64,000 nucleotides of DNA, taken from contig NZ_JALKAO010000004.1 in NCBI RefSeq assembly GCF_023015985.1, positions 1 to 64,000 on the forward strand, in the 5' to 3' direction. How positions within the stretch are numbered: the stretch's first letter is position 1; each line of letters opens with the position of its first letter. Positions 1-64,000 of the stretch are shown here, piece after piece. The stretch is from Marivita sp. S6314. Lineage in GTDB: Bacteria > Pseudomonadota > Alphaproteobacteria > Rhodobacterales > Rhodobacteraceae. A program made the position numbers and the translations under genes. The notes beneath the pieces were generated by a model that worked only from the letters and a program-made list of their open reading frames with translations, had not been told where the DNA came from and did not search any database.

Positions 1-119
1 TCAGACACCGACCGCGCATACATCTCCTCGTACCGCGCCGCATCAACATGCGCCCGCGATACCAGATCGGACGAGGGGGGATAGGTTTTGGCTGTTCCAG
101 TGGTGGATTGGTCTTTCAT
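1..119 (-). CDS. acs: Acetyl-CoA synthetase, N-terminal fragment (cut by window edge)
   Basis: Only the first 39 codons are inside the window. The gene runs leftwards from an ATG at 117-119. The peptide contains a stretch reading SRAHVDAARYEEMYARSV, which matches the N-terminal helix typical of AMP-forming acetyl-CoA synthetases (form: ANAHVDAAKYDEMYAASV). The enzyme activates acetate to acetyl-CoA through acetyl-AMP. All catalytic motifs lie outside the window, so the call rests on this short segment. The upstream region has two palindromes, one of the CRP type, which fits carbon-source control of acs. Confidence 0.72.
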   Translation of the reverse strand, partial: MKDQSTTGTAKTYPPSSDLVSRAHVDAARYEEMYARSVS

Positions 120-263
120 AGTCTCGGTCTCCTCGCATCGCCCAGTCCTCCCCGGGCGCCATGGAATGCAATTGCATCGTGCAACTGCAGCTTGGGTGCG
201 ATCATAGAGACGTGTGAAAACAAATAAATAAGTAAATAAAAAACAGGTGGTTAGCTGTAAAGA

Positions 264-273
264 ATTTGCAAAT
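264..273. promoter_or_regulatory. Palindrome ATTTGCAAAT, possible regulator site for acs
   Basis: A perfect 10-bp palindrome with core TTTGCAAA lies about 145 bases upstream of the acs start. TTTGCAAA-like cores are known for RamB/ScfR-type regulators of acetate and short-chain acyl metabolism, so the position makes biological sense. The assignment is an inference from sequence and position only. Confidence 0.4.
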
Positions 274-286
274 GCACTGGAAAAAA

Positions 287-302
287 TGTGAAGTAATTCA
301 CA
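287..302. promoter_or_regulatory. CRP-type site TGTGA-N6-TCACA upstream of acs
   Basis: The sequence TGTGAAGTAATTCACA is a perfect inverted repeat and matches the classical CRP half-sites TGTGA and TCACA with a 6-base gap. It lies about 170 bases upstream of the acs start codon. Acetyl-CoA synthetase is a known CRP target in enterobacteria. Whether a CRP-like protein of this organism binds here is inferred. Confidence 0.5.
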
Positions 303-607
303 AGACGTAACGTAACACATTCAAAAAGCGAAGAACTTTAATCTGCCGAAAAAAGCAGCAAATGCCGTGAATGCGACATGCCGAAGCAGGCAAAGATACC
401 CAGTAGTGGGTGTGACATATTGATCCGGTATGCCGTTGTATGCCGTTTTGCGCGCCTGTTTTTCGCACCCGCATGAAAACGCGTGTTCATCCGCTGCGCA
501 GATTCGTCGTGAGTCGCCCGCATCGTTAGCGCTGAACAATTCTGCAGTGGCTGTGGCATGCCCGCTGCGCTAGCCTGACGGCACTGATTTCAAGAAGGCC
601 GGACCTC

Positions 608-2311
608 ATGCCCACGTCATCCTCTCTCGCGCGTCGTATCGCCGTTGGTCGCGGAGACGCACCTGCCGATCTGGTGTTGCGCGGAGGGCAGGTCTTGGAT
701 CTGGTCACCGGGGAATTGTTGGCCGGGGATGTGGCCATCTGCGACGGGTTCATTGCCGGGACCTGCGCATCGTATGATGCGCCGGAAGTCATTGACGTAA
801 CCGGCCTGATCCTTGTGCCCGGCTTTATCGACACGCATCTGCATATCGAAAGCTCTCTTGTCACACCGTTCGAATTTGACCGCTGCGTGCTCCCGCATGG
901 CGTGACCACGGCGATCTGCGATCCACATGAAATCGCCAATGTCATCGGGGCCGAGGGCATCCGCTATTTTCAGGAGGCCAGCACGCACACGCTGATGGAC
1001 ATCCGCGTGCAATTGTCGTCCTGCGTGCCGTCGACCCATATGGAAACCGCCGGAGCCGACTTGTCGGCTTCGGATCTGGCCGGTTTGATGGGACATCCGT
1101 CCGGCATTGGTCTGGCGGAATTCATGAACTATCCCGGCGTCATTCATCGCGACCCTGGTGTTTTGGAAAAACTCGAACTGTTCCGCAACGGGCATATCGA
1201 TGGGCATTGTCCGCAGCTGCTGGGGCGTGATCTGAACGCGTATGTCAGCGCGGGTATTTCAACCGAACACGAGGCAACCACCGCCGGTGAAGCGCGCGAA
1301 AAGCTGCAAAAAGGCATGCGTGTGTTGATCCGGGAAGGGTCGGTGTCTAAGGACCTTCATGCGCTGCAAGCTTTGCTCACCGAGCGGACCGCGCCGTACA
1401 TGTGCCTGTGTACCGATGATCGCAATCCGCTGGACATCGGCGAAGAGGGCCATCTGGATTACATGATCCGCACGCTGATCGCGCTTGGCACGCCACCGCT
1501 GGCCGCGTATCGCGCCGCCGCGTTGTCAGGGGCCGAGGCCTTTGGCCTGAAAGATCGCGGCCTGATTGCGCCGGGCAAACGGGCAGATATCGTCGCGGTC
1601 ACATCGCTTGAGGCCTGTGACGTTCAGCGGGTGTTCTGCACAGGGGTGGAAGCCACTGCAGACGCGTTTGCTGCCCGCACAACCCTGCCGCCGGTGGCGC
1701 GCCGGTCGGTGCATGCGCCGGTTTTGACTCCCGAGGATTTCAGGGCGCGCGCCAACACGCCGGATACGGACGTGATTGGTATCCTCGAAGGCAAGATCAT
1801 CACCGAACATCAGCGCGAAACCATTCCAATTAAAGACGGCGACAAATACCCTGATCCCGCCCGCGACCTGATCCGGATTTCGGTGATCGAACGGCATGGC
1901 AAGAACGGCAACATCGCTACCGGTTTTGTGCGCGGTTTCGGGCTGAAACACGGGGCCATCGCGTCAACCGTGTGCCATGACCATCATAATATCGCCTGCG
2001 TCGGGGTGGACTATGCCGATATGGCCTGTGCCGCGAACCGTTTGACCAAGCTTGAAGGCGGATTTGTTGTCGTTCGGGACGGGCAGGTGCTGGCGGAACT
2101 GGCCTTGCCCGTTGCCGGGTTGATGAGCCTTGAGCCCTTTGAGCATGTCCGGGACAGGTTGATTCAGCTGCGCGACGCCGCCCGCAGCCTCGGGGTCACG
2201 CTCAACGAGCCGTTCTTGCAATTGGCCTTCCTGGCGTTGCCGGTCATCCCGGCGCTCAAGATCACGGACCGGGGTATGGTCGATGTGACGAAGTTCGAGA
2301 TTATTCCCTAG
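608..2311 (+). CDS. ade: Adenine deaminase
   Basis: Hydrolyses adenine to hypoxanthine and ammonia in purine salvage (cytosolic). The 567-residue protein has the amidohydrolase-superfamily layout of AdeC: an N-terminal beta-sandwich part, the metal motif HLH at residues 77-79 followed by ESS, then a GHCP segment, STEHE, and the [10 protein letters not shown] region near the end of the barrel. The C-terminal third carries the adenine-deaminase-specific domain with the [12 protein letters not shown] stretch. Length is close to the family norm of about 570-600. The stop overlaps the end of the convergent LysR gene by 4 bases. Confidence 0.93.
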
Positions 2312-3195
2312 GGGGTGCCTGACCCCTGCGCCCGGTCCAGCAATTCCGCGAGCAACGGGTTCGGATAGCGGCGGTCCAGCGTGACGGCGTAGAACACCTC
2401 GTGCAGGTCGAGCATGGCGGCTTGCTTTAGTTCGCCTCGGGCCAGTTCGTCCTGCACCACGATCGGCGGCACGACGGCCAAACCTGTGCCCTGTCGCGCC
2501 AACAAGCGGATCATGGCCATGTCATCCACCTCGGCGGCAATCGTTGGCACTGCGTTCACGCGCCGCAAGAGCGTGTCAAACGCGTCGCGGATTTGTGTGT
2601 CGCGTGTCGGAAGGATCAGCGGATGGCGTGCGACAAGCGCTTCCAGCGTGTCGGTTCCCGTCACGCGGTCGGCGGTGCCGAACAGGCCGACGGTCTGATC
2701 GGCCAGTTTTTGGGACAGGTAGGGGGTCATCGCGTCGCGGGGCGGGGCGGTGTTGGTCAGGACGACATCAAGGTTCAGCGCATCAAGCGCCGCGTAGAGT
2801 TCGGCAGCGCTGCCGGATCGCAGGATCACCTCAACATCGGGTCGGCCCAGAACCGGGGTGATGAATGACAGCTGAAAGTTACGTGACAGCGTGGACATGG
2901 CCCCGACCCGCAAAGCCCGCACGGGGCGCGATGCCTCGCGCAGCGTGTCGAGCAATTCTTCTCCGGCAGTAAAGATCGTGTCGGCGTGATCAAGGGCAAT
3001 GCGCCCCGCTTCGGTCAGGTGCAGCGCGCGACCGCGTCGTTCGAAAAGCGCCTGGCCGATCCGGGCTTCCAACTGTTTGATTTGCGATGACAGGGCCGAT
3101 TGCGACAGGTTCAGCCGCTCAGCCGTACGGGTCAGGTTGCCGTCATGAGCGACAGCCCAGAAATACCGAAGGTGGTGGTAATTCAAATCGGACAT
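2308..3195 (-). CDS. LysR-family transcriptional regulator (NhaR-like), divergent from dabB
   Basis: The 295-residue protein starts with a winged helix-turn-helix (about residues 5-65, including [18 protein letters not shown]) followed by a LysR substrate-binding domain. The N-terminus [16 protein letters not shown] resembles the NhaR subgroup. It is transcribed away from the dabB-dabA pair across a 105-base intergenic region, the usual arrangement for a LysR protein controlling its neighbour. DAB loci in other bacteria often carry an adjacent LysR gene. It probably senses a metabolite linked to CO2 supply, but the effector is unknown. Confidence 0.85.
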
Positions 3196-3206
3196 TCGTT
3201 CACTTT

Positions 3207-3221
3207 AATAGAACGATTATT
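3207..3221. promoter_or_regulatory. Possible LysR box between lysR and dabB
   Basis: AATA-N7-TATT forms a 15-bp interrupted palindrome of the T-N11-A type in the 105-base gap between the regulator and dabB. It lies close to the regulator start, where LysR proteins usually bind. Weak evidence, because AT-rich half-sites arise by chance. Confidence 0.35.
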
Positions 3222-3300
3222 CTCATACAATGTATTTTAATTCATCTTTCGGTCGAGCTACCTCGTTCTCAAAGATCACGTGACGAGGGGAGACCGCACC

Positions 3301-4866
3301 ATGATCACCTTACTTCCACTGCTGGCTCCGGCGTTTTTCGCCGTCGTGGGGCTGATTTACATGCGTTCCGACATGCCGCGCGGTGCGCCGCAATTGCGGC
3401 TTGGGGAATTTGCCGGTCTGGGTGCCATCGCGGTTTCCCTTTTGGCCTTGGTGTCGCTGATCCAGACCGGTTCCGCCACCAGCCCAATGATCGGGTTTGC
3501 CGAAATGGGCTTTGCGGCCCGCATTGATGCGGTCAGTGTCACGATGCTGATGCTGGTCAGCTTTATCGGCTGGGTCGTGATGCGCTATGCCGTCACCTAC
3601 ACGGATGGTGAACACACGCAGGCGCGGTTTCTGGGATGGTTGAGCTTGGCCCTTGCGGCGGTTCTGCTCTTGGTGACGGCAGGCAATCTTGTTCAGTTGA
3701 TTGTGGGCTGGGGCGCGGTTGGCATTTGTGTGAACCGGCTGTTGCTGACCTACCCCGAACGGGCAGCGGCACAGCGCGCGGCGCGCAAGAAAGCGCTGTG
3801 TTCAGCCGCGTCTGACATTGGACTGATCGCAGGTGCGATTGCGCTTGGAGTGGCCTACGGGACCGCAGATATCGCCGCCATCCTTGATGCGGCGCGGGCC
3901 GGAGACGGCGGCACGGCGGCGGTTGTTGCGGTGGCGTTGCTGGCGGTGTCGGCCTTGTTCAAATCCGCGCAGATCCCGACCCATGGCTGGCTGACCGAAG
4001 TGATGGAAGCGCCGACACCGGTGTCGGCCCTGTTGCATGCGGGCGTTGTCAATGCGGGCGGGTTCCTCCTCATCCGCTTTGCAGACGTCCTTCTGCTGGC
4101 CCCCGGTGTGCTGTCCATTCTTGTGATGGTTGGCGGTTTGTCTGCGCTCTTTGGTGGGCTGGTGATGCTCACGCAGCCATCGGTGAAGACATCGCTGGCG
4201 TGGTCCACCGTGGCGCAGATGGGCTTTATGATCCTGCAATGCGGTCTGGCACTGTTCCCGCTGGCCCTGCTGCACATCGTGGCGCATTCGCTTTACAAGG
4301 CGCACGCATTCCTTGCCTCTGGTGGGGCGGTTGCGCAGGTGGCGTCGATCCGGCGTCCCGGTCCGGTGGCGATCCCGAACGGCAAGGCGGTGCTCAAGGC
4401 GTTTGCCATTGCGCTTGCGATCTACTTTGCCATCGGTCTGTTGCTGGGTCTTGATGGAAAATCCGCGCAGGCGATTGCCCTTGGGGCAGTTTTGGTGATG
4501 GGCGTGGCTTACCTGCTGGCGCAGGGTCTGGCCGACAAGGCCCCCGGCGTGCTGACGCAGCGTATGGCGCTCTATTCGCTGGCGACCACGCTGAGCTACT
4601 TTGCGTTGCAATCCATCGCGATCTGGCTGACGGCGGGCACGCTGCCCGCGACGCCAGCGCCGGGTCCGCTGGAATGGGCGTTGATGGTGCTCACGATCAT
4701 CAGCTTCGGCGCGGTGGCGCTGGCACAGGCAACCTTCCCGAACTGGGCGACACACCCATCCGCGCAAGGCTTGCGGGTGCATCTTTCAAACGGGTTTTAC
4801 CTCAATGCGGTGTTTGACCGGGTGACGGGCGGCTGGGCGGCCCGGACATCTAGGGCTTCCCGGTAA
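3301..4866 (+). CDS. dabB: DabB, proton-conducting membrane subunit of the DAB inorganic-carbon pump
   Basis: The 521-residue polytopic membrane protein is of the NuoL/MrpA (proton-translocating NADH dehydrogenase subunit 5) family, with about a dozen hydrophobic segments. The segment around IPTHGWLTEVMEAPTPVSALLHAG is the conserved core of this family with its buried lysine and histidine. It lies directly upstream of DabA, which defines it as DabB rather than a complex I subunit. In characterised DABs it is thought to couple cation flux to CO2 hydration by DabA. The ATG at 3301 was chosen because GAGGGGAGA precedes it; an upstream GTG at 3280 lies before that ribosome site. Confidence 0.88.
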   Translation: MITLLPLLAPAFFAVVGLIYMRSDMPRGAPQLRLGEFAGLGAIAVSLLALVSLIQTGSATSPMIGFAEMGFAARIDAVSVTMLMLVSFIGWVVMRYAVTYTDGEHTQARFLGWLSLALAAVLLLVTAGNLVQLIVGWGAVGICVNRLLLTYPERAAAQRAARKKALCSAASDIGLIAGAIALGVAYGTADIAAILDAARAGDGGTAAVVAVALLAVSALFKSAQIPTHGWLTEVMEAPTPVSALLHAGVVNAGGFLLIRFADVLLLAPGVLSILVMVGGLSALFGGLVMLTQPSVKTSLAWSTVAQMGFMILQCGLALFPLALLHIVAHSLYKAHAFLASGGAVAQVASIRRPGPVAIPNGKAVLKAFAIALAIYFAIGLLLGLDGKSAQAIALGAVLVMGVAYLLAQGLADKAPGVLTQRMALYSLATTLSYFALQSIAIWLTAGTLPATPAPGPLEWALMVLTIISFGAVALAQATFPNWATHPSAQGLRVHLSNGFYLNAVFDRVTGGWAARTSRASR

Positions 4867-4888
4867 TTCAGGCACAGGAGTAGACGAT

Positions 4889-7288
4889 ATGTTGACGATG
4901 GTTGAACGGTTCTCGGGTCCTGCGCTTGAGATCATGGCAGGCGCAAAAACCGCCGCGTCCCACATTCCGCCACTATGGGCACTGGATGCCACGGTTGCGG
5001 TGAACCCTTATGTCGGGCAGGCCGGAGAGCCTTTGCAGGTGGCCGCCGCCCGTCTGGCGCGGGTGGCTGGTGTCCGGACGGTGGCAGAGCGGGCGCATTT
5101 CAAAGCCAAGTATGACGCGCATGAGCTGAGCCTTGGCGATCTGGAAGCGAGTCTTGCCGAGGTGCCGGAACTGACAATGTCGGTTGATGAGCTGATCGCG
5201 GCGATGTCTGCCGAGGTGGCGGCCCCCGAAACGCTGCCAACGATTGCAGACCTTGCCGAAGAGGTGTCAGACATCAACTGGCCGGACTTTGTCGCGGAAC
5301 GGATCGGCCACTGGGCCGCGGGGCATTACGATGCCGGTCAGGCACTTTGGCCCGCGCCGAAAACCCGCGTCTGGCTGGCGTGGCGGTCCTTTGCGCAGCG
5401 CGACCTGACGCCCGAGATTTTTGGCCTGACGGGGTTTGCCAGCCGGGTGGCGTCCATGTCGATGTCAGCACGCGGCGCGCTGACCAAATGCGCCGAGGAC
5501 ATGGGCATCACAGCCGAGGTGTCGGAAAGCTATTTCCACACGCTGCTGATGCGGCTTGGCGGATGGGCGCAGCTTGCCTCGGGCGAGGCGTTTCGTGCCA
5601 ATCTCAAAGGCGAGGGCAACAACGACATCACTGACCTTCTGACCGCCAAGCTGGTGTTCGAGGCGGCCTTGTTGGCGCGCTACGAAAACCAGATCGGCGC
5701 GCGGTGGAAAGAGGTGCTTGAGGCCCATGCCCAGCCGATTGTTCCGTCGCAGGACGATCTGATTGATGCGGCCCTTCAGGCGGCGGCGGATCACGCATCG
5801 GCCCGGAAACTGGACGAAACGCTGTGCCAGACCGTGCCAGAAACGGATGTTGCGCCCGACATTCAGGCCGCGTTCTGCATCGACGTGCGGTCCGAAGTGT
5901 TCCGGCGCGCATTGGAGGCGACCGGTACGAATATCGAAACCATCGGCTTTGCCGGGTTCTTCGGGATTGCAGCCGCCCATAACGGGTTTGCATCCGACGT
6001 CACCGAAACACGCGGGCCCGTTCTGATCAACACAGGGGCCGACACGGTGGCCACAGACCCGGACGCGACAGACACGCTGACCCGGGTAGCGCGGCGGGTG
6101 ACACGGGCCTGGGGCCGGTTCCGGCTGGCGGCGGTGTCCAGCTTTGCCTTTGTTGAGGCCACGGGGCCGCTTTATCTGGGCAAGCTGATCCGGGATTCGC
6201 TGGCACAGAGGAAACCAAGCCTTGGGACCGATCCTGCGCCGGCGCTGGCGGGCGATGTGAGCCTTGAGGACCGCATCACCATGGCGGCTGGCATCTTGTC
6301 CGCGATGTCGTTGAAATCGGGTCTGGCCAAACTGGTTTTGCTGGCCGGACACGGGGCAGGCGTTGTGAACAACCCCCATGCCAGTGCGCTGCAATGTGGG
6401 GCCTGCGGCGGCCATGCGGGGGATGTGAATGCCCGGCTGGTGGCGCTGTTGCTGAATGATCCGGACGTCCGCGCGGGATTGGCCGACAAGGGGCTCGACG
6501 TGCCTGCAGACACGCTCTTCGTTGCCGGGTTGCACGACACGGTGACAGATGAGGTGACGCTTTACGAGGCGGACCTGCCGTCGGGCCATGCGCAGAAAGA
6601 CACGCTTGCCAGCTTGAAAACCGCCTTGCGGCAGGCGGCCAAGGTCACGCGGGCCGAACGGGCCCCGCGTTTGCCGCGTGCGAAGACTGCCGACGCGGTG
6701 ATGGAGCGGGCCAAGAACTGGTCCGAGACACGTCCCGAATGGGGTCTTGCCGGGTGTTCGGCCTTTATCGCCGCCCCCCGTGCGCGGACGGCGGGCCGGA
6801 ACCTGGAGGGCCGGTCTTTCCTGCATAATTACACGTGGCAGGAGGATACCGAGTTTGGAGTACTGGAACTGATCCTGACCGCCCCTGTTGTGGTCGCAAG
6901 CTGGATCAGCCTGCAGTATTACGGATCGTCTGTTGCGCCCGATGCGTTCGGGGCGGGCAACAAGCTGTTGCACAATGTCACCGGCGGGATCGGCGTGATC
7001 GAAGGCAATGGCGGCGTGCTGCGCGGTGGTCTGCCCTGGCAGTCTGTCCATGACGGTGACAAATTCATGCACGATCCGGTGCGGCTCAGTGTGGCGGTGG
7101 AAGCCCCGCGCGAGGCGATCACCGATATCCTTAAGCGGCATCCCGGCGTGGCAGAGCTGTTCGACAATGGCTGGCTCAAGCTGTTCGTGATCGGCGAAGC
7201 CGGTGGGCTGGCCTGGCGCTATACGGGCAAGGGGCAGTGGACATCGATGGACGGCCACACGCCGCCTGCCAATATCGCGGCCGAATAA
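4889..7288 (+). CDS. dabA: DabA, zinc-dependent CO2-hydrating subunit of the DAB inorganic-carbon pump (DUF2309)
   Basis: The 799-residue DUF2309 protein has the size expected for DabA. The zinc and active-site residues known from Halothiobacillus DabA (Cys, Asp, His, Cys) are present with conserved spacing: C330 and D332 in FCIDVRSE, and H488 and C503 in AGHGAGVV...LQCGACGGH (15 residues apart, as in the characterised protein). It is thought to hydrate CO2 vectorially at the cytoplasmic face in complex with DabB. An AGGAG motif precedes the ATG, and the gene follows dabB after 22 bases, so the two form an operon. No Rubisco or carboxysome gene is in the window, so it may feed anaplerotic carboxylation or pH balance. 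Confidence 0.92.
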   Translation: MLTMVERFSGPALEIMAGAKTAASHIPPLWALDATVAVNPYVGQAGEPLQVAAARLARVAGVRTVAERAHFKAKYDAHELSLGDLEASLAEVPELTMSVDELIAAMSAEVAAPETLPTIADLAEEVSDINWPDFVAERIGHWAAGHYDAGQALWPAPKTRVWLAWRSFAQRDLTPEIFGLTGFASRVASMSMSARGALTKCAEDMGITAEVSESYFHTLLMRLGGWAQLASGEAFRANLKGEGNNDITDLLTAKLVFEAALLARYENQIGARWKEVLEAHAQPIVPSQDDLIDAALQAAADHASARKLDETLCQTVPETDVAPDIQAAFCIDVRSEVFRRALEATGTNIETIGFAGFFGIAAAHNGFASDVTETRGPVLINTGADTVATDPDATDTLTRVARRVTRAWGRFRLAAVSSFAFVEATGPLYLGKLIRDSLAQRKPSLGTDPAPALAGDVSLEDRITMAAGILSAMSLKSGLAKLVLLAGHGAGVVNNPHASALQCGACGGHAGDVNARLVALLLNDPDVRAGLADKGLDVPADTLFVAGLHDTVTDEVTLYEADLPSGHAQKDTLASLKTALRQAAKVTRAERAPRLPRAKTADAVMERAKNWSETRPEWGLAGCSAFIAAPRARTAGRNLEGRSFLHNYTWQEDTEFGVLELILTAPVVVASWISLQYYGSSVAPDAFGAGNKLLHNVTGGIGVIEGNGGVLRGGLPWQSVHDGDKFMHDPVRLSVAVEAPREAITDILKRHPGVAELFDNGWLKLFVIGEAGGLAWRYTGKGQWTSMDGHTPPANIAAE

Positions 7289-7294
7289 ACCGCG

Positions 7295-8551
7295 TCAGGG
7301 CTGGGTGATGTCGACCGACACACCCAGCCCGCGCAACACGTCCCAATAGTTGGGGAAAGTCTTTGACACGCAATAAGGGTCTTCGATCCTGACGCCGTCA
7401 ATCTTGAGCGCGGCCAGTGCAAAGCACATTGCAATGCGGTGATCGGCATAGCTGTCGATCAGGCAGGGGTGCGATTGCCCGGCCAGCGACGGATCAGCAT
7501 GCACGATCAAATCATCGCCTTCGATGCTGGCAAGATCGGCGCGGATGGCTGTCAGTCCGGCATGGACTGCTTCGATCCGGTCACATTCCTTGACCCGCAG
7601 GTTTTCGATCCCGGTGAAGCGCACCGGGGTTTCGTTGAACGCCGCCAGCACCGCCAATGTCGGCACGGCGTCCTGCATTTGTGATCCGTTGATCTGCGCC
7701 GGCATGTTCGGAAACGCCGCGATCATGTCATAAGCCTTGGCGTCGGGCTGGTTCATGTCGGCAGGGGCAATCCCGATGTCAATCTTGCCTTTGGTCAGCA
7801 CATCCGCCGCCCAAAGATAGGTCGCCGCACTGGCGTCCGGTTCAACCGGGTACTCTGCCGCCCTGTACCCGCCCGCAGAGATGACGATCTCGCTTTCGAA
7901 GACCACCTTGGCCCCGAACGCGCGCATGACGGCGGCTGTGATGTGCAGGTAGCCCACCGCGCCGATCTTGCCGCCGCCGATGCGAATACGCGTGTCGCCG
8001 TCGCCCATGGCCGCCAGCATCATGATCGCCGAAATGTACTGGCTTGACAGGGTGCCGCTGACCTCGATCTCGCCACTGCGGAAATTGCCGGTGCCTTTGA
8101 CCAGAACGGGCGGGCAACCGGTTTCCGAGGTTGCATCGACCCCCATTGCGCGCAGCGTCTCAAGCAGCGGCGCGATGGGGCGTTTCTGCATGTGTGCGTC
8201 GCCGGTGATCACCGTGTCGCCGTTCACAAGCGCCACCGCCGCTGTCAGAAACCGCACGGCGGTTCCGGCATTGCCCAGAAACAGCGGCTCGGACGCGGGT
8301 TTCAGGGAGCCTGTCCCATGCACCTCGACCGTTGTGTCGTCGATCTCGGTGATCTCAACACCCATCGCGCGTAGGGCGGCCATCATGTACTTGGTATCGT
8401 CACTTCGCAAAATGCCGCTCAGCCGGGATGTGCCGCGTGCAAGACCGGCCACAAGCAGGGCGCGGTTGGTGACGGATTTCGACCCGGGAAGGTTCACCGT
8501 CCCCGTCAGCGGCATGGTAACCGGGGTGATCTGGGCAATTGGCAACGACAT
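7295..8551 (-). CDS. aroA: 3-phosphoshikimate 1-carboxyvinyltransferase (EPSP synthase)
   Basis: Transfers the enolpyruvyl group of PEP to shikimate-3-phosphate in the shikimate pathway. The 418-residue protein shows the family motifs: LPGSKS (K25, PEP binding), LFLGNAGTA, EVSGTLSSQY, ECDRIEA and DSYADHRIAM. The PEP/glyphosate loop reads GNAGTAVRFL, where class I enzymes usually read GNAGTAMRPL, so the residue equivalent to Pro101 of E. coli is Phe. The usual alphaproteobacterial neighbours cmk and rpsA are absent, so this could be a second copy. It is convergent with dabA, 6 bases away. Confidence 0.88.
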   Translation of the reverse strand: MSLPIAQITPVTMPLTGTVNLPGSKSVTNRALLVAGLARGTSRLSGILRSDDTKYMMAALRAMGVEITEIDDTTVEVHGTGSLKPASEPLFLGNAGTAVRFLTAAVALVNGDTVITGDAHMQKRPIAPLLETLRAMGVDATSETGCPPVLVKGTGNFRSGEIEVSGTLSSQYISAIMMLAAMGDGDTRIRIGGGKIGAVGYLHITAAVMRAFGAKVVFESEIVISAGGYRAAEYPVEPDASAATYLWAADVLTKGKIDIGIAPADMNQPDAKAYDMIAAFPNMPAQINGSQMQDAVPTLAVLAAFNETPVRFTGIENLRVKECDRIEAVHAGLTAIRADLASIEGDDLIVHADPSLAGQSHPCLIDSYADHRIAMCFALAALKIDGVRIEDPYCVSKTFPNYWDVLRGLGVSVDITQP

Positions 8552-8810
8552 GATGCGGCTCCAAGCGAAACAACAGGGCGTGGTTTACGCGTTTTGCCCC
8601 GCGTCGCAATCCGAAAACGTGCTGAGGCCTGTGCGCCGGGTGTCCAAGCGGGAGCGGATGGGACGGGGTGCGCCCGATAAGGTCCGGTCTTACGTGCTGT
8701 GCAACAGGCGCATCATGGCGCGGGCTGCCGACCGAGGCGGAAACGGACAGGGTGTTACAAAACTGTTAAATCGGCCCTATAGACCCGCCGCGACAGTTAA
8801 AATCTGAAAG

Positions 8811-9815
8811 ATGTCCATGACCACATACGCGCTGAATGGCCTTGGCCGGATCGGGAAACTCGCGTTGAAACCCTTGCTGGACAGCGGGGCCGAGATTGCC
8901 TGGATCAACGACGCCACGGGCGACGCCGCCATGCATGCCCACCTGTTGGAATTCGACACGGTTCACGGTCGCTGGGACGCCGCTTTTGATCACGATGCAA
9001 ACAGCGTCACGATCAACGACCGGACGCTGCCCTTTGTCGGAACCAACGATCTGGCGGACCTGCCGTTGGAAGGCGTTGACGTTGTGATTGATTGCACCGG
9101 CGTCTTCAAAACCGAGGCACAGCTTGCGCCGTATTTTGACGCAGGCGTCAAGAAGGTCGTTGTCTCGGCCCCGGTCAAGGACGGACCGACCGCAAACATC
9201 GTCTATGGCGTGAACCAGCACATCTACGATGCCGCACAGCACCGGATCGTCACGGCAGCCAGCTGCACAACCAACTGTCTTGCCCCGGTGGTGAAGGTCT
9301 TGCACGAAAACATCGGGATCAAACACGGCTCTATCACCACGATCCATGACGTGACCAACACCCAAACCATCGTCGATCGCCCCGCCAAGGACCTGCGCCG
9401 CGCGCGGTCGGCGCTGAATTCCCTGATCCCCACCACCACCGGCAGTGCCACTGCGATCACGTTGATCTACCCGGAGCTTACCGGACGGTTGAACGGACAT
9501 GCCGTGCGCGTGCCGCTATTGAACGCCTCGCTGACCGATTGCGTGTTCGAGATGCAGCACGAAACCACGCGCGAGGAGATCAACGCGCTGTTCAAAACCG
9601 CCGCCGACGGCGCATTGCGCGGGATCCTGGGCTATGAAGAGCGGCCGTTGGTGTCGGCTGATTACACCAACGACACACGGTCCGGCATCGTCGATGCGCT
9701 GTCCACGATGGTGGTGAACGGCACGCAGGTCAAAGTCTACGTCTGGTACGACAACGAAATGGGATACGCCCACCGTCTGGTGGATGTGGCGCTGATGGTC
9801 GGGGACAGCCTGTGA
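8811..9815 (+). CDS. ArsJ-associated glyceraldehyde-3-phosphate dehydrogenase
   Basis: Type I GAPDH of 334 residues with an N-terminal Rossmann motif (NGLGRIG), catalytic Cys152 in SCTTNCLAP and catalytic His178 in [11 protein letters not shown]. The HDVTNTQT variant, in place of the usual HAYTNDQ, is typical of GAPDHs partnered with ArsJ. With arsenate in place of phosphate the enzyme makes 1-arseno-3-phosphoglycerate, the substrate exported by ArsJ. The next gene is arsJ with a 4-base overlap. A second in-frame ATG at 8817 has slightly better spacing to the weak ribosome site. A weak promoter-like pair TTACAA-N17-TATAGA lies at 8755-8783. Confidence 0.88.
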
Positions 9816-11071
9816 GCCGACCCGAAGGTCTTTCGGCCTACATCGCTGTCACGGCGGCTTACTGGGCGTTTATGCTGACAGATGGCGCACTGCGAATGCT
9901 GGTGCTTTTGTACTTTCACACGCTGGGATTTTCACCGGTCCAGTTGGCCTATCTTTTTGTGCTGTACGAAGTCGCGGGCATGGTAACGAACCTGTCGGCA
10001 GGGTGGATCGCGGCCCGGTTCGGACTGGCGGCGACACTGTATGCCGGGCTGGGCCTTCAGGTCGCGGCACTTCTGGCGCTGGGCCAGCTTGATCCGGATT
10101 GGACGATTGCGGCGTCTGTCGCGTTTGTCATGGGGGTGCAGGGGGCATCGGGTGTGGCCAAGGATCTGGCCAAGATGTCCTCGAAATCCGCCGTCAAACT
10201 GCTGGCACCGACAACAGGGGATGGGCTGTTCCGCTGGGTGGCGCTGCTGACCGGGTCCAAGAATGCGGTCAAGGGGATCGGGTTTTTCATCGGGGCGGCG
10301 CTGCTTGGGACCTTTGGATTTGAGGCGGCTGTCTATGGGATGGCGGCCGTTTTGGCGGGTATCTTGATCGCGATTGTGATTGCCATGCCGCCGGGCCTGC
10401 CCAGCGGGCGAAAGACGGCCAAGTTTTCCGAGGTGTTTTCCAAGTCCGCCAACATCAACTGGCTGTCCGCTGCCCGCGTGTTCCTGTTCGGCGCGCGGGA
10501 TGTCTGGTTCGTGGTCGGCATCCCGATCTATTTCTACGCCGTCCTGTCAGACGGGACCGAGGCGGGCAATCGTTCCAGCTTTTTCCTGATTGGCACATTC
10601 ATGGCGCTGTGGATCATTCTCTATGGCGCGGTGCAGGCCAATACTCCCCGGCTGCTGAACGCCACCGGACGCAGCACCGCAGATCTGGTCGCAGAGGCCC
10701 GCATCTGGGCGCTGCGGTTGCTGGTGGTGCCGGTGGGGCTGACCGTTGCGGTCCTGCTGTCGCCGGGGCCGCAGCCCTGGCTGACCATCACGCTGGTCTG
10801 TGGTTTGCTGGTTTTCGGGGCCTTGTTCGCCGTCAATTCCGCGCTGCACTCCTATTTGATCCTTGCGTTTACGCGTAATGACCGGGTGACCATGGATGTC
10901 GGGTTTTACTACATGGCAAATGCGGGCGGGCGCTTGTTGGGCACGGTGCTGTCCGGGCTCAGCTACCAGATCGGTGGACTGGCACTGGTGCTGGGCACGG
11001 CGTCAGCCATGGTTGCGGCGTCGGCGCTGCTGGCCGGCCGCTTGCGCGCACCGCCAAGCGTGGTGACGTGA
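9812..11071 (+). CDS. arsJ: ArsJ, organoarsenical (1-arseno-3-phosphoglycerate) efflux permease
   Basis: Major-facilitator membrane protein of 419 residues with about 12 hydrophobic segments. The sequence around [20 protein letters not shown] and the [19 protein letters not shown] loop are characteristic of ArsJ rather than sugar MFS carriers. It exports 1-arseno-3-phosphoglycerate made by the upstream GAPDH, which then falls apart outside to release arsenate. It begins with GTG inside the GTGA overlap with the GAPDH stop, so the pair is probably translationally coupled. No ArsR, ArsC or ArsB gene is seen nearby. A palindrome at 11072-11083 directly follows the stop. Confidence 0.88.
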
Positions 11072-11208
11072 CGGGACGTCCCGCCGCTTGATTGTGTGAT
11101 GCGATGGCGCGATCCGGGCGCTGGCCAAGGCGCGCCGTTGGTGTCGTGTGGTCACGCGGGCGTCAAAGCCCGAGGCAGCGGGTGGTTCATTCCTGACGCA
11201 TCACCCTT

Positions 11209-12516
11209 TCAGAGCGATGGCAACCAAAGGGCCAGTTGCGGGAAAACGATCAGCAGTGCGACCAGGAACAGCGAGCAAAAGATGAACGGAAATGCCGAGG
11301 TGTAAATTTCGCGCATCGTGGTGCCTGGGGGCGCCACCCCCTTCATCACGAACAGCAATAATCCGAAGGGTGGGGTGGTGAAGCTGATCTCAAGCGACAA
11401 GAGCATGATAAGCGCAAACCAAATCGGATCGAAACCAAGCGTTTGCGCGAGGGGAAAAAAGATCGGGACAGTCAGGAGCATGATCGAAATCTGTTCCATG
11501 AACATGCCGAGCAGCAACAGGACCGCAAACATCACAAGCAGCATCGCCAAAGGTGCAAGTTCAAAGCTTGTCGCCCAATTCACCAGACCCCGGGACGCGC
11601 CGGAGAAGGCCAGCAGTTGGCTGAACGTCGCCGAGCCGAAAACGATGAGATAGGCCATCAACGTCACCTTGAGCGCGCCGATCACCGACTTCTTCATCGC
11701 GTCCCAGCTCAGACACCGGAAGATCGCGGCCAGGACCAGAACGCCAAGCGCGCCAAAGGCCGCGGCCTCGGATGGTGTGACAAACCCTTTGATCATCAGC
11801 GCGATGATGATGATCATGACGCTGACCATTGGGATCACTTCACGCAGAAGCAGGCCAAGCTTGGACAGAAAGGACATCGGTTCCACGTCATAGGCGGGCG
11901 CGGCTGTCGGGTCGATCTTGGTCTGTATCCAGATTGTGGCGATATAGAACCCCGCAAGGATCAGGCCGGGGATCACGCCCGCAATCAGAAGGGCCGCCAC
12001 GTCGATCTGAGCGAGCGTCGCCAGCAGCACAGCGAGCGCAGAGGGTGGAATGATGATTGCCAGACCACCCGTGCCGAGGATCGGGCCGATGCTCATATGC
12101 GACTTGTAACCCCGGCGGCTCATCTCGGGCACCATCAAGGAGCCGAGCAGCGCAGTGGAGCCCATGGATGAGCCCGAAAGCGTAGAAAAGGCCGTGCCGC
12201 CCAACACCGTGACATAGCTGAGCCGCCCTGGAAGGCGGCCCAAAAGCTTGTCGATGGCGGTAAACATGCGCCCGCCAAGGCCGGTGTGAAAGAAGATTTC
12301 CCCCATCAAAAGGAAGAGCGGAATGGGCATCAGCGCGTATTTGGTGAGCGAACCGAGACCGTTGTTGAGCAGCTGCATCACCCCGCGCTCACCGCCCATG
12401 AAGACCCATGCGCCGATGATATTGGCGGCCAGAAAGGCCAAGGCGATCGGCATTCCGATCGCCATGAGCAGCATGATCGTGCCAATCAGCAGGGCCAGCG
12501 CTTCGAACCATTCCAT
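11209..12516 (-). CDS. dctM: TRAP transporter large permease (DctM type), island 1
   Basis: The 435-residue multi-pass protein is the 12-TM subunit of a TRAP transporter, with the conserved GSSMGSTALLGSLMVPEMSRRGY segment and PPSALAVLLA loop of the DctM family. It moves an organic acid across the inner membrane using the sodium or proton gradient. It is the last gene of the minus arm of the GntR island, and its ATG shares one base with the dctQ stop (TAATG). Substrate not identifiable from sequence. Confidence 0.92.
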   Translation of the reverse strand: MEWFEALALLIGTIMLLMAIGMPIALAFLAANIIGAWVFMGGERGVMQLLNNGLGSLTKYALMPIPLFLLMGEIFFHTGLGGRMFTAIDKLLGRLPGRLSYVTVLGGTAFSTLSGSSMGSTALLGSLMVPEMSRRGYKSHMSIGPILGTGGLAIIIPPSALAVLLATLAQIDVAALLIAGVIPGLILAGFYIATIWIQTKIDPTAAPAYDVEPMSFLSKLGLLLREVIPMVSVMIIIIALMIKGFVTPSEAAAFGALGVLVLAAIFRCLSWDAMKKSVIGALKVTLMAYLIVFGSATFSQLLAFSGASRGLVNWATSFELAPLAMLLVMFAVLLLLGMFMEQISIMLLTVPIFFPLAQTLGFDPIWFALIMLLSLEISFTTPPFGLLLFVMKGVAPPGTTMREIYTSAFPFIFCSLFLVALLIVFPQLALWLPSL

Positions 12517-13016
12517 TATTCGTGTATCCCCGCTTCGCCGCTATGCATCAGGTCTTCGCCAAAGATGAAGCGCGAGAATTCAATCGCCATCATTCCGAAC
12601 GAGAGCGGAAAGGCGATGGTCAGGAGCCAGCGCGGATAATAATAGGCGCGGGTGTCGAAATCGCCCCGCTGCAGGTTGATCATGACAAGCTCGACGCCCT
12701 TCCACGCGAGGATCGCACAGACCAGCACGCAGGCCGTAGCGACGGAGCGGCTGAGAAGGCGGCGCGGTTGCTCGGGCAGGGCAGCGGTGAGCAGTTCGAT
12801 GTGCACATGACCCTTTTCGCGCACCAGCCAGGGCGCACCGAGCATTGTCATGTACAGCAGACCGTATTCAGCCGACGTAAAGAGCCATGCAAAGGGCTGA
12901 AGCCCCAGATTTCGCATCACCACGGACGTGATGACCGACACCATGATCCACACAAGCGTGAGGCCTGATATGCCTGCCATGCCATATAGCAAGGCCTTGT
13001 AGACCGTGTTGATCAT
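12516..13016 (-). CDS. dctQ: TRAP transporter small permease (DctQ type), island 1
   Basis: Small 166-residue membrane protein with four hydrophobic helices, the standard form of a TRAP 4-TM subunit that pairs with DctM. It lies between dctP and dctM. A terminator-like hairpin separates it from dctP, and it overlaps dctM by one base. Confidence 0.88.
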   Translation of the reverse strand: MINTVYKALLYGMAGISGLTLVWIMVSVITSVVMRNLGLQPFAWLFTSAEYGLLYMTMLGAPWLVREKGHVHIELLTAALPEQPRRLLSRSVATACVLVCAILAWKGVELVMINLQRGDFDTRAYYYPRWLLTIAFPLSFGMMAIEFSRFIFGEDLMHSGEAGIHE

Positions 13017-13038
13017 CGCTGATGGCTCCGGAAAAAGG

Positions 13039-13066
13039 CGGGCCTGCCCGTAAGGTAGCAGGCCCG
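13039..13066 (-). terminator. Hairpin with short T-run between dctP and dctQ
   Basis: Nine perfect base pairs (CGGGCCTGC with GCAGGCCCG) enclose a 10-base loop. Read on the coding (minus) strand, the stem is followed by CCTTTTTCC, so it resembles a weak intrinsic terminator. It sits in the gap after the binding-protein gene, where partial termination or mRNA protection would give more DctP than DctQM. Confidence 0.65.
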
Positions 13067-13075
13067 GATGCGGGA

Positions 13076-14089
13076 TTAGTTGGCGGCGTCCAGATCGTAG
13101 AAGAGTTCGATCAGGCGGTCATAGTTGTCGGTGCCACCGGGCTGGCCGGACATGACCTCTTTCATCCGCTCCCAAGTCTTTTCACGGGCGGCGGCAAGGT
13201 AATTTGCCTTGGCCTCACCTTCGAGCGAGACAACCTTCATGCCAGCCGCATCCAGCGCTGCGAAGTCTTCGTCACGCTTGGTACGCAGTGCCGCAACGCT
13301 GTCTTTCTCATGCTGGATGGCCACGTCCTGAACGATCTTCTTTGCCTCGTCCGAGAGCGAGTTCCACTTGTCGTTGTTGACGATCACGCCAAGGTCGGTC
13401 GAGAAAAAGCACGGCTCGATCCGGTAGTTCAGGAACTCGTTCCACTTCAGGTCGATCAGGCCAATCTGCGTCCAGCCTGTTGCATCCACCACACCGCGTT
13501 GCAGCGCGGAATAGACCTCGCCAGTGGGCAGGTCGATCACCTGCGCGCCCAGGTAGTTGGTGAAGAATGCGTTGTAGACGTTGTTGCCGCGCAGCTTGAG
13601 ACCTTCAACCTCAAGGTTGCCGTCGGCATCAAATGTCGGTTCGTTGCGGGTCCAAAGATTGTAGCACACGCCGCTGTCGAACCAGCCGAGGTATTTCAGG
13701 CCCATTTTCTCTTGGTGAATCTGGTCGATCAGGGCGATACCGCCGTTTTCGCGGGTCTCAACGGCGGTGAGGTTGGATGCAACCATGGCGTCCTTTTCGG
13801 GCAGAGCGCCGCCATAGAACGAGCCGGGTGTGTAGACCATGTCCACAATCCCATCGCGCACCGCATCGGGCTGCTGGAACATACCAATGGCCTCGGGGCC
13901 GCCCCGTACATCAATCTGAACCACACCTTTGCCGGCCTCGTTGACCTTGTCGACAAAGCTTAGGAAGCTTTTCGTGTAGATCAGCGTTTCGGGGAATGCA
14001 TGCACCGCCGAGATCGTCTCTTCGGCCTTGAGCGTTCCCGCCACCAGCGTGGCCCCTGCAAGCAGGCTTGCCATAAGTTTCATTTTCAT
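13076..14089 (-). CDS. dctP: TRAP transporter solute-binding protein (DctP type), island 1
   Basis: Periplasmic binding protein of 337 residues that captures the organic acid for the DctQM permease. It begins with a signal peptide (KMKLMASLLAGATLVAGTLKA, cleavage near A-E-E). The ATG at 14089 was chosen because GGAGGA lies just upstream; an in-frame ATG 15 bases earlier would come before this ribosome site. The fold carries the usual NLWTRNEP and LRGNNVYNAF segments. It lies downstream of the leuD-like gene on the same strand, so the transporter and hydro-lyase are probably co-expressed. Confidence 0.9.
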   Translation of the reverse strand: MKMKLMASLLAGATLVAGTLKAEETISAVHAFPETLIYTKSFLSFVDKVNEAGKGVVQIDVRGGPEAIGMFQQPDAVRDGIVDMVYTPGSFYGGALPEKDAMVASNLTAVETRENGGIALIDQIHQEKMGLKYLGWFDSGVCYNLWTRNEPTFDADGNLEVEGLKLRGNNVYNAFFTNYLGAQVIDLPTGEVYSALQRGVVDATGWTQIGLIDLKWNEFLNYRIEPCFFSTDLGVIVNNDKWNSLSDEAKKIVQDVAIQHEKDSVAALRTKRDEDFAALDAAGMKVVSLEGEAKANYLAAAREKTWERMKEVMSGQPGGTDNYDRLIELFYDLDAAN

Positions 14090-14159
14090 CGTGTCGTCCT
14101 CCACTGTTTTGAGGTCTCTGCCTCGTTTGTCTGGCCCACTTTGAGCCGTGGTCGCCGGG

Positions 14160-14786
14160 TCAAACGGCCGTTTTCAATCCGTCTCCGTCAGGCCAGGCCC
14201 AGGATGCGGTTTGACTGCGTTGTTGCTTGAACGCGGCGATGGCCGCGCTGTGATTTTGGGTCAGGTCGATATCGTCCCACCCGTTGATCAGTTTGGTTGC
14301 CCAACTGTCGTCGAGATCGAAACGAACCTGCACGGCACCAATCGTGACGCAGCGGGCGTCGATGTCTATTCTGGCGTCCTGTGGACCTGTCGCGAACGCC
14401 GCTTCCAATGCGGCGTTCGCGGTGTCATCGACCTTGGCCGGTAGAAGCCCATTGTTGACCGCGTTTGCAGCAAAGATGTCGCCGAAGCTGGGAGAGATGA
14501 CCGCACGGATGCCAGCATCCACCAGCGCATAGACGGCCGCCTCGCGCGATGATCCGCTGCCGAAATTGCGGCCGACCAAAAGCACGCTGGCCTCGGGATG
14601 TGCATTGAGTGGGAAATCGTCGCGCAGCGCGCCGGACGCGTCGCGGCGCATGTCATGCAGCAGGTACGGCCCATACCCGTCGGCGCGCGGCACGGACATG
14701 AAGCGCGCAGGGATCAGTTGATCGGTATCGATGTTTGCAACCGGCAACCCGAGCGCTGTGCCTTGATGTACGCGCCAGCCGGGCAT
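14160..14786 (-). CDS. LeuD-type hydro-lyase small subunit
   Basis: The 208-residue swivelling-domain subunit is of the isopropylmalate dehydratase/aconitase superfamily. It contains NIDTDQLIPARF near the N-terminus and the substrate-binding loop NFGSGSSREAA. It pairs with the LeuC-like subunit, whose TGA overlaps this ATG by one base. Family members include 3-isopropylmalate dehydratase, citraconate and maleate hydratases and 2,3-dimethylmalate dehydratase. Because the pair is embedded in a GntR-TRAP operon and not with leuB, a catabolic hydro-lyase is more likely than leucine biosynthesis. The frame stays open upstream, but the true start is the ATG at 14786. Confidence 0.82.
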   Translation of the reverse strand: MPGWRVHQGTALGLPVANIDTDQLIPARFMSVPRADGYGPYLLHDMRRDASGALRDDFPLNAHPEASVLLVGRNFGSGSSREAAVYALVDAGIRAVISPSFGDIFAANAVNNGLLPAKVDDTANAALEAAFATGPQDARIDIDARCVTIGAVQVRFDLDDSWATKLINGWDDIDLTQNHSAAIAAFKQQRSQTASWAWPDGDGLKTAV

Positions 14787-16192
14787 CACGCAGCGCGTCC
14801 TTCGAGCAGCGGACGCACATCGGTGAGCGTGCCGGTCACGGCGGCGGCGGCAACCATGGCTGGGCTCATCAAATGGGTGCGTGCGCCGCGCCCCTGACGG
14901 CCTTTGAAATTGCGGTTGGTGGACGACGCGCACCGTTTGCCATCGCGCACCAGATCGCCATTCATCCCCACGCACATGGAGCATCCTGACGCGACCCATT
15001 CAAGGCCTGCGTCGATGAAAACACGGTCGAGTCCCTCGGCCTCGGCTTGCGCTTTGACCTGTGCAGAGCCGGGAGAAATCAGCCCCGGCACCTTGGCTTT
15101 GCGGCCGCGCAGAACCGTTGCCGCCGCGCGCATATCTTCGATCCGGCCGTTCGTACAGGAGCCGATGAAAACCTGATCAACTGGCGTGCCGTCGAGCATG
15201 TCGCCAGCCTTCAATCCCATGTATTCCAGCGCCGCGCGGGCGGCCTCGGCCTTTTCGGGTGGGACCTCGGAAGGGTCAGGGATCGGTGCGCTGATCGGCA
15301 GCGCCTGTTCCGGGCTTGTGCCCCATGTCACCGTCGGGGAAATCTCGGACGCGTCGAAGGTCACTTCGCGGTCAAAAACCGCGCCTGCGTCGCTTGCAAG
15401 CGACGTCCAATCGGCGCAAGCGGTCTGCCAGTTTTGTCCTTTGGGCGCAAAGCGACGCCCTTCCAGATAGGCAAAGGTTGTGTCGTCCGGTGCCACCATT
15501 CCAAACCGTGCGCCGCCTTCTATCGACAGGTTGCACAGTGTCATACGACCTTCCATTGAAAGGCCCGTGATGGCGCTGCCCGCATATTCCACCGCATGAC
15601 CCTGTGCACCGCCGGTGCCCAGTTTGGCGATCCAGCCAAGGGCAATATCTTTCGCCGTCACCCCTGCGCCAAGCGTGCCGTTCACCGTGATGCGCATTGA
15701 TTTCGGTTTGCGCTGCCAGACGGTTTGCGTGGCAAGCACATGCGCCACTTCCGTCGCGCCGATGCCGAAAGCCAGTGCTCCAAAGGCACCATGCGTCGAG
15801 GTGTGACTGTCGCCGCAGTTGATGAGAAGACCGGGCAGCGTCAGGCCTTCTTCGGGGCCGACAACATGCACGATGCCCTGGTGTGGATCGTCCAGATCAT
15901 AGAGCCGCAGCCCATGCGCGGCGCTATTGCTGCGCAACGTTTCGATCATGCGGGCAATCTGCGGATCGGCGATTTTTGAGCGATCCCTTGTGGGCGCATA
16001 GTGATCAACAACCGCAAAGGTGAGCGATGGTTCGGCCACGGACAGGCCACGCTCCGCGATCTTGGCAAACGCGTGGTGTGACCCTTCGTGCACCAGATGT
16101 CGGTCGACCCATAGCAGGGACACACCATCATCGCGCTGCAGCACCTCATGGGCGGCCCAAAGTTTGTCGAGAAGGGTTTGCGGCGTCGCCAT
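14786..16192 (-). CDS. LeuC-type hydro-lyase large subunit (4Fe-4S)
   Basis: The 468-residue large subunit has the [4Fe-4S] ligands C346 (in IGSCTNGR), C404 and C407 (in GCSMCVGMN), almost at the positions of E. coli LeuC. Substrate-handling segments HTSTHGAFGALAFGIGATEV and SIEGGARFGMVAPD are present. Together with the small subunit it adds or removes water on a 2- or 3-substituted malate/maleate. The ATG at 16192 shares one base with the gntR stop (TAATG), which ties it to the regulator. The specific substrate cannot be read from sequence. Context favours a catabolic role, such as hydration of an alkylmaleate. Confidence 0.85.
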   Translation of the reverse strand: MATPQTLLDKLWAAHEVLQRDDGVSLLWVDRHLVHEGSHHAFAKIAERGLSVAEPSLTFAVVDHYAPTRDRSKIADPQIARMIETLRSNSAAHGLRLYDLDDPHQGIVHVVGPEEGLTLPGLLINCGDSHTSTHGAFGALAFGIGATEVAHVLATQTVWQRKPKSMRITVNGTLGAGVTAKDIALGWIAKLGTGGAQGHAVEYAGSAITGLSMEGRMTLCNLSIEGGARFGMVAPDDTTFAYLEGRRFAPKGQNWQTACADWTSLASDAGAVFDREVTFDASEISPTVTWGTSPEQALPISAPIPDPSEVPPEKAEAARAALEYMGLKAGDMLDGTPVDQVFIGSCTNGRIEDMRAAATVLRGRKAKVPGLISPGSAQVKAQAEAEGLDRVFIDAGLEWVASGCSMCVGMNGDLVRDGKRCASSTNRNFKGRQGRGARTHLMSPAMVAAAAVTGTLTDVRPLLEGRAA

Positions 16193-16992
16193 TACCCCTC
16201 TCCCTCGCTCTGGCCAATCGCAGGCTCCCAATGACGCGCCGCGCCCTGGCCGACACGCGTCAGCGGCATTTCCAGCCGGAACATATCAGGACGGTACAGC
16301 CCCGACAGATATTCAACCCCGTTACCGTCAACATCGCGCACGACACGGCGCAGCGACAGTAAGGCGGACCCGACCGCCACGTTCAGCGCTTCCGCCACAT
16401 CGGGCCCAGCGAGCGTGGCACTCACCGATTGATGCGCCTCCTTGATCTGGACGCCGCTGCGCTCAAGCAGTGTGAAAAGCGGTTTGGTCGCGAGATCGTT
16501 TTCGGAATAATTCTGGGCAATTTGCGCCGGAACATAGGTCGTCAGGTGAGAGAAGGGGATGTCGTCCGCCAAACGCACCCGCGTGGCGATCTGGACCTTG
16601 CTCTTGCTGTCGAAACCCATGGCGGTGGCCACGAAATCGGGCGCCGTGTCATAGGAAAACGACAACAGCCGCGCTGTGGTCTGCTGGCCCATCTCAACAA
16701 GCTGCGGCATCAAGGTGTTGAAATCCATTGCCGCGCGTTGACCGCTGGCGACCCGTGCGCGGACCTTGGTGCCGCTGCCTGCGCGCCGTTCGATCATCCC
16801 GCCTTGGGCCAGTGCATCCAGTGCGCGGCGCACGGTGACGCGGCTGACCCCGAAGGTTTCGGCAAGCTTCTGTTCGCCTGGCAGGCTTTCACCGTCGCGC
16901 AGGTCGCCGCCGGTGATCTGATCACGCAGCGACAGGTAAACATGCCGCGCCTTGACCCCGTCCGGCAGTATCTGAACAGCCTCCGCCCGCAC
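16192..16992 (-). CDS. GntR-family regulator (HutC subfamily), island 1
   Basis: The 266-residue repressor-type protein has a GntR winged helix (about residues 10-75, with ETFGVSRVTVRRALDALAQGG) followed by a UTRA/HutC effector domain. The GTG start at 16992 is preceded by GGAGGAA; the frame is open further upstream but has no ribosome site there. It is the first gene of the minus arm and faces the tautomerase-hyuBA operon, so it likely autoregulates and controls both arms. The perfect inverted repeat at 17098-17115 is its probable operator. HutC-family proteins usually bind a pathway substrate or intermediate. Confidence 0.87.
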   Translation of the reverse strand: MRAEAVQILPDGVKARHVYLSLRDQITGGDLRDGESLPGEQKLAETFGVSRVTVRRALDALAQGGMIERRAGSGTKVRARVASGQRAAMDFNTLMPQLVEMGQQTTARLLSFSYDTAPDFVATAMGFDSKSKVQIATRVRLADDIPFSHLTTYVPAQIAQNYSENDLATKPLFTLLERSGVQIKEAHQSVSATLAGPDVAEALNVAVGSALLSLRRVVRDVDGNGVEYLSGLYRPDMFRLEMPLTRVGQGAARHWEPAIGQSEGEG

Positions 16993-17097
16993 CGCGATTC
17001 CTCCATATTTCTGAGTCGGAGGGTAAATGCGTTCTTTCCAAAAGCAAGGATTAGTATTCTGAATGTGCCGAAAAATTCTTTGGAATGATGCAATATA

Positions 17098-17115
17098 TGT
17101 ATTACAAATAATACA
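17098..17115. promoter_or_regulatory. Probable GntR operator between the two arms of the island
   Basis: TGTATTA-N4-TAATACA is a perfect 7-bp inverted repeat 22 bases upstream of the tautomerase start and about 105 bases upstream of gntR. Short AT-flanked palindromes of this kind are typical of GntR/HutC operators. As the only strong palindrome in the divergent region, it could control both arms. Confidence 0.6.
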
Positions 17116-17136
17116 GATTGTGGGAGGGAGATGGTC

Positions 17137-17703
17137 ATGCCAATCGTCGAGTTGCACGTTCTTGAAGGCTATAATGCGCAAGAAAAACAAAGGCTTGGTG
17201 CGGCGTTGACCGATGCAGTGCGATTCGTGGTTCCAGCCGCGCCCGAGTTGGTCGCGGTGATGATCCGCGATATGCCGATTGCCGATTATTACCGCGGGGG
17301 CACGCCGCGCAGCCCCGCGCCGGCGCGCCCCGATCCTGTTCAGATCGTCAAGGACTATCTTGCTGCGATGGAGGCGCGCGATCTGGAGCAGGCGCGCGCT
17401 TTGCTGGGCGACGGCTTTACCATGACTTTTCCTGGAACCGCGCCGATGTACAGGCTGGAAGAGCTGATCGAATGGTCAAAACCGCGCTACAAATTCGTCA
17501 CGAAAACCTATGACGGCTTTGACGCGATGCAGGGCGCGGGCGAAGCCGCCATCGTCTATTGCCGCGGCACGTTGCAAGGCGAATACCACGACAGTCAGCG
17601 CTTTGACGGCATCCGCTTTGTCGACCGGTTCGAGATCACGGGGTGCAAAATCAGCAGGCAAGACGTCTGGAACGACATGGCCGAAGTGAGGGCAAACGTA
17701 TGA
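17137..17703 (+). CDS. Tautomerase (4-oxalocrotonate tautomerase-like) fused to a SnoaL/NTF2-like domain
   Basis: The 188-residue protein appears to be a fusion. Residues 1-60 (MPIVELHVLEGYNAQEKQ...) look like a 4-OT tautomerase, with proline directly after the initiator methionine as the predicted catalytic Pro1. Residues about 70-188 (VKDYLAAMEARDLEQARALL...) look like a SnoaL/NTF2 alpha-beta cone fold. The ATG at 17137 was preferred over that at 17131 because it gives Pro1 and better spacing from GGGAGGG. It is the first gene of the plus arm, and its stop overlaps the hyuB ATG by 4 bases. Probably isomerises an enol or dienol intermediate; substrate unknown. Confidence 0.7.
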   Translation: MPIVELHVLEGYNAQEKQRLGAALTDAVRFVVPAAPELVAVMIRDMPIADYYRGGTPRSPAPARPDPVQIVKDYLAAMEARDLEQARALLGDGFTMTFPGTAPMYRLEELIEWSKPRYKFVTKTYDGFDAMQGAGEAAIVYCRGTLQGEYHDSQRFDGIRFVDRFEITGCKISRQDVWNDMAEVRANV

Positions 17704-19394
17704 GTGAGATTGACCCCATTACCCTGTCGGTCCTCGCAGGCCGGATGGAGCAGATTGCCGATGAAATGGACGCGACATTGTTCCGTGCGGCCTTTAACCC
17801 GATCATCGCCGAAGCGCATGACGCAAGCCACGGGCTCTATCATGCGGTGTCGGGCGATACGCTGGTGCAGGGAAAATCGGGACTACCCATTTTCGTGGGT
17901 GTGATGTCTTTCGCGGTAAAAGCCGTGATTGAAAAAGCCGCCCGGGACGGTGACCTGGAAGACGGCGACATCTACATTTTCAATGATGCGCATATCGGCG
18001 GCACGCACCTGTCTGACATGCGCCTCGTGCGGCCCTATTTCCGCGATGGAACGTTGTTTTGCTATCTCGCTTCGGTCGGACACTGGCATGACGTGGGCGG
18101 CGCTGTGCCCGGCAACTATAATCCTGCGGCGACAGATGTGTTTCAGGAAGCGTTCAACCTGCCGCCTGTAAAACTTGCCCGAAAGGGCGAGATCAATCAG
18201 GACATTATCGACATCCTCCTTCGTAACACCCGTTTGCCACAATCGGCGATGGGGGATCTGAACGGCCAGCTTGGGGCGTTGGATCTGGGCGTCAAACGGA
18301 TGGACGAATTGCTGGATGAATATGGCGCCGACACGATCACCGCCGCGCTTGAGGCGCTCGGTCACCGGGCTGAAGCGTTGATGCGATCTGAACTCACCGA
18401 TCTGCCCGATGGCCGGTGGGAAGCGACGGATTATCTGGACAATGACGGGATCATTGACGCGCCGCTGAAGATCCAGATTGCGCTTGAGATCAAAGGCGAT
18501 GAGATGACGCTTGATTTCACGGGGTCGTCGCCGCAATGCGCAGGCCCCGTGAACATCGCATTGCCAACGACTGTGGCAACGGCCTATGTCGCGATCAAGC
18601 ACGTCTTTCCGGCGCTGCCCGCAAATGCAGGCGTGATGCGCCCGATCAATGTGATCGTCCCCGAAGGAAGCCTGCTTGCCGCGCAATTTCCAGCGCCGAC
18701 GGGCGGTTATACTGAAACCATTCTGCGGATGATCGATGTGGTCTTTTCGGCGTTTGCGCAGGCTGCGCCCGACCGCGTTGTCGCCAATGCTTATGGCACG
18801 ATTAACGCGCTCTCGATTGCGGGGACGAAAAAGAACGGGCAGCCATGGGTGATGTTTTCTTTCTATGGCGGGGGGCATGGCGGCTCGATCGAAACGGACG
18901 GGCTGAACCACGGCAATGCGCCCATTTCCACTGCGACAATCCCGCCGATGGAGATTCTGGAAGCCGCATATCCGGTGATGTTCCGCACATGGGCGTTGCG
19001 CCCGGATAGCGCCGGAGCGGGCGCGCATCGCGGCGGACTTGGTGCGATCTACGAGATCGAAGTGCTGGAGGAAAACGGTGCTGAGGCCTTCCTTTTTGGC
19101 GAGCGCGGGCGATTTGCGCCTAAAGGCATTGCAGGCGGCGGCGAGGCGGCCATGAACGTGTTCCAATATGAGCAGGATGACGGCTGGCACAGCCCGCAAC
19201 TGGCCTCGAAAATGCGCGGCATCAAACTCAAGGCGGGACAGGCTGTGCGTCTCGAAACGCCGGGAGGCGGCGGATATGGCGCGGCGGCTGAACGCAGCGT
19301 GGATGCCGTGGCCCTCGACGTGGCGCGCGGTCTGGTGAGCGAAGCCGAGGCGGACGCGATCTACGGCACCAAATGGCGGGAGGGCACGGCATGA
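17700..19394 (+). CDS. Hydantoinase B/oxoprolinase-family subunit (HyuB)
   Basis: The 564-residue subunit is of the HyuB family, recognised by MEQIADEMDATLFRAAFNPIIAE near the N-terminus, NDAHIGGTHLSDM, VGHWHDVGG and a C-terminal ETPGGGGYG motif. HyuA/HyuB enzymes use ATP to open cyclic amides (N-methylhydantoin, 5-oxoproline, caprolactam); relatives carboxylate ketones. The ATG at 17700 overlaps the upstream stop as ATGA, and the end overlaps hyuA the same way, so the arm is tightly coupled. The substrate is not predictable from sequence. Confidence 0.88.
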   Translation: MSEIDPITLSVLAGRMEQIADEMDATLFRAAFNPIIAEAHDASHGLYHAVSGDTLVQGKSGLPIFVGVMSFAVKAVIEKAARDGDLEDGDIYIFNDAHIGGTHLSDMRLVRPYFRDGTLFCYLASVGHWHDVGGAVPGNYNPAATDVFQEAFNLPPVKLARKGEINQDIIDILLRNTRLPQSAMGDLNGQLGALDLGVKRMDELLDEYGADTITAALEALGHRAEALMRSELTDLPDGRWEATDYLDNDGIIDAPLKIQIALEIKGDEMTLDFTGSSPQCAGPVNIALPTTVATAYVAIKHVFPALPANAGVMRPINVIVPEGSLLAAQFPAPTGGYTETILRMIDVVFSAFAQAAPDRVVANAYGTINALSIAGTKKNGQPWVMFSFYGGGHGGSIETDGLNHGNAPISTATIPPMEILEAAYPVMFRTWALRPDSAGAGAHRGGLGAIYEIEVLEENGAEAFLFGERGRFAPKGIAGGGEAAMNVFQYEQDDGWHSPQLASKMRGIKLKAGQAVRLETPGGGGYGAAAERSVDAVALDVARGLVSEAEADAIYGTKWREGTA

Positions 19395-21454
19395 GCAGCC
19401 GTATGATCGGTGTCGATGTTGGCGGCACCTTTACCGATGTCTTCGTTTTGAACGAGGCCGAGGGCACCGCCAGCGTTGCCAAGGTGCCGACGACGCGTCC
19501 CGACCAATCGAGCGGTTTTCTTGACGGGATTGGCTGCGAGGTGCAGGACCTGTCGGAAATCGCGGTCGTCGTGCATGGCACGACAGCCGGCACCAACGCC
19601 TTGTTGGAACGCAAGGGCGCAACGACGGGCGTGATCTGCACCGAAGGGTTGCGCGACGTGCTGGAGATGCGCCGACGCGATCGGCCGCGCACCTGGGGCC
19701 TGCGCGGAGATTTCGAACCGGTGGTGGACCGCCGCAACCGTCTCGAAGTGCCCGAGCGCACATTGGCCGATGGCACGATCCGCACGCCTGTGGATATTGA
19801 TGCCGTTCGCATGGCCGCCAAGACGTTGCAGGATCAGGGGTGCGAAGCCGTCGCAATCCTCTTTGCCAATTCCTATGCCAACACGGCCAACGAAGACGCC
19901 GCTGTCGCCGCGCTTCGCAAGGTCTGGCACAATGAGCACGTCTCGGCCTCGTCCGAGATTCTGCCCGAGATCCGTGAATTCGAACGCTTTTCGACCACTG
20001 CGCTGAACGCCTATTTACAGCCCGAAGTGTCTGGCTATCTGGGGCGGCTGGAAAACGCGCTCAAAGCAGGTGGGTTTGATGGCGAGTTTATGATCGTGCA
20101 ATCAAATGGGGGCGTGATGGCGGTCGACACCGCCTGCCGTTTGCCCGTGCGCACCGCGCTTTCCGGTCCTGCTGCCGGTGTCATTGCGGCGGGGTATATC
20201 GCGCAATCGTCGGGGTTTGAAAACATCATCACCGGCGATATGGGCGGAACAAGTTTTGACGTGTCCTTGATTGCCGAGGGGCAGTCGATGCTGTCGCCGC
20301 AGACGTCGATTGATTTCGGAATGGTCGTGCGCAACCCGATGATCGAAATCACCACAATTGGCGCTGGCGGTGGGTCCATTGCGTGGGTCGACAAGGGTGG
20401 GCTGCTCAATATCGGTCCGGAAAGTGCGGGCAGCAATCCGGGGCCGGTTGCCTACGGGCTTGGCAATACGCGTCCAACCGTGACGGACGCCAATGTCGTG
20501 CTGGGCCGGATTGATCCGGACAACCCAATCGGCGGCAAACTTGACCGGCTGGATCTGACCGCTGCAGGCCGCGCAATTGACGAGCATGTGGGCGCGCCAC
20601 TGGGACTTAGCACTGTCGAGGCTGCAGAGGCGATCCTCAGGGTCGCCAACAGCCGCATGGCCGGGGCGATCCGACTTGTCAGTATCGAACGCGGTTTTGA
20701 TCCCAAACGTTTTGCCTTTATGCCCTTTGGCGGCGGCGGCGCGCTTCATACCGGTGCTATGCTGGCCGAAGTGGGGATCGCGCGCGCCATTGTCCCGCGT
20801 TATCCTGGGGTCACCTCGGCGATGGGCTGTGTGATTGCCGATATGCGGCAGGATTTCGTGCAAACCATCAACTCGCTCGTCGACACGCTGGATGAGACGG
20901 CGTTGGGGACATTCATGCAAGCGCATGCCGATCAGGGCATGGCGCTTCTTGATGCCGCGCGCACCAAATTCGAAGCGCGTGAGCTGAGTTTTGAACTCGA
21001 CATGGCCTATATCGGGCAGACGCATACTGTTTCTGTGCCAGTGAGCGTGAAGACGTTGGACGGTAAGGTGACCGCCCCCACACGGGCCGAGATCGAAGAG
21101 GCGTTTGACACCGCCTATCGCGCCACCTTTGGCAGGCTTCTGCAGAACGGTGTGCGGCGCATTTTGAACCTGCGCAGCGCCGTGACCGGCAAACGCCCCA
21201 AATTCGACCTGAGTGCTCTGGCTCCAACCGAGGGCGGCTCACGCGACCCTATCGGCCAAAGACAGGTACATTTCGCTGATACATGGCATGACACGGCGAT
21301 TTATGACCGGCTTTCTTTGCCGGTGGGTGCTGTCATCAAAGGCCCCGCGATCCTGACACAGCCCGACACGACCGTTCTGATCGAGCCGCATTTGCGGGGC
21401 CGGGTCGACCCGTTCGGCAACACCATTATCGAAACCTCGGAGGATGTATCATGA
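19391..21454 (+). CDS. Hydantoinase A/oxoprolinase-family ATPase subunit (HyuA)
   Basis: The 687-residue subunit has an ASKHA-type nucleotide-binding N-terminus (GVDVGGTFTDVFVLNE), the VVVHGTTAGTNALLERKGA segment, TALSGPAAGVIAAGYIA and GDMGGTSFDVSLI, all hallmarks of HyuA. It forms the ATP-hydrolysing half of the HyuAB enzyme, which phosphorylates the ring carbonyl of a cyclic amide. It overlaps hyuB and the following hydrolase gene by ATGA. A C-terminal beta-rich domain follows, as in the family. Length is typical. Confidence 0.9.
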   Translation: MSSRMIGVDVGGTFTDVFVLNEAEGTASVAKVPTTRPDQSSGFLDGIGCEVQDLSEIAVVVHGTTAGTNALLERKGATTGVICTEGLRDVLEMRRRDRPRTWGLRGDFEPVVDRRNRLEVPERTLADGTIRTPVDIDAVRMAAKTLQDQGCEAVAILFANSYANTANEDAAVAALRKVWHNEHVSASSEILPEIREFERFSTTALNAYLQPEVSGYLGRLENALKAGGFDGEFMIVQSNGGVMAVDTACRLPVRTALSGPAAGVIAAGYIAQSSGFENIITGDMGGTSFDVSLIAEGQSMLSPQTSIDFGMVVRNPMIEITTIGAGGGSIAWVDKGGLLNIGPESAGSNPGPVAYGLGNTRPTVTDANVVLGRIDPDNPIGGKLDRLDLTAAGRAIDEHVGAPLGLSTVEAAEAILRVANSRMAGAIRLVSIERGFDPKRFAFMPFGGGGALHTGAMLAEVGIARAIVPRYPGVTSAMGCVIADMRQDFVQTINSLVDTLDETALGTFMQAHADQGMALLDAARTKFEARELSFELDMAYIGQTHTVSVPVSVKTLDGKVTAPTRAEIEEAFDTAYRATFGRLLQNGVRRILNLRSAVTGKRPKFDLSALAPTEGGSRDPIGQRQVHFADTWHDTAIYDRLSLPVGAVIKGPAILTQPDTTVLIEPHLRGRVDPFGNTIIETSEDVS

Positions 21455-22071
21455 GCAAGCCGGGCAAGTGGGATATCGCGCGCACGGCGCTTTTGACGAT
21501 TGATCTGCAAAACGATTTTATCCATCCGGACGGCGCGTATGGGCGCGCGGGCCAAGGCGCGGACAGCATCCTTGCCTTGCCGGATCGCATCGCCCCGCTG
21601 GCACGGGCCATTCAGGCCAAGGGCGGGCGTTATTTCTCGGCCCAGTTCACACTGGTGCCGGACAAGGACGGCGAACCGCTTATCGCGCCGCATCTGAAAG
21701 AACTGCGCCCGTTTCTTGGCAAAGGTGACTTCGCGCCCGGCAGCTTTGGGCACACGCTTGTGGATACGCTGCAGCCGGCGGATTTCGTGATTGAAAAGGT
21801 TGTCTATTCGGCCTTCTACCAGACTCGGCTGGAATACCTGATGCGCGCCGTCGGCATAGATCATCTGATCGTCGGCGGCATCGTGACCAACGGCGGTGTC
21901 GCCTCTACCTTGCGGGACGCGCATCTGCGCAACATCGAAACGGTCATGCTCACAGACGGTTGCGCGGCCTTCAAACAGGACGTGCATGACGCCACGCTCT
22001 TGTCATTGGGCACGATCACCCACCAGATGACCTGCGCCGAGGCGTTGGCTTTGATCAAGGGTGCATCATGA
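21451..22071 (+). CDS. Isochorismatase-fold hydrolase lacking the catalytic cysteine
   Basis: The 206-residue isochorismatase-superfamily protein has D18 (TIDLQNDF) and K116 (IEKVVYSAF) in their usual catalytic places. Where cysteine hydrolases have TN-x-C-V, this protein reads TNGGV, so G149 replaces the nucleophile. True isochorismatases of the PhzD type also have glycine here and act without a covalent cysteine. It may therefore hydrolyse a vinyl ether, or bind without amidase activity, and the common label of amidase is doubtful. It sits between hyuA and the lyase gene, with 4-base overlaps on both sides. Confidence 0.82.
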   Translation: MSKPGKWDIARTALLTIDLQNDFIHPDGAYGRAGQGADSILALPDRIAPLARAIQAKGGRYFSAQFTLVPDKDGEPLIAPHLKELRPFLGKGDFAPGSFGHTLVDTLQPADFVIEKVVYSAFYQTRLEYLMRAVGIDHLIVGGIVTNGGVASTLRDAHLRNIETVMLTDGCAAFKQDVHDATLLSLGTITHQMTCAEALALIKGAS

Positions 22072-22934
22072 GCTTGCGCGCGCGCCTACAGCAAAAAGAG
22101 ATCGTCATCGCCCCCGGTGTCTATGACGGGCTGACCGCCTCTCTGGCCGAAACGGCCGGGTTTCAGGCGCTGTATCTCAGCGGTGCAGCCGTCGCCTATA
22201 CGCGGCTCGGGCGCCCCGATATCGGCCTGACCACCGCGTCCGAGATGGCGGATACCATGACGTTGATTGCGGATCGCACGATGCTGCCTGTGATCATCGA
22301 CGCCGATACGGGCTTTGGCAACGCGCTCAACGCGCAGCGCACCATGCGTCTTTACGAGCGTGCAGGCGCGTCAGCCTTGCAGATGGAAGACCAGACCTAC
22401 CCCAAGCGCTGCGGGCACCTGGCGGACAAATCTCTGATCAGCGCTTCCGAAATGGTGGGCAAAATCGCGGCGATGGCCGATGCCCGCGCCTCGGATCAGA
22501 CGCTCATCATCGCGCGGACTGATGCGATTGCCGTCGAAGGGTTTTCAGCCGCCGAGGATCGCGCCGAGGCGTATCTTGAGGCGGGTGCGGATGTGCTCTT
22601 TGTCGAAGCCCCCCAGAATCGCGACCAGCTTGAAACAATCACCAAACGTTTTGCCGGACGTGTTCCGCTTCTGGCCAATATGGTGGAAGGCGGTGCCACG
22701 CCAGTCACTGGCGCGGATGATCTTGAAGGCCTCGGCTTTTCCATCGTCATTTTCCCCGGTGGCATCGTCCGCGCTTTGGCCCGCACTGCGCAGGATTATT
22801 ACCAAAGCCTTGCCCAGCACGGGTCAAACAAGCCCTTCGCTGACAGGATGTTCGATTTTGCGGGGCTCAACGGCATTATGGGAACCGAAGAGATGCTGAA
22901 AAAAGGGGCACGCTATGACGGTTCCGACAGTTGA
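22068..22934 (+). CDS. Isocitrate lyase/PEP mutase-family lyase (2,3-dimethylmalate or methylisocitrate lyase-like), island 1
   Basis: The 288-residue TIM-barrel protein has the catalytic loop KRCGH at residues 113-117, the Mg-binding DADTGFGN (D78, D80) and MEDQ (E107). The KxCGH loop cysteine marks C-C lyases of the family (isocitrate, methylisocitrate, dimethylmalate lyases) rather than phosphonate mutases. It would cleave a substituted malate to a 2-oxoacid and a short carboxylate. Together with the LeuCD-type hydro-lyase of the other arm it mirrors the dehydratase-lyase pair ending anaerobic nicotinate breakdown in Eubacterium barkeri. It overlaps the next gene by 20 bases. Confidence 0.85.
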   Translation: MSLRARLQQKEIVIAPGVYDGLTASLAETAGFQALYLSGAAVAYTRLGRPDIGLTTASEMADTMTLIADRTMLPVIIDADTGFGNALNAQRTMRLYERAGASALQMEDQTYPKRCGHLADKSLISASEMVGKIAAMADARASDQTLIIARTDAIAVEGFSAAEDRAEAYLEAGADVLFVEAPQNRDQLETITKRFAGRVPLLANMVEGGATPVTGADDLEGLGFSIVIFPGGIVRALARTAQDYYQSLAQHGSNKPFADRMFDFAGLNGIMGTEEMLKKGARYDGSDS

Positions 22935-24291
22935 GCGGCCGCCCGAGCGGTTCGATCTCTCAGTCGAAACCCTGATTGTCGGCGCCGGTGCCTGCGGGCT
23001 GATTGCCGCTTTGTCGGCGCAGGAAGCCGGGCAAAAGGTCTTGGTGATTGAGGCCGATGCCGTGCCCTCCGGCTCCACCGCTTTGTCGGCGGGATTGATC
23101 CCTGCGGCGGGAACCAGGCTGCAGCACGCGGCGGGCATAAAGGACAATCCCGCCCACTTTGCCGCCGATATTCAAACAAAGGCGCATGGCGAGAACGATC
23201 AGGCTTTGGTGGACCTTTTGGCACAGAATTCGGCCCCGGTGATCGACTGGCTGGTCGAGGTGCACGGTTTGCCGTTCTCGGTAGTGGATGATTTCGACTA
23301 TCCCGGTCATTCGGCCCGCCGGATGCACGGGCTTCCGACACGTTCAGGTGCAGAGCTTATCGACGCGCTGCGCAGCGCCGCTGAGCGGGCCGGGATCGAC
23401 ATCATCTGTGAACGCCGTGCAGAGACGCTTTTCTTTGAGGACGGGGGTGTCCACGGCATTGCCGTTCGACGCCCCGATGGAGGTGTGGAAACCATAAGGT
23501 GCCGTCGCCTGATCCTTGCCTGCAACGGCTATGGCGGCAACCGCGAACTGGTGGCGCGCCATATGCCCGAGATCGAAGATGGGCTTTGGTTCGGCCATGA
23601 TGGCAATCGCGGGGAGGCGGTGCAGTGGGCCGAACAGATCGGTGCAGCAACCGACCATCTTGGCGCTTACCAAGGTCATGGCAACGTGGCCCACCCGCAT
23701 GGCATCCTCATAACCTGGGCCACGATCACCGAAGGCGGGGTGCAAGTGAACCGGCAGGGCAAACGGTTCTGGAACGAGGCACAAGGCTATTCGGAGGCGG
23801 CGCGTGCGGTGCTGTCGCAACCGGGCGGCGAAGCTTTTGCCGTCTTCGATGCGCGCATCGCCGACATCGCCCGGCAATTCGAGGACTTCAAACGCGCCGA
23901 AGCCCAAGGTGCGATCAAGACGGCGACCACCCTGAACGACCTCGCGCTTGCGCTTGGACTGCCAGCGGACAAGTTCAAAAGGACCATCGCCGAGATCCCC
24001 AACCCTGGCAGAGATGACTTTGGCCGTGAGTTCGGCGCAACACGCCTTGCACCGCCATTTTGCGGCGTGCGGGTGACCGGTGCGCTTTTTCATACGCAAG
24101 GCGGTCTGAGAGTGGATGATATCGCACGGGTCGTCACGCGCGACGGCACGCCGATTGCAAATCTCTTCGCCGGTGGCGGCGCAGCCTGCGGTGTGTCGGG
24201 CCGCAAGGATAGCGGCTATCTGTCGGGAAACGGCTTGCTGGCCGCCGCTGTTTTGGGCCGGATCGCCGGAAAAGCCGCGTCCGTTGGGTGA
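22915..24291 (+). CDS. FAD-dependent oxidoreductase of the fumarate reductase/3-ketosteroid dehydrogenase type
   Basis: The 458-residue flavoprotein has an N-terminal dinucleotide motif (LIVGAGACGLIAAL, then VLVIEAD) and a C-terminal FAD contact (NLFAGGGAACGVSG...GYLSGNGLLAAAVLGRIAG). This is the FAD-binding-2 family, which includes fumarate reductases, tricarballylate dehydrogenase and ketosteroid dehydrogenases that insert or remove a C=C double bond next to a carbonyl. In the island it could dehydrogenate a saturated acid to the maleate-type substrate of the hydro-lyase. No signal peptide, so cytosolic. Last gene of the plus arm. Confidence 0.83.
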   Translation: MTVPTVERPPERFDLSVETLIVGAGACGLIAALSAQEAGQKVLVIEADAVPSGSTALSAGLIPAAGTRLQHAAGIKDNPAHFAADIQTKAHGENDQALVDLLAQNSAPVIDWLVEVHGLPFSVVDDFDYPGHSARRMHGLPTRSGAELIDALRSAAERAGIDIICERRAETLFFEDGGVHGIAVRRPDGGVETIRCRRLILACNGYGGNRELVARHMPEIEDGLWFGHDGNRGEAVQWAEQIGAATDHLGAYQGHGNVAHPHGILITWATITEGGVQVNRQGKRFWNEAQGYSEAARAVLSQPGGEAFAVFDARIADIARQFEDFKRAEAQGAIKTATTLNDLALALGLPADKFKRTIAEIPNPGRDDFGREFGATRLAPPFCGVRVTGALFHTQGGLRVDDIARVVTRDGTPIANLFAGGGAACGVSGRKDSGYLSGNGLLAAAVLGRIAGKAASVG

Positions 24292-24513
24292 TCCATGCGG
24301 ATGAACTCTAACGCAGTTGCAACTGGCTTGAGCGTAAACGCTGCTTGAACACACAAGCGAAAGTCCGTGCCCGATCCCACCATCGAAACCATCAGGCGGT
24401 GAGCGTGGGACCGGATTGGAGGCATGTGACGCCCGTCATCTTTGCGAGATCTGCAACGTCACCCGGGATTAAAATACTGAGGCCTTAATGCGCACGTGAC
24501 TGCGAGGTTCCCG

Positions 24514-25899
24514 CTAATGCGCTTGGTGGTGCACCGTCTGACGCCACACGGCCGCATAGTCTTGAAGCAGACGTTCGTCTTCTGCCCTGACCGTAATCGG
24601 ATGATCGGTGATCGGGCGGGCCTTTGTTTCGCCCAAAGCCAGCATCGCGGCACCTGAACTGGTTCCTGTTGTTCCCGATGACCGAAATACATCTGCGGCC
24701 ATCGCGACGCTTAACATTTGAAGGTAAAGGTGATTGCCGGCAAAGGGACCTTCTACGATGATGTGCCCGTCGTGGCCGATATTGGACAAGCATTCGGCCG
24801 TCACAAGAGCAAGGTAGAGGGCCACTGCGGCGCCGCGACGCCCTGTTCCCGTGTCCGGTTCTTCCCCGACCCAAGCGGAAACGCGTCCCTTGAACGGTCC
24901 GCTGTCCGGTGCAAGCGCGGGCAAAAGCATGACCCGGTTTGATAGCACAAAGTGCAGGTCTTCAGCAGTTGGCTCCGCAGAGATGCCGCCCGTGGCCAGA
25001 TCGTGTTCGCGCCCGCCCATGAAACGCGCGGACGGGGCAGGTTGCCCGAAGGCGGTGACATTGATCAAAGTATCCAGATGTGGATCAAGCTCAACCGGCT
25101 TTCCGCCAACGGACATTGCGATGACCCATGTTCCTGTCGAAATGACGCTGAAAGGCGGGTTTTCTGCCTGAACATAGGGCAGGAGGGATGCATTGGAATC
25201 GTGAATGCCACAATAGACGGGCGTTTCTGGCGGCAGGCCGGTGCGTTCGGCAACCAGAGGCAATAGAGGCCCGAGGACGTCGTGCGGCTTGCGAACAGCG
25301 GCGAGTTTTTCCGCAATTCCCAATCTTTCGACCAATGAGGAAAAGCGCCCGTCAGACGGAATCCACAGGTCTGTGTGGCATCCCAGAGATGTGACATCCG
25401 TGGCCATCACGCCCGTAAGCCGTGCGCCCCAGTATTGCGGGTAGGTGACAATCTGGGCGGTTCGCTCCTTGAGCGAAGCATCGCATTGAAATTGCCAGAA
25501 CAGTTGCGCGCCGATATTCAACCCGCCAGCAAGACGCGGCGATCCGGTTTCAGCAAACGGAGGGCGCATTTCGCTATATGCATCAAAGGCCTCATCAGGA
25601 CCGGAATGTTCGTAATCGAGGATCGGTGCCGCCAGCCCACCTTGCGCATCCAAAAGCGCAGCGCAGGCCCCATGGGTTGTGATCGAGATTGCGTCGATCC
25701 CGTGCTGTACGTGAAAATCGCATAGGCCGTCCAGTAGGAATTCCCAATGCCCCTCTACATCGAAATGCGGATAGGGCGGGCCCGGTAGAACCGTGTTGGG
25801 GCGTGTGATTACGGAAATCTCGGACAGGGACTGGCCGTCGACCAAGGCAAGTTTCGCATTGGTCTTTCCGATATCTATGACGGCGACGTGACGCGTCAT
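24514..25899 (-). CDS. rhaK: L-rhamnulokinase, FGGY family
   Basis: The 461-residue FGGY carbohydrate kinase has [17 protein letters not shown] at the N-terminus and [13 protein letters not shown] in the second domain. It phosphorylates rhamnulose before aldolase cleavage. The gene order rhaR-S-T-P-Q-U-K matches the Rhizobium leguminosarum rhamnose locus, where the kinase is also needed for transport. It is the last gene of the operon, with a 4-base overlap with rhaU. It lacks the N-terminal form of enteric RhaB, as expected for this alternative family. Confidence 0.88.
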
Positions 25900-26210
25900 G
25901 GCATGTGAAACACGGTTTCAAGCGGTTTGACCACCGGTTCGTTGCTCGGATGAGTCTGCATGATGTCGGCCATGTGCGCCCACCATTTCTGCATCACCGG
26001 ATGATCGGGCAATGCGTCCATCCCGTGCCCGTCCCCGCGCCATAAAACGGCAAAAAGGATTTCGGTGTCTTCGTCCAGATGGATCGAATAGTCCGAGACG
26101 CCCGCCTGTTTCAGGAGCGTCACAAGCTCCGGCCAGATCTCGTCATGGCGCTTGATGTACTCCGCCCGGCAGCCGGGATTAAGATGCATCTTAAAAGCGT
26201 ATTTCTCCAT
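25896..26210 (-). CDS. rhaU: L-rhamnose mutarotase
   Basis: Small 104-residue RhaM/RhaU-family enzyme that interconverts the alpha and beta anomers of L-rhamnose. Tyr18 and His22, the residues used for catalysis in E. coli RhaM, are at the same positions, and the WW pair near residue 75-76 is present. The ATG at 26210 was chosen because it overlaps the rhaQ stop (TAATG) and gives the family N-terminus [10 protein letters not shown]. The end overlaps rhaK by 4 bases. Confidence 0.93.
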
Positions 26211-27196
26211 TATCGGGCCCGCCACATGGACCAAAGGCGCGGCAGGGCGATCACGCCAATCAGCAGCGCACCGATCACGATGGACATCACGATACCCGGC
26301 ACGTTCAACAGGCCCAATCCGAAGGTAACCAGCCCCATGACAAAGGCTGCGATGACCACGCCGACAATCGTGCCTGATCCGCCAAGGATGCTGACCCCGC
26401 CCAGAACAACCATGGTGACAACCTCAAGCTCCCATCCGGTTGCGATGGAAGGCCGCGTCGAGCCCAGTCGCGCGGTCAGGCAGATGGCCGCCACGCCAGA
26501 CATCAGGCCGGTCAGAAGAAACAGGATGAACTTGACCCGTTGCACCCGAATGCCGGAAAACATTGCACCGGTGGCATTGTTGCCGATGGCATAGACCGAG
26601 CGTCCAAAGTTGGTCTTGTGCAGCAGCACGCCGTAGATCACCGCGATGATTGCAAACAGCACGAATTCGAACGAGATCACCCACCAGACATAGCCTTGAC
26701 CGAACCAAGAGAAACTCTCGGGGTAGCCCCGGAACGCCTGATCGCCCAGCACGATATAGCTGATGCCGCGGAACAGGCTCATGGTGCCAATGGTCACCAC
26801 GATCGAGGGCAACCCCATGCGGGTGACAAGCACCCCGTTGAACGCGCCGCACAGGAGGCCGACGCTCAGACCGATCAACACAAGGCCGGGCGTGCCAACG
26901 CCGATCTGCACGGCAGCGCCCATCGCCGTCGAGGCCAGCGCGATAATAGAGGCGACGGACAGGTCGATTTCACCAGAGATGATCAACAGCGCCATGGCGA
27001 AGGCGATCATTGCCTTTTCGGTGAAGTTGAACGTGGCATCGCTTAGGTTCCAGGCGTTCAGGAAATAGGGCGAGGCAAAGCTATTGGCGACGAAAATGCC
27101 GATGGCCACGAGCAAGAGTAGGGTCTCCCAGCTTTTCAGCCGTTGCTCCATCGGAGAGCGAAGACGGTCGGGGATCAGGCGGTCTGTGGTGCTCAT
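26210..27196 (-). CDS. rhaQ: Rhamnose ABC transporter permease RhaQ
   Basis: The 328-residue integral membrane permease is of the ribose/rhamnose (RbsC-like) family, with about ten hydrophobic segments and the conserved GxxxGxxNGxLV region ([19 protein letters not shown]). It pairs with RhaP as the channel of the sugar importer. The ATG at 27196 overlaps the rhaP stop as ATGA, although the frame stays open further upstream. It belongs to the operon rhaSTPQUK. Confidence 0.9.
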
Positions 27197-28176
27197 GAGA
27201 TATGCTCCGCACGCTTGAGGATGATGCGACCTTTCTCGCGGTTGGCCTGCGCATTCAGCGCGACGGCGATAATGATCGCGCCACCGGAGATGGCCAGTTG
27301 CCAGAAGGGAGAAATATCGACAACAGGCAGGGCGTTTTTGATGATGCCAAGGAACAAAGCCCCAAGAAGCGCGCCCGCAACGGTGCCGATGCCACCCATG
27401 ATCGAGACACCGCCGATGACGCAGGCGGCCACGACGTCCAGTTCGAACCCGCCCGCGATATCCACATAGGATACGGCGAAACGCGACACCCAGAGATAGC
27501 CTGTCAGACCTGCCAGAGCGCCCGAGATCGTGAACGCCCAGAACTGGGTTTTCCCGACGTTGATCCCTGCGTAAGTCGCGGCATGGGGGTTTCCGCCCGC
27601 GGCATAAAACGCCCTTCCCAGGGTCGTCCGTGTCATCAGGATCGTGAAGGCGATCACGGCCAGGATGGCAATCCAACTCAGGACTGGCAGACCCAGCAGT
27701 TCCATGCGCGGAAAGGCTTTGAACGCCGGGCTCATTTCATGGCTGTTCACCCATTTGCCGTCAGAGATCAGAAAAATCAGACCGCGAAAGATCGTCATCG
27801 TCCCGAGGGTCACGACAATGGGCGGAATTTGCAGCTTCCACACCAGAATGCCGTTGAACATCCCCAGCAGCGTGCCCAGCCCGATGGCAAGGGCCAGCGT
27901 GAAGATGATCGGCAAGTCCGGCGCTGCGATGTTGACCATCGAGACGACCATGCCCGTCAGCGCGAGGTTGGCTGCGACGCTGAGGTCAATGCACTTGGTA
28001 AGAATGACGATCATCTGGCCAATTGCGAGAAGGATCAGTGGAGAGGTGTCATTAAACACATTGGCCAGGTTCGAGGGCGCAATGAAGGCGGGAAACCGCG
28101 ACGAAATCAGGACGAGCAACAAGATGATGGCCCCGACTAGAAGTGTCTCGCGCGTTGTGATCAATCGTTTCAACAT
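27193..28176 (-). CDS. rhaP: Rhamnose ABC transporter permease RhaP
   Basis: The 327-residue RbsC-family permease is a partner of RhaQ, with the hallmark segment GTLLGMFNGILVWKLQIPPIVVTLGT and about ten hydrophobic stretches. The ATG at 28176 was chosen because GAGGAC lies at normal spacing; an in-frame upstream extension would run into rhaT. The gap to rhaT is 10 bases. Confidence 0.9.
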   Translation of the reverse strand: MLKRLITTRETLLVGAIILLLVLISSRFPAFIAPSNLANVFNDTSPLILLAIGQMIVILTKCIDLSVAANLALTGMVVSMVNIAAPDLPIIFTLALAIGLGTLLGMFNGILVWKLQIPPIVVTLGTMTIFRGLIFLISDGKWVNSHEMSPAFKAFPRMELLGLPVLSWIAILAVIAFTILMTRTTLGRAFYAAGGNPHAATYAGINVGKTQFWAFTISGALAGLTGYLWVSRFAVSYVDIAGGFELDVVAACVIGGVSIMGGIGTVAGALLGALFLGIIKNALPVVDISPFWQLAISGGAIIIAVALNAQANREKGRIILKRAEHIS

Positions 28177-28186
28177 GCGTGCGTCC

Positions 28187-29719
28187 TCATATGCCAGCAG
28201 CGTGCCGGACAAGTGTTTCTGGCTGTAGATCTGCGTCTGCCAGTTCGGCAACGATCCGGCCTTCGCGCATCACGATCACGCGGTCTGACATACCCAGTAC
28301 TTCGGGAATTTCAGAACTGACCATGATCACTGCGAGGCCTTGTGCCGCCAATTCGGCCATGAATTCGTGAACCGCGGCTTTCGAGCCGATGTCCACGCCC
28401 TTGGTCGGCTCATCAAGTATGATGACCTTGGGTTGGGTTGCCAGCCATTTGGCAATCACCACCTTTTGTTGGTTGCCGCCGGACAGGTTGCCGACATGGG
28501 TGTCCAGCGAGGCCGCGCGCAGATCGAGCCGCTCGGTATATTCGCGCGCCAGTTTGAATTCCTCGGCAAGCTTGAGGAAACCCTTGTTCGAGATACGCCC
28601 AAGCGAGGGGAGGGTGACGTTCTGAAAGATCGGAAGATCAAGGATCGCACCCTGCTTGCCGCGATCCTCGGGCACGTAGACGATCCCGTTGTCGACCGCA
28701 TCGGCGGGCGATTTGATGTCCACCGCCGTGCCGTCGATTTCGACCGACCCGGCAGAGGGGCGCGTAATTCCGAACAGCGATTGCATGAATTCTGACCGCC
28801 CGGCACCGACCAACCCGTAAAATCCCAGGATTTCACCTTTGCGAAGCGTAAAGTTTATGTCTTCGAATTCTGTCGGATGAGCATAGCCGCTGACAGACAG
28901 GACTGGAGCGCCCACGTTGGGTGTTCTTTTGGGAAAGATCTGGCTGACGTCACGGCCGACCATCATTTTGACCAGTTCGGCTTCGGTCACGTCTGAAATC
29001 GCGCCGTCGCCAATCAATTGGCCGTCGCGAAAGACTGTGAAGTTGTCCGCAATCCGAAAGATCTCGTCGAATTTGTGGCTGATGAACAAGATCGCCTTGC
29101 CTTGCGCTTTCAGGCTTTCGACCAGTTCGTAAAGCTCTTCGATTTCCTTGTGCGACAGGGCGGCCGTGGGTTCATCCATGATGACCACGCGCGCTTCGAT
29201 CGAAAGGGCGCGGGCAATGGCGACAAGGTGTTTGTTCGCGATGCCAAGGTCCTTGAGCTTAAGGTCGGGATCAAGGTTTGCGCCGATACTGTCCAGAAGC
29301 GTGCGGGCCATCTGCGTTGTTTTCTTGCGGTCGATCAATCCGAAAGCGCCGCGCGGCGCGTGACCCAAGAAGATGTTCTCGCCGACAGAAAGCTCGTCGA
29401 AAAGAACGGTTTCCTGATGGATCGCTGTCACGCCATTGTCGGCAGCGGCTTGTGGCGTCGGGAAAGGTGTGGGATGTCCATCGACAAGGATGTCGCCACC
29501 ATTGGGCTGGTAAATGCCGGTCAGGATTTTGACGACGGTGGATTTGCCCGCGCCATTTTCCCCAATCAGGGCCGTGACCTGTCCAGGGTAGAGGCTCAGC
29601 GAAACCTCGGACAAGGCTTTGACGCCGGGAAACGTCTTCGTGATACCGTGCAGCGCCAGCACAGCTTGATCAAGCGTCATGCCTTGAGACGGCAGAGCAG
29701 TGTCTGTGTGTTGCAGCAT
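28187..29719 (-). CDS. rhaT: Rhamnose ABC transporter ATP-binding protein RhaT
   Basis: The 510-residue double-ATPase subunit is of the RbsA type. The first domain has Walker A GENGAGKST and Walker B VVIMDEPTAAL. The second has a degenerate Walker A (GLVGAGRSE), a full signature LSGGNQQKVVIAKWL and Walker B VIILDEPTKGVD, as usual in this family. It powers rhamnose uptake with RhaPQ and RhaS. The ATG at 29719 follows a GAGGCGAG ribosome site; an upstream in-frame ATG would overlap the hairpin region. Confidence 0.92.
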   Translation of the reverse strand: MLQHTDTALPSQGMTLDQAVLALHGITKTFPGVKALSEVSLSLYPGQVTALIGENGAGKSTVVKILTGIYQPNGGDILVDGHPTPFPTPQAAADNGVTAIHQETVLFDELSVGENIFLGHAPRGAFGLIDRKKTTQMARTLLDSIGANLDPDLKLKDLGIANKHLVAIARALSIEARVVIMDEPTAALSHKEIEELYELVESLKAQGKAILFISHKFDEIFRIADNFTVFRDGQLIGDGAISDVTEAELVKMMVGRDVSQIFPKRTPNVGAPVLSVSGYAHPTEFEDINFTLRKGEILGFYGLVGAGRSEFMQSLFGITRPSAGSVEIDGTAVDIKSPADAVDNGIVYVPEDRGKQGAILDLPIFQNVTLPSLGRISNKGFLKLAEEFKLAREYTERLDLRAASLDTHVGNLSGGNQQKVVIAKWLATQPKVIILDEPTKGVDIGSKAAVHEFMAELAAQGLAVIMVSSEIPEVLGMSDRVIVMREGRIVAELADADLQPETLVRHAAGI

Positions 29720-29747
29720 GACTCGCCTCGATGTGAAGGGGGACATG

Positions 29748-29776
29748 CCCCGGCGCAGCGATGGGCCGCGCCGGGG
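29748..29776 (-). other. Strong hairpin between rhaS and rhaT
   Basis: CCCCGGCGC pairs perfectly with GCGCCGGGG around an 11-base loop in the gap between the binding-protein gene and the ATPase gene. No T-run follows on the coding strand, so it is more likely an mRNA-stabilising or partial-stop structure than a full terminator. It would favour RhaS over RhaT, P and Q. Confidence 0.6.
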
Positions 29777-29790
29777 ACAGGGTCGTGTGT

Positions 29791-30792
29791 TTAGAAGATC
29801 GACTTGAACTGCTCGATATTGGACGCGTCGTAGACAAACGGATCCGCCATCGCGGCAGAGTTTGTTTCGTCCAGCGTGATCGTTCCAACGCGGCCGATGG
29901 AAATTTCCGCGCCTTCCTCGGCCGTGGCATTACCCGACGCTAAAGCGTGGGCGATATAGGCGGCCGAATAGCCCAGATCGATCGGGTTCCAGATCGCAAA
30001 GGACTTGGACGCGCCGCTTTCGATCGCGCCCGCCATTTCGGACGGAAGACCAAGGCCGGTCACGTTGACCTGACCAATCTTGCCCGCATCGGCAACCGCT
30101 TGAGCGGCGGCAACGATGCCAACGGATGTCGGTGCGATGATGGCATCAAGGTCGGGGTAAGACTGCATGAGGCCCGTGGCTTCACGATAGGACTTGTCCG
30201 CCAGATCATCGCCATAGACGGTGCCGACGACATTGATGCCAGGGTAGTTGCCCATGACCTTCGTCATTTCTTCGATCCAGATGTTCTGGTTTGTCGATGT
30301 TGTCGTTGCAGAAAGGACCGCCACGTCACCGCCGTCTGGCAGGTGATCCGCAGCCAGCTTGATGATCATGTTGCCAATCAGTGCGTTGGAAGATGGGTTC
30401 AGGTGAACCTGACGGCCTTCCTCTGCGACGCCGGAATCCCACGAGATCACCGTGATGCCGCGCTGCATGGCCTTTTTCAGCGTTGGGACCAGCGCATCTG
30501 TGTCATTGGCAGACACGGCGATGGCGTCAACACCCTGGGCAATCAGGGAATTGATAACCTCGATCTGGCCTTCCGCAGTCGTGTCGGTTGGACCTGTATA
30601 GATGATCTCGACCCCGCCGATTTCGGCGGCAGCTTCTTCTGCGCCTTGTGCGGCTGCTTCAAAAAAGCCGATACCCAGTGCTTTGACAACAAGCGCGATG
30701 CGCATGTTGTCCTGTGCCATGGCGGTTGTGCCGAACAGGCTGGCAGCAAGCGTCAGACCTGCGGTGAGTTTGGTAAATGTGCGACGTTTCAT
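29791..30792 (-). CDS. rhaS: Rhamnose ABC transporter substrate-binding protein RhaS
   Basis: The 333-residue periplasmic sugar-binding protein is of the ribose-binding fold. A signal peptide (MKRRTFTKLTAGLTLAASLFG, cleavage after AMA) is clear, and NSLIAQGVDAIAVSANDTDALVP is the conserved ligand-domain segment. It is the first structural gene of the transporter operon, just downstream of rhaR. It binds L-rhamnose for RhaTPQ. Confidence 0.9.
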   Translation of the reverse strand: MKRRTFTKLTAGLTLAASLFGTTAMAQDNMRIALVVKALGIGFFEAAAQGAEEAAAEIGGVEIIYTGPTDTTAEGQIEVINSLIAQGVDAIAVSANDTDALVPTLKKAMQRGITVISWDSGVAEEGRQVHLNPSSNALIGNMIIKLAADHLPDGGDVAVLSATTTSTNQNIWIEEMTKVMGNYPGINVVGTVYGDDLADKSYREATGLMQSYPDLDAIIAPTSVGIVAAAQAVADAGKIGQVNVTGLGLPSEMAGAIESGASKSFAIWNPIDLGYSAAYIAHALASGNATAEEGAEISIGRVGTITLDETNSAAMADPFVYDASNIEQFKSIF

Positions 30793-30831
30793 TGGTTTCC
30801 TCCCTAAAGTACGTTCGCGAATTGGCCCCGC

Positions 30832-31632
30832 TTATGAGGCCATGTTTTTCTGAGCGCCGCCCGGCTGGACGACGATCAGGGTCACTTCTGCGGCTTCGAG
30901 CATGGAAGCCGCCTTGTCTGAAATCTGGTCATCCGTGATGACGGTGCTGATGCGTGAGAGCGGGCACAGAACAAGGCTTGAGCGTTGCTCGAACTTCGTG
31001 CTGTCGGCCAAGACGATCAACTCGTCGGCCTGTCCGATCAGTTTCTGCTCGGCTTGGATCAGCAGCGGATCAGCCTCCATTAGGCCGAGAGGGCCAAGGC
31101 CCTGAGCGCCCATAAACATGCGACGTGCGCAGAAATTGCGCGTCACGTCATTGTCGAAAGGCGACAGGATGATGTTCTGTTCGCGGTAGATCGTTCCGCC
31201 GGACAGCATGATCGTGTTCTTCGAATGCTTGAGCAGATGCTCGGCAATCGGAAAGGAATTGGTGAAGACCTGCAACCGGCGCGTCGCCAGCGGATGCACC
31301 ATCTGGAACGTCGTTGTGCCGCCATTGATGATGATCGCGTCACCATCGTCGCACAAATCGACGGCTGCCGCAGCGATGGCCTGCTTTTCTTCGATGCGGA
31401 TGGTTTCGTTCACCGAAAACGGGCGTCCGGCAAGACCCACGAACTGGGGAGGGTTCAGTGCCTCCGCACCGCCGCGCACACGTCGAAGCTGCTTTTCCTG
31501 ATCAAGCGTCGCAATGTCCCGGCGGATCGTGGCTTCTGACGCGCCGGTCAGATTGCACAGCTCGACCACCGTCACAACAGGGCGTTCTTCGATCGCAGAC
31601 AAGATGATCGTGTGGCGTTCTTTCTCGTGCAT
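30832..31632 (-). CDS. rhaR: DeoR-family regulator of the rhamnose locus
   Basis: The 266-residue DeoR protein has an N-terminal HTH (about residues 5-55, with LCNLTGASEATIRRDIATL and RRVRGGAEAL) and a sugar-isomerase-like sensor domain with GGTTTFQMVHPL. In Rhizobium the equivalent RhaR represses the locus, and a rhamnose-derived signal releases it. It is divergent from rhaD across a 186-base gap that holds the symmetric dyad at 31677-31749. Confidence 0.92.
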   Translation of the reverse strand: MHEKERHTIILSAIEERPVVTVVELCNLTGASEATIRRDIATLDQEKQLRRVRGGAEALNPPQFVGLAGRPFSVNETIRIEEKQAIAAAAVDLCDDGDAIIINGGTTTFQMVHPLATRRLQVFTNSFPIAEHLLKHSKNTIMLSGGTIYREQNIILSPFDNDVTRNFCARRMFMGAQGLGPLGLMEADPLLIQAEQKLIGQADELIVLADSTKFEQRSSLVLCPLSRISTVITDDQISDKAASMLEAAEVTLIVVQPGGAQKNMAS

Positions 31633-31676
31633 TGTCGTCCTCCCGTGTCGTCTAAGCTGTCCAGATTCGGATCACC

Positions 31677-31749
31677 TGTCAATCAAAAACAATCAAAACT
31701 GATCATACTGCGGTGCAGCATGACTAATTATGATTGATAATGATTGACA
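31677..31749. promoter_or_regulatory. Large symmetric dyad, probable RhaR operator and divergent rha promoter region
   Basis: The outer arms TGTCAATCA (31677-31685) and TGATTGACA (31741-31749) are perfect complements. Each is accompanied 10 bases inward by a second CAATCA (31690-31695) or TGATTG (31731-31736). The centre holds CTGC-GGT-GCAG (31708-31718), and all pairs share the same midpoint, base 31713. Paired half-sites one helical turn apart fit binding of two DeoR dimers on one DNA face, possibly with looping, to shut both rhaR-rhaS and rhaD-rhaI. Confidence 0.75.
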
Positions 31750-31818
31750 AAGCGACACGCTCCAATCAGCCTGATGCGGAAACATTTGGTCGGCGGAGAG
31801 CGCCAATCGGGAGGAAAC

Positions 31819-33921
31819 ATGTTGAAATCACTGCAAACTCAACTTCTGGAAAGCCGCTGGGATGATGCCGCCACCAAGGGTATGAGCGAATCGGACCTTT
31901 TGCTGTATCGCTCAAATATTCTCGGCTCGGATAAGCGCGTGACCAATTACGGCGGCGGCAATACGTCGGCCAAAGTAATGGAAGCAGATCCGCTTAGCGG
32001 TGAGGACGTCGAGGTCCTTTGGGTGAAAGGGTCGGGCGGCGATATCGGCTCTATGAAGAAGGACGGGTTTGCAACGCTCTACATGGAAAAGCTGACCGCG
32101 CTCAAAGGCCTGTATCGCGGTGTGGAATTCGAAGACGAGATGGTGGCCTACCTGCCTCATTGCACCTTTCGATTGAACCCCCGCGCGGCGTCGATCGACA
32201 CGCCGTTGCATGCTTATGTCCCCCGAAAGCATGTGGATCACGTGCACGCGGACGCCATCATCGCGATCGCCGCCTCCAAGAACTCCAAGGAGTTGACGCG
32301 GGTAATCTTCGGCGACCGCATCGGCTGGTTGCCATGGAAAAAGCCGGGGTATGAGTTGGGCCTATGGCTTGAGGATTTCTGCGTGAAGAACCCCAATGCC
32401 GATGGGGTTGTACTGGAAAGCCACGGGCTCTTCACATGGGGTGATACGTCCAAAAGCTGTTACGATCAGACAATCGATGTGATCAATGTCGCGACCAAGT
32501 GGTTGGCAGAGCGCAGCGAAGGTGTGCCAGCCTTCGGTGGCGCCGTTCATGAAAGCCTGTCGCCCGCTGCGCGTCGTGAAATTGCAGCGCGCCTCATGCC
32601 CGCCATTCGCGGATTTGTATCCGGTAACCAGCATATGGTGGGACATTTCAACGACAGCGATGCGGTTCTTGAATTCGTGAATGCCAAAGACATGCAACCG
32701 CTGGCCGCTTTGGGCACTTCTTGCCCGGATCATTTTCTGCGTACCAAGATCCGGCCGCTGGTCGTCCCCTTTGATCCTGCGAAAGGCAATATCGAAGAGG
32801 TGGTGGCTGGCTTGCCGGACCAGGTTGACGCCTATCGCCAAGACTACGCGGCCTATTACGAGCGCTGCAAGAAAGACGACAGCCCGGCGCTGCGTGATCC
32901 CAATGCGGTGGTCTATCTTGTGCCCGGCGTCGGGATGATGACCTTCGCCAAGGACAAGGCAACCGCGCGCATTTCCGGCGAGTTCTATGTGAACGCGATC
33001 AACGTCATGCGCGGCGCGTCCGCCGTCAGTGAGTATCAGGGCCTGCCCGAGCAGGAAGCCTTTGATATTGAATACTGGCTCTTGGAAGAAGCCAAGCTGC
33101 AGCGCATGCCGAAACCGAAATCCCTGGCCGGGCGCGTGGCCTTGGTCACCGGCGGCGCGGGCGGCATCGGTGCCGCAACGGCAGCCCGCTATCTGACCGA
33201 AGGCGCTTGCGTGGTCCTTGCCGATATCAATGAAGAGGCGCTGGCCACGACGCAGACCGCGCTGACTGATCGGTTTGGTGCCGATGTGGTGCGCAGCGTT
33301 GTGATGAACGTGACCAGTGAAGAGGCCGTCGCAGCGGCGTTTGCGGATGCGTCCGTCGAATTCGGAGGCGTCGACATTCTGGTGTCCAACGCGGGCATCG
33401 CATCGTCAGCCCCCATCGAAGAAACATCGCTGGAACTGTGGAACAAGAACATGGACATTCTGTCCACGGGCTACTTCCTGGTCAGTCGTGAGGCGTTCAA
33501 GCTGATGCGTGTCCAGGACATGGGCGGTGCCGTTGTGTTCGTCGCGTCCAAAAACGGCCTCGCGGCCTCGCCGAATGCGGCGGCCTACTGCACAGCGAAA
33601 GCTTCGGAAATCCATTTGGCACGGTGTCTGGCCCTTGAAGGCGCGGAAGCGGGCATTCGTGTCAATGTCGTGAACCCGGACGCGGTTCTGCGCGGATCGA
33701 AAATCTGGGAAGGGGACTGGCTGGAGCAACGCGCGGGCACCTACGGCACCGACAAGGACGGACTGGAAGAGATGTATCGCCAGCGGTCCATGCTCAAGCG
33801 GTCCGTATTCCCGGAAGACATCGCGGAAGCATGTTATTTCTTCGCTGCCGATACGTCCTCCAAATCAACGGGCAACATCATCAATGTGGACGCGGGCAAT
33901 GTCCAAGCGTTTACACGGTAG
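31819..33921 (+). CDS. rhaD: Bifunctional rhamnulose-1-phosphate aldolase / L-lactaldehyde dehydrogenase
   Basis: The 700-residue two-domain enzyme has a class II aldolase part at about residues 1-430, with zinc-type HVDHVHADAI, and a short-chain dehydrogenase part from about residue 435, with TGGAGGIG and catalytic Tyr-x3-Lys in AAYCTAKA. It cleaves rhamnulose-1-phosphate to DHAP and lactaldehyde, and the second domain acts on lactaldehyde. The ATG at 31819 follows GGGAGGAA; a TTG 75 bases upstream overlaps the operator and was rejected. It is transcribed with rhaI, 9 bases downstream. Confidence 0.93.
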   Translation: MLKSLQTQLLESRWDDAATKGMSESDLLLYRSNILGSDKRVTNYGGGNTSAKVMEADPLSGEDVEVLWVKGSGGDIGSMKKDGFATLYMEKLTALKGLYRGVEFEDEMVAYLPHCTFRLNPRAASIDTPLHAYVPRKHVDHVHADAIIAIAASKNSKELTRVIFGDRIGWLPWKKPGYELGLWLEDFCVKNPNADGVVLESHGLFTWGDTSKSCYDQTIDVINVATKWLAERSEGVPAFGGAVHESLSPAARREIAARLMPAIRGFVSGNQHMVGHFNDSDAVLEFVNAKDMQPLAALGTSCPDHFLRTKIRPLVVPFDPAKGNIEEVVAGLPDQVDAYRQDYAAYYERCKKDDSPALRDPNAVVYLVPGVGMMTFAKDKATARISGEFYVNAINVMRGASAVSEYQGLPEQEAFDIEYWLLEEAKLQRMPKPKSLAGRVALVTGGAGGIGAATAARYLTEGACVVLADINEEALATTQTALTDRFGADVVRSVVMNVTSEEAVAAAFADASVEFGGVDILVSNAGIASSAPIEETSLELWNKNMDILSTGYFLVSREAFKLMRVQDMGGAVVFVASKNGLAASPNAAAYCTAKASEIHLARCLALEGAEAGIRVNVVNPDAVLRGSKIWEGDWLEQRAGTYGTDKDGLEEMYRQRSMLKRSVFPEDIAEACYFFAADTSSKSTGNIINVDAGNVQAFTR

Positions 33922-33930
33922 GGGCACATC

Positions 33931-35169
33931 ATGAGCTATGAGAGCGCAAAAGCCGCCTTTGCCGACTGGGGCGTTGATACAGAAGCTGCATTGGATCGGC
34001 TGAAAACGATCCCGATTTCGATGCATTGCTGGCAAGGCGACGACGTTGTCGGGTTCGAGCAAAAGTCAGGCTCGTCCGGTGGCGGCATTCAGGCGACCGG
34101 CAACCATCCGGGCCGCGCCCGCACACCCGATGAACTGCGCGCCGATCTGGACTTCGCCTATGCGATGATCCCGGGGTCGCACCGGCTCAACCTGCATGCG
34201 ATGTATCTGGACACGGATGCCAATCCGGATCGTGACGAGATCGAATTTGCGCATTTCGCGCCATGGGTCGACTGGGCCAAGGGGCAGGGGATCGGGCTGG
34301 ATTTCAATCCAACCTTTTTCGCCCACGCCAAGGCGGACGATAATCTGACGCTCAGCCACCCGGATCAGGGCATCCGCGATTTCTGGATTGAACACGGAAA
34401 GCGCAGCCGGGATATCGCGGCGCAGATGGGCGCAGCCCTTGGTTCTTCTTGTGTGAACAACATCTGGGTGCCGGACGGCTACAAGGACACGCCGATTGAT
34501 CGGATGTCAGCCCGCAAGCGTTTGGAGGCGTCTCTGGATACGATGCTTGCGCCGCCGCAAGACAAGGCGCAGATGCTGGACGCGGTTGAAAGCAAACTTT
34601 TCGGTATCGGGGTAGAGGCCTGCACTGTCGGCAGCCATGAATTCTACATGGGGTACGCCATACGCAACGGCACGTTGTTGTGCCTCGATATGGGTCATTT
34701 CCATCCAACTGAGAATATCGCTGACAAACTCAGCGCGGTTGCCCTGTCGCTGGACGAAATCTTGCTGCACGTCTCGCGGCCGATGCGGTGGGACAGCGAT
34801 CATGTTATCCTGCTGAATGATGACATTTTGCAAATGGCGCAAGAGCTTGTCAGCGCCGATTTGCTCGGGCGCACACATATCGGCCTCGATTTCTTTGACG
34901 CCACGATCAGCCGAACTGCCGCCTGGGTGATTGGGACGCGTAACATGCAAAAGGCATTGCTGCGGGCCTTGTTGCTTCCTCTGCAGCAATTGAAAGCGGC
35001 TGAAAGCAGCCAGGATTTCACGACCCGCTTCGTGCTGACAGAAGAATTCAAGGACATGCCTTTCGGCGCTGTCTGGAACGAGTTCGCCGCGCGCGAAGAT
35101 GTTCCGAACGGCCAAGGTTTGATCAAAGAGCTTGATCGGTATCAGGCGCTGGTTGCAGACCGTGGATAG
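33931..35169 (+). CDS. rhaI: L-rhamnose isomerase, alternative RhaI family
   Basis: The 412-residue isomerase converts L-rhamnose to L-rhamnulose. It is of the RhaI family of TIM-barrel metal isomerases used by rhizobia and many Rhodobacteraceae, distinct from enteric RhaA. HAMYLDTD, FNPTFFAHAKADDNLTLSHPD and DMGHFHPTEN carry the likely metal and substrate residues. It follows rhaD closely and ends the plus-strand operon. Confidence 0.92.
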   Translation: MSYESAKAAFADWGVDTEAALDRLKTIPISMHCWQGDDVVGFEQKSGSSGGGIQATGNHPGRARTPDELRADLDFAYAMIPGSHRLNLHAMYLDTDANPDRDEIEFAHFAPWVDWAKGQGIGLDFNPTFFAHAKADDNLTLSHPDQGIRDFWIEHGKRSRDIAAQMGAALGSSCVNNIWVPDGYKDTPIDRMSARKRLEASLDTMLAPPQDKAQMLDAVESKLFGIGVEACTVGSHEFYMGYAIRNGTLLCLDMGHFHPTENIADKLSAVALSLDEILLHVSRPMRWDSDHVILLNDDILQMAQELVSADLLGRTHIGLDFFDATISRTAAWVIGTRNMQKALLRALLLPLQQLKAAESSQDFTTRFVLTEEFKDMPFGAVWNEFAAREDVPNGQGLIKELDRYQALVADRG

Positions 35170-35317
35170 AGTGGCCGCGGTTTCTGGACGATCAGAGACG
35201 CGAGGCTGATTGAAGGGCCAAATGCGACGCGGTTCATTGCATTCGCGTGGACAGTTTGCACTCTGTGGCCACTCACGGTGCTCTACCCATTCGCAGGGAT
35301 CAGCCGCGCGGGACGGC

Positions 35318-36223
35318 TCAATCGGGGCGGCGGTCGGTGTAGCGCGTCTCCAGATCGTAGTAGTCGTCAAAACCCACAAGGCGACGCAGTTCTTCGAACG
35401 CCAAAAGCCCCTGCGGTGGGCGACCGTCACGCAGGGCGGCCAGCGCGTCCTGCATGGCGCGCATTGCGGCGGACATCAGGGTCAGCGGATAGGCTGCGTG
35501 GTTGTAACCGATATCTGCCAATTGCTCGGGTGGGAGGATGGGTGTAGCGCCACCCTCGACCATATTTGCCATCTTCCATCCCGGCAGTTCGGAACAGATG
35601 CGGCGCATTTCGGCTTCGGAATGCGGGGCTTCGACGAACAGGATGTCGGCACCTGCGGAATGGAATGACTGTGCCCGGGCAAGGGCTTCGTCCAACCCGT
35701 GGCCGTGGCGCGCATCTGTGCGGGCGATGATCAGGATGTCCTGTCCGCTTTCACGGCGCGCATCATCGGCGGCACGGACGCGATCGACCGCTTCTGCCCG
35801 GTCGACAACCAGCTTGCCCTTGGTATGTCCACAGCGTTTCGGGGCGACCTGATCTTCGATCATCACCGCCGCTGCACCCGCACGCGCATACCCCGCCACG
35901 GTTCGGCGCACATTCATTGCGTTGCCATATCCGGTGTCACCGTCCGCCAGCACGGGCAGGCGGGTCACAGCACAGATATCCCGCACCGCATCGCGCATTT
36001 CGCCGTAAGAGATCAGCCCCGCATCCGGAGCGCCGATGCGATGGGCCGAGACGGCAAAGCCCGACATGAACATGGCATCGAACCCGGCGTCCTCGATCAG
36101 ACGGGCCGACAACGCATCGCCGCAAGAGGGCGTGACCAGCAACTTGCCCGTTTCCAGCCGTGCGCGAAGTCGTGCGGCGGCGCTGTGTTGCGGGGCCGTG
36201 GTTACAGTATCCGTGGAAGCCAT
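35318..36223 (-). CDS. Isocitrate lyase/PEP mutase-family lyase, TRAP-linked (second copy)
   Basis: The 301-residue TIM-barrel lyase has the catalytic loop KRCGH at residues 129-133 and metal site DGDTGYGN (D94, D96). The loop cysteine points to a C-C lyase such as dimethylmalate or methylisocitrate lyase. It is distantly related to the copy at 22068-22934. It is the last gene of a minus-strand TRAP operon, and its start overlaps the dctM end by 22 bases, so the imported compound or a product of it is the likely substrate. Convergent with rhaI. Confidence 0.84.
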   Translation of the reverse strand: MASTDTVTTAPQHSAAARLRARLETGKLLVTPSCGDALSARLIEDAGFDAMFMSGFAVSAHRIGAPDAGLISYGEMRDAVRDICAVTRLPVLADGDTGYGNAMNVRRTVAGYARAGAAAVMIEDQVAPKRCGHTKGKLVVDRAEAVDRVRAADDARRESGQDILIIARTDARHGHGLDEALARAQSFHSAGADILFVEAPHSEAEMRRICSELPGWKMANMVEGGATPILPPEQLADIGYNHAAYPLTLMSAAMRAMQDALAALRDGRPPQGLLAFEELRRLVGFDDYYDLETRYTDRRPD

Positions 36224-37476
36224 AGGACGATATCCTCGAACCAGTAGATGATAAAGACGGTGGTCAACATCATCGCGACAAAGGGCGCGGCCCCGCGGGC
36301 GACCTCACCCAGGCTGGCGCGCCCAATGGCCTGAATGACGTAGAGGTTCAATCCGACCGGCGGTGTGATCAGCGCGCATTCAACCATCAGCACGAAGAAG
36401 ATGCCGAACCAGATCGGGTCAATGTTCAGCGCCATCACAGCGCCTGCCAGGACCGGCATCATGATCAGCATCATGGAGAGCGCTTCCATGAACAGCCCCA
36501 TGATAAGCAGCGCCAGCCCGACGGCGATGATGAACAACCCCATTGTGTCGATGTTGGACGTGATAAAGGCCGACACATCCTGCGGGATGCGCCACAGTGC
36601 GATGGCTTTGCCAAAAACCTTGGCACAGCCCACGATCAGCAGGATCGCCGCCGATGCGCGCAGCCCGTCCATGACCGCGTCTTTCAGCCCGGCCAGATCA
36701 AGGCTGCGCAGCACAACGAATGTCAGAAACAGCGCGCCAAGGAAGCCGATGGCTGAGGCTTCGGTTGGCGTAAACCAACCGGCGTAAATGCCCGCAATGA
36801 CCAAAGCCGCCAACGCAATCGTCGGCAGTGCGCGCAGGCCCGTGCTGCGGCGTTCGGCCCAGCTGGCCTTGGGAGTTGCGGTGTATTGCGACGAAAACCG
36901 CGCGTAGAGCATCGAGTACCCGATAAAGAGGCCCATCAGCAAAAGGCCCGGCCCGATCCCCGCCATGAACAGATCAAGGATCGAGGATTCGGTGATCACG
37001 CCATAGACGATCAGAATGATCGAGGGTGGGATCAGGATCCCAAGCGTGCCCCCGGCCGCGAGCAATCCGAACACGAAAGACCTAGGGTAGCCGCGCTTCG
37101 TCATCTCGGGAATGGCGACCGATCCGATGGTGCCTGCCGTTGCGACCGATGAGCCAGAGATGGCCGAGAACAATCCGCAGGAAATCACTGTCGCCACGGC
37201 CAGCCCGCCAGGCCAGTGACCGACCCAGGCTTGCACCGCTGCAAACAGGTCGCGCCCGACCCCACCGCGCAACAGGATGTTCGACATCAACAGGAACAAC
37301 GGCACGGCGATCAGAATGAAGCTGTCCAACGAGGACAGAAGCCCGGTTGCTGCGATGCGCGGGGCAAAATCCCCAAGGATCAGCAACGTAACCCCAAGCC
37401 CGCCAAGGGCAAAGGCCACGGGCACTCCGATCAGCAGCAGCACGAAAAGTGCAAACAGAATGGCAAGAACAGTCAC
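36202..37476 (-). CDS. dctM: TRAP transporter large permease (DctM type), second system
   Basis: The 424-residue multi-pass DctM subunit has SGSSVATAGTIGSVAIPEM and GTLGILIPPSIILIVYG, conserved in the family. It starts with GTG at 37476, 6 bases after the dctQ stop. It imports an organic acid with DctP and DctQ and precedes the lyase gene. The ribosome site is weak, so translation may be coupled to dctQ. Confidence 0.92.
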   Translation of the reverse strand: MTVLAILFALFVLLLIGVPVAFALGGLGVTLLILGDFAPRIAATGLLSSLDSFILIAVPLFLLMSNILLRGGVGRDLFAAVQAWVGHWPGGLAVATVISCGLFSAISGSSVATAGTIGSVAIPEMTKRGYPRSFVFGLLAAGGTLGILIPPSIILIVYGVITESSILDLFMAGIGPGLLLMGLFIGYSMLYARFSSQYTATPKASWAERRSTGLRALPTIALAALVIAGIYAGWFTPTEASAIGFLGALFLTFVVLRSLDLAGLKDAVMDGLRASAAILLIVGCAKVFGKAIALWRIPQDVSAFITSNIDTMGLFIIAVGLALLIMGLFMEALSMMLIMMPVLAGAVMALNIDPIWFGIFFVLMVECALITPPVGLNLYVIQAIGRASLGEVARGAAPFVAMMLTTVFIIYWFEDIVLWLPRIL

Positions 37477-37482
37477 TTGGGA

Positions 37483-37995
37483 TTATTCCGGTGCATGAGC
37501 GTCGGTAGGGAGCGGCGCGCCAAGCGCGCAGCGGATGAATTCGATAATGGCCTGGATGCCCAGCAGACCAAAGGCCAGCGGCACGGCGGACTGTGCCCAC
37601 CAGGCCGGGATATCCAGCATGCTGCCCGAGGAGCGTCCGCGCTCGAACGAATTGAGCGGCGCATCCTTGCCGTACCAGACCAGCACCCAGCAGAACGCGA
37701 CCACAAAAGCCAGCGCCGCCAGTCGCGCCGCGCGCTGTGCACCCGGACCCATCAACGCCGTTAGAGCCGTGACGCGGATATGCTGGTTGTGCCGCAGCAG
37801 CGCTGGGCCAGCAAGCAGCGTGGCAAAGATAAACAGCAGTCGGGACAGTTCCTCGGCCCAAATGGTCGGCGCGTTGAAAAAGTAGCGCGCAACCACCTCG
37901 AAGCCCAGCATCAGCCCGATGGTAAAGTAGGCCCAGCCGCAAAGCTGGGCCAACCGATCGGCAAGCCAATCGAAAAAAGATGCGACTGACTGCAT
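37483..37995 (-). CDS. dctQ: TRAP transporter small permease (DctQ type), second system
   Basis: The 170-residue four-helix membrane subunit has the family's EVVARYFFNAPTIWAEELSR segment. The ATG at 37995 is only 5 bases after the dctP stop. An upstream extension rich in arginine would overlap dctP and was rejected. Unlike most other binding-protein/permease junctions in this window, no hairpin separates it from dctP. Confidence 0.87.
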   Translation of the reverse strand: MQSVASFFDWLADRLAQLCGWAYFTIGLMLGFEVVARYFFNAPTIWAEELSRLLFIFATLLAGPALLRHNQHIRVTALTALMGPGAQRAARLAALAFVVAFCWVLVWYGKDAPLNSFERGRSSGSMLDIPAWWAQSAVPLAFGLLGIQAIIEFIRCALGAPLPTDAHAPE

Positions 37996-38000
37996 TGCGG

Positions 38001-38978
38001 TCAGAAGTTTTCTGCGGCGTCGAGCAATTGACGACCCAGATCGCCGGACTCGGCCAGCCATGCCTCGATCGTCGGTGCAGAGGCTTCCTTCCATCTCGCG
38101 ATTTCTTCGTCCGTTGGATAGTAGACGGTCATGCCATTGGCTTCCGCCTGCTTGAACGCATCGGCCTCAAACTCCGACATGTAATCGCGCACAGCGGTTT
38201 CTGCATTGCGGGCGGCTGTTGTCAGAACAGTGCGCTGCTCTTCGGTCAGGCCTTCCCAAACATCTTCGTTGATGACGACGATAAATTCGATATCCGCGTT
38301 GTTCACGACGGTGATGGCGTCCATCACTTCCCAAAGCTTGCGAGAAACAACGCCGGACACACCGGTCATACCGATATCGACGGTGCCCCGCTGATACGCC
38401 AGAAACTGTTCAGAGCCGGAAATCAACGTCGGTGCGCCGCCCAGAACGCTGACCCATTCGCCCAGCCACTTGCCGAATACGCGGGCTTTCTTGCCCTCCA
38501 TGTCCTCGGGGCCGCGCAGGGGTTCATCCTTGCTCAGAAGAACCGAGCCACCATAGGCCTGCCACCACAGAACATGCGAACCCGTTTCACGGATCGCCGC
38601 ATCAATCGGGTCCCGTACAGGCGAGCCGGGGGCCACTGCCGCGCGGACCTTTTCTTCGGTATTCATGACGAAGGGCATGTAGAAAATATCGACAGCCGGG
38701 ATTTCACCGACATAGCGGGTCAGTGACGCAACCCCCATCTCGATCTCGCCCGCGCCAACCGCTTCGGGCACTTCGTTGTCGCGGTAAAGCTGCGCACTGT
38801 CATAGATCTCGACCGTTATATCGGAATTGGCCTCGACCTCTTCCTTGAACATCAGAAGGTTCTGGCCAAGGTGGCTTGCAAGCGGCAGCTGCAAGGTAAT
38901 CCGCAATGTCGTGTCTGCGAATGCGGGGCTGACATAGAGCATGGCCGCTGCGGCAAGACTGCCTAGCAGATGTTTCAT
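38001..38978 (-). CDS. dctP: TRAP transporter solute-binding protein (DctP type), second system
   Basis: The 325-residue periplasmic binding protein has a signal peptide (MKHLLGSLAAAAMLYVSPAFA). The ATG at 38978 follows GGGAGGAGG at ideal spacing; the frame extends 69 bases upstream without a ribosome site. Family segments ETGSHVLWWQAYGG and KARVFGKWLGEW are visible. It is the first gene of the minus-strand operon dctP-dctQ-dctM-lyase. Substrate unknown. Confidence 0.9.
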   Translation of the reverse strand: MKHLLGSLAAAAMLYVSPAFADTTLRITLQLPLASHLGQNLLMFKEEVEANSDITVEIYDSAQLYRDNEVPEAVGAGEIEMGVASLTRYVGEIPAVDIFYMPFVMNTEEKVRAAVAPGSPVRDPIDAAIRETGSHVLWWQAYGGSVLLSKDEPLRGPEDMEGKKARVFGKWLGEWVSVLGGAPTLISGSEQFLAYQRGTVDIGMTGVSGVVSRKLWEVMDAITVVNNADIEFIVVINEDVWEGLTEEQRTVLTTAARNAETAVRDYMSEFEADAFKQAEANGMTVYYPTDEEIARWKEASAPTIEAWLAESGDLGRQLLDAAENF

Positions 38979-39250
38979 GATTTCCTCCTCCCAAGGGTCT
39001 ATTCTTTTTCCGATTGTGCCGTACCTCCCCGTACGACGAGCGACCAAACAATCTACAGCTTCCCCGTTCTGTCAAGGGGACTGTCGCAAACTTCGTGAGG
39101 ATACGGGCTGGTCACTCTCGGGCTTTCGCGAATTGCACGAGCGGTCGTTACGGATGATGTTCGAACATCAGCATGCGTCAGACAGCCTGTCGGTGACGAT
39201 GGAAACAAATTGCGTCGGTCAAACCAAATTCGGCTTTCCGTGAACCACAG

Positions 39251-40618
39251 TCAAAGAACGCCTTTCGCGCTCTCGCGGAGTCGTTTCATAAGTACGGCAT
39301 CATCGCGTCGGGCGAGCGAGAATTCTCGACTGTAGGATTGTGTCGGATCTCCCGCCACCCAAGCTGCAGCCAGTTCACCGCCTGCGCAGGCCGCCATGGT
39401 GCCGAACCCGGAATGGGCGCAGTTCATAAACGCGCCCTCGGGACCCATGGGCCCGATGAGGGGCCAGTTTTCCTCGGTCATGGTGTACCAGCCGCCATAG
39501 TGATACATCGTGCGGGGGAGCCGACCGTAGTAAGTCTTCAGGGTCGGGTTAAGCCGCGCGGCACCGCGCAGCACGATTTCGGGAAAGTTGTCGTCCAACG
39601 GCGACTCCCATGTCGCCTCGGCAGGCGTTTCGTTATAGGCCCAGCCCAGTTTGATCCATTTGCCGGTGTCGCCGCCATCCGGGCGGCAATGAATGGAGCC
39701 CGGCATACTCTCGGCCAACCAGCGGAAATCGGGATCAGCGGCCAGCATTTCCTTTTCCTCATCTGACCAGTCGATCTGCTGACCGTCGAGATCAATGGAA
39801 AATGGCATGGCCCGTGGGATGGCATTCTCACGGTCCTCGAACGCAATCTTCTGCTGGAACGTGTTGTAGATCGGCAGTTCCACACCCAGCATCTGTGCAA
39901 TTTTACCGGCAAACGGACCTGCGGCATTGACGATCTTGTCAGCGCGGATGTCGCGCGTGCCGTCAGCGCCGCTCACACTCAGCACAAACCCGTCACCCGG
40001 TTCTATGGCTTCCACCGATCCTTCAATACGCTCCATGCCAGTGTCTTTCACGGCTTCGAGCATATACATCCCCAACTGCTGACCGTTGATATCGCCCCCG
40101 CGGCGGATGTGGATGATGGTCTGCACATCCGGGCTGTAGGATGGAAACGTCTTTTGGATCGGCGCCCGGTCTTGCAAAATGTCCACTCCGACGGGCGCCG
40201 TTTCCCAATCAGGTGCCGTTGGTGGACTGTATCGGTCGGTATCACCGCGTGTGTGATAGCGGATCAGATCGTCGGCTGACGCGCCCAACCCGTCATGCAG
40301 TTGCTGGACCAGTTCGCCAATATCCGTGCTGCGCGTCACCAGTGCATACCCGCGCCGGTTCATGTTGATACGGTTGGCGCTGTCGCGCGCGATGTCTTCC
40401 AAAAGGTCAATCGAGCGGTTGGTAAAGGCCACCATGCTGGGATGCGGCCACCAGTTGCGGTAGTTTTCCCCCGATTGCGCCGATGTGAACGCCATTGGCG
40501 TCTGCGCATCAATCAGCGCAATGCGCGCGATGCCGTGGTTTTTTTGAAGATAATAGGCCGTTGCTATGCCAACAATTCCTGCTCCGATTACTGCGACGTC
40601 ATAGGTCTTGTCCGACAT
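39251..40618 (-). CDS. FAD-dependent amino acid oxidase-type flavoprotein (DAO family)
   Basis: The 455-residue flavoprotein of the DAO fold (D-amino acid, sarcosine and glycine oxidase relatives) has VAVIGAGIVGIATAYYL at the N-terminus and the KIVNAAGPFAGKIAQMLG segment that closes the FAD site. It would oxidise a secondary or D-amino acid to an imino acid. It lies 272 bases upstream of the TRAP operon on the same strand and downstream of a LysR gene. Whether it works with the TRAP system or with the amidohydrolase system beyond the LysR gene is unclear. Confidence 0.83.
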   Translation of the reverse strand: MSDKTYDVAVIGAGIVGIATAYYLQKNHGIARIALIDAQTPMAFTSAQSGENYRNWWPHPSMVAFTNRSIDLLEDIARDSANRINMNRRGYALVTRSTDIGELVQQLHDGLGASADDLIRYHTRGDTDRYSPPTAPDWETAPVGVDILQDRAPIQKTFPSYSPDVQTIIHIRRGGDINGQQLGMYMLEAVKDTGMERIEGSVEAIEPGDGFVLSVSGADGTRDIRADKIVNAAGPFAGKIAQMLGVELPIYNTFQQKIAFEDRENAIPRAMPFSIDLDGQQIDWSDEEKEMLAADPDFRWLAESMPGSIHCRPDGGDTGKWIKLGWAYNETPAEATWESPLDDNFPEIVLRGAARLNPTLKTYYGRLPRTMYHYGGWYTMTEENWPLIGPMGPEGAFMNCAHSGFGTMAACAGGELAAAWVAGDPTQSYSREFSLARRDDAVLMKRLRESAKGVL

Positions 40619-40939
40619 TTGCCTGTTCCCGGTCTATAGTTTGGTCGCGCTTCGCGTTGAGCCATACAATTTGCGACGGCGCTCTATGCCCAAAAGCATG
40701 TTCGCAATCCGACGTTCTGCAGCCCGTGTGATACGCACACATTCCCGTAGCGTAGCTGAATATTCATAAGCAAGTTCGGTATCTATGAATTCTTGCATCG
40801 ACCAATGCAGTCCTGTGGTGAAGGCGGGCGAGAATCCACCTGGCCAGACGCTTGGCTCCTCGCGTTCGATGGAAAGGACGACGCGGCGCACGCGGCTGGT
40901 CCCGAAGTGACCGATTGCGTTCTCTGCTTGGCGGGTTGC
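40619..40939. other. Intergenic stretch with no well-supported gene
   Basis: These 321 bases separate the DAO-type flavoprotein and the LysR gene, both on the minus strand. An 85-codon minus-strand frame with a GTG start at 40891 ends at 40634. It encodes an arginine-rich, helix-like C-terminus but lacks a ribosome site and matches nothing I recognise. The region must contain the flavoprotein promoter, but no clear motif stands out. Confidence 0.4.
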
Positions 40940-41851
40940 TCAGATGTCCTCGGAGTATTGGTATTGCTCTGTCGTCAATTGAACAAACCGCATGAAATGG
41001 CGCGCGGCATCGGTTGTTTTTCGTTTCTTTGGAAGAACGAAGTTGGTCTGGTAGACGACCGGCGCGTCAAACTGTTTGATAACAATACCATTCTCTTCGC
41101 CCGAGAGCAGCGGGAAAGGGTTCACGAGCGCAAGCCCGACACCTTGGCGGACCAGCTCCAATGCGGCAATGGCGGTTGTCGTTTCGACGACGATGTTTGG
41201 CCTTACGCCCGTCTTGCTCAAGATCTGATTTGTCAGAGCACGCGTCCCGAACGTGCCCAGAAAATCCACCATGTCCATTCCATGCAGGTCACTCGGCTCG
41301 ATATGGGTTTTCTCTGAAAGAGGGTGGTCCGAAGGCAGCAAGCAAACCACTTTTGACTGCCGCCAAGGCACATAGGTCACGCCGGTGTTCTGAATGTTGC
41401 CACTGGACAGGCCCAAGTCATAGCTGGAGTCCAGAATGCCCGAAATCACCACATCGGTTGTCTTGATATCAAGCTCGATCTTCTGCCCCGGATAGCGTTT
41501 CAGATACTTGGCGACGCATGGGATAAGCAGCTTCTGTGCCTGCGTCTGCGGCGCGACCAGGCGAAGCGGTTGTTTGTCTGTTGCTGACCAGTCGATATGG
41601 TCAATGGCATTGACCGCGTCGAACAGGGGGTCAAGCATTTCATTGAGGCGATAAGCCTCTGGCGTTGGCTGAATGCGACCGGGCGATCTTACAAAAAGCG
41701 TGCGACCGGTCCGTTCTTCAAGTTGCGAAAGCGTGCGGCTGATTGCGGACTGCGAAACACCGATCCGACGGGCGGCTCCAACAGTCGTTCCGCTGGCGAT
41801 CAGCGCCCGAAGCGCCTCGAATTCTCTCAATCGCCGGTGGGTCGCGCGCAA
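40940..41851 (-). CDS. LysR-family regulator, paralogue of the one at 49590-50501
   Basis: The 303-residue LysR protein has its HTH at about residues 8-66 (TTVGAARRIGVSQSAISRTLSQLEERTG) and a substrate-binding domain. The TTG start at 41851 follows GAGGAG and gives an N-terminus (RLREFEALRALI) that aligns without gaps to the paralogue (RLREFEALRAVV); both proteins are then 303 residues. It faces the amidohydrolase-TRAP operon across 263 bases and likely regulates it. Its C-terminal end motif (YSEDI) also resembles the paralogue (YSEPI). Confidence 0.86.
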   Translation of the reverse strand: MRATHRRLREFEALRALIASGTTVGAARRIGVSQSAISRTLSQLEERTGRTLFVRSPGRIQPTPEAYRLNEMLDPLFDAVNAIDHIDWSATDKQPLRLVAPQTQAQKLLIPCVAKYLKRYPGQKIELDIKTTDVVISGILDSSYDLGLSSGNIQNTGVTYVPWRQSKVVCLLPSDHPLSEKTHIEPSDLHGMDMVDFLGTFGTRALTNQILSKTGVRPNIVVETTTAIAALELVRQGVGLALVNPFPLLSGEENGIVIKQFDAPVVYQTNFVLPKKRKTTDAARHFMRFVQLTTEQYQYSEDI

Positions 41852-41977
41852 CGGAAGTCTCCTCAAAACTGCCTAGAGTCCGGACGTTACACGGACAGGA
41901 TAGTCCTATGCAATACTGCATTGGCTTCCTTATTGATTATGATTTTTCAGCTAAGCTATTCTGACGCCGTAGCGCAT

Positions 41978-41991
41978 AACGGACGTCCGTT
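41978..41991. promoter_or_regulatory. 14-bp perfect palindrome between LysR and the amidohydrolase operon
   Basis: AACGGACGTCCGTT is fully self-complementary and sits in the middle of the divergent region. A related CGGACGTT-N3-CGGAC arrangement lies about 100 bases to its left. It is a good candidate for a regulator site, though it lacks the classical T-N11-A LysR form. A further TGGTCC-N4-GGACCA hairpin occurs at 42024-42039. Confidence 0.45.
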
Positions 41992-42114
41992 TGCCAAGAA
42001 GCACGCGTTGTCCGCTCAAGACTTGGTCCGCTTGGACCAGCAGCAATCGTCGTCTCAGACCCCTGACTTGGCGACCGGTCGGTTAGGGCTCAAACAGGAA
42101 AGCACCGCACGACT

Positions 42115-43356
42115 ATGGCAGAAACGATACTCTTTGCAGGCGGTAATCTCCTTGATCCCCGACAGTCAGATCTCATCGAGGGCGTTGACGTTCTTGTCGA
42201 GGACGGTCGCGTGAAAGAAGTGTCGGAGACGCCGATCAAGAGCGATAGTGCAGTCCGGATCGACATCGCGGGAAAAACCATCTGCCCCGGATTGATCGAT
42301 GCGCATGTCCATATGTTCATGAACGAAATGAACCTTGGTCTGGCGCGCACGGTGCCGGTGACATACGCATCCGCCAAAGCCGCCTTTGTGCTCAAAGGCA
42401 TGTTGATGCGCGGCTTCACCACGGTGCGCGATATGGCCGGTGGTGACTTCGGAATGCGGGACGCCTCAGCCTCGGGCTACATTGACACGCCGCGGCTGTT
42501 CATATCCGGGCGCAGCATCACGCAAACCGGTGGGCACGGTGACTTCCGAGAAGCCAGCGTGACGACAGAAGATTACGCCTGCTGTTCGGCGTCTGAGTTG
42601 TTTTCGATCATCGCTGACGGCTTGCCCGAGGTTCTCAAAGCGGTCCGCGATGAACTGCGAAAGGGCGCAGACCAGATCAAGGTGATGTTAAGCGGCGGTG
42701 TCGCGTCGCCCAACGATCCGCTGAACAGCCTTCAATATCGGTCGGATGAACTGGAGGCGATTGTCGAAGAGGCCACTCGATGGGGCGTCTATGTGGCGGG
42801 GCACGCCTATTCGGATGATGCAATCAAAAGGGGCCTCGCCGCAGGAATTCGCACCATCGAGCACGGCAACTTTATCACGCCTGAAACTGCCAAGACCATG
42901 TCCGACCTTGATGCGTACCTGGTCCCGACGCTTATCACATATGACGTGACAAAGAAGCTGGGACCGGCGTCCGGGAAATCGGAAGTCAGCCTTCGCAAGA
43001 ATGACGAGGTGCATGCGGCTGGGCTGCAATCGCTGGAAATCTGTCGCGCGGCAGGCGTGCCCATCGGGTACGGCACCGACTTGTCTTTCCACACGCAGCA
43101 ATGGCAATGCAGTGGGCTGGCCCTGCAGGCAGAGGTTCAGTCGGCGGGCGGCGCGATAGAAGCCGCAACAATCGTCAACGCGCGCATTCTGCGCCACGAA
43201 GGATTGCTCGGGGAACTTGTCCCCGGCGCACATGCGGATCTCCTCGTCATAGATGGCAACCCGCTCGCGGACCTGTCCGTGTTCGATGATCAGGGCAGCA
43301 AGCTCGATGTCATCATGAAGGGCGGCAAATTTTTCAAGAACACTCTGACGACGTAA
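42115..43356 (+). CDS. Metal-dependent amidohydrolase (prolidase/imidazolonepropionase-like)
   Basis: The 413-residue amidohydrolase-superfamily enzyme has HVH in GLIDAHVHMF, lysine in DQIKVMLSGG as the probable carbamylated bridge, AGHAYSD and TIEHGNF histidines and the final aspartate in GYGTDLSF. This combination places it in the binuclear Zn prolidase-like group, which hydrolyses Xaa-Pro or N-acyl amino acids. It is the first gene of an operon with a COG0523 GTPase and a TRAP transporter, so the TRAP cargo may be its substrate or product. No signal peptide, so cytosolic. Confidence 0.85.
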   Translation: MAETILFAGGNLLDPRQSDLIEGVDVLVEDGRVKEVSETPIKSDSAVRIDIAGKTICPGLIDAHVHMFMNEMNLGLARTVPVTYASAKAAFVLKGMLMRGFTTVRDMAGGDFGMRDASASGYIDTPRLFISGRSITQTGGHGDFREASVTTEDYACCSASELFSIIADGLPEVLKAVRDELRKGADQIKVMLSGGVASPNDPLNSLQYRSDELEAIVEEATRWGVYVAGHAYSDDAIKRGLAAGIRTIEHGNFITPETAKTMSDLDAYLVPTLITYDVTKKLGPASGKSEVSLRKNDEVHAAGLQSLEICRAAGVPIGYGTDLSFHTQQWQCSGLALQAEVQSAGGAIEAATIVNARILRHEGLLGELVPGAHADLLVIDGNPLADLSVFDDQGSKLDVIMKGGKFFKNTLTT

Positions 43357-43378
43357 TCCAATTCGAAAGGTGCCACCT

Positions 43379-44395
43379 GTGCTGGATCAAAACAGAAAAC
43401 CGATCATTTTGCTTACCGGTCATCTTGGCAGCGGTAAGACGACACTCCTGAACAAGTTTTTGTCGACGGTCGAAAAAGGAACGACGGCCGTCATCGTGAA
43501 TGAATTCGGCGAGATTGCCATTGATAACGAACTGATCCGGCAATCCGAAGAAAACGTCGTCCTGCTTGAAAACGGGTGTATCTGCTGCACCGTGCGCGGC
43601 GATCTTATTCGCACGCTGCTGGATCTGAATGCGCAGGTGCGCAACGGCGATCTGCCGGATTTCGCACGCATCGTGATTGAAACAACGGGTCTGGCTGACC
43701 CGGTCCCGATCATTCACAGCATGATGAACAATCTGGAAGTCATGCTGTCGAGTGAATTGGTCAGCATCGTTGCGACCGTTGATGCAGTCCTCGGCAAATC
43801 CACGTTGGACTCCAATGAAATTGCGGCACGGCAGGCCGCGATTGCGGATCGCATCCTGATCACCAAAAGCGACTTGGTCACAGACGACGCGTTGGACGAT
43901 CTGTCGTCCTATCTTCGGTGGATCAATCCATCCGCATCAATCGATCGAATTTCCCTGGATGACACCGATTTCGATCGCCTCGACACGCCCTTGTTTGCTC
44001 CGTCGAAACCCGAAGACGTGCGGCAATGGCTGCAGAATGAAGACCGAACGGGGGGGTTGGTCAAAGGCCATGACACAAACGCATTAACCAGTTTCTGCGT
44101 TTCGCGGGATGAGCCGTTGGACTGGGATGACATTTCAGAATGGATTGAAACGCTGACTCAAAAATTCGGGCCGAAACTGCACAGAATCAAGGGGTTCCTG
44201 AACATGACGGACTCGCCGGATCGGCCCTATGTTATCCACGGCATCCAGCATCTTTTCCACCCTCCACAACAACTCGACGCATGGCCAAGCGAGGACCGGC
44301 GGTCCCGGGTTGTGTTTATCACCGATGGGGTCTGCAAATCTGATGTCGACGACCTGCTCGTGACCACGAGCCCTGCTTTGGAGCGGGCGGGGTAA
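43379..44395 (+). CDS. COG0523/CobW-family GTP-binding metal chaperone
   Basis: The 338-residue G3E-family GTPase has Walker A GHLGSGKTT, the metal-binding CxCC motif (GCICC), ETTGLADPVP (switch/Glu) and the base motif TKSD. C-terminal CobW_C domain present. These proteins insert Zn, Co or Fe into client enzymes. It lies immediately after the amidohydrolase gene, making that enzyme its likely client. The GTG at 43379 was chosen because GAAAGG is 8 bases upstream; another GTG at 43370 is too close to that site. Confidence 0.88.
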   Translation: MLDQNRKPIILLTGHLGSGKTTLLNKFLSTVEKGTTAVIVNEFGEIAIDNELIRQSEENVVLLENGCICCTVRGDLIRTLLDLNAQVRNGDLPDFARIVIETTGLADPVPIIHSMMNNLEVMLSSELVSIVATVDAVLGKSTLDSNEIAARQAAIADRILITKSDLVTDDALDDLSSYLRWINPSASIDRISLDDTDFDRLDTPLFAPSKPEDVRQWLQNEDRTGGLVKGHDTNALTSFCVSRDEPLDWDDISEWIETLTQKFGPKLHRIKGFLNMTDSPDRPYVIHGIQHLFHPPQQLDAWPSEDRRSRVVFITDGVCKSDVDDLLVTTSPALERAG

Positions 44396-44467
44396 CGATT
44401 GCCGCCAGCCTTCAAAGTCAAAAAAACGTTCGGCTTCGCATTCAATAGCTGAACAACAAGGAGAAAA

Positions 44468-45460
44468 ATGATGAATACCTTCAAATCGGCCCTTCTGGGA
44501 GCCGCAGTGTCAGCGGTGTGCCTGATCACATCTCCCGTTGCCGCGCAGAATTGGGACATGGCCAATGAATACCCGGCCACGTCCATTCACGGACAAGTTG
44601 CAGACTTCCTGGCGCAAGAAGTTGGCAGGCAGACCGACGGTGAAATCGAGATCACCGTCCATCATGGCGGTGCGCTGGGCTACAAGACAGTTGAGCACTT
44701 TGATGCCGTCGGTGACGGCGCAATCCAGCTTGCGACATCGCCATTTTCCCAGTGGCTGGGCATCGACCCATTGTTTCAGATTTCCTCGTTGCCATTCCTT
44801 GCACCGACAATCGACGACGCGCGTCGCCTTTATGACATTGCCAAGCCTCACTACTCAAAGGTCCTGGAGGACAATGGACAAGTCTTCTTGTTCGCGACCC
44901 CTTGGCCGCCCGCCGGGCTGTGGGGAAACAAGAGTTTTGGGTCTGCCGAAGACCTGGTCGGAGTGAAGATCCGGACCTTCGATGTCACCGCGACGGAGCT
45001 TCTGAAAGGCGTCGGCGCATTTCCGATCAAACTCGCGTGGTCTGAGGTTCCTGCGCAGCTGTCGACAAACGCGATTCAAGCGGTGCTAACATCTGCGAAC
45101 GGTGGCGTTGGTGTTCAGCTGTGGGAACTTCAGTCGCATTTCACCCCGGTCAACTACTCAACCGGGCTTCAAGCCACTCACATTAACCGAGACGTTTGGG
45201 ACGGTCTGACCGAGGCCCAGCGCGACCAGGTTCTTGCTGCGGCGGTCAAGGCCGAGGCGATGGGCTGGGACCTTGCCTCCAACAGCATCGCGAAGGACTT
45301 CGAGAAAATGCGCGCCAATGGGATGACCATTAACGAAGATGTGCCCCAGGAATTCCGCGCCTTCCTTAACGAGACGGCCAAACCCGTTGTTGATGCATGG
45401 GCCGAAAAGATCGGAGACCGGGCGGTCTCGATCCTGACACCCTATCGCGAAACCAACTGA
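44468..45460 (+). CDS. dctP: TRAP transporter solute-binding protein (DctP type), third system
   Basis: The 330-residue periplasmic protein has a signal peptide (MMNTFKSALLGAAVSAVCL, cleavage after VAA). AAGGAG precedes tandem ATGs at 44468 and 44471. Contains the family's GNKSFGSAEDLVGVKIRTF and IQAVLTSANGGVGVQLWE segments. It follows the metal chaperone by 72 bases and is followed by a hairpin and then dctQ. Substrate not predictable. Confidence 0.89.
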   Translation: MMNTFKSALLGAAVSAVCLITSPVAAQNWDMANEYPATSIHGQVADFLAQEVGRQTDGEIEITVHHGGALGYKTVEHFDAVGDGAIQLATSPFSQWLGIDPLFQISSLPFLAPTIDDARRLYDIAKPHYSKVLEDNGQVFLFATPWPPAGLWGNKSFGSAEDLVGVKIRTFDVTATELLKGVGAFPIKLAWSEVPAQLSTNAIQAVLTSANGGVGVQLWELQSHFTPVNYSTGLQATHINRDVWDGLTEAQRDQVLAAAVKAEAMGWDLASNSIAKDFEKMRANGMTINEDVPQEFRAFLNETAKPVVDAWAEKIGDRAVSILTPYRETN

Positions 45461-45471
45461 CTGAATGGCGG

Positions 45472-45492
45472 AAGGGCGCATCATGCGCCCTT
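45472..45492 (+). other. Hairpin between dctP and dctQ, third TRAP system
   Basis: AAGGGCGCA pairs with TGCGCCCTT around a 3-base loop immediately after the binding-protein stop and before the dctQ ribosome site. It is followed by TTTC, so it may act as a weak terminator or an mRNA protector. Same position in the operon as the hairpins at 13039-13066, 29748-29776 and 52277-52300. Confidence 0.62.
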
Positions 45493-45518
45493 TCGAAACG
45501 CAACGGGGCGGGGCACAC

Positions 45519-46040
45519 ATGTCAAAACTGTACTTGACTGTCTTTCGGATTTCACAAGTGACGGCAGTGGTCGCCGCTCTTGCATTGGTTTGCATGGTGG
45601 GTTTCATCGCCTTTGAAATCCTACTGCGTCACTTCTTCTCGACATCGACATTCGTGCAGGATGAATTCCTTGGATACGGACTGTCGATCTGTATCGTTTG
45701 GTCACTGGGATACCCCCTTGAAAGCGGCAAGATGATCCGCATCAACTTGCTGACGTCCAGGCTTTCAGCAAGGGCTGAACGCGCTCTTATGACGTTTGCA
45801 GCCTTCTCAACGGCACTTCTCATTCTGGGGCTGGCCTGGATGTTCTGGCTTCGCGTGACCCGTGCCTGGACCAGAGGCACAGTGTCGGCCTCGTCTGCTG
45901 AAGTCCCTATCTGGATTCCGGAATCGATCATCATGATCGGATTGATCCTCTTCTTCTTTCAACTCGTTGCGCACGGTCTCCAAAGCGCCACGAACCACCC
46001 TTCGTTTGCCAAAATCGATGCAAACGACCAAGAACACTGA
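45519..46040 (+). CDS. dctQ: TRAP transporter small permease (DctQ type), third system
   Basis: The 173-residue membrane subunit has four hydrophobic helices and the conserved FEILLRHFFSTSTFVQDEF segment. The ATG at 45519 follows GGGGCGGGG; upstream in-frame starts would include the hairpin. Pairs with the DctM gene 12 bases downstream. Confidence 0.87.
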   Translation: MSKLYLTVFRISQVTAVVAALALVCMVGFIAFEILLRHFFSTSTFVQDEFLGYGLSICIVWSLGYPLESGKMIRINLLTSRLSARAERALMTFAAFSTALLILGLAWMFWLRVTRAWTRGTVSASSAEVPIWIPESIIMIGLILFFFQLVAHGLQSATNHPSFAKIDANDQEH

Positions 46041-46052
46041 GGAAAAGGTTTC

Positions 46053-47366
46053 ATGGAATCCGTTGTCGCTGGCTTTGCCGTTTTTGCATTCCTTGTCATT
46101 TTCCTTTCGCTGGGCATCTGGGTTTTCGCCAGCATTCTGCTCGTGTCAGTCGTCGCGCTTTACACGTTGGGCGATATGGACCTCGTGCGGATCGGTACGA
46201 TCAATGCGGCGATTTTCAATCGGTATGCCGCAGCCTGGGAACTATCCGCGATCCCGATGTTCATATGGATGGGTGAGATCGTGTTTCGGACAGATATTTC
46301 GATGCGATTGTTCAGGGGCTTGTCGCCCTTTGTGAACATGATCCCGGGTCGATTGCTGCACACCAACGTCATGGGCTGCACCATGTTCGCCGCGATTTCG
46401 GGCTCATCAACGGCAACGACGGCCACTGTCGGGAAAATCACAACCCGTGAGCTTTTCAATCGTGGATATGACAAATCACTGAGTGTCGGATCCCTTGCGG
46501 GTGCGGGTAGTCTTGGCCTGATGATACCGCCCTCGCTGGTTCTGATCGTCTATGGCATTCTTGCCGAGCAATCCGTGGCGAAACTGTTTGCTGCGGGCGT
46601 GTTCCCCGGTTTGATGATCAGTGGCCTGTTCACGGTATACATCGCGGTGCGTGCGTGGATTAACCCCTCCATCGCCCCGGAAAAAGCGCAGCAATACGCG
46701 TTGCGGGACTATCTTTCTGCGCTTGGGGATCTCTTTCCGATCCTGCTGCTGATGACCATCGTTCTGGGGTCCATCTACACGGGTGTTGCCACGCCGTCAG
46801 AGGCTGCGGCAGTTGGTGTGTGCGTCAGTCTGATCCTGGTCGTTCTGACGCGTCAGTTTTCTTTGAACCTGATGGTCGAGTCCCTGATGGGCGCGCTCAA
46901 GACTTCAACAATGATCTGCATCCTGCTGATTGCCGCAGCCGTGCTGTCCACAGCGCTTGGCTTTTTGCACATCCCCAAGGATGTCGCCGCCGGGATCGCA
47001 TCGCTGGAGCTTTCGCCTTGGGGGCTGCTTGCCATTCTTTCGGTGTTCTACCTCGGTTTGGGGCTGCTTCTTGAGGGTAACTCCATTGTTGTCATGACCT
47101 TGCCAATTGCACTGCCGCTTGTTGTGCAGGCAGGGTTCGATCCGGTTTGGTTCGGCATCTATCTGGTTCTGATGATCGAAATGGCAGCGATAACGCCGCC
47201 CATTGGCTTCAACTTGTTTGTTCTGCAAGGCGCTACGGGATATCCCATCGGGCGCGTCGCGCGCTCTGCCTTTCCGTTCTTCCTGCTCATGGTGCTGGGC
47301 GTTTTCCTCCTGGCAATATTCCCGCAGATCGCTCTTTGGTTCCCCAACCTGATCTACGGGTCATAA
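46053..47366 (+). CDS. dctM: TRAP transporter large permease (DctM type), third system
   Basis: The 437-residue polytopic subunit has SGSSTATTATVGKITTRELFNRGY and LGLMIPPSLVLIVYGILAEQS. It forms the transport channel with DctQ. The GAF-domain gene begins 2 bases after its stop, so that protein probably belongs to the same operon. Confidence 0.92.
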   Translation: MESVVAGFAVFAFLVIFLSLGIWVFASILLVSVVALYTLGDMDLVRIGTINAAIFNRYAAAWELSAIPMFIWMGEIVFRTDISMRLFRGLSPFVNMIPGRLLHTNVMGCTMFAAISGSSTATTATVGKITTRELFNRGYDKSLSVGSLAGAGSLGLMIPPSLVLIVYGILAEQSVAKLFAAGVFPGLMISGLFTVYIAVRAWINPSIAPEKAQQYALRDYLSALGDLFPILLLMTIVLGSIYTGVATPSEAAAVGVCVSLILVVLTRQFSLNLMVESLMGALKTSTMICILLIAAAVLSTALGFLHIPKDVAAGIASLELSPWGLLAILSVFYLGLGLLLEGNSIVVMTLPIALPLVVQAGFDPVWFGIYLVLMIEMAAITPPIGFNLFVLQGATGYPIGRVARSAFPFFLLMVLGVFLLAIFPQIALWFPNLIYGS

Positions 47367-47368
47367 TC

Positions 47369-47902
47369 ATGCTTCATAAATCACTAAGCTTGGGCGACTT
47401 TCGTGCCGTGCTGTCAGCGCATGAGGAAGAAGTCAGCGCCGAGGGTATTTTCCTGGCCACCGAAAAGTTCTGTCGCGCGCAGTTTGGGTTCATGTTGCTG
47501 ACCGTTCTGCGGTATTTTCCCGCCAGCGGAGAAATTGAACGGGTCTACAGCACTGATCTTGAGAACTATCCACTCGGTGGCAGAAAACAAATGGGTGGCA
47601 CACCCTGGGGCACGCTTGTGCAAGAGCAGGGTAAGGCGTGGCTGGGGAAGGGGGCCAATGACTTCAGATGGGCGTATCCCGACGCTGAAAAGTCACTCAG
47701 CATGGGGCGTGAGACCAGCCTTTGCATACCCATTCGCGTCAAGGCCCGCACGATCGGGGTATTGAGCCTGAGCGCCGAGCGGGATCGCTATACACATCAA
47801 GACGTCGAAAACCTGCGGTTCCTTTCCCCATTTGTGGCACATGGGCTTCAAATGCTTGGCACATTGGATGTTGCGGGCTCAACCTGCGAACGTGCGGGTT
47901 AG
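47369..47902 (+). CDS. GAF-domain protein, TRAP-operon linked
   Basis: The 177-residue single GAF-like domain has typical strands and WGTLVQEQGKAW, then SLCIPIRVKARTIGVLSLSAERD. No output domain (HTH, kinase or cyclase) follows. It starts 2 bases after the dctM stop, so it is likely translationally coupled. Free-standing GAF proteins bind small molecules. Here it may sense the imported substrate or act as a cofactor-binding partner of an enzyme in the operon. Confidence 0.75.
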   Translation: MLHKSLSLGDFRAVLSAHEEEVSAEGIFLATEKFCRAQFGFMLLTVLRYFPASGEIERVYSTDLENYPLGGRKQMGGTPWGTLVQEQGKAWLGKGANDFRWAYPDAEKSLSMGRETSLCIPIRVKARTIGVLSLSAERDRYTHQDVENLRFLSPFVAHGLQMLGTLDVAGSTCERAG

Positions 47903-48056
47903 AATTGGGTTTGGCCCGCTGCCGAACTCGGAAAAACCGAGGTAAGCTGTCTATGAAACGCGAGAACCTGCGTGACGGAAAGCGTGTTCAGAAGCGCGTT
48001 TAAGCAGGATACGGTCAAGTTGGTTTGGACGGTATTGTCTCGAAGGGGGGCACAAA

Positions 48057-49580
48057 ATGAAACCCAGGATCGCTCTGCTTGGCGCTGTTCTTGAATCCAA
48101 TCGGTTTGCACCGCCGGCGGAACGGGACGACTTCACCTCGCTGACCTGGCTCGCCGGGGCAGATTTGATGGCAGAGGCCAGATCGGCAACGCCGAAACTG
48201 GCAACCGAGTTCGCGGCATTTGTCCGCGCGATGGACGCAACTGGCGATTGGGAACCGGTGCCCTGCTTGCTGGCCGCCAGCCACCCGGCAGGCCCGGTGC
48301 GTCAGGATGTGATCGAAGAGATCATCGCCACGAACGAAGAGATGGTGCGCGCAGCAGGGCAGGTGGATGCCGTCTACATTTGCAACCATGGCGCAATGGT
48401 CGCGGAACACGATCCGGACCCGGACGGCTTGCTCATGACCCGCATCCGCGAGGTTGTTGGCCCCGATGTTCTGATTGTCGCGACCCTTGACCTGCATGCA
48501 AATGTGTCAGAGCGCATGGTCGACGCGTGCGATCTCATCGTCGGATATCGGACGAACCCACATGTGGACCAGATCGAGCGGGGCGAAGAAGCGGCGTTTT
48601 CGCTTCGTCGGCAGTTGGCCATGCGGGCAAAGCCCCAGATTGCTCATGTAAAGCTGCCCTTGGTGCCATCATCGGTGACGTTGTTATCTGCCGAGCATCC
48701 GTATGGGACGTTGATTGATTACGGCCAGCGGCGGCAGGCTGAATATCGCGGGCAAATTCTCAATGTGTCGGTTTTCGGGAATTTCCTGTTTTCGGATACG
48801 CCTGACAACGGGGTGAGCATCGTCGTCACCGCGCGCGAAGAGGCGCAGGCGGCGCAAGACCTTGCGGCGGAGATCGCTGAATTGGCGTGGTCCTTGCGGG
48901 CGGACTTTGTGCGGGAGCTGATGTGTCTGGACGACGCTGTCAAACTTGCCGCCAAGACTGATCGCATGACGGTGATCCTGTCTGATGCGGGCGACAATCC
49001 AGGCGGCGGTGGCAGTGGCAGGACGACCGCGCTGTTGGCGGCGTTTCACGAGGCGGGGATTAAAGACTGCCTGGTGGGTTCTTTCTGCGATCCGGACCTG
49101 GCGCGGGACGCCCATCATGCGGGTATCGGCAACACGTTCACAGCACGGTTCAACCGCAACGTCGATATTAGCCAGAGTTGGTCGCAATGGGACACACCGT
49201 TTGAGGCCGAAGCCGAAGTTTTGGCGCTTCATGACGGGAACACGATCGGCGAGCGCGGCATGACAGCCGGGCGCAGGCTCGCCTTGGGCCCTTCGGCGGC
49301 GTTGCGTATCGGCGGCATCACGGTCGTGGTGATCACCGACCGGACACAGACATCCGATCCCGTCTTCTTTCACATTTTCGGCTTGGATATCGCGGCTGCG
49401 CGCACAGTGGTCGTCAAATCCCGCGGACACTTTCGGGCCGGGTTCTCGAAATGGTTTTCGCCGTCACAGGTCTTTGAGGTCGATACGGCCGGTTTGACCA
49501 GTCCGATACATGACCGGTGGTCGTTTCAGCATCTGCCACGGCCAAACCATCCGATGGATGAAGACGTCTCTTGGCCGTAA
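48057..49580 (+). CDS. M81-family metallopeptidase (MlrC-like)
   Basis: The 507-residue protein of the M81/DUF1485 family has N-terminal ESNRFAPP, the NHGAMVAEHDPDPDG and TLDLHANVS segments with likely Zn ligands, DNPGGGGSGRTTALL, and a C-terminal MlrC domain. MlrC hydrolyses a tetrapeptide in microcystin breakdown, but relatives next to peptide ABC transporters and LysR genes are common in Rhodobacteraceae and rhizobia and likely act on other small peptides or amides. It is convergent with the LysR gene 9 bases away and close to the oligopeptide transporter. Confidence 0.87.
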   Translation: MKPRIALLGAVLESNRFAPPAERDDFTSLTWLAGADLMAEARSATPKLATEFAAFVRAMDATGDWEPVPCLLAASHPAGPVRQDVIEEIIATNEEMVRAAGQVDAVYICNHGAMVAEHDPDPDGLLMTRIREVVGPDVLIVATLDLHANVSERMVDACDLIVGYRTNPHVDQIERGEEAAFSLRRQLAMRAKPQIAHVKLPLVPSSVTLLSAEHPYGTLIDYGQRRQAEYRGQILNVSVFGNFLFSDTPDNGVSIVVTAREEAQAAQDLAAEIAELAWSLRADFVRELMCLDDAVKLAAKTDRMTVILSDAGDNPGGGGSGRTTALLAAFHEAGIKDCLVGSFCDPDLARDAHHAGIGNTFTARFNRNVDISQSWSQWDTPFEAEAEVLALHDGNTIGERGMTAGRRLALGPSAALRIGGITVVVITDRTQTSDPVFFHIFGLDIAAARTVVVKSRGHFRAGFSKWFSPSQVFEVDTAGLTSPIHDRWSFQHLPRPNHPMDEDVSWP

Positions 49581-49589
49581 GCGCCATCG

Positions 49590-50501
49590 CTAAATAGGCT
49601 CGGAATAGGCATCCTCTGGCGTGTTTTCTTTCATAAACGCAATGAACTGGCGGGCAAGGTGGTTCGGCGTGCGCCCTGAAGGCAGTACGAAGCTGGTGTG
49701 ATAGTGAATTGCCGCATCGAAGGGACGCACCACAATCCCCTCCATTGTAGAACTCAAAATTGGAAATGGGTTCACCAAGGTTACGCCCATCCCTTCCCGG
49801 ACCAGATCAATGGCGGCCATGTTTGTCGCGGTTTCGGCAACCTGTCGCGGTTGAATGCCGTAACGTGCAAAAATCTGTTCTGTGAGGGCCCGTGTCCCCA
49901 ACCGCCTCAGGAACGCAACAAGGTCGATCCCTTCAAGATCCCTTGGCGTGATGACGTCCAGATCAGACAGCGGATGACCGATGGGCATGACGCAGACAAC
50001 CTGACTGCGTCGCCAGGGTTCAACAATGATCCCGGTGCGTTGCGATATCGAACTGGTGACGCCCAAATCATATCGAAGATCCAGGATCCCGCTCAGAAGA
50101 GCATCAGACGACTGAATGTCCAGATGCAACTGTTTGCCGGGATTCTGCTTCAGGAAACTCGCAACCTTTGCGATGATAAAATGGTGGGCCAGGGTAGGGG
50201 GCACCACAACGCGCAGGGGTTGGCTGTCGGGGGCTACCCAATTCGCCCCCTCAACTTCGGCCAGCGTCTCAAACAGAGGATCCAGTTTTTCGTTCAGTCT
50301 GAGCGCCTCGGATGTCGGTTCGATGCGTGCGGACTTTCGGATAAAAAGTGGTCTATCGGCCCGTTCTTCCAGCTGGGTCAAGGCGCGGCTTACTGCAGAT
50401 TGGGATATTCCAAGCATCCTTGCAGCCCCGACGGTCGTGCCGGTTGTGACGACCGCGCGCAGGGCTTCAAATTCGCGAAGTCTGTGCCGGTGTGAGGGCA
50501 T
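49590..50501 (-). CDS. LysR-family regulator of the oligopeptide module
   Basis: The 303-residue LysR protein has HTH TTVGAARMLGISQSAVSRALTQLEERAD. It is a paralogue of the protein at 40940-41851, with shared RLREFEALRA, NPFPIL/NPFPLL and SSD/TTD ligand-domain segments. It is transcribed away from the ABC transporter operon across 176 bases, and therefore is its likely regulator. Effector unknown. Confidence 0.87.
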   Translation of the reverse strand: MPSHRHRLREFEALRAVVTTGTTVGAARMLGISQSAVSRALTQLEERADRPLFIRKSARIEPTSEALRLNEKLDPLFETLAEVEGANWVAPDSQPLRVVVPPTLAHHFIIAKVASFLKQNPGKQLHLDIQSSDALLSGILDLRYDLGVTSSISQRTGIIVEPWRRSQVVCVMPIGHPLSDLDVITPRDLEGIDLVAFLRRLGTRALTEQIFARYGIQPRQVAETATNMAAIDLVREGMGVTLVNPFPILSSTMEGIVVRPFDAAIHYHTSFVLPSGRTPNHLARQFIAFMKENTPEDAYSEPI

Positions 50502-50629
50502 TTGACACTTTTCCCTGCTCGAAACTCAGCTCAGACGGTCACGCGCCGACTTGGTCTATCCAAATTTGCATAGTGTTTTTTGTTGGCGATGCACTTTTGA
50601 TAGTTAACCATTCGCTCAGGCGCAAGAGA

Positions 50630-50644
50630 AACCGAGAATCGGTT
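50630..50644. promoter_or_regulatory. Inverted repeat in the leader of the oligopeptide operon
   Basis: AACCGA-GAA-TCGGTT is a perfect 6-bp inverted repeat about 33 bases before the binding-protein ATG, between it and the divergent LysR gene. It may be an operator or a small leader hairpin. Weak evidence. Confidence 0.35.
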
Positions 50645-50677
50645 CGGATAAGCGCGCAATCAGAAGGGAGTATTTCC

Positions 50678-52261
50678 ATGAAGAAACTCACAGCTGCCAC
50701 GGCTGTCACGGCCAGCATTCTCGCTCTCAGCGCCGGCACGGCTTTTGCCGAAAAGCTGACAATTGGTCTGGCCTCCGAGCCCACGGCGATGGATCCGCAT
50801 TTTCACAACCTTGGCCCGAACAATGCCATGACACTCCACATTTTTGATCGCCTCGTCGATCAAACGGAAGAGCAGGTTCTGGTCCCGGGCCTTGCGGTCT
50901 CATGGAAGCCGATTGACGATCTGACATGGGAATTCAAACTGCGCGAAGGCGTAAAATTCCACGATGGGTCCGACTTCAACGCCGATGACGTGGTCTGCAC
51001 CATCGAGCGCGCGCCAAATGTGCCCAATTCACCGTCCAGCTTTGGCACATACCTCAAAGGCAAGTCGGTCGAGAAAATCGATGAGCTTACAGTCCATTTC
51101 ACGACGCCCGAACCATATCCGCTGATGCCCAACGATCTCTCAACGATCCGCATCATCTCAAATGAAACGGGGTGTGATGCAGCGACCGAGGACTTCAACT
51201 CGGGTGTCGCAGCGGTGGGAACCGGTCCGTTCAAGTTCGTGAGTTATACGCCGGGCGAGTCCATCGTCGTTGAACGCAATGACGATTATTGGGGCACTGT
51301 TCCGGTCTGGTCTGAGGTTGAGTTCCGTCCGATTTCGTCCGGGCCCAGCCGCGTGGCCGCACTTCTTGCTGGTGACGTCGATATGATCGCGTCCGTTCCG
51401 ACGACAGACATCACGACTTTGAAAGCGCGCGACAACTTGGTGATCAGCCAGGGCGTGTCCAACCGGGTCATCTATCTGCACATGGACCAGTTCCGCGAAA
51501 ACTCGCCTTACGTGAAGGCCAATGGCGGCGGGGATATCAAGAACCCTCTCATGGACCAGCGGGTTCGCAAGGCGATCAGCATGGCGATCAATCGCGATGC
51601 GATTGTTGAGCGTGTTATGGAAGGCGTGGCGCTGCCAGCCGGCCAGCTTTTGCCTGACAGCTTCTTTGGTGTGTCGGACAATCTTGAAGTTGTCGCCTAC
51701 GACCCCGAAGGTGCCAAGGCGCTGTTGGCGGAAGCGGGCTATGGTGACGGGTTCGAAATGACGATCCACGGTCCCAATGACCGCTACATCAACGACGCCA
51801 AAGTCGCCGAAGCGGTGGCACAGATGCTCACACGTATCGGGATTAAGACCGCCGTCGAGACGATGCCGCGTTCTGTCTACTTTGGCCGTGCGTCCCGCGG
51901 TGCCGAAGGTAATCTGCCAGAGTTCAGCTTTATCCTTGTTGGCTGGGGCGCAGGGTCAAGCGAAGCGTCCTCGCCGTTGAAGTCGTTGATCCACACCTAC
52001 AACCCGGACAAGGGCTTTGGATCATCCAATCGCGGGCGCTATTCCAACCCGGAAACAGACGCTTTGATCGAAGAAGCACTGCGCACCGTGGATGATGCCA
52101 AGCGTGAGGAGCTGCTCGCGCGGGCAACCGAAATCGCGATCAACGACGTAGCGATCATCCCGACCCACTTCCAGGTGAACACTTGGGCCTCAAGAGAGGG
52201 CATTCGCTATATTGCGCGTACAGACGAATACACGCTGGCGATGGGTGTCGTGAAAGAATAA
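50678..52261 (+). CDS. Oligopeptide-type ABC transporter substrate-binding protein
   Basis: The 527-residue periplasmic binding protein is of SBP family 5 (DppA/OppA/NikA type). Signal peptide MKKLTAATAVTASILALSAG with cleavage after AFA. Family segments EFKLREGVKFHDGSDFNADDV and VRKAISMAINRDAI are present. The ATG at 50678 follows AGAAGGGAG; the frame is open upstream into the LysR gene, which is not coding. First gene of a seven-gene operon. It could bind peptides, glutathione or other amide compounds. Confidence 0.92.
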   Translation: MKKLTAATAVTASILALSAGTAFAEKLTIGLASEPTAMDPHFHNLGPNNAMTLHIFDRLVDQTEEQVLVPGLAVSWKPIDDLTWEFKLREGVKFHDGSDFNADDVVCTIERAPNVPNSPSSFGTYLKGKSVEKIDELTVHFTTPEPYPLMPNDLSTIRIISNETGCDAATEDFNSGVAAVGTGPFKFVSYTPGESIVVERNDDYWGTVPVWSEVEFRPISSGPSRVAALLAGDVDMIASVPTTDITTLKARDNLVISQGVSNRVIYLHMDQFRENSPYVKANGGGDIKNPLMDQRVRKAISMAINRDAIVERVMEGVALPAGQLLPDSFFGVSDNLEVVAYDPEGAKALLAEAGYGDGFEMTIHGPNDRYINDAKVAEAVAQMLTRIGIKTAVETMPRSVYFGRASRGAEGNLPEFSFILVGWGAGSSEASSPLKSLIHTYNPDKGFGSSNRGRYSNPETDALIEEALRTVDDAKREELLARATEIAINDVAIIPTHFQVNTWASREGIRYIARTDEYTLAMGVVKE

Positions 52262-52276
52262 GCGCGACGATACTTT

Positions 52277-52300
52277 CGGGCCGCGCTGTGTCGCGGCCCG
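52277..52300 (+). other. Strong hairpin after the oligopeptide-binding protein gene
   Basis: CGGGCCGCG pairs with CGCGGCCCG around a 6-base loop, 16 bases after the stop, followed by a pyrimidine-rich tract TCTCCCATTTTCTCTC. It lies before the permease gene and probably gives partial termination or 3' protection of the binding-protein mRNA. Confidence 0.65.
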
Positions 52301-52331
52301 TCTCCCATTTTCTCTCTCAAGGCATGATTTG

Positions 52332-53309
52332 ATGACGGTATTTGTGATCCGGCGCCTACTTCAGGCAATTCTTGTTGTGTTCCTGATGTCGGTCATCGTG
52401 TTCTTTGGCGTCAATGTCGTAGGGGACCCGGTTCATATGCTGGTGAACCCCGAAGCCGATCAATCAGAGATCGCCGCCACAATCGAACGGCTTGGCTTGG
52501 ATCGACCCATTTGGGAGCAGTATTTGCTGTTTCTGAAAGGAGCCGTGCAAGGTGATCTTGGAAATAGCTTCATCTTCGGCGAACCCGCGTTGCAACTCAT
52601 TCTGCAGCACATGCCAGCGACCATGGAGTTGGCTTTCACCGCTCTGACGCTGGCAATCGTCATCGGCATTCCATTGGGGCTCTATGCCGGGCTGTATCCT
52701 GACAATGCCATTTCCAAGGGCATCATGGCGGGGTCCATCGTTGGGTTTTCACTTCCGACCTTCTGGGTCGGATTGATGCTGATCATGTTGTTTGCGGTGG
52801 AGCTGGGCTGGGTGCCTGCCACGGGGCGCGGCGATCTGGGGTCTTTTCTGGGCATCCAGAGCAGCCTTTTTACGGCTGACGGGCTGAGCCACATTTTCCT
52901 ACCGGCGCTCAACCTCGCGCTTCTTAAAATCTCTCTCGCCATTCGTCTCACACGGGCGGGTGTGCGCGAAGCGATGGGTCAGGACTACGTCAAATATGCC
53001 CGCGCCAAGGGTCTCAAGACCCGGCGCATTATCTTTGTCCATGTGATGAAGAACATCATGATCCCGGTGGTGACCGTGATGGGGTTGGAGTTCGGCAGTC
53101 TGATCGGGTTCTCGGTTGTCACCGAAACGATCTTCGCATGGCCCGGCATGGGTAAGTTGCTGATCGACGCGATCCTCCAACTCGATCGTCCGATTGTCGT
53201 CGCCTATCTCATGATCATCGTGATGTTCTTCGTTCTGATCAATTTGCTGGTCGACATACTTTACTCGATCCTCGATCCGAGGGTCCGCTTGCAGGATCAG
53301 GGCGCATGA
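52332..53309 (+). CDS. Oligopeptide ABC transporter permease 1 (DppB type)
   Basis: The 325-residue inner-membrane permease has the DppB N-terminus (FVIRRLLQAILVVFLMSVIVFF) and the EAA loop (YVKYARAKGLKTRRIIFVHVMKN). Six hydrophobic segments. The stop overlaps the next permease ATG by 4 bases. Confidence 0.92.
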   Translation: MTVFVIRRLLQAILVVFLMSVIVFFGVNVVGDPVHMLVNPEADQSEIAATIERLGLDRPIWEQYLLFLKGAVQGDLGNSFIFGEPALQLILQHMPATMELAFTALTLAIVIGIPLGLYAGLYPDNAISKGIMAGSIVGFSLPTFWVGLMLIMLFAVELGWVPATGRGDLGSFLGIQSSLFTADGLSHIFLPALNLALLKISLAIRLTRAGVREAMGQDYVKYARAKGLKTRRIIFVHVMKNIMIPVVTVMGLEFGSLIGFSVVTETIFAWPGMGKLLIDAILQLDRPIVVAYLMIIVMFFVLINLLVDILYSILDPRVRLQDQGA

Positions 53310-54226
53310 CTGATATGACGGCCGCCACCCCCGCCACACCGGACGCCGCGAAGGTCGAAACACCGTTTCAACGCTTCCGGTCTGAATTCTTCGAAAGCCG
53401 TGTCGCCACCTTTGCGCTCGCGACCTTCGGCGTCATTGTCCTGCTGGCCGTCCTCGCGCCGTGGATCACGCCGCAGAACCCCTATGATCTTGCGCAGGTT
53501 GACGTCATGGATGGCCGCCTTGCGCCGGGATCCGAGGCGTTCGCGGGATATACTATGTGGCTTGGCTCAGACGGGGCAGGGCGGGACCTCTATTCCGCGA
53601 TCCTCTACGGGTTGCGCATTTCCCTGGCCGTCGGGCTGGCCTCCGGGGTCATTGCGCTGTTGGTCGGCACGGTGATCGGCCTTGTCGCAGCCTATGCCGG
53701 TGGACGGATCGAGGCGATCATCATGCGGATTGTTGATCTGCAACTGTCCTTTCCCGCATCGCTTGTTGCGTTGATGCTTGTGGCCGCCCTTGGCAAAGGG
53801 GTCGACAAAATCATCCTCGCCCTCGTCGTGGCCCAATGGGCCTACTACGCGCGCACGGTGCGGGGGACAGCGCTTGTGGAACGTGGCAAGGAATATGTGG
53901 AAGCCGCGCAATGTCTGGGCATCTCCAAAGCCCGCATCGTCTTCCGCCATATCCTGCCCAATTGCATGGCACCGCTGATCGTTGTGGGGACGGTGCAGAC
54001 CGCCAGCGCGATCTCGCTTGAAGCGACGCTGTCGTTCCTCGGCGTGGGCTTGCCGCAGACCGAACCTTCCCTTGGCGTTCTTATCGCCAACGGGTTCGAA
54101 TACATGCTGTCGGGAAGGTATTGGATCTCTGTCTTCCCCGGTCTCGCGCTTCTGTTCACCGTGGTTTCAATCAATCTGGTCGGAGACCATTTGCGAGACG
54201 TTCTTAACCCGAGGATGCGGAAATGA
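53306..54226 (+). CDS. Oligopeptide ABC transporter permease 2 (DppC type)
   Basis: The 306-residue permease has DppC features: HPLG-like WLGSDGAGRDLYSAILYG segment and EAA loop YVEAAQCLGISKARIVFRHILPN. It forms the channel with the DppB-like partner. Overlaps both neighbours by ATGA, so the transporter genes are translationally coupled. Confidence 0.92.
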   Translation: MTDMTAATPATPDAAKVETPFQRFRSEFFESRVATFALATFGVIVLLAVLAPWITPQNPYDLAQVDVMDGRLAPGSEAFAGYTMWLGSDGAGRDLYSAILYGLRISLAVGLASGVIALLVGTVIGLVAAYAGGRIEAIIMRIVDLQLSFPASLVALMLVAALGKGVDKIILALVVAQWAYYARTVRGTALVERGKEYVEAAQCLGISKARIVFRHILPNCMAPLIVVGTVQTASAISLEATLSFLGVGLPQTEPSLGVLIANGFEYMLSGRYWISVFPGLALLFTVVSINLVGDHLRDVLNPRMRK

Positions 54227-55200
54227 CGAAGGTTCTGGACGTTTCTGGCCTCAAAACGCACTTCTTTACCCGCGCCGGTGTGGTCAAGGCTGTCGACGGT
54301 GTCGATTTCTCGGTGTCCAAGGGTGAAATCATGGGACTTGTCGGGGAATCCGGCTCGGGAAAATCCATAACGGGGTTCTCCGTCCTTGGCCTGATTGACC
54401 CGCCGGGTCGCATCGTTGACGGGTCTATCAAGTTCAATGGTCAGGAGCTTGCGAACGCCGGCGAGGAGCAATTCCAACGCCTGAGGGGCAACCGGATTTC
54501 GATGATCTTTCAGGATCCGATGATGACGCTCAATCCGGTTCTGCGGGTGGATACGCAGATGATCGAGGCGATCCTTGCGCATGAAAATGTGACGCGCCAG
54601 GCCGCCTGGGAACGAAGCCGCGACGCACTTGGTCTGGTTGGTATTCCGTCGCCCGAAGAACGCCTGCGGGCCTATCCGCATCAATTGTCGGGTGGTATGC
54701 GGCAACGCGTGGCGATTGCGACGGCGTTCCTGAACCAACCCGATCTGATCATCGCCGATGAGCCGACGACGGCGCTTGATGTGACCATTCAGGCGCAGAT
54801 TATCTATGAAGCGCAACAACTGACCAAACGCACCGGAACCGCGATGGTCTGGATCACGCATGACCTGGCTGTTGTGGCCGGGCTCGTGGACCGGATCTCG
54901 GTCATGTATGCGGGACGCATCGTGGAACAGGGCGGCATTGATGATGTGATCGACCGACCGCGCCATCCCTACACAGTCGGTCTGCTTGGGTCCGTTCCAA
55001 CGGCAAACCGACGCGGCAAGCGCCTGTTTCAAATCGAAGGCATGACACCCAACGTTCTTGATATGCCAAAGGGCTGCGCCTTTGGCCCCCGGTGTCATGC
55101 CCGCACCGAGGCCTGCAGGGAAGAGCCCGCGATTGAGGATGTCGATGGACGCCGCTTGCGGTGTTTCAATCCCCAACGCCAGGCAGAGGTGGTGTCATGA
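54223..55200 (+). CDS. Oligopeptide ABC transporter ATPase 1 (DppD type)
   Basis: The 325-residue ATPase has Walker A GESGSGKS, signature [12 protein letters not shown], Walker [13 protein letters not shown] and the C-terminal oligo_HPY region with the cysteines [14 protein letters not shown], known in some relatives to hold an Fe-S cluster. Pairs with the DppF-like ATPase in the next gene. Confidence 0.93.
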
Positions 55201-56201
55201 GCGTTCCAATCGTTGAAATTCGGGGCGTCTCAAAGCGATTTACCAAACGGCTCGATGTGGCTGGGAAGATTGCTCAGAAGCTGGGCGCGAATGTGCGCGA
55301 AGAAACGGTGCATGCCGTCGATGATGTCTCGCTTGCCATTCAACCGGGAGAGGTTCTGGGGCTGGTGGGCGAATCCGGTTGCGGAAAGTCCACGCTTGGC
55401 CGTGTTGTCGCCGGCATCCATGCCGCGAGTGACGGGCAGATGTTCTACCAAGGAAAGGACTTGGCCACGATCACAGGTGCTGAAAAGCGCGCGGCAACTC
55501 TGGCGATCCAAATGATCTTCCAAGACCCGTTTGCCAGCCTCAACCCCCGGATGCGTGTGGAGGAAATCATCGGCGAAGCGCCGCAATTGCACGGCATCGT
55601 CAGCAAATCCGAGCTGTCGGATTATGTCGATGACGTGATGCGCAAGGTTGGCCTCGATCCCTCGCTCAAGAAACGCTACGCCCACCAGTTTTCGGGGGGC
55701 CAGCGCCAGCGGATCGGCATTGCACGCGCGTTGGCAGTAAAACCGAAATTCCTGGTCTGTGACGAGGCCATTGCCGCGTTGGACGTGTCGATCCAGGCGC
55801 AGGTGATCAACCTGTTCATGGATCTGCGCGAAGAACTTGGCCTCACATATCTGTTCATCAGCCATGATCTCAGCGTGGTCGAGCACATCGCCGATCGGGT
55901 CGCGATCATGTATCTGGGCCGCATTGTCGAATCCGCGACGACCGAAGAGCTTTTCTCGAACCCGCGCCACCCCTACACCAAAGCGCTTCTTGCCGAAGCG
56001 CCGAGACTGGATCAGCGACGCCGCGACTTTGCGCCGATCAAGGGTGAAATCCCGTCACCCCTCGATCCACCACCCGGCTGCACGTTTCATCCGCGCTGCC
56101 CCGTGGCCACTGCGGACTGCCGCAAGACAGTTCCCGTTTTGCAAACAGGCCGTGACGGGCGTGAAACAGCTTGCCTGCTTGAACATACCGAAACCGTATA
56201 A
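55197..56201 (+). CDS. Oligopeptide ABC transporter ATPase 2 (DppF type)
   Basis: The 334-residue ATPase has Walker A GESGCGKST, signature FSGGQRQRIGIARAL and Walker B FLVCDEAIAALD. C-terminal oligo_HPY tail with CTFHPRCPVATADC. The ATG at 55197 lies in an ATGA overlap with the previous gene; an upstream in-frame ATG would start within it. Completes the ABC importer. Confidence 0.93.
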   Translation: MSVPIVEIRGVSKRFTKRLDVAGKIAQKLGANVREETVHAVDDVSLAIQPGEVLGLVGESGCGKSTLGRVVAGIHAASDGQMFYQGKDLATITGAEKRAATLAIQMIFQDPFASLNPRMRVEEIIGEAPQLHGIVSKSELSDYVDDVMRKVGLDPSLKKRYAHQFSGGQRQRIGIARALAVKPKFLVCDEAIAALDVSIQAQVINLFMDLREELGLTYLFISHDLSVVEHIADRVAIMYLGRIVESATTEELFSNPRHPYTKALLAEAPRLDQRRRDFAPIKGEIPSPLDPPPGCTFHPRCPVATADCRKTVPVLQTGRDGRETACLLEHTETV

Positions 56202-56219
56202 ATCTACCGGAGTCTGAAC

Positions 56220-57626
56220 GTGAAAAACACTGACCCCATCTGGGACCATGTCGACCGCCACCGTGATGCCTTCACTGATCTGTCAGACCGCGTCTTTGAC
56301 ACACCCGAAACCTTGTACAAAGAGGTTAAATCAGTCGCCGAACACAAGCGTATGCTTGAAGAACAGGGGTTCAGGATCACCGAGAACGCGGCGGGCATCC
56401 CGACAGCCGTGGTTGGTGAAGCCGGTGACGAAGGGCCGGTCATTGCGATCCTTGGTGAATTTGATGCGTTGCCCGCGCTCAGTCAAGCGCCGGGCGTGGC
56501 CAGTCACCAACCGCTTGAGGAGGGCGGCAACGGGCATGGGTGCGGGCATAACCTTCTGGGGGCTGCGGCGCTGCTGGCTGCCACGGCCGTCAAAGACTGG
56601 ATGGCGGAAAACGGCATCAAGGCGCGCGTGCGCTATTATGGGTGCCCGGCAGAAGAGGGCGGTGCTGCCAAAACCTACATGGTTCGTGAAGGCCTGTTTG
56701 ACGATGTGGACGCGGCGATTTCCTGGCATCCGGCGACATTTACCGGCGTGAACGCAGCCAATTCGCTGGCCAATACACGCATTGATTTCACCTTTCACGG
56801 CAAAGCCGCCCATGCTGCCGCTGCACCGGAACTTGGTCGATCAGCCCTTGATGCGGTCGAGTTGATGAACATCGGCGTCAACTACATGCGCGAACACATG
56901 CCCGACAATGCGCGGGTCCATTATGCCTATCTGGATGCGGGGGGTGTTGCGCCCAATGTCGTGCAGGCCAAGGCGACCGTGCGCCAGTTGATCCGGGCGC
57001 AAAGCTTGCCTGAGCTTTATGATCTCATTGCCCGGGTACGCAAAATCGCCGACGGCGCGGCGCTGATGACAGAAACACAAGTGACCTCTCAGGTGTTCTC
57101 GGGCGTGTCCAACCTGCTGGGCAACCGCGCGCTGGAAGAAACGATGCAGCGCGAGCTTGAGAAGCTGGGGCCTGTGCCCTTTGACGCCGATGATGAGGTC
57201 TTCGCGCGCGAAATCCAGACAACACTCACGGATGCCGACATCGCGGCAACGTTCAAACGTATCGGGGCCAAGCCGAAAAAGGGACTGGCGCTGTGTGATT
57301 TCGTAGCGCCGCTGGATCGCCACAGTGATGGGGGCGAAGGCTCAACGGATGTGGGCGATGTCAGCTGGGCGGTGCCAACGGTGCAAGCGCGCGTCGCAAC
57401 CTGCGCCATCGGCACGCCGTTTCATACCTGGCAAACCGTGGCACAGGGCAAGACTCCGGCGGCGCATAAGGGCCTGATCTACGCGGCCAAAGCGATGGCG
57501 GCGACGGCCTGTCGTTTGGTTGAAGACCCGTCTCTGATCAGTGCCGCAAAAACCGTGCATCAGGACCATCTGGAAGAGACGCCCTATACCTGCCCGATCC
57601 CCGACGACGTGCATCCCCCGGTGTGA
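56220..57626 (+). CDS. M20 amidohydrolase (AbgB-like)
   Basis: The 468-residue M20D metallohydrolase has [17 protein letters not shown] (metal ligands), [10 protein letters not shown] (catalytic Glu region) and [14 protein letters not shown]. AbgB is one subunit of p-aminobenzoyl-glutamate hydrolase, and relatives hydrolyse N-acyl or indoleacetyl amino acids. GTG start at 56220, 18 bases after the ATPase. Its position at the end of the transporter operon suggests it cleaves the imported amide or peptide in the cytosol. Confidence 0.87.
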
Positions 57627-57636
57627 GATCCGCACC

Positions 57637-59028
57637 ATGACCCGCACAGGGGCCATCGACGCCGTCTCAGACTATTTCGACGCCGGCCAGTTCGTGTCCG
57701 ATTTGGCCGAGCTTGTTGCGCATGAGACCGAAAGCCAGACGCCGGAACAGGCAAAGGCGCTTCCGCGTTACTTGGCAAAAGCGCTCGTTCCACGGCTTGA
57801 GGCGCTGGGGTTTGATTGTACGATCCACGCAAATCCGGTTGTGGGCGCTGGTCCCATTTTGGTGGCCGAGCGGATCGAAGATGATGCATTGCCCACACTC
57901 CTGTCCTACGGCCACGGCGACGTCATCCGCGCGCAGACCTATCAGTGGCGGGACGGCTTGCATCCGTTCCGGCTGGTCGAAGAAGGCGACCGCCTCTATG
58001 GGCGCGGCACGGCGGACAATAAGGGCCAGCACCTGATCAATATCGCAGCGCTCACGTCGGTGTTGCAGACAAGGGGCGCCTTGGGATTCAACTGTCGGTT
58101 TCTGGTTGAGATGGGCGAAGAAATGGGCTCTCCGGGCCTCGCTGCGTTTTGCGAAGCTCACAAAGACGCGCTTGCCGCCGACGTCCTGATCGCGTCGGAT
58201 GGCCCGCGCCTGCAACCGGACACGCCAACACTGTTCATGGGCGCGCGCGGCGGGGTGTCCTTCGATCTGGTGGTTGATTTGCGCGACGGCGCGCACCATT
58301 CGGGAAACTGGGGCGGCTTGCTGGCAGATCCGGCGATGATCCTTGCCCAAGCTTTGTCTGTCATCACAGATGCACGCGGCCAAATTCGGGTGCCGGAATG
58401 GCGGCCCACCAGCCTGACCGATGACATTCGCGCAGCCCTGCGCGACCTGCCTGTCGACGGGGAGACCGGTCCAAGCATTGACCCCGATTGGGGCGAAGAA
58501 GATCTGACCCCGGCAGAGCGCGTGTTCGGCTGGAACAGTTTTGCCGTTCTCGCGATGAAAAGCGGCGTGCCCGAAGCACCGGTCAACGCCATCTCTGCGC
58601 GCGCGGTCGCGGCGTGCCAGCTCCGCTATGTTGTGGGCACCGATCAGGCTGACATCCTGCCATCCCTGCGCCGTCATCTGGATGCGCACGGGTTCACAGC
58701 CGTTGAGATTGCTCCGCATGACCGCGGTTTTTTCGATGCAACCCGTCTGCCACCGGGTCACACTTGGGTGACGTTTGTGGCGCGGTCAATACAGGAAACC
58801 TCGGGCAAAGCCCCGCATATCCTGCCCAATCTGGCAGGCTCTCTGCCAAACGAAGTTTTCGCCGATATTCTGGGACTGCCCACCGTTTGGGTGCCGCACT
58901 CCTACCGCGCCTGTTCGCAGCATGCGCCCAACGAGCACCTGTTGAAACCTGTGGCGCGGGACGCGCTCAGGCTGATGGCAGGGCTGTTCTGGGACATCGG
59001 TGCGGGGAAAACCCCTGTTCGAGGGTAG
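57637..59028 (+). CDS. M20-family dipeptidase-like metallohydrolase
   Basis: The 463-residue M20 peptidase has LSYGHGDVI (metal His-x-Asp), [14 protein letters not shown] (bridging Asp) and [11 protein letters not shown] (catalytic Glu, metal Glu), typical of the peptidase M20A/ArgE-DapE group. The ATG at 57637 is 10 bases after the previous stop. With the AbgB-like enzyme it gives two different cytosolic hydrolases for transported peptides or N-acyl amino acids. Confidence 0.87.
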
Positions 59029-59253
59029 GGAATAACCAATGCATCGCCGACGGGCGACGGCATTCTGCAGCGCCGCAGATTGATCGCCACACGTGTTCAG
59101 ATCAGGCGGCGCTACTAACGAAAACCATGTTCTTAAATCGGGGCAGGGATAATCTTAGTCTCGTGCCCTGATCCAGAAGACAATCCCAACGGCCAAAGCG
59201 CAGGCAACAAGCCCGTGCTGCGAGAGGTGGTCCTAGGTTCTAGACCACTTCGG

Positions 59254-60135
59254 TCAGACCGCGATAGGCTCTCGCAACAGCGGGCGTGTCAGGCACGTGG
59301 GGCCTCCTTCACACCCGATGCAAAGTGCATCGCCGCGAAACAGACGGACATTGATACCCGCGTCCACAAGTGCGGCGTGTGTTTCGGGCAGACCGTCTAG
59401 CATGATGCATTCGCCAGGGGCGGTGGCCAGAACATTTGTGCTGAGCGCTCCGCTTTGCTCAAACTCGGCAAACGGGGCCTCGATAAGGTCAAAGCCCTTG
59501 TCGTTGAGCAACTCAAGCAATCCGACAGGCAACAACGGCATGCACACCAACGCGGTTTTTGTATCAACCAGACTGATCAGTGACATCAGATGCAGGCAGG
59601 CTTCGGCGCCCGTATACACAGGCAAATCAAAGACATGCGTATCGATTTTGAGGTCCGCCATGATGTCCCGGATCTGGCCTGCGCCCACAGTGTTGGTCCG
59701 AAACCCGCGGCCGATGATCAGCGTCTCGTCATCCAGCCACAGGGTATCGCCCGCCTCAGCGCGCCCGGTGCCGGTGATGGCCCCAACAATCGGAATGTCA
59801 TGCGCGTCGTAAAAGGCACGGTGCAGGTGTTGTTCGCCTGCGCGCAGCACTTTGCCGGGGGACATCAGGATCGCGCCTGCCGGCGTCACCAAGGACGCAT
59901 CATAGGTGAACACGGCATCCGCAATGCCGCCGTCATCCTCTGCCATCCAGAAAATTTCAACCCCTGCATCGGTCAACGTTTTCACAAAAGCCGCATGGTT
60001 TTCTGCGACCAGATCGGACTTGAACTCCGGACCATAGTGCCAAACCGCAGGGTCCGCGTTGATCAGGGATGCACTTGGCTTTCTCACCGCAACTTTCCGC
60101 AGCGGCGCTGTCATGGAAGAGACACGATACATCAT
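59254..60135 (-). CDS. Pentein-fold guanidino-modifying hydrolase (arginine deiminase/DDAH-like)
   Basis: The 293-residue pentein-superfamily protein has D73 in ADAVFT, the EAGD segment around residues 127-130, H182 in CLHLMSL and C281 in GGPTCLTRPL as the nucleophile. These residues are the guanidine-hydrolase set. Likely reaction: attack on a guanidino carbon to give a ureido product and ammonia, or a methylamine as in DDAH. The usual HLD motif reads HLM, so the guanidino-binding acid after the histidine is missing. Start overlaps the previous gene's stop; in-frame ATG at 60132 is also possible. Confidence 0.78.
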   Translation of the reverse strand: MMYRVSSMTAPLRKVAVRKPSASLINADPAVWHYGPEFKSDLVAENHAAFVKTLTDAGVEIFWMAEDDGGIADAVFTYDASLVTPAGAILMSPGKVLRAGEQHLHRAFYDAHDIPIVGAITGTGRAEAGDTLWLDDETLIIGRGFRTNTVGAGQIRDIMADLKIDTHVFDLPVYTGAEACLHLMSLISLVDTKTALVCMPLLPVGLLELLNDKGFDLIEAPFAEFEQSGALSTNVLATAPGECIMLDGLPETHAALVDAGINVRLFRGDALCIGCEGGPTCLTRPLLREPIAV

Positions 60136-60752
60136 TCGTTGCCCTGAACCCGATCAAGATGATCGGCGTCCACGTCGCACAAGCCAAGCGCATCTTTCGT
60201 GCTGATCGCCGTGCAGAATTCGCCGTGCAGACTTGCGATGGCCATGTTGTGGACCAGGTCAGGATCATAGTCCTGACCGTCATGGCCGATGCTGTTCATC
60301 GTGGCGCAGGCGTCGTGCACCAGGTAGGTGTCGAACCCCATATTGCCTGCCATGCGCACCGTTGTTTCGACACAGATATTCGTGAAATATCCCACAACAA
60401 CAAGGCGTTGGATGCGCGCGCGGCGCAGATCAAGCTCTAGCGATGTTCCGATAAATCCACTGTTCACGGACTTTTCGACAACGATGTCACCGGCTTGGGT
60501 TTCCATACCGTCAAGCTGCTGACCGCTTTCCAGTGACAGTTTGAGAGGCGAGCCGTCTTCGATTGAATCGTGCTTTGTAAAGGCCACCTGCCGACCGGAG
60601 GGGCGCCATTTGTTCAGGATCGAGATGATGTTGGATTCGGCGTCCAGATTGTTCCGTCTGCCGGTTGGGCCACCGTAATACGCGGTGTCATTGATGCCCT
60701 TCTGGACGTCGATCAAAAGCAGTGCGGTGGACGCGTCAAATTTCGAAATCAT
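60132..60752 (-). CDS. Isochorismatase-family cysteine hydrolase, TetR-linked
   Basis: The 206-residue cysteine hydrolase has the complete triad D15 (LIDVQKG), K94 (VVEKSVNSGF) and C127 (FTNICVETT). Families with this triad cleave amides or ureido groups (nicotinamidase, carbamoylsarcosine amidase, biuret hydrolase, maleamate amidase). It is the first gene of a two-gene operon with the pentein hydrolase, with 4 overlapping bases, and is divergent from tetR. Together they could convert a guanidino compound to a ureido compound and then to an amine, CO2 and ammonia. Confidence 0.84.
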   Translation of the reverse strand: MISKFDASTALLLIDVQKGINDTAYYGGPTGRRNNLDAESNIISILNKWRPSGRQVAFTKHDSIEDGSPLKLSLESGQQLDGMETQAGDIVVEKSVNSGFIGTSLELDLRRARIQRLVVVGYFTNICVETTVRMAGNMGFDTYLVHDACATMNSIGHDGQDYDPDLVHNMAIASLHGEFCTAISTKDALGLCDVDADHLDRVQGNE

Positions 60753-60782
60753 GTTTCTCTCCTCGTTGCGTTTCTGTACGTG

Positions 60783-60798
60783 CTATACACATGTATAG
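60783..60798. promoter_or_regulatory. Probable TetR operator, CTATACA-CA-TGTATAG
   Basis: A perfect 7-bp inverted repeat with a 2-base spacer lies in the 80-base gap between the cysteine hydrolase and the tetR gene. Position and form are typical of TetR-family operators, and it would cover the promoters of both genes. Confidence 0.7.
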
Positions 60799-60832
60799 TC
60801 AATGCAATCTTGCGGTAGAAAGACACCGGCAC

Positions 60833-61432
60833 ATGGTTCAACAAACCCCACGCGACATGCCTTTGGGCCGCGCCAAACTGATCGACGCGGCACTGTCGTG
60901 CATGGCCAATTTCGGTCAGGACGGCACAACCGTGCGCGTGATTGCCGATCATGCCGGTGTGACACCCGGGCTGGTCAAACACCACTTTGGCAGCAAAGAA
61001 GGTCTGCTGGTCGAAACCTATCGCCATCTGAATGAACGCACGGTGACCCGCATTTCGAACGCGCTGCACCTTTATCCCAACGACGTTGGTGCCGCCTTGG
61101 AAAGCGTGATCCAGGCTCTGTTCCCAAGCGATTTGTCAGATGTGCGAAAAATGCGGGTTCTGGTGGCGTTTTGGGGACTTGTTCTGACCAACCCGCGATT
61201 TGCAGAGGTGCAGGCCGAAACCAATGCACAAACGCGGCGGCTGCTTTGTGACCTCATCGCCCAACATAGCAGCGATCCCGATGCGACAGACGATGTTGCG
61301 GACGGGATCATCGCGATAACGGACGGTTTATGGCTTGAATGCTGCATGAATCCCGGGCGGATGACGCCGGAAAAAGCTGTGCAAATCGCCACCAAACTGG
61401 CCCGGGGCATCTTGCGAATTGATCGCGCCTAA
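60833..61432 (+). CDS. TetR/AcrR-family transcriptional regulator
   Basis: The 199-residue regulator has an N-terminal TetR HTH (TTVRVIADHAGVTPGLVKHHFGSKEGLL) and a C-terminal ligand domain of the BetI-like type. The ATG at 60833 was chosen as the start of the typical N-terminus; an in-frame ATG lies further upstream, in the operator region. It is divergent from the isochorismatase-pentein operon and likely represses it and itself through the palindrome at 60783-60798. Confidence 0.86.
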   Translation: MVQQTPRDMPLGRAKLIDAALSCMANFGQDGTTVRVIADHAGVTPGLVKHHFGSKEGLLVETYRHLNERTVTRISNALHLYPNDVGAALESVIQALFPSDLSDVRKMRVLVAFWGLVLTNPRFAEVQAETNAQTRRLLCDLIAQHSSDPDATDDVADGIIAITDGLWLECCMNPGRMTPEKAVQIATKLARGILRIDRA

Positions 61433-61563
61433 GACCGTCTTACCCAGGTGACGATCTGGTGTAGGTCCTGACGTCACCCACTGTTTTTCGCCCGACGACC
61501 AAACCGACCATGGCCGCGCCGATCCCCCGCTTCAGGCCTGCTTGCGGACAGATTTTGTATTTG

Positions 61564-61591
61564 TTGACAGAATCGAGAAACTCCATATTGT
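61564..61591 (+). promoter_or_regulatory. Candidate sigma-70 promoter of the alpha/beta hydrolase operon
   Basis: TTGACA at 61564-61569 is followed after 16 bases by TATTGT at 61586-61591. The -10 element abuts the direct repeats at 61590-61626. About 50 bases before the ATG at 61644. Read by eye only. Confidence 0.45.
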
Positions 61592-61626
61592 TTCATATAA
61601 AGATATTTGCGTTCCGTAAAACGATA
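61590..61626 (+). repeat. Tandem imperfect direct repeats, 21-base period, upstream of the NicC-like operon
   Basis: Two 16-base copies, GTTTCATATAAAGATA and GTTCCGTAAAACGATA, share 12 of 16 positions and are spaced 21 bases, which is two helical turns. They begin at the -10 region and end 17 bases before the first gene. GTTTC/GTTCCGTA-like half-sites are typical of IclR-family regulators of aromatic catabolism, but no such regulator gene lies in the window. Confidence 0.5.
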
Positions 61627-61643
61627 CAACTGGATAGAAAGCC

Positions 61644-62441
61644 ATGACTTTGGCCGCCCGACATCTGGCCTATGATTGCACCGGCACCGGTGCGCGCGTG
61701 GTTCTGCTTCATCCCATCGGGCTGGATCGTCGATTTTGGGCGCGGATGGCGGACGAACTGAAGGGTGAGCTTGAGCTGTGCGCCTTCGATCTTCCGGGAC
61801 ACGGCACCAGTCCAATCACGGATGGGTCCGTCAGTATTGAGGGGCTGGCCGCAGCGGTTGAGGATACGATGCGCACCGATGGGCTTGGCCCCGCGATTGT
61901 GGTCGGATGCTCTCTTGGCGGCATGATTGCGCAGGCATTGGCAACCCGCGCGCCCGACCTTGTGCGGGGCCTCGTTCTGGCCAACACAAATTTCACCCAG
62001 ACAGAACAGGGACGCGCTGCCATGCGCCAGCGCGCAGCAGAGGCGCGCAAGGGGATGAACGCCGTTGTGGACACCTGTCTGGAACGGTGGTTTGCGCCGG
62101 ACGTCGCTGCGGCGGATCCCAAGGGTATGGCCCTGATCCGCGAGATGCTTCTGGCCGGTGATCCGGACGTTCATGCACGCTGCTGGGAGGCGATTGGTAA
62201 TCTCGATCTTGGCGCGGTGCTGCCGACGATTACAGTGCCGTGCCTTGTCGTTGCAGGTGGTGACGACCGCTCCATTCCCGCCGAAAAATCCCGTGCCTTG
62301 GCCGGACTTTTGCCGCGCGCAACCCTGCACACAATTGAAGGTGCGGGTCATTTGACGCCGTTCGAACGCCCGGCGGACTTTGCCGAATTGCTCCGGCACT
62401 TCGCCCTGAAGCTTGCCGATGAACAAATGGAGGAGACCTGA
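61644..62441 (+). CDS. Alpha/beta-fold hydrolase (3-oxoadipate enol-lactonase or NicD-like)
   Basis: The 265-residue alpha/beta hydrolase has nucleophile elbow GCSLGG (S90), acid region GGDDRSIP and catalytic His in EGAGHLTP. The overall pattern (HPIGLDRRFW, DLPGHGTS) resembles PcaD lactonases. Because the next genes look like a NicC-type monooxygenase and a NicX-type protein, it may instead play the NicD role and deformylate a ring-cleavage product. The two alternatives cannot be separated by sequence reading alone. It precedes the monooxygenase by 5 bases. Confidence 0.8.
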   Translation: MTLAARHLAYDCTGTGARVVLLHPIGLDRRFWARMADELKGELELCAFDLPGHGTSPITDGSVSIEGLAAAVEDTMRTDGLGPAIVVGCSLGGMIAQALATRAPDLVRGLVLANTNFTQTEQGRAAMRQRAAEARKGMNAVVDTCLERWFAPDVAAADPKGMALIREMLLAGDPDVHARCWEAIGNLDLGAVLPTITVPCLVVAGGDDRSIPAEKSRALAGLLPRATLHTIEGAGHLTPFERPADFAELLRHFALKLADEQMEET

Positions 62442-62446
62442 AAAAC

Positions 62447-63586
62447 ATGGCTGAGAAACCTCTCTCCGTGGCGCTGATCGGCGCTGGAATGGGTGGCCTT
62501 GCAGCCGCTGCAATGCTGTTGCGCAAGGGGCAGGATGTCACTGTCTATGAACAGGCACCGGCCTTTACACGGCTTGGCGCGGGCATCCAGCAGGGGCCAA
62601 ACACCGTCAAGGCGCTGCGCGGTATCGGGCTTGAGCAACGGCTGCGCGATGTGTCCTTTCGCCCGGAGATGACGCGCTACCGGGATGCGGCAGACGGGAC
62701 AATCCGCTGGGAGCGGCTTCAAGGCGATACGTATGAGGAGAAATACGGCGCGCCGCAGCTGCTGTTACACCGGGCCGAGCTGCACAGCGCGCTCGCCTCG
62801 AAGGTACCCGAGACGTATATCAAGCTGGGCAAGACCCTGACCGGGTTTGCACAGGGTGACGATGGCGTACGGATGGACTTCGCCGATGGCACCAGCGCCG
62901 AGGCGGATGTGATGATCGCGGCAGACGGGGTGCATTCTGTTGTGCGCGATGCGGTCGCTGGCCCCGGCGAGCAGCGCTATACCGGGCGCGTCGCATATCG
63001 CACCACCTTTCCCGCCAGCCTGATGAACGGGCGCGAGATTGAGGCCTCGACCAAGTGGATGGCCGACGACCGCCATATCGTCATCTATTACCTGAACGAG
63101 GCGCGCGACGAGATCTATTTCGTCACCAGCACACCCGAGCCGGATTACAGCATCGAGTCTTGGTCAACCACCGGCGATATGGACGAGCTGCGCCGCACCT
63201 ATGCGGGGTTCCACGAGGAAGTGCGCGCCGTGCTCGACGCGTGTCCGTCGGCGCATAAATGGGCGCTGGTGTCACGTGAACCGCTGCCCACATGGCACAA
63301 AGGACGCGTCGCGCTTTTGGGCGACGCCTGCCATCCGATGACCCCCTACATGGCGCAGGGCGCGGGCATGGCCATCGAGGACGCGGCGATCCTCGCGCGC
63401 TGTCTTGAGGGCGCCGGGCAGGGTGACATCACACCTGCGCTGGCAAAATACGAAGCGATCCGCAAGCCGCGCGCCAGCTGGATTCAGGCCGCATCCGGCA
63501 CCAACGATATCGACCAGTTCCGGCGCGAACAGGACAAGGTGTTTTCCTATGACGCCTGGACCGCGCCGCTTGACATACCGGGCTGA
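62447..63586 (+). CDS. FAD-dependent aromatic monooxygenase, NicC-like
   Basis: The 379-residue class A flavoprotein hydroxylase has GxGxxG in ALIGAGMGGLAAAAML, the DG motif AADGVHSVVRDA and the GD motif LLGDACHPM. From the N-terminus (EQAPAFTRLGAGIQ...GPNTVK) through FADGT, KW-DDRH, DEIYFVT and MAQGAGMAIEDAA, the sequence follows 6-hydroxynicotinate 3-monooxygenase (NicC) closely from memory of that family. Salicylate hydroxylases are the other near relatives. Likely reaction: NADH- and O2-dependent (decarboxylating) hydroxylation of a hydroxypyridine or aromatic acid. Confidence 0.85.
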   Translation: MAEKPLSVALIGAGMGGLAAAAMLLRKGQDVTVYEQAPAFTRLGAGIQQGPNTVKALRGIGLEQRLRDVSFRPEMTRYRDAADGTIRWERLQGDTYEEKYGAPQLLLHRAELHSALASKVPETYIKLGKTLTGFAQGDDGVRMDFADGTSAEADVMIAADGVHSVVRDAVAGPGEQRYTGRVAYRTTFPASLMNGREIEASTKWMADDRHIVIYYLNEARDEIYFVTSTPEPDYSIESWSTTGDMDELRRTYAGFHEEVRAVLDACPSAHKWALVSREPLPTWHKGRVALLGDACHPMTPYMAQGAGMAIEDAAILARCLEGAGQGDITPALAKYEAIRKPRASWIQAASGTNDIDQFRREQDKVFSYDAWTAPLDIPG

Positions 63587-63627
63587 GCCACAGCCACCCC
63601 CAGACGTTTTCCGAAAAGGACCGACAC

Positions 63628-64000
63628 ATGAGCTTTAATTCCATGATGACAGGCACGCTGGAATATCTCCGCCGTCCCATCCTCGCCAATGTGACCGAAG
63701 GCATGAAAGTGCTTGTCGTGACCGACACGGCCCATGATCCGCGCGTCTGGCAGGCGATCATGTCGATCCTGTCGGAACTCAAAGCCGACGCCACGCTCGC
63801 GCTGTTTGATCCGCGCCCGGCGGATTATTACGACCCGCCCGCCGCTGTCTGCGAGGCAATGCAGAAGGTCGATCTGAACATCCTGCTGGCTTCAACGGGG
63901 ATGCTGCACGCCCATGCCAATTCCGATGCGATGAACGCCGGTGTTCCGGTGCTGTGCATGGACGGTGGCATGACGCTTGAAATGTTCCAGTCGGGTGCGG
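63628..64000 (+). CDS. NicX/M29-type protein, N-terminal part (cut by window edge)
   Basis: Only 124 codons lie in the window. The ATG at 63628 follows GAAAAGGA. The Rossmann-like N-terminal segment (MKVLVVTDTAHDPRVWQAIM, then DLNILLASTGMLHAHAN) resembles the N-domain of M29-type proteins, the family of 2,5-dihydroxypyridine 5,6-dioxygenase NicX. It follows the NicC-like gene on the same strand, which supports a ring-cleaving role. The metal ligands of the family would be beyond the window edge, so the assignment is tentative. Confidence 0.5.
   Translation, partial: MSFNSMMTGTLEYLRRPILANVTEGMKVLVVTDTAHDPRVWQAIMSILSELKADATLALFDPRPADYYDPPAAVCEAMQKVDLNILLASTGMLHAHANSDAMNAGVPVLCMDGGMTLEMFQSGA

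Follow-up and report, generated by a model that had tools for sequence, protein, structure and literature searches.

A twelve-gene divergent island in Marivita sp. S6314 and a candidate pathway from a cyclic imide to glutarate

Introduction

Which compound could be broken down by a locus that joins a LeuCD-type hydro-lyase and a TRAP importer to a HyuBA pair, an isochorismatase-fold protein without the usual cysteine and a C-C lyase? Such a locus, an island of twelve genes at positions 11209-24291, lies in a 64,000-nt stretch of DNA from Marivita sp. S6314, the whole of which is called the window here. A sequence-only reading had proposed that a cyclic amide is opened at the expense of ATP and converted by dehydrogenation into an alkylmaleate, which is then hydrated and cleaved by a lyase. 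This general model is still the best fit, but it had to be corrected on the acid released, the dehydrogenation and the TRAP importer. We are evenly divided on whether the island encodes a regulated pathway of cyclic imide opening, deamidation, hydration and cleavage that ends in glutarate. Gene functions are assigned by homology, and every reaction of the model is predicted from them. The conserved catabolic route can nevertheless be narrowed to a few candidate compounds and one predicted product pair.

Organization of the island

The island has two divergent arms (Table 1), and the gene families, observed directly with profiles of all twelve genes, were those claimed earlier. The minus-strand arm contains the importer genes, leuD, leuC and gntR, and the plus-strand arm runs from the tautomerase/SnoaL fusion (tauS) to the flavoprotein (fad). 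Overlaps of 1 to 20 bases had been noted at nearly every junction; with the start codons chosen from the ORF coordinates, on which the junction lengths depend, 8 of the 10 junctions overlap. In the left arm, gntR/leuC, leuC/leuD and dctQ/dctM share 1 nt each, and in the right arm the overlaps are 4 (tauS/hyuB), 7 (hyuB/hyuA), 4 (hyuA/isoch), 4 (isoch/lyase) and 20 nt (lyase/fad). Gaps were found at leuD/dctP (70 nt) and dctP/dctQ (59 nt). The picture of one gntR gene facing two operons holds for the divergent arms but not for the regulator, which does not stand apart and heads the left arm.

Table 1. Features of the island, with positions in the window
Feature	Position	Strand	Evidence or remark
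dctM, TRAP large membrane subunit	11209..12516	-	PF06808, E 1.7e-75
dctQ, TRAP small membrane subunit	12516..13016	-	PF04290, E 3.3e-23
dctP, TRAP solute-binding protein	13076..14089	-	PF03480; best solved relative 4mnc, E 1.6e-48
LeuD-type small hydro-lyase subunit	14160..14786	-	PF00694; loop DTDQLIPARFMSVPR vs canonical DTDMIIPKQFLKTIKR of the same genome
LeuC-type large hydro-lyase subunit	14786..16192	-	PF00330, E 5.1e-159
GntR/UTRA regulator, first in left arm, start codon uncertain	16192..17004	-	PF00392, PF07702
Putative operator in the gntR/tauS spacer, inverted repeat ATATGTATTA-N4-TAATACAGAT	17095..17118	.	10-nt arms, 4-nt spacer
Pro1 tautomerase fused to SnoaL-like domain	17137..17703	+	PF01361, PF12680, PF14534, all above cut-off; 9mua
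hyuB	17700..19394	+	PF02538, E 2e-170
hyuA	19388..21454	+	PF01968, PF05378, PF19278
Isochorismatase-fold protein, Cys to Gly, candidate Cys-less amidase	21451..22071	+	PF00857
PEP mutase/isocitrate lyase family C-C lyase (KRCGH)	22068..22934	+	PF13714, 149 bits
FAD_binding_2 flavoprotein, candidate dehydrogenase	22915..24291	+	PF00890

The spacer between gntR and the tautomerase gene is 132 bp, if the uncertain gntR start at 17004 is taken. Of 45 scanned intergenic regions, a few had TGTATTA-type repeats similar to the candidate operator. The top NCBIfam model of the regulator was HutC, at 122 bits against a cut-off of 220. We infer that the GntR/UTRA protein controls both divergent arms.

Conservation of the two arms

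Forty regions were fetched around tautomerase/SnoaL hits, weak ones included. Type-1 leuC and hyuB occurred together in 28 of them, 27 of which also contained gntR, and all twelve genes were present in 22; the pair was incomplete in the other 12 (L057, L058, L061-L067, L070-L072). Because of these counts, the observed conservation of the arms exceeds chance. The arms had been described as a single co-selected unit, with their separation in related genomes named as the contrary outcome, and they were found to be kept together in relatives.

Among the matches listed in the gene-order scan, many Alphaproteobacteria share a core of HyuBA, the Cys-less isochorismatase-fold protein, the PrpB-like lyase and LeuCD. 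The flavoprotein often accompanies this core, which follows importer genes of the TRAP or the LIV-type ABC kind. The gene set occurs in many soil and marine bacteria, Stappia stellulata and Azospirillum among them. Within the stretch fetched for each of 80 named loci, 36 had LIV-type ABC genes and 17 a DctP-like gene, 2 of these having both, and 29 had neither. The TRAP arm is thus not universal. Acids are the usual cargo of TRAP importers, and the ligand of 4mnc, the nearest solved relative of DctP, is presumably benzoylformate. Solved relatives of the ABC solute-binding protein of L162 gave no hint of a ligand. The acid taken up by the importer of the window may itself be a cyclic imide (or lactam) bearing a propionate side chain, or may be converted into one. 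A tblastn search of viral contigs found no relatives of the tautomerase/SnoaL protein. No description of this cluster was found in the open-access literature, of which the broad topics were covered in small part, and the island brings known enzyme families together in a new way.

Ring opening and the cysteine-less amidase-fold protein

HyuA and HyuB contain the Pfam domains of both subunits of the hydantoinase/oxoprolinase superfamily. The nearest solved structures of HyuB are N-methylhydantoinase (7hk5) and hydantoinase (6yra), and the top NCBIfam model of HyuA is caprolactamase alpha. Both subunits are full length and of the same families as in HyuAB-type caprolactamase and N-methylhydantoinase. 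However, their scores of 498 (alpha) and 323 bits (beta) are well under the CapAB equivalog cut-off of 1000 bits each, and the operon is a different one. HyuAB would open a cyclic imide (or lactam) ring at the expense of ATP.

The isochorismatase-fold protein had been called cysteine-less, and the loss was observed directly. Gly149 aligns with the Cys of triuret hydrolase, and TNGG was found at this position in all 116 related genes read, so that the nucleophilic Cys of cysteine amidases (NicF, RutB, BiuH) is replaced by Gly in every relative of this amidase-fold protein that was read. D18 and K116, which we take to be the catalytic-site Asp and Lys of cysteine amidases, were invariant in 27 of 27 aligned sequences, and the predicted fold most resembles those of biuret hydrolase, RutB and related amidases. 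The protein may release the second amide as ammonia and yield 2-alkyl-3-(carboxyethyl)maleate; the neighbouring cis-carboxylate of the maleamate probably assists, which would make a Cys nucleophile needless. Cyclic imide catabolism, as by HxnM/HxnN of Aspergillus nidulans (imidase and amidase; PMC9304392), and the maleamate amidase NicF likewise involve the opening of an imide ring and then the loss of the amide as ammonia, whereas the island has an ATP-dependent opener of HyuAB type, an amidase-fold protein without Cys, and a hydratase and a C-C lyase that come after.

An unlikely alternative is that the ring is pyridine- or lactam-derived, for instance a reduced nicotinate-type lactam. HyuAB would then act on an enamide lactam, and the enamine formed would be hydrolysed through acid catalysis by the Cys-less protein. 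Isochorismatases proper likewise need no Cys to hydrolyse their enol ether, and the absence of this residue from EntB/PhzD-type isochorismatases favours this alternative. Two side loci also fit it, L151 (read directly) and L106 (assigned by clustering), where an isochorismatase relative and LeuCD accompany FAD hydroxylase-type and arylmalonate decarboxylase-like proteins. In addition, the SnoaL domain may be likened to the 'polyketide cyclase' that is reported to open 2,3,6-trihydroxypyridine in Rhodococcus and Arthrobacter (PMC9304392).

Hydration and C-C cleavage

In the preferred pathway from a cyclic imide, LeuCD would hydrate 2-alkyl-3-(carboxyethyl)maleate to the corresponding malate. 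LeuC (627 bits, TIGR00170 cut-off 560) and LeuD (135 bits, TIGR00171 cut-off 116) of the window belong to their families, and this membership leaves the substrate unfixed. Canonical leuC, leuD and leuB lie elsewhere in the genome (G000:C35), and the LeuC encoded there is 55% identical to that of the window. The island pair is thus not the sole leuCD of the genome, whereas complementation of a leucine auxotroph by a sole leuCD had been named as the contrary outcome, and leucine biosynthesis was rejected.

The best solved relative of the island LeuC is homoaconitase. In the first LeuD type, that of the window, FM is followed by Ser in 46 of 58 rows and by Lys in 9, which weighs against the glutarate model. 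A second LeuD type has a basic residue in the specificity loop. The homoaconitase loop residue is presumably the specificity site; our search found no paper on it. The homoaconitase relationship, the basic residue of the second type and the glutarate genes described below would suit a substrate with R = hydrogen, on which LeuCD would act as homoaconitase and the lyase as homoisocitrate lyase, releasing glyoxylate and glutarate. We regard this as quite unlikely, since within its family the lyase lies nearest to PrpB and not to isocitrate lyase, in sequence and in the fold comparison, and homoaconitate has, to our knowledge, no abundant cyclic amide.

The lyase matches the PEP mutase/isocitrate lyase superfamily (PF13714, 149 bits) and carries the catalytic Cys motif KRCGH at residues 113-117, invariant in 22 of 22 aligned sequences, but it falls below the PrpB model TIGR02317 (296.7 bits, cut-off 354.4). 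In the preferred pathway, it would split the malate into a 2-oxo acid and glutarate, the former being pyruvate if the alkyl group is methyl and glyoxylate if it is hydrogen. Nicotinate fermentation in Eubacterium barkeri uses dimethylmaleate hydratase and then 2,3-dimethylmalate lyase. The island resembles this tail (DmdAB and Dml) in that a LeuCD-type enzyme would hydrate a dialkylmaleate before a lyase of the PEP mutase family cleaves the product, but it adds HyuAB and the Cys-less amidase-fold protein, and its product is apparently glutarate instead of propionate. A counterpart of the methylitaconate isomerase of that fermentation, which we take to be of the PrpF family, was not found, as the genome has no PF04303 match.

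The methylcitrate cycle (PrpB, PrpD, AcnD/PrpF) likewise combines hydration to a malate-type acid with PrpB-like cleavage, and an MmgE/PrpD gene lies near the cluster in 19 of the 80 named loci. The LeuCD and PrpB-like sequences might thus suggest a relocated leucine or methylcitrate-cycle module, but this is scarcely credible beside the separate leuCD-leuB. The island's twelve genes include no citrate synthase-type gene, and the genome has no PrpF. Its two matches to the PrpB model both lie in the window and score under the cut-off; on the sub-cut-off matches and the absent PrpF the methylcitrate cycle was rejected. Replacement of LeuCD by MmgE/PrpD had looked likely from the gene order but was also rejected. 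In nine of the 80 named loci MmgE is present while leuC is missing from the range covered; the check took in eight of these (L166 was left out), and in all eight genomes a LeuC with 64-70% identity to that of the window was found. MmgE is therefore more probably an extra gene than a substitute. The genome studied has one MmgE/PrpD gene, at C11, away from the island.

Linkage to glutarate genes

The earlier scheme ended in pyruvate (or glyoxylate) and a short acid; its general form stands, and the acid is most likely glutarate. In eight genomes a glutaryl-CoA dehydrogenase gene was observed directly behind the island, followed by a glutarate-type CoA-transferase gene in the six whose contig continues. 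This linkage in several lineages requires at least four changes on a HyuB tree holding seven of the eight genomes. Most loci lack such neighbours: glutarate genes adjoin the island in 9 of 126, a count that leaves out the L139 acyl-CoA dehydrogenase (same cluster, 26% identical) and the class III CoA-transferases of L106 and L167 (35-36% identical). The genome of the window has its dehydrogenase/CoA-transferase pair away from the island, at C22.

The six closest solved relatives that carry the name glutaryl-CoA dehydrogenase score 550-581 bits with the linked dehydrogenase, and the best-scoring PDB entry, chain 4w9u, bears just the name acyl-CoA dehydrogenase. The NCBIfam model NF045552 (glutaryl-CoA dehydrogenase, cut-off 470) was missed by the proteins of L163 (211.5 bits, rank fourth) and L092 (229.1 bits, rank second), and FadE outranked it for both. 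The CoA-transferase scored 539.6 bits with NF052585 (succinate-glutarate CoA-transferase), below the cut-off of 750, yet this was its best match. Five of the eight linked genomes have no match at E 1e-100 other than the linked dehydrogenase, so it may serve lysine breakdown as well. The adjoining glutarate genes, together with the basic loop residue of the second LeuD type, suggest cleavage to glutarate and pyruvate or glyoxylate. Glutarate would enter metabolism through the CoA-transferase and then glutaryl-CoA dehydrogenase.

Candidate substrate

Hematinic acid, a maleimide with methyl and propionate groups that is formed in the decay of chlorophyll and heme, fits the carbon skeleton and is the leading candidate substrate, though a tentative one. 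PMC7318184 reports it in leaves, cites earlier findings of it in senescent leaves and in lake sediments, and estimates that 10^12 kg of chlorophyll turn over each year. If hematinic acid is the substrate, the fate of a chlorophyll-decay product would be accounted for. A wider and slightly more doubtful reading is that bacteria use this pathway to degrade the monopyrroles left at the end of chlorophyll, heme and bilin decay; hematinic acid would yield pyruvate and glutarate, and the Cys would have been lost since the substrate's own carboxylate attacks. The flavoprotein, a racemase and the tautomerase/SnoaL protein might then admit reduced or ethylidene relatives of hematinic acid, and tetrapyrrole decay in soil and sea would have a closed balance of carbon and nitrogen. 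Heme oxygenase was found in just 5 of the 20 island genomes tested (anywhere in the genome), which gives no sign of a tetrapyrrole link and counts against this reading.

Flavoprotein and tautomerase/SnoaL fusion

The model accounts in part, not fully, for the flavoprotein, racemase, MmgE/PrpD and tautomerase/SnoaL proteins. A double-bond-forming flavoprotein had been placed in the pathway itself. Its gene is present in only 66 of the 80 named loci, so dehydrogenation is probably a side entry and not part of the core. In 95 of 97 relatives, Tyr stands at the position of the fumarate reductase Arg that we take to be catalytic (two were unread), and the flavoprotein lacks this mark of flavocytochrome c fumarate reductases. 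It may be an optional entry for saturated substrates.

The flavoprotein would be central if the substrate were saturated or non-nitrogenous, making an alkylmaleate from an alkylsuccinate while HyuAB and the isochorismatase-fold protein act otherwise, for example in ATP-dependent carboxylation. Acetone and acetophenone carboxylases are indeed among the HyuA/B relatives, and TRAP importers usually carry acids. We consider this very unlikely, as 14 of the 80 named loci lack the flavoprotein gene and carboxylase models score below caprolactamase models for HyuB (137 vs 323 bits) and HyuA (318 vs 498 bits).

For the preferred cyclic imide pathway, the tautomerase/SnoaL protein is proposed as an isomerase for misplaced double bonds. 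The search for a function paper on the fused tautomerase 9mua/9mup returned the structure entry only. The 186-aa 9mua and the island protein align over nearly the full length (E 1.1e-61), and among 49 relatives with an N-terminus, 42 have Pro directly after the start codon.

Layout and conservation of the island

The searches for ORFs and protein families in the window recovered all twelve island genes of the sequence-only reading. Its two arms stood, while gntR, described as a gene facing both operons, was found to be a member of the left arm rather than separate from the two. Overlaps of 1 to 20 nt were present at 8 of 10 junctions, the exceptions being leuD/dctP (gap of 70 nt) and dctP/dctQ (59 nt). 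The 132 bp between gntR, whose start is uncertain, and the tautomerase gene contained an inverted repeat. When 45 intergenic regions were scanned, the window's included, similar TGTATTA-type repeats were present in a few relatives, and most had none.

The tautomerase/SnoaL protein had a match in 53 of 295 family genomes (E 1e-8), and many weaker matches lacked the island. At the best 30 loci, including that of the window, hyuB was adjacent in all 30, accompanied by leuC in 29 and gntR in 27, indicating that the arms are kept together in related genomes, as had been proposed. Among the 40 regions around tautomerase/SnoaL matches (at most 20 kb each, weak matches counted), 28 contained type-1 leuC and hyuB, and 22 contained all twelve genes. 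The island LeuCD is not the only leuCD of the genome (3.77 Mb in 39 contigs, with the window at 1-64000 of contig C34), which carries three aconitase-family genes: the island leuC, a gene on contig C11 with a 989-aa frame, taken as aconitase, and a canonical leuC on contig C35, followed by leuD and leuB (the latter identified by eye). The island is a real, widespread catabolic module of known families. Among the open-access papers listed in literature searches, whose broad listings were covered in part, none described it.

A common core with variable parts

A scan of named genomes with the alignment of the Cys-less isochorismatase-fold protein returned at least 236 relatives, and the best 80 were retained. 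Their genera include Stappia, Azospirillum, Methylobacterium, Bradyrhizobium, Nitratireductor, Hoeflea, Sulfitobacter, and Marivita, all Alphaproteobacteria; some records were labelled only 'Proteobacteria'. Among evenly drawn genomes, the protein was present at E 1e-40 in 19 of 289 from the class and at E 1e-30 in 8 of 398 from the phylum. The window's genome is counted in both samples, and one of the 8 belonged to another class.

The loci of the best 80 of these relatives (at least 236 in all) showed a single core, hyuB-hyuA-isochorismatase-fold gene, with the lyase on either side. The flavoprotein gene accompanied it at 66 loci and LeuCD, of one of two types, at 57. LIV-type ABC importer genes were present at 36 and a DctP-like gene at 17 (both at 2), and neither was within the fetched stretch at 29. 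MmgE/PrpD occurred at 19 and an Asp/Glu/hydantoin racemase-family gene at 10. leuC was out of range at 23 loci, and each of the 13 genomes examined among these encoded a LeuC 64-70% identical to that of the window; judged by coordinates, some of these genes may lie a few kb past the fetched stretch.

At three relatives' loci (L103, L109, and L159), the core was followed by two adjacent racemase-family genes, the family being read on L092; at L109 and L159, the pair occupied the place of the missing flavoprotein gene. Two other loci (L040 and L042) carried a putative aminotransferase gene that the model does not explain.

Glutarate as the probable pathway product

ORF clustering over 126 loci revealed acyl-CoA dehydrogenase and class III CoA-transferase clusters behind the flavoprotein gene. 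The top solved match of the dehydrogenase was 4w9u (699 bits), named acyl-CoA dehydrogenase, and the six closest named glutaryl-CoA dehydrogenase scored 550-581 bits. In NCBIfam, the glutaryl-CoA model ranked fourth or second, below its cut-off and behind FadE. The solved relatives of the dehydrogenase predict a glutaryl-CoA dehydrogenase, an identity that NCBIfam does not settle. For the transferase, the best NCBIfam match was succinate-glutarate CoA-transferase (539.6 bits, below the cut-off of 750), and the top PDB matches were 4ed9, a CaiB/BaiF protein whose entry gives no role (503 bits), and 9br6, a succinate--hydroxymethylglutarate CoA-transferase (309 bits).

At nine loci in 8 genomes, the dehydrogenase gene either followed the flavoprotein match within about 60 nt or slightly overlapped it. 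The transferase gene came next in seven rows from 6 genomes, and L092 and L129 stopped at a contig end. On a quick HyuB tree (104 rows, 7 with the trait), this linkage required a minimum of 4 changes. A second such dehydrogenase was encoded elsewhere in three of the 8 linked genomes, and five had a single copy. The window's genome carries a dehydrogenase/transferase pair on contig C22 (94% and 77% identical). We infer that the pathway product is glutarate, which is the main new point of this analysis.

In known members of the lyase family, cleavage of a malate-type acid yields a 2-oxo acid together with the acid that bore the neighbouring carboxylate. If the released acid is glutarate, the lyase substrate would be 2-hydroxy-2-R-3-(carboxyethyl)succinate and that of LeuCD 2-R-3-(carboxyethyl)maleate. 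In the second LeuD type, the specificity loop carried K, R or H in 32 of 34 pattern-fitting rows (4 further rows did not fit). This position is Arg in homoaconitase and Val in isopropylmalate isomerase; an open-access search for the homoaconitase loop residue found no paper. By this comparison, a basic residue would fit an extra carboxylate on the substrate. This clue is not directly transferable to the window's LeuD, because Ser occupies the position in 46 of 58 rows of its type (Lys in 9).

Hematinic acid as a candidate substrate

Hematinic acid, a maleimide with methyl and propionate groups, is a candidate substrate, although nothing in the sequence names it. Opened, deamidated, hydrated, and cleaved, it would yield pyruvate and glutarate. 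PMC7318184 describes its formation from chlorophyll a in vitro and its presence in leaves, in which simple maleimides were undetectable; earlier findings in senescent leaves and lake sediments are also cited there. Of 20 island genomes, only 5 encoded heme oxygenase, which counts against this candidate. The fused tautomerase/SnoaL protein has a solved relative, 9mua, for which the literature searches listed no described role.

Other clusters in the window and in relatives

Features of the window and of fetched loci
Sequence	Positions	Feature
Window	17095-17118	Inverted repeat
Window	24514-35169	FGGY kinase, sugar ABC importer (permeases by eye), DeoR regulator, aldolase/dehydrogenase fusion, RhaA
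Window	35318-36223	Second PEP mutase/isocitrate lyase-family protein
Window	36202-39047	Its own TRAP importer
L040	17040-18167	HisC-type aminotransferase (by eye), directly behind flavoprotein gene
L042	16957-18099	HisC-type aminotransferase (by eye), directly behind flavoprotein gene
L106	7994-16273	Cys-less protein relatives beside LeuCD, FAD hydroxylase-type and arylmalonate decarboxylase-like proteins
L151	5866-10588	As L106
L068	615-10136	SnoaL domain without tautomerase; island adjoining further genes
L069	10037-19801	As L068

No HyuAB was seen within the fetched stretch at L106 and L151, which possibly represent a different pathway sharing the hydratase. At L068 and L069, where the island-type flavoprotein gene was not seen, the island adjoins a second TRAP importer and methyltransferase, FMN oxidoreductase, GMC oxidoreductase, SDR, and CMD-like proteins. 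These genes may feed this core through a different oxidation route. In the window, the kinase-to-RhaA stretch adjoining the island looks like an L-rhamnose catabolic cluster. The second lyase-family protein, whose PrpB-model score of 252 bits falls short of the cut-off, forms a separate small catabolic cluster with its importer.
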